Shown here: piece by piece, positions 1-43,178 of the stretch
How the letters are laid out: each line of letters opens with the position of its first letter
Numbering within the stretch: the first letter of the stretch is position 1
Assembly (NCBI GenBank): GCA_944324475.1
Contig: CALUWK010000012.1
Location: 1 to 43,178, forward strand
Source: Candidatus Gastranaerophilales bacterium
GTDB lineage: Bacteria > Cyanobacteriota > Vampirovibrionia > Gastranaerophilales > Gastranaerophilaceae
Direction: 5' to 3'
Length of the DNA stretch: 43,178 nt
Made by a program: the position numbers and the translations under genes
Notes under the pieces: model-generated
Database searches by the model: none
Told to the model about the DNA's origin: nothing
Seen by the model: only the letters and a program-made list of their open reading frames with translations

Positions 1-1
1 A

Positions 2-75
2 TCGGGATGACAGGATTTGAACCTGCGACCCCCTCGTCCCAAGCGAGGTGCGCTACCAAGCTGCGCTACATCCCG
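2..75 (-). tRNA. tRNA-Pro(UGG)
   Basis: The reverse strand folds into a full 74-nt cloverleaf. The 7-bp acceptor stem is CGGGATG with CATCCCG, and the anticodon arm is CCTCG/CGAGG around the loop CTTGGGA, which gives anticodon TGG. The T loop is TTCAAAT. The discriminator base is A and the CCA end is not encoded. No other gene in the window shares its strand nearby, so it is probably transcribed on its own or with genes beyond position 1. Confidence 0.97.
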
Positions 76-175
76 AAAATATATTCAAATATAGCTATTT
101 ATTGTCAATGATTAATTCTAAGAATAAATAATCAGCTTAATTACTCTAACAACAATATATTTTAAAGTCAATAGA

Positions 176-203
176 TTGACATAAAAAAATATACTTGCAT
201 AAT
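176..203 (+). promoter_or_regulatory. sigma-70-type promoter for the GT9 gene
   Basis: A perfect -35 hexamer TTGACA (176-181) is followed after 16 bp by CATAAT (198-203). The start site predicted from the -10 falls at about 210, which is the A of the ATG of the next gene, so the message may be leaderless or nearly so. Confidence 0.6.
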
Positions 204-209
204 TAAGAT

Positions 210-1217
210 ATGAATTATAAAAATATATTATTTATAAATTATGGCGGTTTGGGAGATGAGATTCTTTTTCTTCCTGCGATTTTTTCGGTTAAAAAAGAAT
301 TTTCAAATGCCAAAATTACCTTGGCTCTTGAACCTCGATCAAAAAGCATTTTTAGTTTAACTGATAATATTAATGAAGTAATTGAAGTAGATATTAAAGC
401 AAAAGGATTATTGAAATATCTAAACATATTAAAGTTTATACTTAAAGCGAGGTCGAAAAAATTTGATTGTGTAATTTCAAGTGGTAAAAGCTTTTTTGTT
501 CCAATAATTCTTTTTTTAATGGGCATTAGAGAAAGAATTGGATATTCAGGAAAAACAGATTTTTTATTAACTAAGAAAGTTAAATTAAATGAAAATCAAT
601 ATGCTGCTAAAATGTACCATGATCTAGTAAAACCAATAGTGAAAAATCTTTATGAAGATCCGTCCATAAATATTCCTAATGATTTAAAATTAAATGATGA
701 TATTCCTAAAGATGGTTATATTGCAATTCATCCTGGAGTTTCTAAGTTATCAATAACTAAAAATATAATAAAGTGCCCAAAATTATCATTTTGGTTGCAA
801 TTAATTGAAGGTCTGTTAATCAAAGGGAAAAAGGTTGTTTTACTTGGTACGAAGGATGATAGCGAATTAATCGAAAAAATATGTAGTTGTGATAGAATAA
901 ATAATCATAAAAATTTTATTAATTACTATAATAAAACTAAAAATCTGTTAGAATTAGCTTTAATTATGAAAAATGCAGATTCTGTAATTTGCGTTGATAG
1001 TGCTCCTTTGCATGTTGCAGTTTGTGTAAATGCCCGCCTTTATGCAATATTTGCCCCGACAAACGAATTAAAATTAGTCCCAAACAGATTAGGAATTGAT
1101 ATAATAAAAAATAATGTTGCTTGCAGACCTTGCTTGTGGCACAAAAGAAAATGCAATTGTGAAAAATCAGAATGTCTCGATATAGATTATAATTTAATAT
1201 TAAATAAAATTAATTGA
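210..1217 (+). CDS. GT9 family glycosyltransferase (heptosyltransferase-like)
   Basis: This 335-residue protein matches the ADP-heptose:LPS heptosyltransferase family (GT9), which transfers heptose or a similar sugar to the LPS core at the inner face of the cytoplasmic membrane. The N-terminal Rossmann motif (ILFINYGGLGDEILFLPA, residues 6-23) is the family signature. The donor-binding half has IAIHPGVS near residue 172 and the CVDSAPLHVAV stretch near residue 261. The tail carries a Cys-rich segment (CRPCLW...CNCEKSEC) common in GT9 proteins. The ATG is preceded only by a weak TAAG; the signature begins at residue 6, so this start is right. Acceptor and donor are not known; a role in LPS core synthesis is inferred from the family and from the lpx/lpt genes at the other end of the window. 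Confidence 0.85.
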   Translation: MNYKNILFINYGGLGDEILFLPAIFSVKKEFSNAKITLALEPRSKSIFSLTDNINEVIEVDIKAKGLLKYLNILKFILKARSKKFDCVISSGKSFFVPIILFLMGIRERIGYSGKTDFLLTKKVKLNENQYAAKMYHDLVKPIVKNLYEDPSINIPNDLKLNDDIPKDGYIAIHPGVSKLSITKNIIKCPKLSFWLQLIEGLLIKGKKVVLLGTKDDSELIEKICSCDRINNHKNFINYYNKTKNLLELALIMKNADSVICVDSAPLHVAVCVNARLYAIFAPTNELKLVPNRLGIDIIKNNVACRPCLWHKRKCNCEKSECLDIDYNLILNKIN

Positions 1218-1233
1218 TTTTAGTTTGGTCTTA

Positions 1234-1262
1234 TTGTAGAATATTAAACGTGAAAATATAAT
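1234..1262 (+). promoter_or_regulatory. promoter for the SLH-domain gene
   Basis: TTGTAG (1234-1239), a 17-bp spacer and a perfect TATAAT (1257-1262). The predicted transcript start near 1269 leaves a leader of about 27 nt that holds the AAGAGG ribosome binding site. Confidence 0.6.
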
Positions 1263-1295
1263 AAAATTAGCCTGTTGTATGAAAAAGAGGTATTA

Positions 1296-2585
1296 ATGAA
1301 AAATTTTTGTAATTTGTTAATTGTTGCCATTGCGTTTATGACAATTAATTCTGTGTTTGCACTTGAAATTATTGATGTTAAAAATAACTATTGGGCAAGC
1401 CAACAGATTGTTAGAGCAATTCAAAACGGTTATATTGGCGTTATTGATGGCAACAAATTTAAACCTGAAGGTTCAATGTCAAGAAGCGAGTTTGTTTATT
1501 CACTTTTAAAGGTTATTAGAAGACAAAACGAGCCACTTGTTCAGAGCACAACTTTTAAAGATGTTAATAATTTAACTCCAAATAAAAGATTCATTGAGTT
1601 ATCAGAACAAATAAGAATGGCTTTTGGTTATCCTGATAAAACTTTTAAACCGGACATTGCAATAAATCATAATGAAACAATGAGCATGATAGCAAATATT
1701 ACTAATGGCCATTATAACGCTACTGATATAACAGGTTTTGCAGATTATAATGAAATTCCTTTATGGGCAAAAAGGCCATATATTAAAAATGTTGCAAATG
1801 GTTTATATGTTAACCATCCTGATGAATCAAGATTTACTCCAAATAATAATTTAACAAGAGCCGAGGCAGCTGTTTTATTTGATAGAATTGCAGCAAATCT
1901 TGATAAAGTTAAAGACGAATTTAAAGATTTGTATGACACTATGTCAAATTCTGGAGATGAAAATGATTTTAATAAATCTGAATTTATTGCGGAAAATACT
2001 TTAAATATTGCGCCTTTTGCGACTAATAATAAAGTTCAAATATATGACAATAAAAAAATAATTGAAGCCGGTAATATTTTAATTGGTACTGCGCTAAATC
2101 CTGTAAAAGCAAGAAAAGATTTAGTGGGACATGAATATGTATTTACTGCTCCAAATGATGTATACACAGAACAAGGAACTTTTTTGTATCCTAAAGGTAC
2201 CGAATTTTACGCGAGGGTTGAAAAAATCGGGTATTCTGCTTGGAGATCAAAACCCGAGCGCTCCAGAGTAATTTTTCATAAATATTCTTTACCAAATGGT
2301 GAAACTTATGATATGGCAGCTGTTCCTTTTACAAAAAATGATAAAGTTATATATGTAAGTGATGTTAAAAATCCAAAAAATATTAAAAATTTAACGAGTT
2401 TTAAATTGTCCCAAAAAGAATATTTGATTGCATGCGCTCATCAAATGGCTCCTTTAATTGAGTATGATATCAAAAATAATAAAACTATTTATATTTTAGT
2501 AACTGGTGACATGGTGATACCTCAATCAGAAGAATATATGAATTTAAGAACCAAAAAAAGTGTTCTTGAAGAAGATGATATATAA
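1296..2585 (+). CDS. SLH-domain envelope protein with signal peptide
   Basis: The 429-residue product is an exported envelope protein. It starts with a clear signal peptide (MKNFCNLLIVAIAFMTINSV, then FA before LEI), followed by three SLH repeats at roughly residues 25-75, 85-135 and 145-200 (conserved pattern: D...W....I......G...G...F.P...msR.E). SLH domains bind pyruvylated or polyamine-modified wall polymers and in cyanobacteria-like cells tie the outer membrane to peptidoglycan. The C-terminal 200 residues are a soluble domain I do not recognise; no porin barrel is evident. I chose ATG 1296, not the in-frame TTG at 1275, because AAGAGG lies 5 nt upstream of it and the signal peptide begins there. 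It has its own promoter and a strong terminator after it. Confidence 0.88.
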   Translation: MKNFCNLLIVAIAFMTINSVFALEIIDVKNNYWASQQIVRAIQNGYIGVIDGNKFKPEGSMSRSEFVYSLLKVIRRQNEPLVQSTTFKDVNNLTPNKRFIELSEQIRMAFGYPDKTFKPDIAINHNETMSMIANITNGHYNATDITGFADYNEIPLWAKRPYIKNVANGLYVNHPDESRFTPNNNLTRAEAAVLFDRIAANLDKVKDEFKDLYDTMSNSGDENDFNKSEFIAENTLNIAPFATNNKVQIYDNKKIIEAGNILIGTALNPVKARKDLVGHEYVFTAPNDVYTEQGTFLYPKGTEFYARVEKIGYSAWRSKPERSRVIFHKYSLPNGETYDMAAVPFTKNDKVIYVSDVKNPKNIKNLTSFKLSQKEYLIACAHQMAPLIEYDIKNNKTIYILVTGDMVIPQSEEYMNLRTKKSVLEEDDI

Positions 2586-2590
2586 ATTGA

Positions 2591-2625
2591 AAATCACCCC
2601 TTGAATTTCAAGGGGTGATTTTTTA
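2591..2625. terminator. bidirectional intrinsic terminator
   Basis: AAATCACCCCTTGAA pairs perfectly with TTCAAGGGGTGATTT and a T-run follows on the plus strand; the reverse strand also reads into a T-rich stretch. It lies between two convergent genes, the SLH gene and the glycine-rich gene, and can end both. Confidence 0.9.
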
Positions 2626-2633
2626 GATTTATT

Positions 2634-3266
2634 TTACTTAAATATTGTTTTTATAATACCTACTGCTATTCCAATTCCGCCACCAATTGCTGCGCCAACA
2701 GGTGCTAATGTACCACCGGTCATAATTCCAGCTATTGTTGCACCTGCAGCAGCATAGCTTGCTCCATTTGAAAGAGCTGCACCTATTCCTTCAACAATTT
2801 TGTCTTTTATATCGGTGTTTTGTCCTGCTAATTTCGCTGTTACTTCGGCGTTTGATTTTCCGTTAGCAAACAGTCCATAAATTGGAATACCTTCAATTAA
2901 TCCTGTAACAAATGGTGATGATGTTGTTTTTTCGGTTGTTTCCAATAAAGTTGTTCCAGTTGCATTTGCGTATGCATCATTTAAAATCGAGCTTACCTGT
3001 GAATCTGTTAAAGAATATCCGTAATTTCCTGTAGTTGTTTGAACATCATCTATTAAGCTGTCATATAAATTAAGAGCTTTATTGATTTTACCTTTTTTAA
3101 AATAATTGTTGATAATTTCAATATCTGAAGAATAACCAGATGTAATGTCTCTTGCTACTCTATTGATGTTTGTACTAGATGCAACTCGATTGCCTGAAAA
3201 ACCTCCACTATATCCACTACCATAATATGAGCCTGTATTTAGAGTAAGTCCTCCATATAGTGTCAT
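2634..3266 (-). CDS. glycine-rich hypothetical protein with C-terminal glycine-zipper segment
   Basis: This 210-residue protein has no family I recognise. The N-terminus is rich in Gly, Ser and Tyr (residues 1-25). The middle (about 40-110) looks helical, with a stretch reading INKALNLYDSLIDDVQ that could be one helix-turn-helix repeat. The last 50 residues are a hydrophobic Gly/Ala segment with spaced glycines (AGATIAGIMTGG, GAAIGGGIGIAVG), like a glycine zipper that inserts in or spans a membrane. There is no cleavable signal peptide. The start is supported by GGAGG (3273-3277) 6 nt before the ATG. It is monocistronic: the next gene on this strand is beyond the tRNA, and the terminator at 2591-2625 closes it. 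Confidence 0.75.
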   Translation of the reverse strand: MTLYGGLTLNTGSYYGSGYSGGFSGNRVASSTNINRVARDITSGYSSDIEIINNYFKKGKINKALNLYDSLIDDVQTTTGNYGYSLTDSQVSSILNDAYANATGTTLLETTEKTTSSPFVTGLIEGIPIYGLFANGKSNAEVTAKLAGQNTDIKDKIVEGIGAALSNGASYAAAGATIAGIMTGGTLAPVGAAIGGGIGIAVGIIKTIFK

Positions 3267-3394
3267 AACTAACCTCCGTATAATTTAAACTAACCTACAT
3301 AGTAATAAAGTTTTTTTTTGTTGATTTATTGCTTTTTCTTTAGATATTGTTAACATTTCTTAATATTTTTATAAAAATTTATTATAAAAAAGAC

Positions 3395-3423
3395 TTGAAA
3401 AAAAATCTTGTAATTGGTACAAT
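3395..3423 (+). promoter_or_regulatory. promoter for the CAU tRNA
   Basis: TTGAAA (3395-3400), 17-bp spacer, TACAAT (3418-3423). The predicted start near 3430 is about 32 nt upstream of the mature tRNA. Confidence 0.6.
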
Positions 3424-3461
3424 TCTTTTGTTGCAGTTAATCGCAGTGCAATATGCGTCAA

Positions 3462-3533
3462 GGGCCTGTGGCGCAGCGGTAGCGCAGAGGACTCATAATC
3501 CTTTGGTCGTGGGTTCGAATCCCTCCGGGCCCA
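3462..3533 (+). tRNA. tRNA with CAU anticodon (elongator Met or lysidine-type Ile2)
   Basis: A 72-nt cloverleaf with acceptor stem GGGCCTG/CGGGCCC, anticodon loop CTCATAA (CAT), T loop TTCGAAT and discriminator A; CCA is not encoded. The T stem has one T-T mismatch. The acceptor stem starts G-C and is unlike an initiator, so this is either elongator Met or the minor Ile tRNA modified by TilS. C4-G69 and C5-G68 pairs are present, which favour TilS recognition in the E. coli system. I cannot settle it from sequence alone. Confidence 0.93.
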
Positions 3534-3538
3534 ATCTT

Positions 3539-3566
3539 AACTCCTGTTTTGGGAGTTTTATTTTTA
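3539..3566 (+). terminator. intrinsic terminator after the tRNA
   Basis: AACTCC (3539-3544) and GGAGTT (3552-3557) form a 6-bp stem with a 7-nt loop, followed by TTATTTTTAT. Confidence 0.75.
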
Positions 3567-3910
3567 TGGTTATTTTAATGTAATTGTAATTTAACAACCA
3601 GATTGATTTGTTGTGAGGGATACTTTGATTATTTTAGCTTTGCCCGCTATGTTAGGGTATTTTCAGGTTGGAAAATTATGATAATCCACAAAAATAAAAT
3701 TTTTATTTTAATTAACTAAAAATGTATGTTTTAATTAAGAATTTTATTCAATTAAATTGCTCTGCATTGGTTTAAATTAATAATATTGACATATTAAAAC
3801 AATAAAAACTTCATAACAGAGAGTGCAAAATTGTCAAATCTAGCTAGAGTTGATATCACAAAAGCATTTTAAAACTTGAAAGCTAAACATACCTAAAAAG
3901 ATTTTTATAT
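3567..3910. other. 344-bp intergenic stretch without a clear gene
   Basis: No convincing gene is present. Two short readable plus-strand fragments stand out: a GTG-started 22-codon hydrophobic frame at about 3613-3681 (...LALPAMLGYFQVGK, then stop) and a short frame near 3831-3872 (SNLARVDITKAF, then stop). Neither has a family match I can name; they may be decayed gene remnants or chance. A TTGACA at 3786-3791 has only a poor -10 after it. Confidence 0.4.
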
Positions 3911-3950
3911 ACAAAGACAGATGATTTTCATATTCCTCATCTGTCTTTGT
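3911..3950 (-). terminator. long hairpin 3' of the nucleotidyltransferase-like gene
   Basis: A perfect 14-bp inverted repeat (ACAAAGACAGATGA, 12-nt loop, TCATCTGTCTTTGT) lies 13 bp past the stop codon. On the reverse strand it is followed by A/T-rich sequence but not by an immediate U-tract, so it is a terminator or an mRNA 3'-end stabiliser. Confidence 0.6.
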
Positions 3951-3962
3951 AGGGTTGTATAA

Positions 3963-5183
3963 TTAAATATTTGTATCAATGTGTGTTACTGTTGTCACAC
4001 CATCAACTGTTTTAATTCCTTTTAGTGCTTGAGTTGCATTTTGCGCACTACCATATTTATTAACAGCGTCTTCTGAGGCAAGTAGGGTATGACCGTCATA
4101 TATTTTTGCAGCAGAATAGCGAATTTGTTGTTGCATGGGTTCAGGCAGACAAGATAGAAAATGACCTTTTTGGTATTCTCCTAAGGTTCTATACAATGCT
4201 TGTGGTTCACCGGCATCTTCCCAAGTATCAATTATTCTAACGCTGCAATTTTCTTTACCATACTTAGCTTGAACTTTTTCGCAAGCGGCAGAAAAATCAT
4301 AAGGTTCTTTTGCGCTTCTTGCGATAAATCCTTTAGATGGATCGGCTTTTGTCTCTGGTTTTTCTTCTTGGCTGATTATTTCATCCAAAAGCCATTCCAT
4401 AGCTTCCTTTTTAATTACAAACATCCCCGTATTTGCTATACATTTACCATCTTCTGTTGCAAATCTGAGTGCGGAATCTACTGTTTTAGGTTTTTCAACA
4501 AACCCATCAAGCTTCATAATTTTGTCTGAATCTGTTTCTTCAACTTTTAATACTCCGAATCTGTTAATAACTTCTTCAGGTTCTCTTTCTACACCAATTA
4601 GTCCCATTTTTTGGTTTGGATCATTTATGATGTCTTTGCAAAATCTTAATAGTTCAAAAGGATCGTTTTTATCTGTATCAAAAAGATTGTCGCCACACAT
4701 AACTATAACATTTTTTTGTTCAAGCCCTTGTTGTCTTAATTTCTTTGCTTCATCAACAACCTCTGCAAAAGAGCCTTGTGCAACTTCTGCGTTTTTCCTT
4801 ATTAATCCTTTGTCATCAATCATAGGTGATGCCATTGCCATTGGTAAATCTAACATGTGTAAATGCTTGCCTGTTGGAATCCCGTTTCTGTTTAATAAAA
4901 TCATACTGTAGCTAATTTTGTTCACTAATTCGCCTTGTGTTTGAGCAAGTTCTTTGAATCTTGAACCTGAACCTGCAGCAAGAACAAATGTATTCGTATC
5001 TGGAATTAAACTTTTGAATTCCTGGGAAGCTTCTAATTTAGAAATCCTTTCTGAAATTGGTTTAAAAGGTTTGATTACTTCTTTTTCAACAAAGTCACCA
5101 TTGTTTTTGGTTGAAGTTGTAACATAAACTGATGAAAATGACGGTACAGAGCTATAAGACTGATTGGTAAAATTGACTTTCAT
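3963..5183 (-). CDS. sugar-nucleotidyltransferase-like protein with N-terminal extension
   Basis: The 406-residue protein has a nucleotide-sugar pyrophosphorylase fold from about residue 65 to 345. It has the glycine-rich LAAGSGSRF loop (68-76), VIVMCGDNLFD with the metal-binding Asp, RFGVLKVE, DGFVEKPK, a NTGMFVI stretch and DTWEDAGEP. It would join a sugar 1-phosphate to a nucleotide. The neighbour upstream on the same strand is a glycogen-synthase-like protein, so ADP-glucose formation is the natural guess, but the loop after the glycine motif departs from classical GlgC (no clear PK...P signature), so I leave the symbol empty. Residues 1-60 are an extra, low-complexity leader (VNFTNQSYSSVPSF) not found in the standard enzymes. 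The ribosome binding site is weak (AAGGA about 10 nt upstream). The synthase gene has its own terminator, so this gene probably has its own promoter. Confidence 0.75.
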   Translation of the reverse strand: MKVNFTNQSYSSVPSFSSVYVTTSTKNNGDFVEKEVIKPFKPISERISKLEASQEFKSLIPDTNTFVLAAGSGSRFKELAQTQGELVNKISYSMILLNRNGIPTGKHLHMLDLPMAMASPMIDDKGLIRKNAEVAQGSFAEVVDEAKKLRQQGLEQKNVIVMCGDNLFDTDKNDPFELLRFCKDIINDPNQKMGLIGVEREPEEVINRFGVLKVEETDSDKIMKLDGFVEKPKTVDSALRFATEDGKCIANTGMFVIKKEAMEWLLDEIISQEEKPETKADPSKGFIARSAKEPYDFSAACEKVQAKYGKENCSVRIIDTWEDAGEPQALYRTLGEYQKGHFLSCLPEPMQQQIRYSAAKIYDGHTLLASEDAVNKYGSAQNATQALKGIKTVDGVTTVTHIDTNI

Positions 5184-5298
5184 ATTTTCTCTTTCCTTAT
5201 TCTAACAACACACCCCTATTAGACCATACAAAAAATAATTTTACTATTTTTTAATAATTAATTTTACAAAAGTTTAATATTTGTGTTTTTAATTACAT

Positions 5299-5330
5299 AA
5301 AAAATAAGCTCCTGTAGGAGCTTATTTTTT
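5299..5330 (-). terminator. intrinsic terminator of the glycogen-synthase-like gene
   Basis: A perfect 14-bp stem (AAAAAATAAGCTCC/GGAGCTTATTTTTT) with a 4-nt loop lies 17 bp after the stop of the gene at 5347-8241. It has T-runs on both strands and could work in either direction. Confidence 0.9.
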
Positions 5331-5346
5331 ATATTAAATGAATGAA

Positions 5347-8241
5347 TTATATGGTATCTTGAATTGCTATATCTATTAAATTGTTTCTATCAAAGCCAAA
5401 TTTATCGGTATATTCGAATAAAGCACCTTTTTTTCCTGATTGCGCCCAGCTAAAATCTTGTTTAAGGTCATTTTGCACCATTTTTTTGTAGCTGTTTGGT
5501 TTTTCATAGTACATTTTCAGAGCTTCAACCAGTTTCTCATAGAACGATTCTTCTGAAATTTCTGGTGCAATAAAGCCTGTAATTCCATCTTTTACTGTAT
5601 CTTTGAATCCACCAGTATTTGTAACTATTACAGGTGTACCTTTTGCAAAACATTCACCTTGAATTAAACCGCAGGGTTCATAGGTTGATGGAGCGCAGAA
5701 AAATGCACTTGCAGACATAATTGCGGGATTTGGCAGATTGCCTTTTAGGGCAATTACATGATCGACTCTTGCTTTATTGGTGCCATAATCAGGATTTTTT
5801 AAATCATCTAAGTGTTTTAGTTCTTCCGCACTTTCAGATGGACCACCAACCAAGAAATATGGCATAGGCTTATTCGGGAATTCTTTTTCCCAATTATCAA
5901 AAAGTCTAAATATTGCTCCTTTTAATATGCCAAGTCCTTTCTGGGATGTTAATCTGTGCGCAAAAGAAATTAATGGTGCTTCCATGAAATCTTGTTCAGA
6001 TATATTCATATTGCCTGCGTCAGGTCGGACTACTTCGGGTCCATTGCTATAATTTTTATCAATTAAAATAGGTTTAATGTAAGCATGGTAAAATCTGCGC
6101 TTGTTTTCTTTTCTAAGTTGCATAACGGTATTAATATCAGTGTTTTTATCATATTTTTCAAGCACTAAACCGTTAACAAAATTCTTGGTTGATACAGCAT
6201 TCATATCAACTTTATCTTTGTCAAGTCCGTTGACTATGCCTGAGATTGTTCCTGTATTTTTTCTTATATTTAATAATGGGTACAAGATACCAGATTTCAT
6301 TGGATCAATTATAATCTCATTTGCATAATTTTTAGATACTGGAACAAACCAATCTGATAACGCAACTCCATTAAATAAATGATTAAAATGTTTGTCGGCA
6401 GTGGATCTTTTCATCAGGACTGTATTACACATATCATCATTTTCGCCCATAATTCCACTGTGTGCGTTTTCAGTTATTGCTATTGCGTAGCTATCATATA
6501 GTGTATTGATTATATTTTCGGTAACTTTATTTTTGCTTAAGAGACTTCCTGAACCGTCGTTAGATTTTCCTTGGCATCCGAGATTATGCCCTATCATTAA
6601 TAATGGCATGTCTTTAAGTGCTGTATAGGTATTTTTTGGTATTTCTTTATAGTTGTATTCCATTGGAGCTCTGTAGCGTAATAAACCTGCCATTGAACCT
6701 GCATGCCAATCGTTTAGTATCATTGAATTAGGAGCTTTCAATTTATTAAATGCTTCTTCATCGCAAATTTCCATATCCGAAATGCCGCTCATGGCTTTTT
6801 CATTATTATTAAGTGCTAGATTGACTTTTAATTTTGCTAACTTATATACAGCCTTTGTAAACAGTGTAAATCTTTCCGTTTCTTCGGCATTGGTTGTAGA
6901 ATCATAAATATTTTCATTAAAATAATTTGAACTTTTTACGAAAATTAGTTGTTTTTTCTTGTCTTGAGACCCTTCAATATTCAATTCCGTCATGTAATAT
7001 TCAATTTGCTCTGGTTTGGTTATTCCGTTTCTATATACATGTGTAGTTGTTGAAGCAATTTTTGTTAAATTGAATTTTTGACCGTTATACTTATATTCAT
7101 ATTTGTTTCCTGGGAGTTTTCTAAATTCGGCTTGATTTTTCTTTAAATACATAGGAATAAATGTCGGTGCATCAATTCCAAGTTTTGTAAAGTTATTTTG
7201 TAAATCAACAGGAACTACGCCAAGTCCCCCTGTTTTTATTGGAGCATACTCTGCAGTGAGACACCAAAGCGATTCTAATTGTGGGAATCTTTCTTTATAT
7301 GCAATAATATCACTTACAGTGTCCTTTGCTGACCTTTTATTTCTTATAATTGCAGCATTTCTTATTGATTCAAGCGCCTCATCTGACCTAGTAAGATCTA
7401 TTTTTTTAGGATAATTTACTACTTGTAGTAAATTTAGATCATAATGTTTTACTGTATATGTCTCCATAATCGGATTTAATCCGCCTTCAGTTATTGCTAG
7501 TGCACGATTTGCTTTATCTGATGCTATATTAATTGAATCTTGCACTCTATGCATTCTTTCACTAGTGTCATTTGCTGTGTTTTCTGCGTTTGTTGCCCTT
7601 GATCTTGCTTCGCTTGCTGAATTTCTTGCATCTCTAGCCATAATTATAGCGTCTTGCGCTTTTGAATTTAGTTCGTTTAATTGTCCGTTTAAATTTTTTT
7701 GCGCATCTACAATTTCAGTTGCATCTTTTGTAGCATCGTTAATTTCTCTTTCTGAAAAACCGCTCTGTAATAATCTTTCACGATTATTTTTTATAAATTC
7801 ACTAATGCCAAAACCGGTGCCCATTCCTAAAAGAATTGTCGTAAGTCGAGCTTTTGGAGGTACCATTTTTTCTGTCGAAGGAGTTGCATTGCTTAAAGCA
7901 GTTTGAACAGCTTGTTCAATTTTTTCTGAAATATCATTTTGTACTTTATCGGCAATTTTTGTAGATGATTTTTTTGCTGCAATAATGGCTGTTGGAATTG
8001 TTATAATTGAAGTAATGATTGCTATAATGCCGCCATTTTCTTTTAAAAATGATTTAACTTTATTTCCGTTTGAAAAAGAATCTTCTTTTGTTTGCTGAGC
8101 TAAAATTGGATTTTCTTCTGAATTATTTTTATTTTGAGAGGTTGGATAAGTAGTGGCAGTGCTATCTTTTTTAATGTTTGCAAGTTTAAGATTCGAATTT
8201 AAGCTGTTCGATTTAAAACTTATCTTTTGTACTGATTGCAT
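5347..8241 (-). CDS. GT5 glycogen/starch synthase with membrane-anchor and coiled-coil extension
   Basis: The 964-residue protein is about twice the length of bacterial GlgA. The C-terminal part from about residue 323 is a GT5 synthase: SLWCLTAEYAPIKTGGLG (334-341 holds the KTGG loop that binds ADP-glucose), a central LNDWHAGSMAG stretch, SFAHRLTSQKGLG at the start of the second Rossmann domain, and the EPCGLIQGE (EX7E) catalytic signature before TPVIVTNTGGFKDTV. The usual D after KTGGLG is V here. Residues 1-60 are a polar leader with KISFKSN. Residues 71-90 and 132-150 are hydrophobic segments able to span a membrane, and about 155-250 is an Ala/Arg-rich helical coiled coil. The product would make alpha-1,4-glucan from a nucleotide glucose, probably at a membrane. 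GGGAGG lies 7 nt before the ATG. Confidence 0.88.
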   Translation of the reverse strand: MQSVQKISFKSNSLNSNLKLANIKKDSTATTYPTSQNKNNSEENPILAQQTKEDSFSNGNKVKSFLKENGGIIAIITSIITIPTAIIAAKKSSTKIADKVQNDISEKIEQAVQTALSNATPSTEKMVPPKARLTTILLGMGTGFGISEFIKNNRERLLQSGFSEREINDATKDATEIVDAQKNLNGQLNELNSKAQDAIIMARDARNSASEARSRATNAENTANDTSERMHRVQDSINIASDKANRALAITEGGLNPIMETYTVKHYDLNLLQVVNYPKKIDLTRSDEALESIRNAAIIRNKRSAKDTVSDIIAYKERFPQLESLWCLTAEYAPIKTGGLGVVPVDLQNNFTKLGIDAPTFIPMYLKKNQAEFRKLPGNKYEYKYNGQKFNLTKIASTTTHVYRNGITKPEQIEYYMTELNIEGSQDKKKQLIFVKSSNYFNENIYDSTTNAEETERFTLFTKAVYKLAKLKVNLALNNNEKAMSGISDMEICDEEAFNKLKAPNSMILNDWHAGSMAGLLRYRAPMEYNYKEIPKNTYTALKDMPLLMIGHNLGCQGKSNDGSGSLLSKNKVTENIINTLYDSYAIAITENAHSGIMGENDDMCNTVLMKRSTADKHFNHLFNGVALSDWFVPVSKNYANEIIIDPMKSGILYPLLNIRKNTGTISGIVNGLDKDKVDMNAVSTKNFVNGLVLEKYDKNTDINTVMQLRKENKRRFYHAYIKPILIDKNYSNGPEVVRPDAGNMNISEQDFMEAPLISFAHRLTSQKGLGILKGAIFRLFDNWEKEFPNKPMPYFLVGGPSESAEELKHLDDLKNPDYGTNKARVDHVIALKGNLPNPAIMSASAFFCAPSTYEPCGLIQGECFAKGTPVIVTNTGGFKDTVKDGITGFIAPEISEESFYEKLVEALKMYYEKPNSYKKMVQNDLKQDFSWAQSGKKGALFEYTDKFGFDRNNLIDIAIQDTI

Positions 8242-8352
8242 AAAAAACCTCCCATAGCCTGCTTGCTAAATATACAAACGGGCTTAAAAATATTATTTGC
8301 TATTAACAACACAACAACTATACATTTCGTTACAAAGTAACTAATTTCTTTT

Positions 8353-8381
8353 TTTGTAGCATGAAACAATTAGCATGTCAA
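8353..8381 (-). promoter_or_regulatory. promoter for the glycogen-synthase-like gene
   Basis: On the reverse strand TTGACA (8381-8376), a 17-bp spacer and TACAAA (8358-8353). The leader is about 105 nt and begins with a small hairpin (GTTAC-TTT-GTAAC). Confidence 0.6.
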
Positions 8382-8462
8382 TTAACTTATTTAGATAGTC
8401 ATTCTTGTATTGTTTTTTTTAAAAAAATAGATTATTATATTGCCTCTGTTGAGTAATTGTTT

Positions 8463-9920
8463 TTATCTAATATCACCATGAATTTTTACTTTTGATTTAT
8501 CAATTTGCATTGACCAATCTTTTCTGACATCTCCGAATATTTCTTTTATTTTTCCTAAATTTTTCAATTTGCTTTTTTTGAAGTTTACATTTCCAAAAAT
8601 CACGCTAAGTTCCCCTGTGTCAACAACTTCGCTTTCGGAGAAATCTGTGTCACCCATTATTTTTTTCAGATTTTTTAGTGTCTTTATTTTAGATTTTGAA
8701 AAACATGCGCCGCCTTCAATACTTTCAAGTTTTTCGCCTATGTCTTCGAGGTTTTCGCCTGTTAAATACGCATAACCCCCTATTCTTTCTATATCTTGCA
8801 AACTTTCTAAGGAGGATTTTGTAAAAATGGCATTTCCTGAAATTTCTGCAACATTTTCAATTAAAATGTTTTCATCAATTCCCAAATCTGAGAAAGATAT
8901 ATCCATAGAAGGCTGCCTGTATTCTGATAATATTTTTTTGCCGTCTGTTCTATATGTTGTAGTTATACCAAAATATTTAAGTATTTTTTCTGCGTCTTGA
9001 TTAATTATAAATTCGCAAATGTCTTTAATGATTTTTATTTTTTCATTTCTTATTCTTTTGGCATTTTGAACTCGATTAATATTGTCGTCAAGGTTATTTT
9101 CATTAATAAATTTTTCTATTTGTTCTATATATTTATCTGGAATTTTATTGTCATTTTTAGGGCCTTGTATCTCGTCAATTACACCATTCGTTGCTTTGAT
9201 GCAGATTCTTGGTTTATCATTTTCCATGAGTATATAAAAATCGCTATTTGCGATATAATCCTCTGTTTTTTCGCTTTTTGTGCACCATGTTGATACGCTC
9301 AGGCATTGTAGTTTTTTCATATTTTCATAAGCATTTTTTAAATCTTTTTTTGCAGACGGAATTTCAACCCAACCATTACTTGGAATTTCATAGTATTTTT
9401 TCATGTTTGAACTGTATACTTTGAAAAAGTCAAATTTTGCTTTCGGATTTTGTTTAAGCATGGCTTGTATTTCTAAAATTGTATTATTTAGTACATCTTG
9501 ATCACAAACAAATGGTATATTTTCATTCGTTGGTGTCAATCCTTTTACTAAAAAGGCAAAAATGATTAATTTTAGGGCGGGATTTTGTGTATATTCATCT
9601 TGATCTAAATGTCTTTTCCATGAATTTAGATATTTTTCTCTTGCAAGAGTTGTTCTTGTGTCTCTTGCGGGATATTCCTTTTGTGCCAATTCTTCATATT
9701 TTGCCTCTACCCAAGCATAAAAATCATTGATAGATTTAAATTTTTCAATAGGTATTTTAAAAATATTAACGCAAGCTAGATTAAATTCCTTGAATGCGCT
9801 TCTTTTCATAGCCCCAAATGAAACAGTGTCTGCCTGAATATTTTTTAAATTAGGCTTTTGAACTTGTTTTATTTTGGTATGATTTTGTTGATTAAAAAAA
9901 TTTATCGGTAACATCTTCAT
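8463..9920 (-). CDS. uncharacterised protein with C-terminal LRR-like repeats
   Basis: The 485-residue product has no function I can name. After a short leader containing DTVSFGAMKR there is a helical domain (about residues 30-190). Next comes a conserved-looking core with LSVSTWCTKSE, FYILMENDKPRICIK and IDEIQGPKND, a pattern I associate with uncharacterised proteins of gut bacteria and phages. The last 150 residues are 20-22-residue repeats of the form L..I..I.G...F..S.., as in SLESLQDIERIGG and SKLKNLGKIKEIFGD, which should form an LRR-like or beta-solenoid stack. No signal peptide or membrane span is evident. A TTG at 9956 would add 12 residues; ATG 9920 is preferred, though neither has a good ribosome binding site. 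Confidence 0.72.
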   Translation of the reverse strand: MKMLPINFFNQQNHTKIKQVQKPNLKNIQADTVSFGAMKRSAFKEFNLACVNIFKIPIEKFKSINDFYAWVEAKYEELAQKEYPARDTRTTLAREKYLNSWKRHLDQDEYTQNPALKLIIFAFLVKGLTPTNENIPFVCDQDVLNNTILEIQAMLKQNPKAKFDFFKVYSSNMKKYYEIPSNGWVEIPSAKKDLKNAYENMKKLQCLSVSTWCTKSEKTEDYIANSDFYILMENDKPRICIKATNGVIDEIQGPKNDNKIPDKYIEQIEKFINENNLDDNINRVQNAKRIRNEKIKIIKDICEFIINQDAEKILKYFGITTTYRTDGKKILSEYRQPSMDISFSDLGIDENILIENVAEISGNAIFTKSSLESLQDIERIGGYAYLTGENLEDIGEKLESIEGGACFSKSKIKTLKNLKKIMGDTDFSESEVVDTGELSVIFGNVNFKKSKLKNLGKIKEIFGDVRKDWSMQIDKSKVKIHGDIR

Positions 9921-9965
9921 ATTTTTATAAAACCTGAAAAAAAATAAATTTGCCAATATCTAAAT

Positions 9966-9994
9966 TTGACACTTATATATAATGATTGTATACT
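9966..9994 (+). promoter_or_regulatory. promoter for the first pilin-like variable protein
   Basis: TTGACA (9966-9971), 17-bp spacer, TATACT (9989-9994): near consensus. The transcript would start near 10001, with a 50-nt leader. Confidence 0.7.
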
Positions 9995-10050
9995 CTTGTT
10001 GTCTGATCAAAACACAAAAATATTATTTTTAGGAATTTAGAGATTTTATT

Positions 10051-12120
10051 ATGTTACAAAACACAAAAAATGTTCTTTTGAACTGCTATAGAAAGCTTTT
10101 TGCCTTCTCTTTAATCGAACTTGGCATAAGTTTTATTACCATAGCTATTTTACTTGCAGCATTTTCTCCTGTAATATCAAAAAAACTTGCTTCTTCTGCT
10201 ACTTCTTCATCTGGAGGGTCTTCTGGTGGTGTAACATATAAATGTTCAACACTTTTTCCTGATTCAGACGGAGCTTGCATGCTATGCACAAAAAACCCTA
10301 AAAAATGTATCATGTGTTCAAAAACATGTCCTTCTGGTGAATATAAAAATGTATTTGAATGTAAATGTGAATCTTGTTCAACTAAACATTCTGATTCTCA
10401 TTGTGTAAATTGCGATGAAAATTCTTGCTTTGGATGTTCAGACGGGTATAGTCTTGATTCTAATAAAAAATGTATCATATGTCCTGCTGGAAGTTATTGT
10501 ATTGATGGCACAGTAAAAAAATGTCCGATAGGTACTTATTCAACAGGTGGAGCAACAGCTTGCGTACCTTGTTCTTCTGGCACAATGTCTCAAGAAGGAG
10601 CAACAAGTTGCTCATCTTGTTCGGATATATATGCAAATTGTTTATCTTGTGATTCATCTGGATGCAGCGCTTGTGAATCCGGGTATAAACTTGTAGACGG
10701 CAGGTGTCAATCAGATAGTCTTTGTCCTCCTAAGACATTGCAAATTGTTTTGAGCGATAAAATTTTATGTATTACACAATATAATATTGGTGATCAGCCA
10801 GAATTTCCTCTATCTTCTCCAGCAGTAACTGGACCACTTGATCATCCTGAAAATGGATGTTATTCATGCTGTTGGCAAGGCAAGACCGCATCTTCTTGTG
10901 ATTCTGCAAATGGGGGTTATAGTGGATGTAATAGGACGGTATGTACTCAAAGAGGAGCATTTAATGCATGTAAAAATTTAAACTATGCAGGTTTAACCTG
11001 GAGGTTACCATACGAAAGTGAACTTGATGCTATAGATGTGGCTAATTATTCTGTTAATAAGGGTGTAAATGGTTTGATGTTATGTAATTCAAAAGCTGAT
11101 TATGGTTCTGCATTGTGTAGTGATAATGAAACTTTTTGCAGGGCTAATGGTTCTTATAGATGTAGCCCAAGTGGGATATGGACAAATAGTTATCCTTCTG
11201 GTCTTGGTAATGATTATATCTACCGTGGTAGTTTAGCTGGTGGTAATTGGAATGTATCTTATACAAATGGAACTGGAAATGGCCTTTCTGTTCGTTGTGT
11301 AGCTTCAATAGATATGGGATCATGTGCAGACCGGTTTGGTCTGAATTGTACTGATTGTACTACTACCGGCTGTACAGGTTGTTCGGAAGGATATGCTCTT
11401 GTAGACAATCTATGTGTGCTAAAACCTGTTTGTAAAGATGTATTTGGTGAGAGCTGTGCTGAATGTTCTTATTTTAGTTGCACTTTATGTGAAGATGGTT
11501 ATAAATTTGTTGATGGTCAGTGCCTTGTACCAACATGTCCAGCGAACACTATTAAAATCACAGTTAGTGGCAAAGACCTCTGTGTAACTCAATATAACAT
11601 GGGAGATAAAACTGAATTTCCAGTTAACGCCTTTAGTGGTGTTACTGTAGTTCCAACAAATTCAAATTGCAGCGCATATGCTTGCTGCTGGCAGGGTCAG
11701 ACTGCATCTCCTTGCAATTCAGATAATGGTGGTTATAGCGGATGTAATAGAACTGTATGCACTCAATATGCTGCTGAAATTATATGTGACAACTTAAATT
11801 ATGGTGGTATGACCTGGAGACTACCTACTAAAGCTGAACTTGCTGGATTTGATCCAGATACATATTCAAAAAACTTAGGTACTAGTGGTCTTATGTTGTG
11901 TGACTACGATTCTGGTTACGGTTCAGCTCAATGCAACGGTTACAGTGTTTGCGTCGGCGACTCCAGTGATATCTGCAGACCGGACAAGGTATGGAGTAGT
12001 ACACTTTATTATAGTTGGAGTGGGAATGCTTACAACTACTACTTGGATTCGGGGTCATGGAGTGAGACTTTCAGCTATGGAAAGTACGCCTCTTCCGTTC
12101 GTTGTGTCAGTGAGTTATAA
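10051..12120 (+). CDS. pilin-like, cysteine-rich surface protein with C-terminal hypervariable lectin-like module (protein 1)
   Basis: This 689-residue protein opens with a type IV prepilin signal: basic leader, cleavage after Ala18, Phe19 as +1, Glu23 as +5, and a hydrophobic helix to residue 40 (FSLIELGISF...). Residues about 65-225 are rich in CxxC pairs, furin/GCC2-GCC3-like. Two lectin-like modules follow (about 226-420 and 505-689). Each contains C(I/V)TQYN.GD, CCWQG.TA, GGYSGCNRT, WRLP..(S/A)EL and ends SVRCV, which fits the FISUMP/DUF1566 type of C-type-lectin-like fold. Residues 618-687 of module 2 form a variable region (see that feature); module 1 has diverged at the DNA level. It would be exported by the type IV pilus or pseudopilin route and shown at the surface. 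It has its own promoter and terminator. Ligand unknown. Confidence 0.87.
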   Translation: MLQNTKNVLLNCYRKLFAFSLIELGISFITIAILLAAFSPVISKKLASSATSSSGGSSGGVTYKCSTLFPDSDGACMLCTKNPKKCIMCSKTCPSGEYKNVFECKCESCSTKHSDSHCVNCDENSCFGCSDGYSLDSNKKCIICPAGSYCIDGTVKKCPIGTYSTGGATACVPCSSGTMSQEGATSCSSCSDIYANCLSCDSSGCSACESGYKLVDGRCQSDSLCPPKTLQIVLSDKILCITQYNIGDQPEFPLSSPAVTGPLDHPENGCYSCCWQGKTASSCDSANGGYSGCNRTVCTQRGAFNACKNLNYAGLTWRLPYESELDAIDVANYSVNKGVNGLMLCNSKADYGSALCSDNETFCRANGSYRCSPSGIWTNSYPSGLGNDYIYRGSLAGGNWNVSYTNGTGNGLSVRCVASIDMGSCADRFGLNCTDCTTTGCTGCSEGYALVDNLCVLKPVCKDVFGESCAECSYFSCTLCEDGYKFVDGQCLVPTCPANTIKITVSGKDLCVTQYNMGDKTEFPVNAFSGVTVVPTNSNCSAYACCWQGQTASPCNSDNGGYSGCNRTVCTQYAAEIICDNLNYGGMTWRLPTKAELAGFDPDTYSKNLGTSGLMLCDYDSGYGSAQCNGYSVCVGDSSDICRPDKVWSSTLYYSWSGNAYNYYLDSGSWSETFSYGKYASSVRCVSEL
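11902..12111 (+). other. DGR-type variable region, protein 1 module 2
   Basis: This 210-bp segment aligns with the three variable regions of protein 2, with two extra codons. Anchors such as GTATGGAGTAGT and TCGGGGTCATGG are identical in all four, while first and second positions of intervening codons differ. It ends CGTTGTGTCAGT just before the stop codon. The mutagenesis origin is inferred; no template repeat is in the window. Confidence 0.75.
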
Positions 12121-12252
12121 CAATGAAGTGTCAATACTTTAGTCATTTTACAATTTAATACTTTTTATAAAAATGTAGGAAGTAAAAATAGAAAGGAGAA
12201 AAACAAAAAGAAAAAAAATCTAATTCCAAATATTAATAAATCATTCGTTTAT
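12100..12252 (+). repeat. 3'-flank repeat, copy 1
   Basis: A 153-bp sequence starting in the last codons of protein 1 and running through its 3' untranslated region. It is identical to 15515-15666 except for one extra A in an A-tract. It includes a palindromic GTTATAAC around the stop codon and a TTTTTATAAAAA palindrome. Confidence 0.97.
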
Positions 12253-12256
12253 TATT

Positions 12257-12280
12257 GGAGTATTCATACTCCATTTTTTT
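12257..12280 (+). terminator. intrinsic terminator of protein 1 gene
   Basis: GGAGTA-TTCA-TACTCC hairpin followed by ATTTTTTTA, directly after the 3'-flank repeat. Confidence 0.85.
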
Positions 12281-12286
12281 ATTATC

Positions 12287-12315
12287 TTGACTTTGGTTGA
12301 TAATTTATGTAGACT
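12287..12315 (+). promoter_or_regulatory. promoter for the second pilin-like variable protein
   Basis: TTGACT (12287-12292), 17-bp spacer, TAGACT (12310-12315), immediately after the terminator of protein 1. If it is used, translation cannot begin at the upstream in-frame TTG (12287), which lies in the -35 box. Confidence 0.5.
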
Positions 12316-12388
12316 GTTTAGTAGATTATTTAATCAAAACACTTTAAATTTGTGCGCAATTTTGGTATTGTGCGCAGTGGAGATATCT

Positions 12389-15300
12389 TTGAAAAATACT
12401 TGTGGACTTTTAAAGAAAGCTGGCTGTTTTAGCGGATATTCGCTTGTTGAATTGTGCGTGGGATTTATAGTGATGTCTGTATTGCTTGCTGCTTTAAGTC
12501 CTGTGATTTCAAAAAGAATCGTATCGTCTGTGGTTGGTGGTGAAAAGGAATTATCTATTTCTTGTGATGAGCTTTTTCCTGAGGCAGAAGGTCACTGTGC
12601 AATATGTTATAAAAGCCCCAAGGAGTGCTTATTTTGCTCAAGAATTTGTGCTAGCGGTTACCTTAAAGACACTGGAGAGTGCGTTTGCAAAACTTGCAAA
12701 AGCGTCTATCATGATGAACATTGTTCAAGATGTGATGAAAATAGTTGTCTTGCTTGTGATGATGGGTATTATTTAGATGATAAAAACAAGTGTATTCCTT
12801 GTCCTGCGGGCTCATATTGTCATCAAGTTTTGGGTAATTCGGTAATTAAGCAATGTCAAAAGGGATACGCTGCTCCAAATGAAGGAATGAGCGCATGTTT
12901 ACCTTGTGAAAAATCATCAAATACAACTGCAGGCTCTGTTGCGGTTAATGAAGGCTCTGAAGCTTGTGTAACTTGTTTAGATGGCAATTATGCTTCAAGT
13001 TCGGCACAAAGTACAGCTTGTGAGTCTTGCCCTAAGGGATATTATTGTCCTGGCGGATTGCTCATCCCTTGTGCTAAGGGTTATTCAAATAACTCAGAGG
13101 GTCAAACTTCCTGTGTTGCTTGTAAGAAATCTGATGAAACCACTACGGGTACTGTTGCAGTCAGTGAGTCTAGTCAAACCTGCAGCAAATGTATAGATGG
13201 CACTTATGCTGCTTCTGATGCACAAGGTATTGCCTGCGGAAGTTGTCCTGCTGGATATTATTGTCCTGATGGTAAAATTATAAAATGTCCGGCCGGAAAG
13301 TATTCAACTGGCGGGGCAAAAGAGTGTACTTTATGTCCTGCAGGTAGCTATTCTGCTGCTGGAGCTTCAAGCTGCAGTACATGTGCTGCAGGTAGCTATT
13401 CTGCTGCTGGGGCTTCAAGTTGCAGTGCATGCGCTAGCGGTACTACATCTGCAAGTGGAGCTGCGTCGTGTTCTGCCTGTTCTAGTTTTTTCTCTAATTG
13501 CACTAGTTGTACTGCTACTGCTTGTACTGCCTGCAAATCAGGGTATAAGCTTGTTAATGGAAGATGTGAAATAGATAATCCATGTCCTGCGAACACTATT
13601 TATGTTAATGCAGATGGCAAAGACCTCTGTGTAACTCAATATAACATGGGTGATAAAACTGAATTTCCAGTAAATGTCTCAGGTGTCTCTGTAGTTTCAA
13701 CTCGTACAGATTGCAGCGCAAATGCCTGCTGCTGGCAGGGTCAGACTGCAGCTTGCGATTCAATTAATGGCGGCTATAGTGGATGTAATAGAACTGTATG
13801 CACACATTACGCTGCTGAAATTATATGTAATAGTTTAAATTACTATGGTTTAAGCTGGAGATTACCTACTAAAGATGAACTTGCAGGATTTAGCCCAACT
13901 ACATATTCAATAAATATAGGAACAAGTGGCCTTATGTTGTGTGACTACCTTTCTGGTTACGGTTCTGTTCAGTGCCTTACTTACCTTGGTTGCAATGGTT
14001 CCTACAATGGTGGCTGCTTCCCGTACATCGTATGGAGTAGTACACTTTATAGTAGCTCTGGCGCTTACCGCTACGAATTGAATTCGGGGTCATGGAGTCA
14101 GTATTACAACGATAGGCGATTCCCTTTTTCCGTACGTTGTGTCAGTCCCATAGGTGAAAAAACCTGCAAAGACACCTTTGGCAACGGTTGCGTTGAATGT
14201 TCATCATCTGCATGCACACGTTGTATGGATGGATACACCTTAAAAAATGGCAAATGTGTCGTGGCGCCAACATGTCCTGCGAACACTATTTATGTTAATG
14301 CTAATGGCAAAGACCTTTGTGTTACCCAATATAACATGGGAGATAAAACCGAATTTCCAGTCAATGTCTCAGGTGTCACTGTAGTTTCAACTAATACAGA
14401 ATGCAGCGCAAATGCCTGCTGCTGGCAGGGTAAAACAGCTGAATCTTGCAATTCAGAAAATGGTGGTTACAGCGGATGTAATAGAACTCAATGCACACAT
14501 TACGCAGCAGAAATTATATGTAACAATTTAAATTATGGTGGTATGAGCTGGAGATTACCTACTAGAGATGAACTTAGTGGTTTTTATCCAACATATTCAA
14601 AAGATAAAGGTGCTAGTGGTCTTATGTTGTGTAACTACAATTCTGGTTACGGTTCTCCTCAATGCGGCAAGTACAATGTTTGCGACGGCTCCTTCAATGG
14701 TAACTGCTACCCGAGCTACGTATGGAGTAGTGCACTTTCTAGTAGCTCTTACGCTTACTACTACCGCTTGGATTCGGGGTCATGGCTTTGGAGTAGCTGC
14801 AATAGACGGCGCGTCCTTTCCGTACGTTGTGTCAGTCCCTTAGGTGAAAATACCTGCAAAGACACCTTTGGCAACGGTTGCGTTGAATGTTCATCATCTG
14901 CATGCACTCGTTGTATGGATGGATACACCTTAAAAAATGGCAAATGTGTCGTGGTGCCAACATGTCCAGCAAACACTGTTAAAATCACAGTTAGTGGCAA
15001 AGACCTTTGTGTAACTCAATATAACATGGGGGATAAACCAGAGTTTCCCGTTAACGTCTCTGGTGTTAAAGTAGTTTCAACTAATTCATATTGCAGCGCT
15101 AATGCCTGCTGCTGGCAGGGTAAGACTGCTGATCCTTGCGATTCAGATAATGGCGGTTACAGCGGATGTAATAGAACTCAATGCACACAATACGCTGCTG
15201 AAATTATATGTAACAACCTAAATTATGGTGGTATGAGCTGGAGATTACCTACTAAAGATGAACTTAAAGGTTTTTATCCAACATATTCAAAAAATGTAGG

Positions 15301-15535
15301 AACAAGTGGCCTTATGTTGTGTGACCACAGTTCTGGTTACGGTTCAGCTCAATGCAGCAATTACGATGTTTGCTACGGCTCCCGCGATGGTTACTGCCGC
15401 CCGTACTATGTATGGAGTAGTACACTCGATGGTAGTTCTAGTGCTATTGAGTACAGCTTGGGTTCGGGGTCATGGTACTCGGATTCCTATATTAGGCGTG
15501 TTGCAGATTCCGTACGTTGTGTCAGTGAGTTATAA
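12389..15535 (+). CDS. pilin-like, cysteine-rich surface protein with three hypervariable lectin-like modules (protein 2)
   Basis: This 1048-residue paralogue of protein 1 has a prepilin signal with cleavage after Gly16, Tyr17 as +1, Glu21 as +5 and a hydrophobic helix to about residue 37. I chose TTG 12389 because GGAG (12379-12382) is 6 nt upstream and it gives a normal short prepilin leader; the longer frame from 12287 overlaps a promoter. Residues about 50-395 hold many CxxC pairs and GCC2/GCC3-like repeats (CPAGSYSAAGASSCS). Three 230-residue units follow, each with a Cys-rich linker (CxxCSSSACTRC.DGY) and a lectin-like module (CVTQYNMGDK, CCWQGKTA, WRLPT.DEL, SVRCVS). The variable stretches are residues 519-586, 749-816 and 979-1046. 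It would be a surface adhesin or receptor displayed by a pilus-like system; ligand unknown. Confidence 0.87.
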   Translation: MKNTCGLLKKAGCFSGYSLVELCVGFIVMSVLLAALSPVISKRIVSSVVGGEKELSISCDELFPEAEGHCAICYKSPKECLFCSRICASGYLKDTGECVCKTCKSVYHDEHCSRCDENSCLACDDGYYLDDKNKCIPCPAGSYCHQVLGNSVIKQCQKGYAAPNEGMSACLPCEKSSNTTAGSVAVNEGSEACVTCLDGNYASSSAQSTACESCPKGYYCPGGLLIPCAKGYSNNSEGQTSCVACKKSDETTTGTVAVSESSQTCSKCIDGTYAASDAQGIACGSCPAGYYCPDGKIIKCPAGKYSTGGAKECTLCPAGSYSAAGASSCSTCAAGSYSAAGASSCSACASGTTSASGAASCSACSSFFSNCTSCTATACTACKSGYKLVNGRCEIDNPCPANTIYVNADGKDLCVTQYNMGDKTEFPVNVSGVSVVSTRTDCSANACCWQGQTAACDSINGGYSGCNRTVCTHYAAEIICNSLNYYGLSWRLPTKDELAGFSPTTYSINIGTSGLMLCDYLSGYGSVQCLTYLGCNGSYNGGCFPYIVWSSTLYSSSGAYRYELNSGSWSQYYNDRRFPFSVRCVSPIGEKTCKDTFGNGCVECSSSACTRCMDGYTLKNGKCVVAPTCPANTIYVNANGKDLCVTQYNMGDKTEFPVNVSGVTVVSTNTECSANACCWQGKTAESCNSENGGYSGCNRTQCTHYAAEIICNNLNYGGMSWRLPTRDELSGFYPTYSKDKGASGLMLCNYNSGYGSPQCGKYNVCDGSFNGNCYPSYVWSSALSSSSYAYYYRLDSGSWLWSSCNRRRVLSVRCVSPLGENTCKDTFGNGCVECSSSACTRCMDGYTLKNGKCVVVPTCPANTVKITVSGKDLCVTQYNMGDKPEFPVNVSGVKVVSTNSYCSANACCWQGKTADPCDSDNGGYSGCNRTQCTQYAAEIICNNLNYGGMSWRLPTKDELKGFYPTYSKNVGTSGLMLCDHSSGYGSAQCSNYDVCYGSRDGYCRPYYVWSSTLDGSSSAIEYSLGSGSWYSDSYIRRVADSVRCVSEL
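13334..13477 (+). repeat. 48-bp tandem repeat (three units) in protein 2
   Basis: Three consecutive 48-bp units at 13334, 13382 and 13430, each coding 16 residues of the form C(P/A)AGSYSAAGASSCS(T/A). Units 1 and 2 are nearly identical and unit 3 is diverged. This is a GCC2/GCC3-like stalk that can change in length by slippage. Confidence 0.85.
13943..14146 (+). other. DGR-type variable region, protein 2 module 1
   Basis: A 68-codon segment aligned without gaps to the other two in this gene. Variable codons include CTT, AAT, TAC, GGC and TTC where other copies have AAT, GAC/TAC, TTC/CGC, AAC/TAC and TAC/CGC. The third base is mostly kept. It ends TCCGTACGTTGTGTCAGT, as in modules 2 and 3. 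Confidence 0.7.
14633..14836 (+). other. DGR-type variable region, protein 2 module 2
   Basis: Same 68-codon layout and identical anchors as module 1, with different residues at the variable sites. The downstream linker (after GTCAGT) is the repeat-unit linker and not the 3' flank. Confidence 0.7.
15323..15526 (+). other. DGR-type variable region, protein 2 module 3
   Basis: Terminal copy, next to the stop codon and the conserved 3' flank, the usual position of a DGR target. It shares TCAGCTCAATGC with protein 1 just inside its 5' edge. Higher G/C content than the surrounding gene fits replacement of template A by other bases. Confidence 0.75.
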
Positions 15536-15666
15536 CAATGAAGTGTCAATACTTTAGTCATTTTACAATTTAATACTTTTTATAAAAATGTAGGAAGTAA
15601 AAATAGAAAGGAGAAAAACAAAAAGAAAAAAATCTAATTCCAAATATTAATAAATCATTCGTTTAT
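15515..15666 (+). repeat. 3'-flank repeat, copy 2
   Basis: A 152-bp copy of 12100-12252 with a single-base deletion in an A-tract. It covers the last codons, the stop and the 3' untranslated region of protein 2. The terminators that follow the two copies are different in sequence. Confidence 0.97.
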
Positions 15667-15675
15667 AACAGTATA

Positions 15676-15698
15676 GGAGCATTATTGCTCCCTTTTTA
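15676..15698 (+). terminator. intrinsic terminator of protein 2 gene
   Basis: GGAGCA-TTAT-TGCTCC hairpin followed by CTTTTTAC on the plus strand; there is no T-run on the reverse strand, so it serves protein 2 and not the rml operon. Confidence 0.8.
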
Positions 15699-15700
15699 CA

Positions 15701-16570
15701 TTATATTTTTAAATTTCTGATATAGTCATAATATTCATTATTTTCATATAATTGAATATTATTTAAGATTTCTTCTTTATTTAAAAACCCGACTCTATAG
15801 GCAACTTCTTCCAGGCAGGCAATTTTTATGCCTTGATTTTGTTCTATAGTTTGTACATATTGGCTAGCTTTAATTAGTGAATCATGGGTACCTGTATCAA
15901 GCCATGCAAAGCCTCTTGGAAGGATTTGTACGTTAAGTTTATTTTTATCCATGTATATTTTATTTAAGTCGGTTATTTCAAGTTCTCCTCTTTTGGAAGG
16001 TTTTAAGTTTTTTGCGTATTCTATTACATTATTATCGTAGAAATATAGGCCTGTAACGGCATAATTTGATTTTGGAATTTCAGGTTTTTCTTCAATAGAA
16101 AGTACTTTTTTATTGTCATTAAATTCAACTACACCAAATCTTTTGGGGTCTTGTACAAAATAGGCAAATATTGTTGCGATGTTTTCATTTGCTTTTTTTA
16201 CGGCATTTTTTAGTGCCTTTGAAAAACCTGCGCCATAGAAAATATTATCCCCTAAAATCATTGCTACAGAGTCATTTCCGATAAAATCTTCCCCTAAAAT
16301 GAATGCTTGTGCTAATCCGTCGGGGCTTGGTTGAATTTTATATGAAAAATTCAATCCGAATTGTGAACCGCTGCCCAGCAGTTTTTTAAAATTATTTATA
16401 TCATGGGGAGTTGAAATAATAAGTATATCTTTTATTCCTGCGAGCATAAGGACAGAGATAGGATAATATATCATTGGTTTATCATATACAGGTAAAAGTT
16501 GCTTTGATACAACCATTGTAGTAGGATAGAGTCTTGTTCCTGCGCCACCTGCAAGAATTATACCTTTCAT
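15701..16570 (-). CDS. rmlA: glucose-1-phosphate thymidylyltransferase RmlA
   Basis: This 289-residue enzyme makes dTDP-glucose from dTTP and glucose 1-phosphate, the first step to dTDP-L-rhamnose. It has the [17 protein letters not shown] loop at the N-terminus, [11 protein letters not shown], the LGDNIFYG metal site, [17 protein letters not shown] and LDTGTHDSL, and is of normal family length. The ATG overlaps the stop of rmlD by 4 bp (ATGA), with GGAG 6 nt upstream, so the two are translationally coupled. It is the last gene of a five-gene reverse-strand operon; no intrinsic terminator with a T-run is visible after it. Confidence 0.97.
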
Positions 16571-17397
16571 TTTGTCTCCTGTCTTAATTTCATGTAGTCA
16601 CTAAGTGCAAGTTTCCAGTCTCTTAAAATGTTATTGTTGTTCATGGCGCTATATTTTGGTCTTTTTGCTGGTCTTTTGAAATCGTCTGTTGTGCAAGGAA
16701 TTAAATTAACATTTAAGTTCGCCTGTTTAAAAATTTCTTTTGCAAAACCATACCAGCTTGTTGTTCCAGATCCGCAAAGGTGGAATATTCCTTTTGAATT
16801 TGATTTAATGAGTTTAATTATGCCTTTTGATAATTCAACTGTCCAGGTTGGGCATCCTGTTTGATCATTAACTACTTTTAGTTCTTCTTTATTTGATAAT
16901 TTAATCATAGTTTCTACAAAATTGTTACCATAAATTCCATATAGCCAGGATGTTCGAGCAATAATGTAGTCTTTGCAGTGTTTTTTTATGGCATTTTCAC
17001 CTTCTAGTTTGGTTAATCCATAGTTGTTTATTGGGTTTGGTGTATCATCTGTTTGATATGGTGATGTTTTATTGCCATCAAATACGTAGTCTGTAGAGAT
17101 ATAAACTAATTTAATATCTAAATTAGCACATATTTTAGCTAGATTTTCAGTCCCTTTGAAATTAATATTTCTTGCAGTTATTATGTCTTCTTCTGCTTTA
17201 TCTACGTTTGTATAGGCTGCGCAATGAATTATAATATCAGGTTTATGTTTTTTAATAAATTCGCAAGAAGATGAAAAATCTGTAATATCAAGAGAATCTA
17301 TGTCTGTTTTGATTATTTCATAGTTTTCCTTTTCTAAAATTGGACATAAATCACGCCCTAGCATGCCATTCGAGCCTGTTACAAGTATTTTTGTCAT
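16567..17397 (-). CDS. rmlD: dTDP-4-dehydrorhamnose reductase RmlD
   Basis: This 276-residue NAD(P)H-dependent short-chain dehydrogenase performs the last step to dTDP-L-rhamnose. It has the nucleotide loop [37 protein letters not shown], the YGLTK catalytic Tyr/Lys pair, and ARTSWLYG followed by the NFVETM block. Start and stop overlap both neighbours by 4 bp, so it is coupled to rmlB and rmlA. Confidence 0.96.
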
Positions 17398-18374
17398 ACA
17401 AGGCTCGCTTTCTTATCTTCTATTGATTTTATCCAATCTTGATTATTTAAGTACCAATTAATTGTTAGTTTTATTCCTTCTTCAAAAGTTACAGTCGGTT
17501 TCCAATTTAGTTCATTTTGAATTTTGTCGTTTGAAATTGCATAGCGTTTGTCGTGACCTAATCTGTCCTCAACAAAATTGATATATGAATCGTCTTTTCC
17601 CATGGCATTTAAAATCAGACGAGTTATTTCAAGATTTGTTTTCTCGTTGTGACCGCCGATATTATATACTTCGCCGATTTTTCCATTATGTAGAACTATA
17701 TCAATAGCTTTCGTATGGTCATATACATAAAGCCAATCTCTTATGTTCATTCCGTCGCCATAAACAGGGACTTTCTCGTCTTTTAGAAGCTTTGATATAA
17801 AGAATGGAATGAGTTTTTCAGGGTATTGATAAGGCCCGTAGTTATTGGAGCATCTGGTAATTAGAATTGGCAATTTATATGTTTCAAAATATGCTCTTGC
17901 AAGCAAATCTGCACTTGCTTTGCTTGCAGAATACGGGCTGTTTGGGGCAAGTGGCGTGGATTCAATAAAGTAACCTGTTTTTCCAAGTGTACCATAAACT
18001 TCATCTGTACTAACTTGGAGGTATCTTTCTATTCCGATTTCTTTGCATGCCTGCAGTAAATTTAGCGTTCCTTTTACATTTGTTTCAATAAATATTTCAG
18101 GATTTCTTATAGAATTATCAACATGAGATTCTGCTGCAAAATTAACAACACAGTTTACTTGAGATATTAATTCTCTTACTAATTTTTTATCACAAATGTT
18201 ACCGTGAACAAATGTATAATTTTTATTATCTTTAATATCGTTTAAATTTGATAAATTTCCACAATATGTTAAACAGTCAAGATTTATAATTTTATAATCT
18301 GGATGATTATTTAACATTTGTCTTATAAAACAACTTCCGATGAATCCTGCTCCGCCTGTAACAAGAATATTCAT
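17394..18374 (-). CDS. rmlB: dTDP-glucose 4,6-dehydratase RmlB
   Basis: This 326-residue extended short-chain dehydrogenase converts dTDP-glucose to dTDP-4-keto-6-deoxyglucose. It shows the NAD loop NILVTGGAGFIGS, NFAAESHVDNS, STDEVYG, the YSASKAS catalytic Tyr/Lys and NNYGPYQYPEKLIP. It has AAGGAG about 7 nt before the ATG and begins 10 nt after rmlC. Confidence 0.97.
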   Translation of the reverse strand: MNILVTGGAGFIGSCFIRQMLNNHPDYKIINLDCLTYCGNLSNLNDIKDNKNYTFVHGNICDKKLVRELISQVNCVVNFAAESHVDNSIRNPEIFIETNVKGTLNLLQACKEIGIERYLQVSTDEVYGTLGKTGYFIESTPLAPNSPYSASKASADLLARAYFETYKLPILITRCSNNYGPYQYPEKLIPFFISKLLKDEKVPVYGDGMNIRDWLYVYDHTKAIDIVLHNGKIGEVYNIGGHNEKTNLEITRLILNAMGKDDSYINFVEDRLGHDKRYAISNDKIQNELNWKPTVTFEEGIKLTINWYLNNQDWIKSIEDKKASLV

Positions 18375-18384
18375 AATTTGCTCC

Positions 18385-18924
18385 TTAAATGTCCTTTAAA
18401 TTGGGGTGATTTTTATCTTTGTCGGAAAGTATGGGTTCAAAATCTATCTCCCAGTTGATGTTTATATCTTTATCATTCCAAATTATACCTCTATCGGCGT
18501 CGGGATTGTACTCTCCTTGTGTTTTATAGACTATTTCAACCTCATCACTCAGAGCCACAAAACCATGAGCAAAGCCTTTTGGAATATATAGCATTTTTTT
18601 ATTATCTTCTGATAATTTAACTTTAACATATTTTCCGAAGGTTGAGGATTTTTTTCTTATATCAACAGCAACATCAAAAATCTTGCCTTTAATACATCTG
18701 ACAATTTTTGCTTGTTCAAATGGCTCTTTTTGATAATGCAGTCCCCTTAAAACACCTTTTGATGATTTTGAGTGGTTGTCTTGATTAAATTCACCAATTA
18801 TACCATTTGCTTCAAAATCAGTTTTTTTATAGGTTTCCATAAAAAAACCTCTGGAATCTCCGAAAACTTTTGGAGTTATTAAAATGACCTCTTTTATTTT
18901 TTGTTCTTCAAATTCAAACGGCAT
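18385..18924 (-). CDS. rmlC: dTDP-4-dehydrorhamnose 3,5-epimerase RmlC
   Basis: This 179-residue cupin enzyme epimerises dTDP-4-keto-6-deoxyglucose at C3 and C5. Landmarks are DSRGFFMETY-type sequence near residue 24, the GVLRGLHYQKEPFEQAKIVRC block with the active-site His, DVAVDIRKKS, and the YIPKGFAHGFVAL stretch. Length is normal. It lies between the aldo-keto reductase and rmlB with 10-nt gaps on both sides, inside one operon. Confidence 0.96.
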   Translation of the reverse strand: MPFEFEEQKIKEVILITPKVFGDSRGFFMETYKKTDFEANGIIGEFNQDNHSKSSKGVLRGLHYQKEPFEQAKIVRCIKGKIFDVAVDIRKKSSTFGKYVKVKLSEDNKKMLYIPKGFAHGFVALSDEVEIVYKTQGEYNPDADRGIIWNDKDININWEIDFEPILSDKDKNHPNLKDI

Positions 18925-18934
18925 ATGATATCCT

Positions 18935-20158
18935 TTATTTCAAATAGTTAGGTACAAGTTCGATACCTGTGTTAATTGTTTCTTTTTTTATTTTTAATGT
19001 AAAAAGTTGTATAAGGTTAAATAGATAATATTTGTATTTTTGATCATTTTTGTGGACTTTTTTCAATATTGGTATAAAATTAAACAAATAATACTTGGTT
19101 TTATTTTTATCGGTTTTAGTCTTAATTAGCGGGATGAAACCAAAAAGACAGTAATTCGATTCGAATTCTGATTTACGCATATAAGTTAAAATTTGAAGCC
19201 CTAAAAATTTCAACATCCATTTTTTATCTATTGTCTTTTCTTGAAGTTTTTGTTGATATGCCCAAATAGTGTATGAAATATCAGGTGCAATATCAGGAAA
19301 GACTGGTCTTGAATTAAGCGAGTCAAGCTTTTTTATGTCTTGATTATCGAGCATAAAATCAAAAACATTTAAGTTTTCAACCATTCTTTGTTTGTCGGAT
19401 GTTTTTACGATAGGTACAAAACCTTTTTGTATACACCATTTTATTGTAATTTGAGTAGATGATTTATCGTATTTTTTAGAGATTTCATTTAATATAATGT
19501 TGTTTAAATCTTCAATTTCTCCATATACTTTTCTTCCCAAGATATTTTCAACAATGTCAAAGGGTCTAATTCTGGGTGACCATGCACAACAAATTATATT
19601 TTTTTTATTACAATAATCAACAAGTTCTTTTTGCTGCCATATCGGAGACAAATGTATTTGATTAACCAAGGGGTGAATTTTTGCTGTTTTTAAAAGTTCA
19701 TCAAGATGGTGCGTCATAAAATTAGAAACACCAATATTTTTCAATTTTTTGTTATTAACGCATTCTTCTAATCCCTCATAAGTTAGGCGATTTAATTTTT
19801 TCCATTCAGACCCAGGAGCAATGTTTGGATAGTGAATTAAGTACAAGTCAAGATAATCAAGTCCCATAATCTCTAAGCTTGAATTGACGGCATTAATAGC
19901 TTCATTGTATCCAATAGGTCTGTGAGGATCAATCTTTGAGGTGATAAAGAGGTCTTTTCTTTGAACTATATTGTTATCTATGCAGTATCTTACTGCTTTT
20001 CCGACTTCATACTCGGTATTGTATGTTTGTGCTGTATCAATATGTCTGTAGCCAAGTTTTATGGCATTAATTATAGCCTCTATACCATCTTTGCCATTTA
20101 AGTTTAATGTGCCAAAACCGACAATAGGAATATTGGAATCGTTTTTCATTATATCCAT
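18935..20158 (-). CDS. aldo-keto reductase with repeated YLFxFIP tail
   Basis: The 407-residue protein begins with an aldo-keto reductase barrel (about residues 1-290). It has GYRHIDTAQTYNTE (catalytic Asp and Tyr), LFITSKID (Lys) and YLIHYPN (His), and the NADPH-site block near PIVKTSDKQRMVENL. It reduces an aldehyde or ketone; a role in making or altering a nucleotide sugar is inferred from its position as first gene of the rml operon. Residues about 340-400 are an added tail with three hydrophobic YLFxF-type repeats (CLFGFIPLIK, YYLFNFIPILK, YYLFNLIQLF) typical of surface-glycan proteins, possibly a membrane-associating tail. An internal ATG at 20149 is an alternative start; neither has a strong ribosome binding site. 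Confidence 0.85.
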   Translation of the reverse strand: MDIMKNDSNIPIVGFGTLNLNGKDGIEAIINAIKLGYRHIDTAQTYNTEYEVGKAVRYCIDNNIVQRKDLFITSKIDPHRPIGYNEAINAVNSSLEIMGLDYLDLYLIHYPNIAPGSEWKKLNRLTYEGLEECVNNKKLKNIGVSNFMTHHLDELLKTAKIHPLVNQIHLSPIWQQKELVDYCNKKNIICCAWSPRIRPFDIVENILGRKVYGEIEDLNNIILNEISKKYDKSSTQITIKWCIQKGFVPIVKTSDKQRMVENLNVFDFMLDNQDIKKLDSLNSRPVFPDIAPDISYTIWAYQQKLQEKTIDKKWMLKFLGLQILTYMRKSEFESNYCLFGFIPLIKTKTDKNKTKYYLFNFIPILKKVHKNDQKYKYYLFNLIQLFTLKIKKETINTGIELVPNYLK

Positions 20159-20361
20159 TCTTTTATACTATCATATAAATTTAAATTATAAAATATTGTA
20201 AATTTAAATTTTATAATAATTTGATTATAATATGAGTAATTTAAGTGTGATTTGTTTTTTGTCAAGATAAATTAATAAAAGTTTTGTTAATGAGTGTAAA
20301 TTTTTTAATTATTGTTTTTTCTTAGTATGCAATTAGTCCTTTTTGTGTTAAGATTTTGTTT

Positions 20362-21171
20362 ATGAATGATGAACTAAGAATTAGGCGGGTTAAGCAATAT
20401 TTATTTCAGACAGCTCAAAAAGCAAGAGTAGGACATATTCCTTCTTCGCTTTCGAGTGTTGAAATAATGTATGTGCTTTATAACAAAATTGCTAATATTA
20501 CAAAAAATAATGCAAATAATTTAGATAGAGACAGAGTTATTATTTCAAAAGAACATGCAAGATTAGGACAAGTTGCAGTACTAGCTGATGCCGGTTTGAT
20601 TGATTCTAAGCTTTTAGATAAATTTATGTGCGATGAGGATTCTATTTTAGGACATGATTTATATGGAGCTGTTTCTAAACGAAATATTGATGCTATAGAT
20701 GTCGCGTGTGGCTCATTGGGTCATGGCTTGCCGTTTGGAGTTGGTCTGGCTTGGGATAGTAAATATAATGTTTATGTTATAGTTGGAGATGGTGAGCTTC
20801 AAGAGGGAACAAATTGGGAATCGATTATTTTTATTGGAGCTAAAAAACTTAAAAATATTACTTTGATTATAGATAGAAATAATCAACAAATTGATAATTA
20901 TGTAACAAATATTGTCGATACTTATACTAATATTGCCCGACAAATAGAGGCTTTTGGTTTTGATGTATTAGAATGCGACGGGCACAACATAGACGAACTC
21001 GAAAGAGTATTTAATGCTAAAACTGCTAAACCAAAATGTGTTATTGCAAATACAATTAAAGGTAAAGATTGCAGATTTGCGTTAAATGAAATGGGCTTTG
21101 GTCGTTTTCATGCAGCTCCTTTTAGCGAAAAGAATTTTCAAAAAGTTTGTCAAGGAACAGAAATTTTATGA
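20362..21171 (+). CDS. transketolase-like protein, N-terminal (TPP-binding) subunit
   Basis: This 269-residue protein corresponds to the first domain of transketolase. It has a GHIPSSLSSVEIMYVLY opening, CGSLGHGLPFGVGLA, and the TPP/Mg motif GDGELQEGTNWE...RNNQQ. It needs the next gene for a complete active site. Split transketolases in surface-glycan loci usually make an unusual sugar precursor and do not serve central metabolism; that is inference here. The ATG at 20362 is preferred to the in-frame TTG at 20356; it has no clear ribosome binding site. It starts a two-gene plus-strand unit divergent from the aldo-keto reductase. Confidence 0.88.
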   Translation: MNDELRIRRVKQYLFQTAQKARVGHIPSSLSSVEIMYVLYNKIANITKNNANNLDRDRVIISKEHARLGQVAVLADAGLIDSKLLDKFMCDEDSILGHDLYGAVSKRNIDAIDVACGSLGHGLPFGVGLAWDSKYNVYVIVGDGELQEGTNWESIIFIGAKKLKNITLIIDRNNQQIDNYVTNIVDTYTNIARQIEAFGFDVLECDGHNIDELERVFNAKTAKPKCVIANTIKGKDCRFALNEMGFGRFHAAPFSEKNFQKVCQGTEIL

Positions 21172-22253
21172 CTGTAGAAAATTTAAAGAATGTTATTCTT
21201 GCTGAAGCATATAAAAATGAAGATGTTTATATTGTTTATGTAGATGGAGCATTGACTGCTTTTTTTGATGATTTTGCAAAGCAATTTCCAAATAAGTTTA
21301 TTAATGTTGGGATAGCGGAAGCAGAAGCTATTAGTATTGCTTCAGGTCTGGCTTTAAGAGGAAAAACTGTTTATGTTGTTGGTTTAGCGCAATATGTTAC
21401 CGCAAGAGCTTATGAACAAGTTAGAATGGATTGTGCTTATAATAATGCTAATGTTAAAATTATCGGTTTTATATCAGGACTTTCTTCTTGTAAAGCAGGA
21501 TATTCACATTGGGCCATCGAAGACATAAATTTAATGAGTAATCTACCTAATATGACTGTTTGTTGTCCAGGGTCTGATGTTGAATTTAGGGAAGTTTTTA
21601 AATACAGTTTAAAACACAAAGGCCCTATGTATATAAGTTGGAACACTGCTAAATGTGCAATGAAAAAATATAGCGTTGATGTTAATAAAATTTCAACAAT
21701 ATATGATGGATGTGACTTTGCTATGTTGACTTATGGCGCAGATGTTAGTTTTGGTATTGATTTTTGTGAAAATATGATAAAGGCAGGACTCTCTCCTATG
21801 CTTTTAAGTGTGCATACCTTAAAGCCGCTTGACGTATCAAAAATCAATGAAATTTTAGATATGAATATTCCAATTATCACTTTAGAAGAACATCTATATA
21901 ATGGAAGTCTTGCTTCAAGAGTGTCTGAAATAATTGCTACAAGAGGTCTAAAAGTTCCTTTTATGCCAATTTATATTGGTGATTCAGAATTTAATATTCT
22001 TGGTTCGGTTAAATTTTTAAGAGATAGACTTTTCAACGTAAAGGATATTGAAAATAGTATAGTTGATTTTGTTCAAAAAAATAAGACCAAAAATAAAAAA
22101 TATAGATTAGTTTATAGTATTCATAAATTTGATAAAAAGGGTCGTTTGGTTGAGAACGTTTATTTTTGTGGTCTCAAACTTTTGAAAAAGCGCAAGAAAA
22201 TCAATAAAGATAAATATAAATATTATTTATTTGGATTTCTGCCAGTTAATTAA
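21168..22253 (+). CDS. transketolase-like protein, C-terminal (pyrimidine-binding) subunit with tail
   Basis: The 361-residue product is the second half of a split transketolase, with NVGIAEAEAISIASGLALRG (the Glu that activates TPP) and a C-terminal domain with LDVSKINEIL and TLEEHLYNGSL. The ATG overlaps the stop of the first subunit (ATGA), so the two are coupled; an in-frame TTG at 21147 is not used in my call. The last 55 residues form an added basic tail ending KYKYYLFGFLP, the same kind of motif as in the aldo-keto reductase tail. Its 3' end overlaps the convergent DUF4422 gene by 8 bp. Confidence 0.87.
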   Translation: MTVENLKNVILAEAYKNEDVYIVYVDGALTAFFDDFAKQFPNKFINVGIAEAEAISIASGLALRGKTVYVVGLAQYVTARAYEQVRMDCAYNNANVKIIGFISGLSSCKAGYSHWAIEDINLMSNLPNMTVCCPGSDVEFREVFKYSLKHKGPMYISWNTAKCAMKKYSVDVNKISTIYDGCDFAMLTYGADVSFGIDFCENMIKAGLSPMLLSVHTLKPLDVSKINEILDMNIPIITLEEHLYNGSLASRVSEIIATRGLKVPFMPIYIGDSEFNILGSVKFLRDRLFNVKDIENSIVDFVQKNKTKNKKYRLVYSIHKFDKKGRLVENVYFCGLKLLKKRKKINKDKYKYYLFGFLPVN

Positions 22254-23082
22254 TATTTTTTCTTAAATTGGTTAAAAGTTTCTCGTTAATAATTTTTTTA
22301 TTGACCTTTATTTGTTGCGTAATAATAACATCTGTTTCACAGTAATTAAGATTTTTATTTTTTGTAAGTTTATTAAAATAATATCCGCAAATTCTCTCCA
22401 TTATAAAACCTATGTCTCTATAATCGTTGTTGTTTAGTATTATTTGTGGTTCTTTAAGATATTCAAAGAGAAGTGGAAAAATCCAATCACAAAACTTGAA
22501 AAATAATTCTTTCTTCATAATGTATAATTCATCAAAATATCCTTTTGTATCTTCAAAGTATTTTTTTAATTCTGTTTGCTCGCTATTATGAATTTTGCTA
22601 AAAACTTTAATTGTCATATCGTAAAGTTTTTCACCGTGATAAGAAATAAATTGTGATTTTAGTGTTTCAAATTTGAAATCTTTTTTCTTTGGTAATATTA
22701 AATCATAATTTTGTAAATTGATTAAAAATCCAGGATCAAGTAATCTTCTATAACCAAATGAGCCAAAATATTCTGGATTGCCAAGTTTATCATAATTCTT
22801 ATATGCCCAATAAGTTCCAGTTAAAAATCCTACTCTGCGATTAGTATATGAGATATTTTCATTAAAATCATCATCTCCAATACAATTATCATAAAGCCAT
22901 TTTAAATCGTCTTGTGTTATTGTACCGTCTTTTGATGGGTCTTTTGCTATTGATCTTCCAAGATGAATAGGCGTTAAAATATTTGTTTTAAATAAAAAAG
23001 AGGGTTTAATATAATTAACAAGTATTTTGATATCTTTATTTATAGAATAAGCTTTTAAAATTTTTTCAGATAAATTATTCAT
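22246..23082 (-). CDS. DUF4422-type glycosyltransferase-like protein
   Basis: The 278-residue protein matches the DUF4422 pattern found in capsule and exopolysaccharide loci. It has a TPIHLGRS block, DDLKWLYDNCIGDDDFNENISY, GTYWAYKN and the EYFGSFGYRRLL signature, followed by LILPKKKDF. Members are thought to be glycosyltransferases, unproven in detail. Its ATG shares a base with the stop of the preceding GT2 gene (TAATG), so it is co-translated with it. It is the last gene of the large reverse-strand polysaccharide operon. Confidence 0.82.
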   Translation of the reverse strand: MNNLSEKILKAYSINKDIKILVNYIKPSFLFKTNILTPIHLGRSIAKDPSKDGTITQDDLKWLYDNCIGDDDFNENISYTNRRVGFLTGTYWAYKNYDKLGNPEYFGSFGYRRLLDPGFLINLQNYDLILPKKKDFKFETLKSQFISYHGEKLYDMTIKVFSKIHNSEQTELKKYFEDTKGYFDELYIMKKELFFKFCDWIFPLLFEYLKEPQIILNNNDYRDIGFIMERICGYYFNKLTKNKNLNYCETDVIITQQIKVNKKIINEKLLTNLRKNIN

Positions 23083-23999
23083 TATATAACCTTGGTTCTA
23101 ATTTTTTTCATCATTGTTTGCATCTTAAATAGATACCATTTTTTATAGAGTTTATCATAATCTCTTTCGATATTATATTCGGGATGTAATAGCAGTATTT
23201 TCTTTGTTTCTTCTGTAAGAAATTTTTTTATTTCTGTATCTTTTAGATTAAATGAAGTAATAAAAAATACATATAAAATTAAATCATTTAGAAGAATTTT
23301 ATAATTTTCTTCATTTTCGGCTTCATTTAGTATAATTCTTGCACATTTAATTCTATCTTTCATTTTTTCAAGACTTACATTATGAGATTTACTTCCTTCG
23401 TGTCTTATGTAGTAATAAATTGAATTATCAACAAAGCAAATATTTTTAATTTTTTTTGCAGTTTTTACACTAAAATATGGGTCTTCAAAAGTCGAGATAT
23501 CTTGCGGAAAATATAGATTATTTTCTCTAAGAAAGGAGGTTTTATATATTGCAGTTGTGTATTCACCAAAAAAATATGTTAAATTTTTTTTAATTTTTTC
23601 ATTTAAATCAGATTTTGTAGAAAAATTTGTTGATACAATTTCAAAAGTGCCTTTTGCAACTTCAGAATTTGTTTTATTAACTTTTTTATATAAATCTTCA
23701 AAAAAATTTAAACTTATATAATCATCACCATCTATAAAACCGATGTATTCGCCGTTTGCATGGTTAATTCCTTTGTTTCTTGTATATGAGGCACCAGAAT
23801 TGATATTATTTTTTATTAATTTAATTCTTTTATCAAGCTGCATATATTGTTCAATAATAGATGTGCTTTTATCTGTTGAGCAATCATCAACGCAAATAAT
23901 TTCAATATTTTGAAGCGTTTGGTTTATTAAGCTTTCGAGACATTTTTGAATATATTTTTCTACATTATAAACAGGTACTATTGCTGAAATTTTTAACAT
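23082..23999 (-). CDS. GT2 family glycosyltransferase
   Basis: This 305-residue GT-A enzyme starts KISAIVPVYNVEKYI and has CVDDCSTDKS and the FIDGDDYISL metal-binding DxD region near residue 90, then a C-terminal helical part. It transfers a sugar from a nucleotide sugar to a growing glycan in the cytoplasm. I moved the start from an upstream frame position (24041) to ATG 23999, which has GAGGA 6 nt upstream and begins with the conserved beta strand. Its start lies 35 bp inside the end of the preceding dehydrogenase-like gene. Confidence 0.9.
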   Translation of the reverse strand: MLKISAIVPVYNVEKYIQKCLESLINQTLQNIEIICVDDCSTDKSTSIIEQYMQLDKRIKLIKNNINSGASYTRNKGINHANGEYIGFIDGDDYISLNFFEDLYKKVNKTNSEVAKGTFEIVSTNFSTKSDLNEKIKKNLTYFFGEYTTAIYKTSFLRENNLYFPQDISTFEDPYFSVKTAKKIKNICFVDNSIYYYIRHEGSKSHNVSLEKMKDRIKCARIILNEAENEENYKILLNDLILYVFFITSFNLKDTEIKKFLTEETKKILLLHPEYNIERDYDKLYKKWYLFKMQTMMKKIRTKVI

Positions 24000-24768
24000 A
24001 ATTTTCCTCTGAAATATAAGACTTGTTTCTGTATATAGCATTTAATTCAGGTATAATTTTAATTAAATTATTTATATTGAGATTTTTTGTACAATCTATA
24101 AATGCTAAGACATCTTTCGGAAAACATTTTCCGCCATATCCAAATTGCCCATCAGGCCCAGGCACTTGCGTATGGGGTGAATTTATATACCCGCTTAACA
24201 GTGCACCTTGGATAACGTTCTTATAATCAATATTAATATCTTTACAAAATTCATAAATTCCGTTAAAGAATGTAACTTTCAGTGCCCCAAAGACATTATG
24301 AACATATTTTGCAACTTCTGCTTCTTTTGAATTCATAACAACATAATCTTTGTTTATAAAAATTTCTTTTAATAAATTAATATGATTTGTAAAAATCATT
24401 TTTTGATTGCAAAAATCGCTATACGCAGTTCTTTCTGTTAAAAATTCAGGCATAAAATTAATGTCTTTGTTGAATTTTTTTGATAACATCTCAGTCGTTC
24501 CTGGTTTTATTGTGGTTCTGATAAAAATTGGAACATTCGGACACATCTGTATTAAATTTTCAAGAAGCGTTAAATCTTGTTGATAATTATCATCAGTTAA
24601 AATATGAATACTGATAAAAATTATATCTGATTTTTTTATATCATCATATAAATTTTTAGGTGGGTCATATTTTAATATGTTGCAATTTTGATTATTTTCA
24701 TTAAGCCATCTAATAAGTGCGTTTCCAATCGCCCCACATCCTATTATACCTACATTAATTTTTTCCAT
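23965..24768 (-). CDS. short UDP-glucose/GDP-mannose dehydrogenase-like protein
   Basis: The 267-residue protein has an NAD-binding fold (NVGIIGCGAIGNALI), FIRTTIKPGTTE, NFMPEFLTE, and the catalytic-Cys motif GYGGKCFPKDV near residue 225. The UDP-binding C-terminal domain of normal UDP-glucose dehydrogenase (about 400-450 residues) is absent, so the substrate may differ. The reading frame simply ends, and I see no frameshift remnant of the missing domain downstream. ATG 24768 is chosen; a GTG at 24780 is possible and would overlap the preceding gene by 11 bp. A full-length homologue lies at 34525-35823. Confidence 0.78.
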   Translation of the reverse strand: MEKINVGIIGCGAIGNALIRWLNENNQNCNILKYDPPKNLYDDIKKSDIIFISIHILTDDNYQQDLTLLENLIQMCPNVPIFIRTTIKPGTTEMLSKKFNKDINFMPEFLTERTAYSDFCNQKMIFTNHINLLKEIFINKDYVVMNSKEAEVAKYVHNVFGALKVTFFNGIYEFCKDINIDYKNVIQGALLSGYINSPHTQVPGPDGQFGYGGKCFPKDVLAFIDCTKNLNINNLIKIIPELNAIYRNKSYISEENYVKNFSNSTCL

Positions 24769-24769
24769 A

Positions 24770-25540
24770 TTAATTTGCACTTTCCTTTTGAATTACAACT
24801 GTAAAGCCTTTTCCATCTCTGTCGTCCTTGTCGGATGAATAAATTACATTTAAATTTAAATGTTTACATAAATCAAGAAAATCTTGTGTTCTCCAAACGT
24901 TATGATGACAATCTATGGTCGGATCCGGAGCTTCACTTGGATGAGTGTGCCTATATTCAAGCTCTTCTATTGTTGTTGTTGGTCTATCTTTATCATTAGT
25001 TCTATCTTTATGCGGAATATTCATATATATGTATCCATTAGGTTTTATGACTCTCATCCACTCATTTAAAGCAGCGATAGGGTCCCAAAAATGTTCAAGT
25101 GCGTGAGAATTTATAACAAAATCCCAAACGTTATCTTTAAAAGGTAAATTATCTCCAAATGATACTATATCGACTTTTCGAGGTTCGATATTGTAACATT
25201 CTTTACTTACATTTGAATAATGGTTATCTATATCACAAAAATCTATATTTAAAGTATTTAATCCCCAAGGAGCATAGGACGTTCCACCAATTTCAATTCC
25301 TCTTAATCCATCCAGAAATTTATGAGCAGACTTGCTTTCGGGAATGATTTTTAAGAAATTCTTTTTTCTGGTGTAAGAAATTTTTGAACCAAAAAAATAT
25401 ATCGTTCTTTTACCGCCTCTGAAAGTATCTTCTATGAAAATCAATTTTTTTGGATTTAATTTAATTTTAATTCCTAAAAGGGTAACTTGAATGTGGTCAT
25501 TTTTTGCTTCTTTTAAATTAAATAATTTATTTAACTTCAT
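24770..25540 (-). CDS. class I SAM-dependent methyltransferase
   Basis: This 256-residue protein has a methyltransferase domain from about residue 75. GLRGIEIGGT replaces the usual glycine loop, then NIDFCD, VDIVSFGDNLPFKDNVWDFV and SHALEHFWDP, and VIKPNGYIYMNIPH. The first 60 residues form a linker with LLGIKIKL and IYFFGSKISY stretches, a style shared by several proteins of this locus. The methyl acceptor is unknown, likely a sugar of the surface glycan. AAGGA lies about 8 nt before the ATG, and the start overlaps the GT2 gene end by 14 bp. Confidence 0.83.
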   Translation of the reverse strand: MKLNKLFNLKEAKNDHIQVTLLGIKIKLNPKKLIFIEDTFRGGKRTIYFFGSKISYTRKKNFLKIIPESKSAHKFLDGLRGIEIGGTSYAPWGLNTLNIDFCDIDNHYSNVSKECYNIEPRKVDIVSFGDNLPFKDNVWDFVINSHALEHFWDPIAALNEWMRVIKPNGYIYMNIPHKDRTNDKDRPTTTIEELEYRHTHPSEAPDPTIDCHHNVWRTQDFLDLCKHLNLNVIYSSDKDDRDGKGFTVVIQKESAN

Positions 25541-26546
25541 ACATTTCCTTTTTTCTATTGTGTAAAAATCTTAAATTTGCCATTAACATCTTAATTGACG
25601 AATCATTTTTTAAATAAAATTCAAACAGTTCTTCTCTTTTTCCTTTTTCCAGCATATCAAGGATAATCGGATAAAAAGATTCTGCTTCGGGTTTTAAATT
25701 GTATTTTGTTTTTTCGTAAAAAACGAATGCTCTATCCAAACACATTTTTAAAATATCAATTTTTTTATTTCTAAACGCATAATCAAGTGCAGCCTTTAAA
25801 TTCCAAAAATTTAAAAAACCTACTCCATTTTTATCGTCTATATTTGTGGCTTTTATATTGTCAATTATTTTTTCATGGATAGTTAGTGCTGAAATTATCT
25901 TTTCTTTGGGTAATATTAGGGAATCACCGCTATTTTCTCTTCTGTAATAGTGATAAAAAACGTCATCAACAAGAGCCAATTTATTTGATTTTAATACTGC
26001 TTGGTTTAAAAATAAAACATCGCCTCCTAACGGATACCCTTCAAGAAATCTTATATTATTTTGTTTTATCAAATTTGAACTATATATCCCTGTCCACCAA
26101 TAATATGCAAAATAAAGCTTGGAATTATTTTTTCTTATATCGCTATTTAAATGGCTGTATGTTTCTTTTCCGTCATAGCCGATTATATGTACTTCTCCTT
26201 TTGAGATATCGGCATTTTCTTCTTTGGCTTTTGAATATAATTTTTCGCAAAAATTTAAATCAATTTCATCATCATTATCAACAAAAGCTAAATATTCACC
26301 GTTTGAATTATCCAAGCCGATATTTCTTGCAACAGATTCTCCGCCGTTTTTTGTGCAGTTAATAATGTTTATTCTTTTATCTTTGTTTGCATATTTACTC
26401 AATATCTCAAGCGAATTATCATTCGAACAATCATTTACGCAAATTATTTCAATTTCTTTTAATGTTTGATTGATTACACTATTTAAACATCTGTGTAAAT
26501 ATTTTTGTGCATTATATACAGGTATTATTATTGAAACTTTTATCAT
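25527..26546 (-). CDS. GT2 family glycosyltransferase
   Basis: The 339-residue GT-A enzyme has KVSIIIPVYNAQKYL, CVNDCSNDNS, VARNIGLDNSNGEY and the FVDNDDEIDL metal site near residue 92, followed by a long helical tail. It is of the capsule/LPS type and would add one sugar to the glycan. It starts with a GAGA-type ribosome binding site and overlaps the next gene by 14 bp. Confidence 0.9.
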   Translation of the reverse strand: MIKVSIIIPVYNAQKYLHRCLNSVINQTLKEIEIICVNDCSNDNSLEILSKYANKDKRINIINCTKNGGESVARNIGLDNSNGEYLAFVDNDDEIDLNFCEKLYSKAKEENADISKGEVHIIGYDGKETYSHLNSDIRKNNSKLYFAYYWWTGIYSSNLIKQNNIRFLEGYPLGGDVLFLNQAVLKSNKLALVDDVFYHYYRRENSGDSLILPKEKIISALTIHEKIIDNIKATNIDDKNGVGFLNFWNLKAALDYAFRNKKIDILKMCLDRAFVFYEKTKYNLKPEAESFYPIILDMLEKGKREELFEFYLKNDSSIKMLMANLRFLHNRKKEMYEVK

Positions 26547-26557
26547 ATTTATCTCTT

Positions 26558-27274
26558 TTATTGCATTACCCAGGCTTTTTGCTCATGGTTTTTTATTACA
26601 TTTTTATTTAGTTTTACATTTTTGAAAATTCTATTTAAAACATCAGGATTTACTATAAAATCTGGTAGTGAGTTATCTTTTCTTTTGTAATTTGTAATGT
26701 ATAGTAATGAATTACGAGTTATTTTTAGTTTTAGTTTAAATGGTATAAAAAAATTTTTGTTAGCAATATACAGTAAATTTATTTTTATATTTGGAAATTT
26801 TTTATTTATTTCTTGTTGGGCAATTTTAATTTTTGGAATGATTTTTTTAATTTTCGTTTTAGTTGCAGGTGTTTGTATGTATACAATTAATATTTTATTA
26901 GAATTATTAATATTTTCATACAGTCTTTTTATTCTGCGATTATATTTTTCGAATACCAAAGGATATGTCTCATCTAAATTTTTTCTTAAAGGAAAGTCAT
27001 GGTTAAATACAATTTTATTTTTTAAATTTGCGTATATATCGCAAGGTAGGGGATTTTCACGTTCACCTTGTTTTTGCAGGTCATCAATATTTATGAAATC
27101 TTCAAAATTGTTTACCAAAAGATTGACTCTGGTTTCAATATCCCCGCCATAAAGCCAATCAAGAGGATAACTTTGAAATTGAAGTCCGCATTTCCTTAGT
27201 GTTTCAGAACACGAGCAGGCTTCTCCTATTCCAAAGATAAAATCATATTCATTATTTAAAATACAATTAGCCAA
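26558..27274 (-). CDS. DUF1796-type papain-like cysteine peptidase family protein
   Basis: The 238-residue protein has the DUF1796 signature: DFIFGIGEACSCSETLR, GLQFQSYPLDWLYGG, FNHDF and a middle IVYIQTPATKTK. The family is annotated as putative papain-like cysteine peptidases and is often found in polysaccharide loci; its reaction is not established. The gene begins 2 nt after the upstream stop with a TTG start (27274). There is no in-frame ATG before the conserved part, so the TTG call is sensible and the AAGGA in the end of the upstream gene may serve it. Confidence 0.78.
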   Translation of the reverse strand: MANCILNNEYDFIFGIGEACSCSETLRKCGLQFQSYPLDWLYGGDIETRVNLLVNNFEDFINIDDLQKQGERENPLPCDIYANLKNKIVFNHDFPLRKNLDETYPLVFEKYNRRIKRLYENINNSNKILIVYIQTPATKTKIKKIIPKIKIAQQEINKKFPNIKINLLYIANKNFFIPFKLKLKITRNSLLYITNYKRKDNSLPDFIVNPDVLNRIFKNVKLNKNVIKNHEQKAWVMQ

Positions 27275-27276
27275 AG

Positions 27277-28245
27277 CTATTTTGATATCCTTTCTCTTAA
27301 AAGTTTTGCCATTTTTATGTTTTCAAACTTTTTTTGAAGAACAATATTTTTCTTTTTGTTTAAAAAATAGTATTCAAAAATTTCTTCTTTTTTATACTTA
27401 AAAGAATTAATCAGATTAAAGAGACCGTTTATGGCTAAAACATTATCTTTATCAGGAATTTTTGTATTACTGCACCAAGGAATTAATTGTTCTAGTAAAA
27501 AATTTGAATATATAAAGTAATCGTCTTTTTTAATATTTGTACTGTTTATTTTATCTATAATCAATTTAATTGATTTAATAAAATCAGAAGTCTTATTTAA
27601 ATTTAAATCATTTGAGCAAGCAGAATTTTCGTGTTTAGTATAATAGTATATTGCATCGTTTTGAAATTCCAGCTTATTTAAAAAGAGACTAATTAAAATG
27701 CTAAAATAAGGGTCTTCAAAGTGTGTTATATTTTCCGGAAATAATATATTGTTTGATTTTATAAACTCGGTTTTATATATTGCAGAGGTGAAGCCATAAC
27801 AAAAAAATGCCTTGTTTTTCATTATTTTTTCATTGGTATCGTAAAAAAACGATAAAAAGGATTTTTTAGTATTTTCGCAATAATCATAAATATTGCCTTT
27901 GACTACTTCAGATTGAGTTGCTTGAGCTTTAATATATAATTTTTCGTAAAAATTTAATTCAATAAAATCATCACTATCTACAAAACCGATATATTCCCCT
28001 ATTGCTTCTTTAATGCCAATATTTCTTGCTTTTGAGACACCTTGATTAGAAGTTAAATTTATTATTTTAATTCTGTTATCCAATGATGCATAACTATTTA
28101 AAATGGTTAAACTGTTATCGTTGGAATTATCATTTATACAAATAATTTCAATATCTGTTAATGTTTGTTTAACTATACTCTCAAGGCATTTATTCAGATA
28201 TTTTTCGGTATTATATACAGGGATAATAATTGAAATTTTCGGCAC
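27277..28245 (-). CDS. GT2 family glycosyltransferase
   Basis: The 322-residue enzyme has KISIIIPVYNTEKYL, CINDNSNDNS, KARNIGIKEAIGEY, the FVDSDDFIEL metal site and a Lys-rich C-terminus. It is closely related to the other two GT2 proteins of this operon (23082 and 25527), so the three look like products of duplication with different acceptors. It begins 2 nt after the FkbM gene stop. Confidence 0.9.
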   Translation of the reverse strand: MPKISIIIPVYNTEKYLNKCLESIVKQTLTDIEIICINDNSNDNSLTILNSYASLDNRIKIINLTSNQGVSKARNIGIKEAIGEYIGFVDSDDFIELNFYEKLYIKAQATQSEVVKGNIYDYCENTKKSFLSFFYDTNEKIMKNKAFFCYGFTSAIYKTEFIKSNNILFPENITHFEDPYFSILISLFLNKLEFQNDAIYYYTKHENSACSNDLNLNKTSDFIKSIKLIIDKINSTNIKKDDYFIYSNFLLEQLIPWCSNTKIPDKDNVLAINGLFNLINSFKYKKEEIFEYYFLNKKKNIVLQKKFENIKMAKLLRERISK

Positions 28246-28247
28246 GG

Positions 28248-29303
28248 CTAATATACCTCACATATTAAAAGAGTTTCTCCGACAGGATCGCCGTCTATTC
28301 CTTTAAAAAAGTCAAATTTATAGCCCAGATTTAAATCTTCTATCCATGGCTTTATTTTATAAAAATCATGATAATTGTGATAAATACTCAAAAGCAAAAT
28401 AGGTTTTTGTTCCTTTAAGGTATTGATTGCACCTTTTAAAAAGTGCGGTTCAAAACCTTCAACATCAACTTTAATTAAACCTACTTGTAGATTATTTTCT
28501 TTTACATAGGAATCAAGGGTTCTTATTTTAACAGTTTCTTTGTTGGTTGATTTTCTGCACTCAATTGAGGAATATTCGGGTTGTTCGGGAAAAATGCAGA
28601 TTTCAATATCTTCTTCTTTTGCGCCCAGACCAATTTGTTCAATTTTAGCATTTTGAATATTGTTTAATTTTAAAGTATTTTGTGCAATTTCATAAGTTGC
28701 CTTTACCGGTTCAAAACCAATAATATTGTTTTTCAAATATTTTCTAAATACTAAAATTGAATCACCCGTACATGTGCCCACATCTAATATAGTTTTATTT
28801 CCAATGTTATTAAATGTTTTAAGGGTATCAATCCCGTGTTTATAAACAAATACCGAAGGAGAAAAAAAACTTCTGGGTAATTTATAGTCTTTGTATTGAT
28901 AATAATTTTCTTTTTGTATTATTTCATTTTTCATTTTTTTTATTTTTTCAAGTTGTACAAGCTCATCATCGCTGTATATAAAATTATCATCAAAAGCTAT
29001 ATTATTTTTCACTGCATATAATATTTTGTTAATTCTTTCTAAAATTTTATTTAAGTTATTTAATGAATCCGCTGAAAGATTTTTTTTGAGTATATCAATA
29101 TTTTTTTTATGATCGGAAGCATTTTTTACAATTTTAGATTTTTTCCCGCCATTAAGTGAAAAAGAATATGCAATCAAAAAAATTACCGGATTCCCTTTTA
29201 ATTTATGTTTTCTTTTAAAATTAAATTTTATGCCAAAAATGCAGATTGTATAACGTATACATTCCGAACAAAGATTTTCATTGATATAAAATAATTTATT
29301 CAT
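28248..29303 (-). CDS. FkbM family methyltransferase
   Basis: The 351-residue protein has an FkbM-type SAM methyltransferase in its C-terminal two thirds: TILDVGTCTGDS, IIGFEPVKATYEIA, EQIGLGAKEED, RTLDSYV, LIKVDVEGFEPHFLKGA and PILLLSIYHN. These enzymes O-methylate sugars or polyketides; here a glycan sugar is likely. The first 150 residues have CICIFG-like and helical stretches of unknown role. It starts 3 nt after the PqqD-like gene and shares the operon. Confidence 0.87.
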   Translation of the reverse strand: MNKLFYINENLCSECIRYTICIFGIKFNFKRKHKLKGNPVIFLIAYSFSLNGGKKSKIVKNASDHKKNIDILKKNLSADSLNNLNKILERINKILYAVKNNIAFDDNFIYSDDELVQLEKIKKMKNEIIQKENYYQYKDYKLPRSFFSPSVFVYKHGIDTLKTFNNIGNKTILDVGTCTGDSILVFRKYLKNNIIGFEPVKATYEIAQNTLKLNNIQNAKIEQIGLGAKEEDIEICIFPEQPEYSSIECRKSTNKETVKIRTLDSYVKENNLQVGLIKVDVEGFEPHFLKGAINTLKEQKPILLLSIYHNYHDFYKIKPWIEDLNLGYKFDFFKGIDGDPVGETLLICEVY

Positions 29304-29306
29304 AGA

Positions 29307-29777
29307 CTATTCAACCTTTTTCTCTCTTTCTAATGTTTCTTCTTTTGTATAGCCTATTGATTCTTTTTCCGGACTCCAGCCTGTTTCTTCTTTAACCTCA
29401 TGGATAGGATCAGCCAAAAGCAGCTCTTGTGCGTCGCTATATTCTTTTAAATCGAATGTAAAAGAATTGAAATTTGCTAAATCTTCACTTAAATAAATTT
29501 CTTTTGTTTGTTTATCTGATTTATTTATTATATTAAGCTCTAATAATCTGTTTATAAAGTTATCCAAGCTAATTTCAATATCATTAGGACAATTTTTGTA
29601 TGATTTTAAACAACTTAAAATATCTTCCTTAGAAGCACCATTTACGATATTTTCGTAGACATTTGTAGAAAATTTATTTAAACCGTAATATATGCCTGTT
29701 TCTGAATTTATTATTATCGCAACGCCATCTGCAACATCTGCAAACATTTTTTCCTCATTTAGTGCATAATTTGACAT
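29307..29777 (-). CDS. PqqD-like protein with peptide-like C-terminal tail
   Basis: The 156-residue protein begins with a PqqD/RRE-type fold (about residues 10-95: GVAIIINSETGIYYGLNK, STNVYENIVNGAS). PqqD domains bind leader peptides of ribosomally made, modified peptides. After residue 100 there is an added acidic tail with YSDAQELLLADPIHEV, then KEETGWSP and a Lys/Glu-rich end; such a segment could be a fused precursor-like peptide, but that is inference. GGAG lies 7-8 nt before the ATG and the start overlaps the end of the upstream HprK-like gene by 23 bp. Confidence 0.75.
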   Translation of the reverse strand: MSNYALNEEKMFADVADGVAIIINSETGIYYGLNKFSTNVYENIVNGASKEDILSCLKSYKNCPNDIEISLDNFINRLLELNIINKSDKQTKEIYLSEDLANFNSFTFDLKEYSDAQELLLADPIHEVKEETGWSPEKESIGYTKEETLEREKKVE

Positions 29778-31299
29778 TTTTTTCTCCTAACTTTATTAAT
29801 TCTATATTTTTTTCAAATTTATATTCCGTCATAGACAGTTTGTAATTATTTTCAATTGCAAAGTTGTCATTTATAAAAATGCTTTTTGAATTTTTATTTG
29901 CAAGTAATAAATTTTTACTATTTAAATTTTCAACAAAAATTTCAAATTCGTCAATAATGTTTTGGTTTTTGTTCAGATATTTTTTAAGTTCGGATATTAT
30001 TTCATTTTTTGGAACAGAATTAATTAAATTTTCATATATATTTGTTGCAAATTTGTTTAAAGAATAAATAATACCTTGTTCTGTGTCTAGAATATTGGCT
30101 AAATCAAATGTTATATCAAGCGCTATTTTACTTGTTTCTATTATTTTGTTTTCTAGAGTTTTAAATTTTAACATAAATTCTCTTAAAAATTCAGTATTTT
30201 TATCTATATCATAACAAAGATTAAACTTGTAAAATGGCAAATTTTTCACCATATTAATAATTTTTTTAACTGTGTAATGTTCAGATAAATCCTGAGTTTG
30301 AGATAATGTCGATTGAACTATTTGAACTATTGCTCGACCTTTTTCATCTAGTGTACATGGGCGTATCTGAGGATTTTTATCTGTTACTATCTCAGGAAAA
30401 ATACATAATTTGATTGGATAATTTTTTCTAAATCTGTCATGAAAATTTGCTATATTAAAAACATATTTGTCTTTTCGTGCATTATTTGAAACAAATCTTA
30501 CACCATCCATTAAATCATATAAACGATTATACATTTCAGGTGAAAGTGTTATTATTGAATAAATGGGGCTGGATAATAGCTCTTTTTTTTCGTTTTGGTG
30601 CAAAATTAAATAATCGTCAGATACGTATTCAAACCCTTTGAGCATGGATAATACGGAAAGAGTAGATTTTCCTCTTTGTCCTCTTGCGCAAAAACAAATT
30701 CCGTTGTTATTATATCCTATAACTGCACCGTGTATTAAGTTTGATCTGTCAGTTTTTAAAATATTATTAAAAAACTGTACAAATATATGTCCTTCTTTAA
30801 TAAATTCCTCGGGCGATAAATCTGCTGCATTATAGAAATATTCATTGTTTTCAAAATCGTTTGCAATTATAAAACCCCTTGTGGTTTGAAAGTCAATAAT
30901 TGGTTTAGTTTTTGAATAAGTTTCATCAATTATTTGAATATTATAAATTTCGTTTTCTGTTGTTTTTTCAACTTTTTGTGCTTTTCTGTATACTTTTTCA
31001 AATTTTATCCTTGTATTTATTTTTTGATTATTTTCAATTATTTTTTTCACCAATGGTAAAATGTCTTTTTCATTCCAAATATAGAGTGTATCATCATAAT
31101 TTTTAGATGAATCTTCAAGGACAAAAGTTAATTGTTTTTCAACTAAAGGTAGAAAATTATCATTAAAACTAATTATTTTAACAATTTTGCAACCTAAATT
31201 TACATATCTGACCCATTTTTCTTCGTTAAGAAAAATATGTTCCTTTATAATATTAAAAATTTCCTTAATTTCTGATTTGTTTAAATTTGTTATTTTCAT
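29755..31299 (-). CDS. HPr kinase-like protein fused to a PqqD-like domain
   Basis: In this 514-residue protein residues about 190-330 look like an HprK-related kinase: HGAVIGYNNNGICFCARGQ leading into the P-loop GQRGKST (207-213), then YVSDDYLIL with the acidic pair. HprK-like kinases in peptide clusters phosphorylate precursor peptides and not HPr. The C-terminal region (about 405-485: DILDTEQGIIYSLNKFATN-type) is a second PqqD-like domain, similar to the next gene. The N-terminal 180 residues are not recognised. It lies between the nucleotidyltransferase paralogue and the PqqD gene, all with small or negative spacing. Confidence 0.75.
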   Translation of the reverse strand: MKITNLNKSEIKEIFNIIKEHIFLNEEKWVRYVNLGCKIVKIISFNDNFLPLVEKQLTFVLEDSSKNYDDTLYIWNEKDILPLVKKIIENNQKINTRIKFEKVYRKAQKVEKTTENEIYNIQIIDETYSKTKPIIDFQTTRGFIIANDFENNEYFYNAADLSPEEFIKEGHIFVQFFNNILKTDRSNLIHGAVIGYNNNGICFCARGQRGKSTLSVLSMLKGFEYVSDDYLILHQNEKKELLSSPIYSIITLSPEMYNRLYDLMDGVRFVSNNARKDKYVFNIANFHDRFRKNYPIKLCIFPEIVTDKNPQIRPCTLDEKGRAIVQIVQSTLSQTQDLSEHYTVKKIINMVKNLPFYKFNLCYDIDKNTEFLREFMLKFKTLENKIIETSKIALDITFDLANILDTEQGIIYSLNKFATNIYENLINSVPKNEIISELKKYLNKNQNIIDEFEIFVENLNSKNLLLANKNSKSIFINDNFAIENNYKLSMTEYKFEKNIELIKLGEKNVKLCTK

Positions 31300-31311
31300 C
31301 TGGCAACTTTC

Positions 31312-32493
31312 CTAATTGCTGTATATTTTGTTTAAATCTTTTATTAATATTTGAATTAATTTAGGGTGATTATTTAAAGATTTTAAAAATTTATACTTAG
31401 TTTTCAAAGTGATGTATTTTTTTATTAGAGCCGGATTTTTAAAAATTTCTTTAAATTTTAAAGCCCTGCATTCTTTTTGTAAATCTGAATAATATAGATT
31501 TTCAAACAACACCATATTTGAATAATCATTTGTTTCTTTTTCAAAGAAAGTCGAGTTATCTGGAATAATATTTTTTGAAATTTTTTTAATAAATTTAACT
31601 GCAAAGTTTAATTTAACTTCAAGACCAGCTAATTTGGTATTTTCAACGATTATATTCCAATTTAGTTCAGGATAATTTTTTAATATGAAATTACAATCTA
31701 AAATTTTGTTTAACAAATCCGCATAGGTTTTATCGCATCTTAAATTATCCGAGATACCAATTAATAAAACAAACAAAATATCTTCAAAACTTGGAATATA
31801 AGCTTCAATTCCAAATAATATATCTGTTTTTGCTCTTTGAGTAATGTTCTTGATTAATTTTTTTTGATTTTTTGCCTGAGGTAGGATATTTTTGCAAAAA
31901 TCCATTATTCCTTCTTTAGAATTTTTGGTTTCTAAAATTGCAAAAGTATCATGATTAATCCTTCTAAAATGATAACCTAATGATTTTGCAATTTTTGCTG
32001 ATTTTACCCAATGTTTATTAGAAACAATTAAATTGATATCGTTTATATATCTGGGATAGTTTGGATTTATTGATTTCATTAATCCGTCATTAAAAACGAG
32101 AGGTATAATATTATTATTGTTTAAATGTGTTCCGATTTTTTTAAAATGAGATAAGGTATTTAAATTTTTAAATCGTTGGTTCAACAAAAGTCCTTTTAAA
32201 CGAGGTTCTTCATATTCTGTTGCTTTCAAGTTAGGGTTAGATTTTAGTAAATAGGATAAAATTAATGATTTTGCACCATGCTTTTTTTCTATATTCCATA
32301 AATTAAGCAAATTATCCAAATCGTTTTGTTGAGGATTTTTCGATAATACTAATTTTAATAACAATTTTTCTTCCAGTCCTAAAATCTGATCAAAGAAATT
32401 TTCAATTAAGGCATCTGTGACAAGGGTATTTTCTTTTAAATATCCTGCATGTTTTATTTTCTCTATTTCCTTATTCCATAAGATCTGTAACAT
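31312..32493 (-). CDS. NTP_transf_5-type nucleotidyltransferase homologue, active site degenerate
   Basis: The 393-residue protein is a paralogue of the one at 33386-34507. Both share the layout: helical N-terminus, a nucleotidyltransferase core near residue 140, and a C-terminal IFKNP.L...LK.KY.FLKS...HPKLI block. In the active site it reads RYINDINLIV where the paralogue has RIMGDVDFLV, so the second Asp of the DxD pair is Asn, and the LKG motif is changed to FND; the later DIH is also lost. It may have no catalytic activity. It is the first gene of the reverse-strand operon; no clear ribosome binding site precedes the ATG. Confidence 0.72.
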   Translation of the reverse strand: MLQILWNKEIEKIKHAGYLKENTLVTDALIENFFDQILGLEEKLLLKLVLSKNPQQNDLDNLLNLWNIEKKHGAKSLILSYLLKSNPNLKATEYEEPRLKGLLLNQRFKNLNTLSHFKKIGTHLNNNNIIPLVFNDGLMKSINPNYPRYINDINLIVSNKHWVKSAKIAKSLGYHFRRINHDTFAILETKNSKEGIMDFCKNILPQAKNQKKLIKNITQRAKTDILFGIEAYIPSFEDILFVLLIGISDNLRCDKTYADLLNKILDCNFILKNYPELNWNIIVENTKLAGLEVKLNFAVKFIKKISKNIIPDNSTFFEKETNDYSNMVLFENLYYSDLQKECRALKFKEIFKNPALIKKYITLKTKYKFLKSLNNHPKLIQILIKDLNKIYSN

Positions 32494-32581
32494 AGTTAGT
32501 TTTGCGTATCTAACAATTTATTTAACTATAAATTTATTATATAACAATATAATTTATATTATTAAAATTTTAGTTAATAAT

Positions 32582-32610
32582 TTGTAAATTATCTTATCAG
32601 GTATTATTAT
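32582..32610 (+). promoter_or_regulatory. promoter for GT2-nucleotidyltransferase-ugd unit
   Basis: TTGTAA (32582-32587), 17-bp spacer, TATTAT (32605-32610). The leader of about 45 nt ends with an AAGGA ribosome binding site. Confidence 0.6.
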
Positions 32611-32662
32611 AGTAGATAAATATTTTTTTGAAAAGAAGTTACAAATTGCAAAGAAGGAAAAT

Positions 32663-33331
32663 ATGAAAGATTTAATTTCTGTTGTTATCCCATCGTTTAA
32701 TGGTGAAAAATATATTGGAGAAACAATTACGAGTATCCAAAAACAAAATTTTAATCACGAAATTATTGTAGTGGATGATTTAAGTACTGACAGTACAGTT
32801 AAAATTGCAAAATCTTTTGGCTGTAGGGTAATTGTGAATAAAATGCACAAAGGTCAAATGGCTGGTAAAAATACAGGAATTAAAGAAGCGCGAGGAAATT
32901 ATTGGTTAACTATAGATCAAGATGACATCCTTGCTGAGAATGCATTGAGCATGCTGTATGATGAAATGCAAAAAAATAAAGAATATAAAATAGTAATGGC
33001 AAAATTAAAGAATTTTTGTTCACCTGATACACCTCATAGAAAAAATTTTGTAAATCCTGCCCCATTTACAAATATATTAACTGGTTCTACTTTGTTTAAA
33101 AGAGAAATATTTGATACTATTGGTTTTTTTAGGGAAGATACAATTACGGGTGACGTTATTGATTTAACAGAACGACTTGAAAAAAAAGGTTTTTTTATAC
33201 ATAAAGTTGATTTTATTACTTGTTATAGAAGAATACATGACAATAATTTTGGAATAACAAATCAAGCAGATGAATATAAAGATTATGCAAAAATTCTTAG
33301 AGATAAATTAAGAAGTAAAGTAATTACTTAA
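32663..33331 (+). CDS. GT2 family glycosyltransferase (short)
   Basis: This 222-residue GT-A protein is not a close relative of the other GT2s here. It has ISVVIPSFNGEKYI, IVVDDLSTDS, KNTGIKEARGNYWLTIDQDD, LTGSTLFKREIFDTIGFF and TGDVIDLTERLE. GT2s of this short kind are often found beside PqqD/HprK-like and NTP_transf_5 genes. AAGGA lies 5 nt before the ATG. It opens a three-gene plus-strand unit, divergent from the degenerate nucleotidyltransferase. Confidence 0.85.
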   Translation: MKDLISVVIPSFNGEKYIGETITSIQKQNFNHEIIVVDDLSTDSTVKIAKSFGCRVIVNKMHKGQMAGKNTGIKEARGNYWLTIDQDDILAENALSMLYDEMQKNKEYKIVMAKLKNFCSPDTPHRKNFVNPAPFTNILTGSTLFKREIFDTIGFFREDTITGDVIDLTERLEKKGFFIHKVDFITCYRRIHDNNFGITNQADEYKDYAKILRDKLRSKVIT

Positions 33332-33385
33332 AATTTAGTTTATGATTTAATTTATTATAGTCTTGTATAAAAACTGGAAGAAAAT

Positions 33386-34507
33386 ATGCAAAATATCGGA
33401 ACAACAGACATATTAATTGACAATTTTTGTGATGAAATTTTATTGGAAAATGAAAAAAAATTGCTGAAATGTATTTTTTCAAATGATTTTGATCAATCGC
33501 TGCTTGATGTATTGTTGTCAAATTGGAATGTAGGTGAATTATCTGAATCAAAATTATTATTGTTTGCATATTTGAAAAAATATCATCCAAATTTGCATTT
33601 GAATGATAAGTTACAAAAAATTACAGCACCTTTATTTCAAAGGTATAGAATGAATAATATTGTCATAATTTCACCTTTTATTAAGGCCGGTAAAGTTCTA
33701 AATGAAAACAATATATATCCTCTCATTTTAAAAGGTTTAGCCATGAAACATTTTAGGCAAGATTTACCAAGGATAATGGGGGATGTTGATTTTCTTGTAA
33801 AAGAAAATGATTTTATGAAATCAGTAGAACTTATTGTACCACTTGGCTATTATTATGAAAAAATTGATGTTCACTCGGTAGATTTGCATGACAAAAAAAC
33901 CGGCAGAAATGCTATTGATATTCATCGTTTTATTAGTATGGGTACGAAATGTGAAAAAAATTTTTTAACTGATTTATATAAAAGAGCTTCTTTGCAAAGT
34001 GTATTTGGTGTAAAGGCTTTGGTTCCTTGTTTAGAAGATATGATGTTTATAACTCTTGTTAATTTAGCAAGAAATTTAAGAGAAGCTACAAGTAAGGCAG
34101 GAATACTATATTCTATATTTGATTGCAAATTTTTTATTGACAGTAAAAAAGATTTTGATTGGTCTATTGTTCAAGATAATGCAATAAAAACTGATACTAT
34201 AACTCAAATTGATTTTGCAGTTAGATTTATTAATAGTATTTCAGAGAATATTTTTTCAGAGAATATAAAAGAATTTTACGGTTCAAATAAAAACATTGAT
34301 AAATATTCAACCATGGTTTTATTTAAACGTTTTTATCTTAAAGATTTGAGAACAAAATGCAGAGCTTTAAAATTAAGTGATATATTTAAAAATCCAAGTT
34401 TATTTATTAGTTATTTAATTTTAAAACCCAGATATCAATTTTTAAAGTCAATATCTAAACATCCCAAATTAATCAAGTTTTTGGTTAGAAATTTAAAAGA
34501 TAAATAA
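33386..34507 (+). CDS. NTP_transf_5-type nucleotidyltransferase
   Basis: This 373-residue protein of the NTP_transf_5 family has PLILKGLAMKH near residue 112, then RIMGDVDFLVKE (DxD metal pair) and NAIDIHRF (third acidic residue), so the site looks intact. Members recur in peptide-modification and exopolysaccharide clusters with HprK-like kinases and PqqD; the substrate is not known. GGAAG lies a few nt before the ATG. Its paralogue at 31312 faces it across the divergent promoter region. Confidence 0.8.
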   Translation: MQNIGTTDILIDNFCDEILLENEKKLLKCIFSNDFDQSLLDVLLSNWNVGELSESKLLLFAYLKKYHPNLHLNDKLQKITAPLFQRYRMNNIVIISPFIKAGKVLNENNIYPLILKGLAMKHFRQDLPRIMGDVDFLVKENDFMKSVELIVPLGYYYEKIDVHSVDLHDKKTGRNAIDIHRFISMGTKCEKNFLTDLYKRASLQSVFGVKALVPCLEDMMFITLVNLARNLREATSKAGILYSIFDCKFFIDSKKDFDWSIVQDNAIKTDTITQIDFAVRFINSISENIFSENIKEFYGSNKNIDKYSTMVLFKRFYLKDLRTKCRALKLSDIFKNPSLFISYLILKPRYQFLKSISKHPKLIKFLVRNLKDK

Positions 34508-34524
34508 TCCATGAGGAATGATCA

Positions 34525-35823
34525 ATGAAAATATGCATAATAGGTACAGGCTATGTTGGTTTAACTGCTGGAGCATGCTTTTCCAATCTTGGTCATGAGG
34601 TTATATGTATCGATATTGATTCTACAAAAATATTAAATTTGTCAAAAGGAATATTGCCAATATATGAGCCGAAACTAGACGAGCTTGTTAGATTTAATGT
34701 TTTAAATAAAAGATTGCAATTTACAACTGATATCAAAAATGCTCTACAGGGTTCAAAAGTTTGTTTTATTGCAGTGGGTACCCCGCAAAATGACGATGGA
34801 AGCTGTGATTTAAATTGTGTTTTATCAACTGCAAACTTAATTGCAGAAATTATTAATGAATATAAAGTAATTGTATTAAAATCAACAGTACCCGTTGGTA
34901 CAACTGAAAAAATTAGAGAAATTATAAAAAATGTTACAAATATTGAATTTGATGTAGTTGCTAATCCTGAATTTTTAAGACAAGGTGAGGCAGTCAGAGA
35001 TTTTTTGGAACCTGATAGAATTATAATTGGTACTGATTCAAAAAAAGCTATGAAAGTTATGGAAGAAGTATATAAACCAATTACCCCAGATTTTAAAAAA
35101 ATGATTTTTATGGATTTTAAATCTGCAGAAATGACAAAATATGCCGCAAATTCTTTTCTTGCTACAAAAATTTCTTTTATAAATGAAATTGCAAACTTAT
35201 GTGAAAAAACTGGCGCAAATATAAAATATGTGAAAGAAGGAATGTCGGCTGACACAAGAATTGGTAATAAATTTTTTTCATCTGGAATAGGATATGGTGG
35301 TAGTTGTTTTCCGAAAGATATTAAAGCATTAATCAACATGTCAAAAAAATTTGATTATGATTTAAATATAATTTCTTCTGTACAAAAGGTTAATGAATGT
35401 CAAAAAAAATTATTTGTAGATAAAATATTAAAAAAATTTAATTATAATATTAGTGGTATGACTTTTGCTATTTGGGGATTGTCTTTTAAACCAAATACCA
35501 GTGATATAAGAGAAGCTCCCTCAGTTGATGTAATTAATATGTTACTTTCTTATAATGCTAAAATAAATGTGTTTGATCCAAAAGCAATGGATAATATAAA
35601 AAAAATTTTTAAGAATAAAATAAATTATTATACTGACAAATATGATTCTTTAAAGGATTCAGATGGACTTTTATTGTTAACAGAATGGTCTGAATTTAAA
35701 AATTTAGATTTTGATAAAATAAAATTGCTATTAAAAAGGCCCATTATATTTGATGCCAGAAATTTATATCAAAAAGAGAAACTGTTAAAACATAAATTTG
35801 AATATTTTGGAATTGGTACTTAG
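34525..35823 (+). CDS. ugd: UDP-glucose 6-dehydrogenase
   Basis: The 432-residue enzyme oxidises UDP-glucose to UDP-glucuronate with two NAD. All three family domains are present: NAD loop GTGYVGLTAGACF, TVPVGTTEKIRE, NPEFLRQGEAV, YAANSFLATKISF, catalytic GYGGSCFPKDI and the C-terminal FKPNTSDIREAPS with DPKAM. Length is normal. GAGGA is 7 nt before the ATG. Its TAG stop directly abuts the stop of the convergent CHAP gene. Confidence 0.96.
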   Translation: MKICIIGTGYVGLTAGACFSNLGHEVICIDIDSTKILNLSKGILPIYEPKLDELVRFNVLNKRLQFTTDIKNALQGSKVCFIAVGTPQNDDGSCDLNCVLSTANLIAEIINEYKVIVLKSTVPVGTTEKIREIIKNVTNIEFDVVANPEFLRQGEAVRDFLEPDRIIIGTDSKKAMKVMEEVYKPITPDFKKMIFMDFKSAEMTKYAANSFLATKISFINEIANLCEKTGANIKYVKEGMSADTRIGNKFFSSGIGYGGSCFPKDIKALINMSKKFDYDLNIISSVQKVNECQKKLFVDKILKKFNYNISGMTFAIWGLSFKPNTSDIREAPSVDVINMLLSYNAKINVFDPKAMDNIKKIFKNKINYYTDKYDSLKDSDGLLLLTEWSEFKNLDFDKIKLLLKRPIIFDARNLYQKEKLLKHKFEYFGIGT

Positions 35824-37827
35824 CTATACAGCTGCACTCCATTCGTTCATTCTTATCCATCCTGAGATTTTTCCGTGCGAATTTGAACCTACTGTATATT
35901 GGCGTTCTCTTACAGCATCGCTAGTGTTTCCTTCAATAGTATAAATTGTGTCTCCTTCTACTTTTACAACTATACCTGTGTGCGAAGCACCATTGCTTTT
36001 TTGTATCATGATATCGCCAGGTTTTGGCGTATATGTGCCTACTTTGGAATAATATCCGGCTGCTTGTGCTTGTTCGCGAAGACCAGATACGCTAGATGTA
36101 AATTTAAGAGGATTGTTTCCACTGTTATTTTGTCCTTCACCAAACAACCACGAGACAAACGCCGCACACCATGCAACTCCTGCACCTGCGCCATATTTTT
36201 CGTTATCACCTCTGTTTTCTCCTTCTGTTTCAGATACGCCAAGTTGCGAATATGCCAGTTCTATTGCTGTTTTTGTCAGGTCAGTCAATCCATCAAAACT
36301 AAATTCTAATGCTTTTTCTCTGTTTTCACTATTATTTAAAGCTTTTTGAACATCATTTACATAACTTTGAGATGTTTCTAACTCTGTTTTTGCAGTTGAA
36401 AGCATTGTTTCTTTTTGAGTATCATACTCTTGTTTTGATAATTTATATGCATCTAAATATTCTTGTATTTGCGGATATTTTTTTTGAATTTCATTTTCTA
36501 ATTCGGTCATTTGTAAATTTAGTTCATCCAGCCCACCTTCACCGCTTTTGAGGTCTTCTTTTTGTGTATTTAAATTTTCAAGTTCTGTTTTTTTACTATC
36601 CAAATCTGTTTTTGCGTTTTGCTCATTTGTTTTTGCTGCTTGTATTTCACTTTCTAAGTTACTTATTTTTTGGCTTATTTCTGATTTTTGAGATTCGTCG
36701 AAATTTGATGTATCAACCTGTTTTAGGGTTGATAGAGTGCTTTCCAATACTTCTCTTGTAGAAACTGCATTATTGTACGTGGTTTCAGAAATTGATATTG
36801 CAGATTCCTGATTTAATATTTCAATATCTTTTTTTATAATTTCGTCTTCTTTTAAGTCAATAGATACTTTAAGAGCATCTACTTGTTGAGCCATATTTTC
36901 ATCTACATTATTTAATTCACTTAAATATAAATTGTATGATGCATCAATGTTTGCTTGTAATTGACTTAAAACTGCGTTTGAACCATCTAAAATTGAAGTT
37001 AGAGCATTTTTCTTTGTGGTTAAATCATTTTGTGCAGTTGTTAATTCGTTGGTTAATTCCTCTTTAGTCATATTATCAAGCGTTTTTTCTTCGGGAGTAT
37101 TATCTTTAGTGTAGTCTCCTATAGAATTTGGGTATGAGGAATTATATCCTGTTGGTGCAGTACTTTGCATTTTAGAATTTTCTATTTTTTCTTGCGGCAG
37201 TTCTTCGGACGTTAATTCATCAAAAGTGGAGTCATTAATCTTTTCAACTGCTGCAAGAATGTCGTTTAATGAAATATCAGAATCATCATAGTCAAAAGAC
37301 TTTATTGTATTAAAGAAATTTTCCAATTCTTCATTGCTTATTTCAGAATTTAAATCTTTGTCAATGGCGTTTAAAAAATTTTCATCAGTTAACAATTCAT
37401 TAAATATATCAAATAGTAAATTTGTTTCCGCTGAATCCTGAGTTTGGTTTGTTTGTATTTCATCTGCAAGGTCTGCATCGATTTTTTCGCTTAAGTCATT
37501 AATATCATTTTGTTGAGTTTCGTCACTTACAACAACATCAGTCTCATGTTCAATTTTATTTAAATTTTCATTTTCTGCATCCTGCAATTTATCTTTATCG
37601 ACAAGTTTACCATCTACAATTTGCATGTTTAATATTTCATTTATGCTTTTATAACATACTGAAATATCAAATTTAAGCTCAGTTTTAAGATACTCCTTAA
37701 ATTCATCCGCATGCATAAAAATGCTAACTGTATCACTGGAATTTTTTTCATCGGAAATTTCACCCTTACTTTTAAGGTAGTCCGTGAAATCAAGTTTTAA
37801 TTCATTTATGTTTAAATAATCTCTCAT
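35824..37827 (-). CDS. CHAP-domain cell-wall hydrolase with EF-hand-like and coiled-coil regions
   Basis: The C-terminus of this 667-residue protein (about 510-660) is a CHAP amidase/endopeptidase domain. It shows the Cys in GVAWCAAFVSWLF, the His in GASHTGIVVKV and the IEGNTS block. Residues about 155-205 hold EF-hand-like loops (DKDLNSEISNEEL, then DYDDSDIS) that may bind calcium. Residues about 250-500 are Glu/Lys/Gln-rich coiled coil. It would cut peptidoglycan, but no signal peptide is visible, so how it leaves the cytoplasm is unclear. AGGTG is 5 nt before the ATG. Confidence 0.88.
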   Translation of the reverse strand: MRDYLNINELKLDFTDYLKSKGEISDEKNSSDTVSIFMHADEFKEYLKTELKFDISVCYKSINEILNMQIVDGKLVDKDKLQDAENENLNKIEHETDVVVSDETQQNDINDLSEKIDADLADEIQTNQTQDSAETNLLFDIFNELLTDENFLNAIDKDLNSEISNEELENFFNTIKSFDYDDSDISLNDILAAVEKINDSTFDELTSEELPQEKIENSKMQSTAPTGYNSSYPNSIGDYTKDNTPEEKTLDNMTKEELTNELTTAQNDLTTKKNALTSILDGSNAVLSQLQANIDASYNLYLSELNNVDENMAQQVDALKVSIDLKEDEIIKKDIEILNQESAISISETTYNNAVSTREVLESTLSTLKQVDTSNFDESQKSEISQKISNLESEIQAAKTNEQNAKTDLDSKKTELENLNTQKEDLKSGEGGLDELNLQMTELENEIQKKYPQIQEYLDAYKLSKQEYDTQKETMLSTAKTELETSQSYVNDVQKALNNSENREKALEFSFDGLTDLTKTAIELAYSQLGVSETEGENRGDNEKYGAGAGVAWCAAFVSWLFGEGQNNSGNNPLKFTSSVSGLREQAQAAGYYSKVGTYTPKPGDIMIQKSNGASHTGIVVKVEGDTIYTIEGNTSDAVRERQYTVGSNSHGKISGWIRMNEWSAAV

Positions 37828-37978
37828 GATACACCTATATATAAAAAAAATATATATTTTATATAATTGTTAGATATATAAAAATTTTTACAAAAGTTAA
37901 TAAACCATTTAAATACTTCTTATTAAATAAAAACGTGTTATCATGTGAATAGTTGTATTAAGGATACAGGTAATATAG

Positions 37979-38785
37979 ATGAAGTCTGCCAAAGAAATTT
38001 CAATAGAAAATAAAATCTTTAAAAGGTTAGAAGGTAATGAAATTTGTACAAATCTTGTAAAATATTTGTATAATGATGAAGAACTACAAGAGTTGCAAGA
38101 ATATGCAAATATTGTTTCTATTAAAAGGCTTGGTTTTAATGACCATGGCCCTGTGCATATGCGCCAAGTTGCCTTGAACGCAATTAAAATGCTTAACATT
38201 TTGCAAAAATCTGGAATTAAGACTTCACTGGAAAAAGAAGAGGCCGGTAATTTTGATGATAGTATGTGTGCAGTGATACTTGCTGGTTCTATGCATGATC
38301 TTGGAATGGCAATTTCTAGACAAAGTCATGAAAATATGTCGGTTATTTTAGCTCAACACATCATAGAAAGGGCACTTTTAAATATTTTTCCGAATGATTT
38401 AAAAAGAAGAACCGTAATAAAAGCTCTTACATTGGAATCAATAGTAGGGCACATGTCATCAAAAAAAATACATTCTATTGAAGCTGGAATTGTATTAATT
38501 GCTGATGGATGTGACATGACAAAGGGTAGAGCAAGAATCCCGCTTGCAATAAGCAGTAGTCCCAAAGTTGGAGATATTCATAAATATTCTGCTAATGCTA
38601 TAAATAGAATAACTATTTGCAAAGGTGAAAGAAAACCTATAAGAATTGAAGTTGAGATGTCTGCTGAAGTCGGCTTTTTTCAAGTTGAAGAAGTTTTATT
38701 GACTAAAATTGATTCAAGTCCTGCTAAGCAATATGTTGAATTATATGCAGGTGTTGTTGATTGCGAGAAAAAGTGTTATTTGTAA
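37979..38785 (+). CDS. HD-domain phosphohydrolase
   Basis: The 268-residue protein has an HD metal site: NDHGPVHMRQVA (first His), AGSMHDLGMAISRQSHE (HD pair), and LIADGCDMTKGRARIP as the last acidic position. HD proteins remove phosphate from nucleotides or signalling molecules; the substrate here is unknown. CAGG lies 8 nt before the ATG. It sits just upstream of lptC on the same strand but has no evident link to LPS. Confidence 0.82.
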   Translation: MKSAKEISIENKIFKRLEGNEICTNLVKYLYNDEELQELQEYANIVSIKRLGFNDHGPVHMRQVALNAIKMLNILQKSGIKTSLEKEEAGNFDDSMCAVILAGSMHDLGMAISRQSHENMSVILAQHIIERALLNIFPNDLKRRTVIKALTLESIVGHMSSKKIHSIEAGIVLIADGCDMTKGRARIPLAISSSPKVGDIHKYSANAINRITICKGERKPIRIEVEMSAEVGFFQVEEVLLTKIDSSPAKQYVELYAGVVDCEKKCYL

Positions 38786-38809
38786 ATTTACTTAATTAAA
38801 ATTTATGAT
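38780..38809 (+). promoter_or_regulatory. possible promoter for the lptC operon
   Basis: TTGTAA (38780-38785), 18-bp spacer, TATGAT (38804-38809). The start site would be about 38816, leaving only about 5 nt before the ATG of lptC; no ribosome binding site is present. It overlaps the stop codon of the HD gene. Confidence 0.4.
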
Positions 38810-38820
38810 ATTATTCTTTT

Positions 38821-39411
38821 ATGAATAAGAAATTATTATTGAAGACATTGTTTTTAATTTTTGTATTTGTTTTGAGTTGGGGAATTATTTGGTCATGGTC
38901 TATTACAAAGACAGTTCGAAAAAATAGTAAAAATGACTCAATGAAAAACCAACATGCTATTGTAAAGAATATAATTGCAACCGAAACAAGAGATGAAAAA
39001 AAATATTGGGAATTTTATGCTAAGTCAGGCGAATATGACTCAGAACATAATAGCGTGCAACTAAATGATGTTATAGGAAATTTTTATGATGATAAAGAAG
39101 AAGTTTCGGTAAGTTTTAAATCTGATAAAGGTACATACGATGAAAAAAGCAAAAAGGTAATTTTAAATGGAAACAATTTAATTGTCGGACGTGACGGTTC
39201 TCAACTATATGCAGATGAACTTATTTGGCAAGGTCAAGGTCTAGACATTCTTGCTAATGGTAATGTTCAATATATGCAAAATGGAAAAATTGTCACAAAA
39301 TCTAAAAAGGCAGTTTTTAATTCTACTTTAACTAATTTTAAAATAATTGGTAATGCCATAGTTAAATTATATGCTGACGATGACGCTAAGAAAAAATATA
39401 CACAATTATGA
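38821..39411 (+). CDS. lptC: LPS export periplasmic protein LptC
   Basis: The 196-residue protein has one N-terminal membrane span (about residues 4-26) and a periplasmic LptC beta fold: KNIIATETRD, FYAKSGEYD, GTYDEKSKKVILNGN, DELIWQGQG. LptC links the LptBFG transporter to LptA in moving LPS across the periplasm. It is followed by lptA, lpxI and lpxB. No Shine-Dalgarno sequence precedes the ATG. Confidence 0.9.
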   Translation: MNKKLLLKTLFLIFVFVLSWGIIWSWSITKTVRKNSKNDSMKNQHAIVKNIIATETRDEKKYWEFYAKSGEYDSEHNSVQLNDVIGNFYDDKEEVSVSFKSDKGTYDEKSKKVILNGNNLIVGRDGSQLYADELIWQGQGLDILANGNVQYMQNGKIVTKSKKAVFNSTLTNFKIIGNAIVKLYADDDAKKKYTQL

Positions 39412-39432
39412 TTTTATGTTAAATTAATTATT

Positions 39433-40416
39433 ATGAAAAAGATTAGTATATGTATTTTAATATTATCTGTTTTGACTTTTTGCACAAGTGTATTTGCAAT
39501 TACTATAGAATCTAAAAAACAAGAAATAGATATGGATAAAAATAAGGGTCACTTTACGGGTGACGTAAAAGTTCAGGTTGGAGATGTTATTGTACAGTCA
39601 CCAAGGGCAGATTTGGATTTAGAACCTGAAACAAAGAAACCTTCGCTTGCAACTTTTTTTGATAAACCTTATGCATATCAAATAAAAGGTAATAAAAAAC
39701 ACGAGGTAAAAGCAGATATTATAAAAGTTTCATTGATAAAAAAAGTAATAATCGCTCAAGGCAGCTCTCAAACAAACGTTTTGGAAAACAAGAAACCCAC
39801 TATCATAATTACTGCAGATACTCAAGAATATGATACAAATACGAACTTAATGAAAGCCACTGGTTCAGTTGTAATTAATTATGAAGATATGGTAGCTACA
39901 TCGGATAATGCCTATGCATTAACCGATAAAAACGGAGATGTAAAAAATATTAAATTATCTTCAAGGGCAATGATTAAGCAGGATCGCAGTATTATCAAGG
40001 GAGATAATATTCAATATTCAAAATTAAGGCAAGACATAATAGTTTCAGGAAATACATTGTCTGATGTTACTTTTGAAAATGGTGACAGGGTAATAATTAA
40101 TGCAAGAAGTCAACAATACGACAGAAAGTCAAATACAATGATGGCTACAGGTAAAGTAAATGTGAAGTATTCTGATTATGTTGCAGATGGTCCAAAAGCT
40201 GTTATGCACATAAATCCAAAGACAAATAAACCTGAAAAAATAATTTTTATAGGCAGGTCAAAGATTGTTGAAAAAGGCATCAATTCGGTTGAAGCTGATA
40301 AAATTACCATGACAGTTAATCCTAAAACGTTTGAAGCTGTTGGAAACGTAAAAACAAATATAGAGCAAGATTCAACAAGTTCTAGTAAAAAAGATACCAT
40401 GGAGTTTAGTTTGTAA
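39433..40416 (+). CDS. lptA: LptA/OstA-like periplasmic LPS-transport protein
   Basis: This 327-residue protein has a signal peptide (KKISICILILSVLTFCTSV, then FA) and OstA-type beta repeats: ITIESKKQEIDMDKNKGHF, GDVKVQVGDVIVQSPRADL, ITADTQEYDTNTNLMKATG, INARSQQYDRKSNTMMATG. It is longer than proteobacterial LptA (about 185), with a double set of repeats, so it could bridge more of the periplasm. It would carry LPS from LptC to LptD. It stops directly before the lpxI ATG. Confidence 0.86.
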   Translation: MKKISICILILSVLTFCTSVFAITIESKKQEIDMDKNKGHFTGDVKVQVGDVIVQSPRADLDLEPETKKPSLATFFDKPYAYQIKGNKKHEVKADIIKVSLIKKVIIAQGSSQTNVLENKKPTIIITADTQEYDTNTNLMKATGSVVINYEDMVATSDNAYALTDKNGDVKNIKLSSRAMIKQDRSIIKGDNIQYSKLRQDIIVSGNTLSDVTFENGDRVIINARSQQYDRKSNTMMATGKVNVKYSDYVADGPKAVMHINPKTNKPEKIIFIGRSKIVEKGINSVEADKITMTVNPKTFEAVGNVKTNIEQDSTSSSKKDTMEFSL

Positions 40417-41238
40417 ATGGAAAATATAGTTCTTGAGCATAGACAATGTTTAATTGCAGGAGATGGTTTTTTGCCGATTGAAATGGCAAAAAGTGCCAAG
40501 GAAAACGGTTTTGAAATTATTTGCATTTCTCTTTCGTCAGATAATTTTAAAGAATTAAAAAAATATTGTAATAAAGTTGTCTCTTATGGTCCAGGACAAG
40601 TAGAAAAAATTAAACAGTTTTTATTGTCAGAAAATATTAAACAACTTACTTTTTTGGGTAAGGTTTCAAAAACTATGTTAATTAAGCGTCCTAAATTGGA
40701 TAAAACCGCAATTAATTTATTAAAACAAATGAAAAAATTGAATGATGACGCTATTATGCTTAAAATTATTGAACAAATGAATGAAATAGGGATAACAATT
40801 TTAGATCAAACAATTTTTATTAAAAATTTAATGGTACAAAAAGGAGTTTTAACTAAACTTGCTCCTGATAATGTTCAAAAAGCAGATATTGAGTATGGTT
40901 ATAAAATTGCAAAAGAAATGGGTGGGCTTGATATCGGTCAATCTGTTGTCATGAAAGATCGCATGATTATGGCTATTGAAGCTATTGAAGGTACTGATAA
41001 GTGCATAAAAAGAGGTTGCAAACTTGCCAGAAGAAAAAATGCGATTGTTGTAAAAGTTTCAAAGCCAGCACAGGATAAGAGATTTGATATACCTGCGGTT
41101 GGTCTTAGAACAATAAAAATTATGCACAAATATGGCGCCAATGTGCTTGCGCTTGAAAGTGGCGAAACGATTATAGTAAACCAAAATAAGATGGTTGATT
41201 ATGCAAACAAACATAAAATGGTAATTGTGGCAGTGTAA
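40417..41238 (+). CDS. lpxI: UDP-2,3-diacylglucosamine pyrophosphatase LpxI
   Basis: The 273-residue protein is of the LpxI (DUF1009) type, which cleaves UDP-2,3-diacylglucosamine to lipid X, the step LpxH performs in other bacteria. Motifs: CLIAGDGFLPIEMAKSAK, FLGKVSKTMLI, DIGQSVVMKDRMIMAIEAIE-type active-site region near residue 180, and the C-terminal KPAQDKRFDIPAVGLRTI. Its ATG directly follows the lptA stop, and lpxB begins 1 nt after it, so lptA-lpxI-lpxB are closely coupled. Confidence 0.94.
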   Translation: MENIVLEHRQCLIAGDGFLPIEMAKSAKENGFEIICISLSSDNFKELKKYCNKVVSYGPGQVEKIKQFLLSENIKQLTFLGKVSKTMLIKRPKLDKTAINLLKQMKKLNDDAIMLKIIEQMNEIGITILDQTIFIKNLMVQKGVLTKLAPDNVQKADIEYGYKIAKEMGGLDIGQSVVMKDRMIMAIEAIEGTDKCIKRGCKLARRKNAIVVKVSKPAQDKRFDIPAVGLRTIKIMHKYGANVLALESGETIIVNQNKMVDYANKHKMVIVAV

Positions 41239-41239
41239 A

Positions 41240-42355
41240 ATGACCAAAAAAGTTTTTATAATAACAGGGGAGTATTCAGGAGATATTCATGCATCAAAAG
41301 TTGTACATGAGCTGAAATGTTTATGTCCTGAAATTATTATAGAAGGTGTTGGCGAATCTAATCTCGAAAATGAAGGTGTTAAGCTTTTTTTGAATCATGA
41401 AAAAATGGGAAAAGTAGGACTTACCATTAAAAGCATTATTGATCATTTTTTATTGGGCTATAAAATTGTAGAATATCTAAAAAATGATTTTAAACCGGAT
41501 TTAGTACTGTTGGTTGATTATGGTGCTTTTAATTTGCAAATTTCAAAAGCTCTTAAGAAAGCTGGTTTTAGGATATTTTATTTTATTCCCCCTCAAATTT
41601 GGGCATCAAGAAAATATAGATTAAAAACAATTAAAAAAAATATAGACAAGGTTCTAACAATTTTTCCCTTTGAAAAGAAATTTTATGATAATGAAAATAT
41701 CGATGTAGAATTTGTTGGTCATCCTATCGTGTCCGAAATTCCAATTTGTAATAAAAAAGTAGAATTTTTTAAAAGACACAATTTGGATTTAAATAAAAAA
41801 TTAATAAGTATTTTTCCAGGGTCTCGTGTTTTTGAAATAAAATATATGCTTAAAATTTTTGTCAAAGCTGCAAAATTAATAGAAAAAACTAGAAATGACA
41901 TTCAAATAGTTTTTTCCAAAGCAAAAAGTCTTAAAGATGATGCTTTTAATGTAGAATATAAAACTATAAAAAATGAAAATTATGAATTATTAGCTTATTC
42001 TGATGTTTTGTTGTTAACATCTGGAACTGTTGCGCTTGAAGCTGCGATGTACGAAAAGCCCATGTTGATTGCTTATAAAGGTCCTTTATTATTTTATTTA
42101 GTTTATTTGATTGTAAGAAATATAAAAAATGCATGTCTTGTAAATATAATAACAGGTGAGCAATATGTTGATGAATTTTTAATGTATGATGCAACTGCAA
42201 ATAAAATTTCTAATTGTGCTCTTGAAATCCTCGATAACGATTCAAAAAGAGAAAAAATAATTTCTGGTTGTAAAAAGACAAAACAATTATTAACTTCTGA
42301 TAATTGTGCAAAAAATGTTGCTAAAATAATTTATAAAGAATTAAGTGAGGGTTAA
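41240..42355 (+). CDS. lpxB: lipid-A-disaccharide synthase LpxB
   Basis: The 371-residue GT19 enzyme joins lipid X to UDP-diacylglucosamine to form the lipid A disaccharide at the inner membrane. Motifs: ITGEYSGDIHASKV, LLVDYGAFNLQISK, YFIPPQIWASRKYR, VGHPIV, SIFPGSRVFEIKYM, and the TSGTVALEAAMYEKPM donor site. ATG 41240 is right: an in-frame TTG at 41225 would overlap lpxI, and the conserved start begins a few residues after this ATG. Confidence 0.95.
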   Translation: MTKKVFIITGEYSGDIHASKVVHELKCLCPEIIIEGVGESNLENEGVKLFLNHEKMGKVGLTIKSIIDHFLLGYKIVEYLKNDFKPDLVLLVDYGAFNLQISKALKKAGFRIFYFIPPQIWASRKYRLKTIKKNIDKVLTIFPFEKKFYDNENIDVEFVGHPIVSEIPICNKKVEFFKRHNLDLNKKLISIFPGSRVFEIKYMLKIFVKAAKLIEKTRNDIQIVFSKAKSLKDDAFNVEYKTIKNENYELLAYSDVLLLTSGTVALEAAMYEKPMLIAYKGPLLFYLVYLIVRNIKNACLVNIITGEQYVDEFLMYDATANKISNCALEILDNDSKREKIISGCKKTKQLLTSDNCAKNVAKIIYKELSEG

Positions 42356-42356
42356 G

Positions 42357-42977
42357 ATGAAAAATTTAAAAAAAAATATTGCAAACATAGTGACTTTATC
42401 AAGAATATTATTCGTTTTTATAGTTATTGGTCTTTTATATTGCAAAAATTGTAACTATTCTTATATTGCAGCACTTATGTTAACCGCTATTTTGATGTGG
42501 TTTGACGGGCTTGATGGTTTTCTTGCTAGAAGATTAAATATTTCATCAAAATTAGGCGCTCTTTTGGATATAATGGGAGATAGAATTGTTGAAAATGTTT
42601 TTTGGATAAGCTTTTGTGCACTCGGATGGATAAATATTCTGATTCCTATTATTGTTTTAACAAGAGGAATTGTTACTGATTCACTTAGGACTTTAGCATT
42701 TGAAAAAGGGTATACTGCTTTTGGAAAAACTACAATGATGCAAGGAAAGATAGCTAAATTTATTGTTGCTTCAAACTTTTGTCGTTTTACATATGCAGTT
42801 TGTAAGGCGGTTGCTTTTTTCTTTTTAATTGCAGGACATTTTCCCTCAGAATACTTACATAAAGAACTTATTTTATATATTGGAAATATATGTGCTTATA
42901 TTTCAGTTGTTTTCTGTGTATTAAGAGGTCTGCCAGTAATAATTGAATCTAAACGTTTTTTTGTTGAGGAAAAATAA
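42357..42977 (+). CDS. CDP-alcohol phosphatidyltransferase (PgsA-like)
   Basis: The 206-residue membrane protein has the family signature [12 protein letters not shown]...[10 protein letters not shown] (DGx2ARx8Gx3Dx3D) near residue 52 and several hydrophobic spans. It would exchange CMP of CDP-diacylglycerol for an alcohol, most likely glycerol 3-phosphate (PgsA). GAGGG is 5 nt before ATG 42357; an in-frame GTG at 42345 would overlap lpxB. Confidence 0.87.
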
Positions 42978-42981
42978 AAGT

Positions 42982-43178
42982 ATGCTAAATGTAGTATTGT
43001 ATGAGCCAGAAATTCCGCAAAATACTGGAAATATAGCTCGTTTGTGTGCCTGTTGTGGTGCAAAATTATTTCTTGTTGGAAGATTAGGGTTTAGTTTATC
43101 TGATAAATTTTTAAAAAGAGCCGGTCTTGATTATTGGGATAAACTTGATATTGAACAAGTGCATTCGTTAGATGAGCT
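42982..43178 (+). CDS. trmL: tRNA 2'-O-methyltransferase TrmL, 5' part
   Basis: The window ends inside this gene. The visible 65 codons begin [17 protein letters not shown], then [16 protein letters not shown] and [13 protein letters not shown], the N-terminus of TrmL, a SPOUT methyltransferase that modifies the wobble nucleotide of certain tRNA-Leu. It starts 4 nt after the pgsA-like stop and is probably in the same transcript. Confidence 0.94.

Follow-up and report, generated by a model that had tools for sequence, protein, structure and literature searches.

Hypervariable ends of Lcl_C domains in pilin-like proteins of a Gastranaerophilales bacterium as probable targets of a diversity-generating retroelement

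DUF1566 is the commonest recognisable target domain of diversity-generating retroelements (DGRs) in human microbiomes, where it was found in 47 proteins (PMC4159848). Its targets bear a C-terminal variable region, and the same study accepts that a target may be located on a contig that carries no reverse transcriptase (RT) gene. DGRs in which one template serves many variable repeats (VRs), again with DUF1566 targets, have likewise been described, several VRs being present in one target ORF in 11.3% of these multi-VR DGRs (PMC6642488). For annotated VR regions C-type-lectin folds have been reported (Roux et al., PMC8144416). Here we analyse a stretch of 43,178 nucleotides from a Candidatus Gastranaerophilales bacterium (“the window”) which encodes two putative DGR targets. 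Since DUF1566 targets, many VRs per template and several VRs per ORF are already known, the system falls within the known kind of DGR. It differs from the elements of PMC4159848 in its occurrence in a Gastranaerophilales genus, in the pilin-like, multi-domain nature of its targets and in that neither RT nor template was found in the window's draft assembly, and from those of PMC6642488 in comprising 28 related domain copies with internal as well as terminal VRs, with the machinery again not found in that assembly. Also close are the DGRs of two sister species, G007 and G009 (L081, L082, L155-L167), which share the same 68-codon Lcl_C segment, an N-rich template, several VRs and in places two VRs per protein (L155, L162) but differ from the window's genome in that RT, Avd and template adjoin one of the targets. 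The C-terminal domain of the Legionella adhesin Lcl (PDB 8q4e) also belongs to PF07603, the relation resting on the Pfam match; Lcl, in contrast to the proteins described here, is a single adhesin.

Both target proteins of the window are encoded on the forward strand. Protein 1 (10051..12120, +) and protein 2 (12287..15535, +, start codon uncertain) consist of a pilin-like N-terminus followed by Cys-rich repeats and by two and three Lcl_C domains, respectively. The N-terminus of protein 1 recurs in near-identical form in a gene at the end of contig C1. A prepilin-type motif, F-S-L-I-E-L, was found by eye in the pilin-like proteins; the N_methyl profile (PF07963) matches protein 2 below the cut-off (E = 0.008) and protein 1 not at all. 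The four hypervariable segments which the sequence-only reading had aligned codon by codon are present in frame at the coordinates given there; four of the five Lcl_C domains end in such a segment of 68-70 codons: A2 (11899..12108, +, 70 codons) is C-terminal in protein 1, B1 (13940..14143, +) and B2 (14630..14833, +) are internal to protein 2, and B3 (15320..15523, +) forms its C-terminal end, the latter three comprising 68 codons each. The first Lcl_C domain of protein 1 (10723..11304, +) is an old, divergent copy. All 17 domains tested match Lcl_C (PF07603, DUF1566) in Pfam. The anchor TCGGGGTCATGG occurs four times in the window, a number reached in none of 100 shuffles; GTATGGAGTAGT, searched with two mismatches allowed, also occurs four times but is the weaker of the two (5/100 shuffles). 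Downstream of each stop codon a conserved 3' flank is found (12112..12229, + and 15527..15643, +). Neither avd nor RT nor template is present 3' of protein 2, where the next gene encodes a nucleotidyltransferase on the opposite strand. No solved relative of the domain was found by sequence search. One domain was modelled with low confidence (pLDDT 54), its top Foldseek match, 8q4e, being insignificant (E 0.21), and predicted structure was dropped as evidence as the model is too weak.

Two further genes of the window lie upstream on the reverse strand. A 964-residue protein (5347-8241, -) combines a starch-synthase/GT1 part (Glyco_transf_5, Glycos_transf_1) with about 320 additional residues at its N-terminus. 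The 497-residue protein adjoining the targets (8463-9956, -) has no Pfam match; its relatives, mostly 30-40% identical, occur in 17 other genomes of the genus, some of them broken by stop codons.

The distribution of changes over the codon bases distinguishes the segments from the sequence immediately preceding them. Comparing the three copies in protein 2, we obtained exactly the count given by the sequence-only reading, namely 30, 26 and 19 variable columns at first, second and third bases, and in the 115 codons just upstream of the same three copies the order is reversed (22, 14 and 41; Fisher p = 0.0005), as it should be if ordinary divergence favours third bases. When all four window copies are pooled, the differences per codon at bases 1, 2 and 3 amount to 0.14, 0.09 and 0.24 upstream and to 0.33, 0.30 and 0.18 within the segment. 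Divergence at fourfold sites drops from 0.34 upstream to 0.14 inside the VRs of the window copies; replacement change thus goes up where silent change goes down. A further argument of the earlier reading, that most variable first- and second-base sites have an A in at least one of the four copies, holds as a count (we find 46 of 56, where 45 had been given) but not as evidence, because upstream 31 of 36 such sites show an A in one copy too; we therefore discarded it. Third bases inside the VRs are not invariant either, as they differ in 19 columns among B1-B3, and these three are therefore not fresh copies of one template.

The four segments turned out to be a small part of a far larger set. 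Using the anchors and a DNA search we located 28 Lcl_C domain copies in about ten genes of the window's genome, distributed over eight contigs (C1, C12, C14, C27, C32, C33, C40 and C52). A 3' flank of about 115 bases following the stop codon is 98-99% identical after six of these target genes. Departures of third bases from the consensus are numerous in some copies (10 in B1, 12 in B3, 20 and 28 in two copies on C1), whereas B2, with five, and five copies elsewhere, altogether six of the eleven gapless ones, show 2-5, comparable with 0-6 in the VRs of the RT-bearing species G007 and G009. In these six “fresh” copies the AAN codons differ by 0.59 at bases 1-2 vs 0.03 at base 3, figures of which only the contrast of bases 1-2 with non-A sites counts since the subset was picked for low third-base change. 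The copies at C1:83677 and C27:15947 are identical in 351 of 354 upstream bases (99%) and differ in 54 of 216 VR bases (25%). Conversely, the copy at C27 (15947-16519) has VR blocks in common with B3 although the upstream parts differ, which points to exchange between loci, that is, gene conversion, as well.

The upstream side is visible at nine target loci, and at eight of them it holds a small, divergently transcribed gene for an XRE-type helix-turn-helix protein (L076:3099-3455, L070:2683-3024, L073:2360-2722, L077:2701-3030, L168:496-879, L169:1515-1940, L170:1846-2184 and L171:1925-2296), the gene pair of the window being the exception. The four of these genes that were scanned match HTH_3/HTH_19. 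Such a regulator could control which adhesin is made.

Some RT is encoded in 12 of the 28 genomes of the genus Candidatus Gastranaerophilales. In seven of them the RT carries the motif G-L-(P/A)-IGNLTSQFFSN (alignment A1) and is adjoined by an Avd-like gene (alignment A2), the two profiles finding exactly the same seven genomes; the other RTs of the genus, which have neither an (L/I)GNLTSQ motif nor an Avd neighbour, were set aside. The closest solved protein of the RT is 8ub7_A, titled “Reverse transcriptase” (E 3.8e-45), which we take to be the DGR enzyme of a Bordetella phage. The Avd-like protein matches NF033474 (“diversity-generating retroelement protein Avd”, E 7e-11) as well as bAvd (PF22296). 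Repeats beside these RTs differ from the coding copy mainly at their own adenines, namely in 19 of 20 differences in L078 and in 24 of 26 in L080 (T as printed, the repeat being on the other strand). The templates of L080, L081 and L082, which originate from three species, encode 68 residues and align without gaps to the window segments; that of L080 reads CDNNSG..NNVWSG..NRGSWNQNSNSRTNAFSVRCV, and the other two are alike. In L080 and L081 the 3' ends of VR and template differ as ACGAATTT/ACGGATTT. Nine VRs of G007, located in L155, L156, L157, L158, L159, L160 and L162, show 2-11 differences from their template among 147 non-A positions vs 19-26 among 55-57 A positions, and seven VRs of G009 show 4-11 among 149 non-A vs 16-30 among 55 A positions. 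The systems of G007 and G009 are multi-target DGRs, and the two species show about 7-9 recently mutated targets each. Wherever a sister genome has an Lcl_C template, the cassette adjoins a target gene; its neighbours in G009 are unlike those in G017 and G007.

A few peculiarities of the sister loci deserve mention in their own right. At the template position beside the RT of G022, a genome with at least 37 Lcl_C matches, the repeat L079:6818-7030 has TAC where the VR of the neighbouring target has AAC or CAC, so that mismatches fall off adenines; here a variant copy may have been written over the template. G009 harbours two tandem template-like repeats (L082:5825-6205 and 6262-6639) which share a leader some 170 bases long; of the two, the first alone resembles the neighbouring VR. 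In G002 (L078:4017-5672) a VR is situated inside a pilin-like target which was missed by the Lcl_C profile and whose open frame runs about 180 residues beyond the VR, unlike the usual C-terminal arrangement.

The sister templates predict where the copies of the window's genome vary. With A sites defined by adenine in at least two of the three sister templates, none of which stems from the window's strain, twelve gapless copies have a first- and second-base diversity of 0.524 at A sites vs 0.135 at all others, a difference reached in none of 100,000 permutations. Omission of the divergent copy on C14 leaves a difference of 0.403, and sliding the template by 1-67 codons yields at best 0.09, compared to about 0.40 in register. 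At the 20 AAN codons diversity is 0.68, 0.53 and 0.20 by base, compared to 0.13, 0.14 and 0.23 at the other codons, and at the third base the AAN codons mostly keep the sister template's C or T. Likewise, among B1-B3 first bases vary at 19 and second bases at 18 of the 20 AAN codons, compared to 11 and 8 of the 48 non-AAN codons. Codon 60, which encodes Arg in most copies, occurs in all four CGN forms (G7 A4 T4 C4), a silent variety that is therefore not expected from selection on the protein. A point against the DGR reading is that the silent adenines at codons 31, 51 and 65 remain A in 8-9 of 10-11 copies. Taken together, sister templates with adenines at the codons which vary in the window and sister species with RT, Avd and targets in several genes support the adenine-directed DGR signature put forward by the sequence-only reading. 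We conclude that the four window segments are very probably DGR variable repeats. Assignment of the two genes as DGR targets is supported; as to a complete DGR, neither RT nor template was found in the draft assembly, nor was Avd, an accessory protein that is common in DGRs though not universal.

The A-rich template and the DGR reverse transcriptase which the earlier reading had asked for were sought in the window's own genome, a draft of 64 contigs (97.4% complete) rather than a closed sequence, and were not found there. Searches of this assembly with RVT_1 and with the A1 profile for an RT and with the A2 profile for Avd were empty, both profiles each finding seven of 28 genus genomes as positive control. 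Starting from the VRs, the search of this genome for a template returned coding copies only; the candidate C40:1-117 proved to be the tail of a coding copy and was rejected. No cassette is present in the 3' flanks of the ten target genes, all of which are visible either directly or via C57 and C9, two contigs whose beginnings lie in the shared 3' flank at which C32 and C52 break off. Several contigs end within repeated target genes, and the missing 5' ends of target genes lie on C26, C48 and the end of C1; which end joins which at these broken repeats is an assignment we infer. A search of viral contigs yielded neither the VR end nor any close relative of the domain.

Could the pattern have arisen with no DGR at all, from duplicates of a lectin-like domain in which diversifying selection acts on the ligand-contact residues and gene conversion homogenises the remainder? 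In such a fold ligand-contact sites and template adenines would coincide, gene conversion is indeed visible, and the machinery was not found in the window's genome. We nevertheless regard this explanation as very improbable: within the AAN codons the first two bases are far more variable than the third, whose C or T agrees with the sister template, codon 60 is silent yet explores every CGN form, and the working parts for the very same segment are present in sister species.

If the segments are DGR repeats, the fact that RT, Avd and template were not found in the assembly leads to either of two histories. That the organism possesses a cassette which is missing from the draft, be it on an unbinned short contig, a mobile element or a plasmid, has in our view about an even chance. 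The draft state of the assembly with several contigs breaking in repeated target genes, the low third-base departure of six of eleven gapless copies, as in RT-bearing sisters, and the varying location of the cassette (different neighbours in G009 vs G017 and G007) speak for it; the cassettes of sister species, however, adjoin a target gene while all ten 3' flanks here are visible and devoid of one, and the VR-based genome search gave coding copies only. Recent loss of the DGR, leaving the VRs as remnants subject to drift and to shuffling by gene conversion, we judge a little short of an even bet. It accords with searches that were empty here and positive in sister genomes, with the third-base divergence of several copies, with the blocks common to B3 and a C27 copy, and with the patchy occurrence of the RT (7/28 in the genus), other Lcl_C-rich genomes of which also have no DGR RT. 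Against it stand the six copies that appear no older than the VRs of RT-bearing species. It seems rather unlikely to us, though worth stating, that about 28 former targets, kept after RT loss, now serve as a ready-made repertoire of surface binders that is switched and reshuffled by gene conversion among them, with an XRE-type regulator next to most of the genes.

According to the DGR interpretation which we favour, RT-Avd machinery of the sister type would, in the window's lineage, have copied an A-rich template RNA to cDNA with errors at adenines, and the mutated cDNA would have overwritten the Lcl_C domain ends of about ten surface proteins. Provided that Lcl_C adopts a C-type-lectin-like fold, the varied residues would alter binding, and the pilin-like N-termini would presumably serve to display the domain outside the cell. 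Blocks are also reshuffled by gene conversion between copies, and the system may have been lost recently from the window's genome or may sit in unassembled or unbinned DNA.

No earlier report of such hypermutation in Gastranaerophilales was found in the literature searched, from whose scope preprints and most subscription journals were excluded. The present analysis would place targeted hypermutation of large families of pilin-like adhesins in a gut Gastranaerophilales genus. As some species of this genus have the enzyme and others do not, with the same targets in both, it may offer a natural setting in which to follow the effects of DGR gain and loss on hypervariable proteins.

Follow-up and report, generated by a model that had tools for sequence, protein, structure and literature searches.

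A PqqD-type protein, an HprK-like kinase and two nucleotidyltransferases lie side by side in a glycan locus of a Candidatus Gastranaerophilales bacterium, raising the question of what this cassette acts on. An earlier note on the 43,178-nucleotide stretch analysed here (the window) had proposed a gene set related to RiPP equipment that may modify a peptide or protein attached to the surface glycan. Five open reading frames lie exactly where the note had placed them (29307–34507), and profile matches and structure predictions identify a solo PqqD protein, an HprK-like kinase that bears a PqqD domain of its own, a pair of NTP_transf_5 proteins and a short GT2. On the reverse strand, the first 23 bp of the solo PqqD gene (29307–29777, 156 aa) are shared with the 3′ end of the kinase gene (29755–31299, 514 aa); next in coordinate order is NTP_transf_5 copy a (31312–32493). 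Beyond an AT-rich, divergent gap of 170 bp (32493–32663), the short GT2 (32663–33331, 222 aa) and NTP_transf_5 copy b (33386–34507) occupy the forward strand. An accessory FkbM methyltransferase (28248–29303, reverse strand; TIGR01444, 99 bits) lies directly 3′ of the solo PqqD gene. A Pfam scan of the window's neighbouring proteins bears out the glycan setting, with dTDP-rhamnose genes, GT2s, UDP-glucose dehydrogenase and LPS genes.

The solo PqqD protein scores 23.6 bits against PF05402, above the Pfam gathering score of 23.4, and its AF2 model superposes on the lasso RRE TbiB1 with a VIA Z of 11.1 (rmsd 2.1, 83 residues), so that the PqqD-like assignment holds in structure prediction, with the PqqD/RRE wing-helix fold. 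This domain (residues 9–88, 29514–29753, reverse strand; Pfam match 21–84, VIA range 2–88 on TbiB1) is followed by a linker and a conserved C-terminal tail of roughly 45 residues. The earlier note had overlooked this tail. Its consensus is YxDAQELLLADPIHEVKEETGWxP, or, in a looser form, YxDxxxLLxADPIHEV..GWxP; the invariant core, YSDAQELLLADPIHEVKEETGWSP, occupies residues 113–136 (29370–29441, reverse strand), and comparison of tails shows that in the gut clade a hydrophilic, Ser/Thr-bearing extension follows GWxP (residues 137–156, 29310–29369, reverse strand), with a median of 23 residues after GW versus 7 outside this clade. Column conservation reaches 0.91 in the tail (113–146), versus 0.70 in the PqqD domain and 0.50 in the linker; across phyla, the tail outranks every other segment of the protein, and DPxHxV..GW is present in 89 of 91 tails. 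Tail identity is 0.85 at the amino acid level versus 0.46 at codon position 3, indicating selection at the protein level. The tail is an undescribed conserved peptide, and DPIHEV did not occur in the literature searched. Weak PDB sequence matches to anthrax PA (E 0.18–0.19) are due to chance, and a seeming PqqD-tail-GT2 fusion in one locus (L151) spans masked bases and was discarded.

Immediately before the tail, the model contains an extra strand (residues about 108–114, 29436–29456, reverse strand; DSSP strand 110–113). VIA aligns residues 1–114 of the model with NisB (4wd9_B) up to residue 1017, and the C terminus of that construct is the NisA leader. Judging from the end points of this alignment, the strand is predicted to overlay the NisA leader region, at the leader-binding groove of its own RRE.

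The kinase was modelled with a mean pLDDT of 92.5, and resembles HprK/P (VIA Z 13.4) and PEPCK (Z 15.6). Its catalytic domain (residues 184–385, 30145–30750, reverse strand) carries H190, K211, D228 and D229, invariant across the 53 kinases compared. Model and alignment together indicate a kinase with the HprK fold and the His-Lys-Asp-Asp catalytic set of lasso-peptide kinases, in which this set has been proven essential (PMC9266682). Matches to HprK-related profiles are weak (TIGR04355 24.1 bits, TIGR04352 22.8 bits; up to 46.9 bits for TIGR04352 in far relatives) and fall far below the cut-off of 200, placing the kinase outside these HPr-related families and the cassette outside the HPr-rel-A system. 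The second PqqD domain, at residues 392–465 (29905–30126, reverse strand), is sub-threshold by sequence (16.5 bits, Pfam match 403–465); in the whole-kinase model it nevertheless has the usual PqqD order of strands and helices, and model and alignment show a helix and strand following it, with the DPIHEV-GWP tail absent.

Both NTP_transf_5 proteins exceed the PF14907 cut-off of 31.2, copy a with 34.7 and copy b with 63.3 bits. Motif comparison shows an intact DxD motif in copy b (LKG...GDVD) and a degraded one in copy a (FNDG...INDIN). NTP_transf_5 genes were found with our own model in 59 of 74 tail loci, to which Pfam adds L156, L162, L163 and L164. The short GT2 is clearly assigned (PF00535, 102 bits) and recurs in the cassette: 44 of 75 tail loci have it as their best-matching short GT2. 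It also bears a weak likeness to mycofactocin-type glycosyltransferases, which prompted an analogy with PqqA/MftA; radical-SAM cofactor-type maturation was rejected, such a maturase not being seen in the window by Pfam, and only 24 of 75 loci having a CxxxCxxC protein, as judged by pattern matching.

The gene set is conserved in relatives and recurs more often than chance would allow. Neither outcome that the earlier note had named as refuting its reading, a failed PqqD-like assignment or a set missing from relatives, came about. Within the genus, 10 of 24 genomes have the order NTP5, kinase-PqqD, tailed PqqD, followed by differing glycosyltransferases, and the same kinds of genes cluster in Alphaproteobacteria, Desulfovibrio, Bacteroidales, Spirochaetes, Planctomycetes, Actinobacteria and cyanobacteria. 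Crinalium epipsammum PCC 9333 carries the cassette on a 44-kb plasmid, its set comprising WP_232229449, WP_015180011, WP_015180010 and WP_015180013; according to the plasmid annotation, this cassette likewise contains an FkbM gene. Tail and kinase go together: at 69 of 74 loci, no more than 600 bp separate the tail gene from a kinase gene, and contig ends truncate three of the five exceptions. One genome without any kinase (G1376) has an eroded tail that has lost GW, another (G113) has an intact tail with the kinase on a different contig, and a cyanobacterial ORF of 661 aa (L198) joins PqqD, tail and kinase in one chain, the tail being internal.

We tentatively read the locus as a cassette for phosphorylation and glycosylation, centred on a PqqD (RRE) protein that has its own peptide, with the kinase docking on the tail. 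Because the preceding strand is predicted to occupy the groove of its own RRE, the tail would be held where RREs normally present their substrate, and may serve there to dock or activate the HprK-like kinase. From the precedent of PsmK and PsmN of pseudomycoidin, we infer that the kinase would place a phosphate, to be extended by the short GT2 together with NTP_transf_5 copy b, yielding a phospho-linked sugar to which the other GT2s of the locus may add. Since none of the Ser, Thr or Tyr positions is invariant among the 91 tails compared, a kinase-docking or presenting element is likelier than a classical RiPP core. The tails of several far relatives have no Ser or Thr, and in these relatives the acceptor would therefore lie elsewhere; in the gut clade, it could be a Ser of the hydrophilic extension after GWxP. 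A Ser follows GW in 60 of 63 gut-clade tails, which fits an acceptor role too and so speaks against docking. Modelled alone, the tail has a pLDDT of about 60; this value and the contig split in G113 were also counted against docking.

It is possible, if doubtful, that the tail itself receives the covalent modification, as a precursor or primer joined to its own RRE; the kinase would phosphorylate it, and NTP_transf_5 and GT2s would glycosylate it, to give either a glycan primed by a protein or a RiPP with a fused RRE. The predicted topology, a leader strand and then an exposed peptide, is that of a presented substrate, and the kinases of paeninodin, pseudomycoidin and LPP pathways phosphorylate a peptide Ser (PMC9266682, PMC13381572). 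A separate conserved short peptide gene was sought nearby and not found, the conserved peptide being part of the PqqD protein instead: grouping the 699 small ORFs around 74 tail loci gave no group present at more than three loci, and the groups seen were truncated tail copies, repeat-like sequence or HTH-like ORFs. Moreover, the kinase-borne PqqD copy has lost precisely this tail, and Ser or Thr follows GW in 62 of 63 gut-clade tails. Outside the gut clade, however, this holds for only 11 of 24 tails. Ser, Thr and Tyr are absent after DPxH in 7 of 91 tails and absent altogether in 3, and in L198 the tail is internal. The more far-reaching proposal that the tailed PqqD protein combines RRE, leader and acceptor in a self-presenting substrate, phosphorylated by the kinase and priming the synthesis of a phospho-linked surface glycan in many phyla, appears rather unlikely.

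Improbably, the kinase could act on a glycan, glycolipid or small molecule, decorating the surface glycan with phosphate while PqqD is vestigial or a scaffold. The dTDP-rhamnose, GT2, UDP-glucose dehydrogenase and LPS genes of the window would suit such a role, as would the nearness of the kinase fold to PEPCK, a small-molecule enzyme, and a tail devoid of a fixed hydroxyl acceptor; but peptides are the substrates of the known HprK-like kinases paired with PqqD-type RREs (PMC9266682, PMC13381572), and the strongest conservation would not be expected in a vestigial tail. That the locus belongs to an ordinary lasso or LPP pathway with its precursor gene elsewhere in the genome is very improbable: such a pathway would share the RRE, HprK-like kinase and NTP transferase and their occurrence in polysaccharide loci (PMC13381572, PMC7533575), but no Asn-synthetase-like cyclase, B2/leader peptidase, maturase or ABC exporter was detected by Pfam among the window's neighbouring proteins (maturase and exporter as the earlier note had said), of 75 loci searched by pattern, 5 have an ABC ATPase and a single one has an SGGxDS protein, no separate short ORF recurs, and a strand of the same protein is predicted to occupy the RRE groove. 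A defence role was also rejected, having no PADLOC support and a single SspB match at chance level.

Thus the conserved cassette, its kinship with RiPP equipment and its place in a glycan locus survive from the earlier reading; a separate peptide gene and the HPr-related family do not, and attachment of the product to the surface glycan is unsupported by our analysis. HprK-like kinases and NTP_transf_5 proteins recur in polysaccharide loci without a known substrate, and a peptide fixed to an RRE offers a testable handle on them. The tail is also a sequence signature for finding such cassettes, with C. epipsammum PCC 9333 as a named, sequenced carrier. Should the tail be the acceptor, it would represent an RRE-fused protein primer for glycan synthesis; should it be a docking element, as we tentatively favour, it would be an unrecognised way to couple an RRE with a kinase.

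The closest known systems are paeninodin-type lasso and LPP clusters, from both of which the cassette departs in their defining features. With the paeninodin and pseudomycoidin clusters (PadeK, PsmK, PsmN) it shares a PqqD-type RRE, a His-Lys-Asp-Asp HprK-like kinase and a nucleotidyltransferase (PMC9266682), but neither a lasso cyclase nor a B2 protease nor a separate precursor was found in the window, and the RRE bears its own conserved tail, without an invariant Ser acceptor. For PsmN, a hexose on the phosphopeptide has been reported, leaving open whether PsmN itself is the glycosyltransferase (PMC9266682). LPP clusters likewise have a discrete RRE, an HprK-like kinase, an NTP transferase and glycosyltransferase-rich loci without a cyclase; they are restricted to Bacillota and, besides an SpI-like peptidase and an MsbA-like transporter, encode a separate precursor whose leader motif is YxxPxVLxHQ (PMC13381572). 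In contrast, neither this peptidase, searched for in the window only, nor this transporter was seen among the window's scanned neighbours, no separate short ORF recurs around the 74 tail loci, and the tail does not contain the motif. HPr kinase/phosphorylase and TIGR04352/TIGR04355 have the kinase fold, P-loop and DD motif in common with our kinases, which score 20–47 bits against NCBIfam HprK-related kinases A and B (cut-off 200). The lasso B1 RREs TbiB1 and TfuB1 (5v1u, 5v1v, 6jx3) share the fold of the solo PqqD protein over residues 2–88 (VIA Z 10.5–11.1); whereas they bind their leader in trans, the solo PqqD protein is predicted to place a strand of its own chain at the leader site, followed by the tail.

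All five ORFs of the earlier note lie where it had placed them, within a glycan region with dTDP-rhamnose genes, GT2s and a UDP-glucose dehydrogenase; LptC, an LptA-like protein, LpxI and LpxB are encoded farther along (Pfam). The source genome (64 contigs, 1.72 Mb) is of the gut Gastranaerophilales type, and the named records closest to it are Candidatus Gastranaerophilales metagenome bins. The solo PqqD protein (29307–29777, − strand) ends in a tail that is its most conserved part in the alignment of relatives (0.91 at residues 113–146, against 0.70 in the PqqD domain and 0.50 in the linker). Since amino acid identity to relatives across residues 113–140 is 0.85, with codon position 3 agreement of only 0.46, the tail is under protein-level selection. 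DPxHxV..GW was found in 89 of 91 tails, and the tail is borne by a PqqD-like protein in every case with a complete ORF. Outside the gut clade, tails usually stop a few residues past GWP (median 7 after GW); gut-clade tails carry a hydrophilic extension (median 23).

The gene set proves to be conserved among relatives, the tailed PqqD adjoining a kinase–PqqD gene in 10/24 genus genomes, with NTP_transf_5 upstream wherever the contig extends that far and varying glycosyltransferases downstream. The tail occurs in 32/288 family genomes, spanning 15/41 genera, and in 21/292 genomes of the window's own phylum sample, 7 of the 21 outside its family. Phylum samples around a Microbacteriaceae, a Phycisphaerales and a Bauldia bin yielded 3/296, 4/199 and 5/349 genomes, respectively, centre genomes counted. 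A tail scan of an 84,980-species genome collection gave 75 loci; 44 have a short GT2 with the window's GT2 as best match, and 59/74 have NTP_transf_5 by our own model, with L156, L162, L163 and L164 added by Pfam. Many tail-bearing genomes are metagenome bins, making individual cross-phylum placements uncertain, but the spread itself is supported by near-complete genomes and by Crinalium epipsammum PCC 9333, whose plasmid pCRI9333.04 consecutively encodes PqqD with the tail, NTP_transf_5, HPr kinase, FkbM methyltransferase and GT2.

In 69/74 loci, the tail gene has a kinase gene no more than 600 bp away. Three of the five exceptions are cut by contig ends; in G113 the kinase is located elsewhere in the genome, and G1376 (L157), which gave no kinase match, has lost GWxP from its tail. 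In cyanobacterial genome G459 (L198, − strand, 79–2061), a single 661-aa ORF joins PqqD, an internal tail, a second PqqD-like remnant and the kinase. Where the kinase has a PqqD of its own, as in many gut genomes, this domain shows a similar extra helix and strand without the DPIHEV–GWP part; kinases of other genomes have no PqqD domain. One contig shares an intact cassette with a truncated second kinase copy (G116:C3:5491-6333, L089).

The solo protein's PqqD assignment, narrowly above the Pfam gathering score (23.6 vs 23.4), is backed by its predicted structure (pLDDT ≥89 to about residue 110; Z 10.5–11.1 to lasso B1 RREs). The PqqD domain of the kinase (29755–31299, −) scores 16.5, under the gathering score. 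The HprK-like label is supported by fold rather than sequence: profile matches are limited to HprK-related models far under cut-off, but the predicted structure (mean pLDDT 92.5) matches PEPCK at Z 15.6 and, across about 140 residues, HprK/P at Z 13.4. Only six positions are invariant among 53 kinases, including H190, K211, D228 and D229, which match the His-Lys-Asp-Asp set essential in lasso-peptide kinases (PMC9266682). NTP_transf_5 copy b (33386–34507, +) retains LKG...GDVD, which is not intact in copy a (31312–32493, −); G001 has a comparable intact/degraded pair, and copy a of G009 keeps both Asp and has lost LKG.

In the kinase tree, which has very long branches on far rows and includes bins that may contain foreign contigs, Gastranaerophilales, rumen Alphaproteobacteria and Bacteroidota kinases are close, the window's kinase falling inside a Gastranaerophilales group. 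Together with patchy presence within the genus, this closeness suggests that the cassette has been exchanged. Comparison of window 31312–35823 with locus L022 of the near-identical genome G001 showed 97–99% identity for PqqD and downstream genes and about 60–66% for the kinase, NTP_transf_5 copies and UDP-glucose dehydrogenase, a difference suggesting recombination with a putative breakpoint near the kinase–PqqD junction.

The solo PqqD model has a strand at residues 110–113, followed by the tail itself at pLDDT about 60. VIA aligned model residues 1–114 to residues 139–1017 of NisB chain 4wd9_B, with 93 residues aligned, above most other RRE matches. Because this alignment runs to 114/1017, and the NisA leader forms the C-terminal end of the 4wd9 construct (sequence search), the strand directly before the tail probably overlays the bound leader peptide, as judged from alignment end points. 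We tentatively favour the invariant motif as a docking or presenting element. That the tail is itself the acceptor, a self-presented substrate, seems a somewhat less probable reading: a leader strand followed by exposed peptide would suit it, as would the fact that the conserved short peptide gene sought near the cassette was not found as a separate gene, but none of the Ser, Thr or Tyr positions in the tail is invariant, 7/91 tails lack all three after DPxH and 3 lack them altogether, and Ser/Thr follows GW in only 11/24 tails outside the gut clade, in contrast to 62/63 within it.

Several further features were observed around these genes. A DUF1796 protein (Pfam: putative papain-like cysteine peptidase; 26558–27274, −) lies within the glycan locus, has relatives at a few tail loci (L091, L096, L104, L115, L122) and could be a candidate processing enzyme. 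A shortened UDP-glucose/GDP-mannose dehydrogenase relative (23965–24780, −) has a clear central and a weak N-terminal domain and gave no match for a C-terminal one. Two large adjacent proteins (689 and 1082 aa; 10051–15535, +) contain Lcl_C domains, and a 667-aa protein (35824–37827, −), whose long middle part resembles a coiled coil and whose C terminus carries a CHAP domain, is possibly a cell-wall hydrolase. Directly after the tailed PqqD gene in L107, L108 and L114, from three genomes (around 10170–12000), repeat-like sequence (translated PPTRGGG, FPQKGRK etc.) looks like a mobile intergenic repeat.

We found no description of the tail in the literature, the DPIHEV string matching no searched paper, although subscription journals or other wording may hold one. 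The cyclase, peptidases and exporter of lasso and linear polyphosphorylated peptide systems were not found among the window's neighbouring proteins scanned with Pfam, and no separate precursor was found around the tail loci. Phosphorylated lasso peptides and linear polyphosphorylated peptides are the cassette's nearest known systems; like it, they lie in a polysaccharide neighbourhood and have an RRE, an HprK-like kinase and an NTP transferase (PMC9266682, PMC13381572, PMC7533575).
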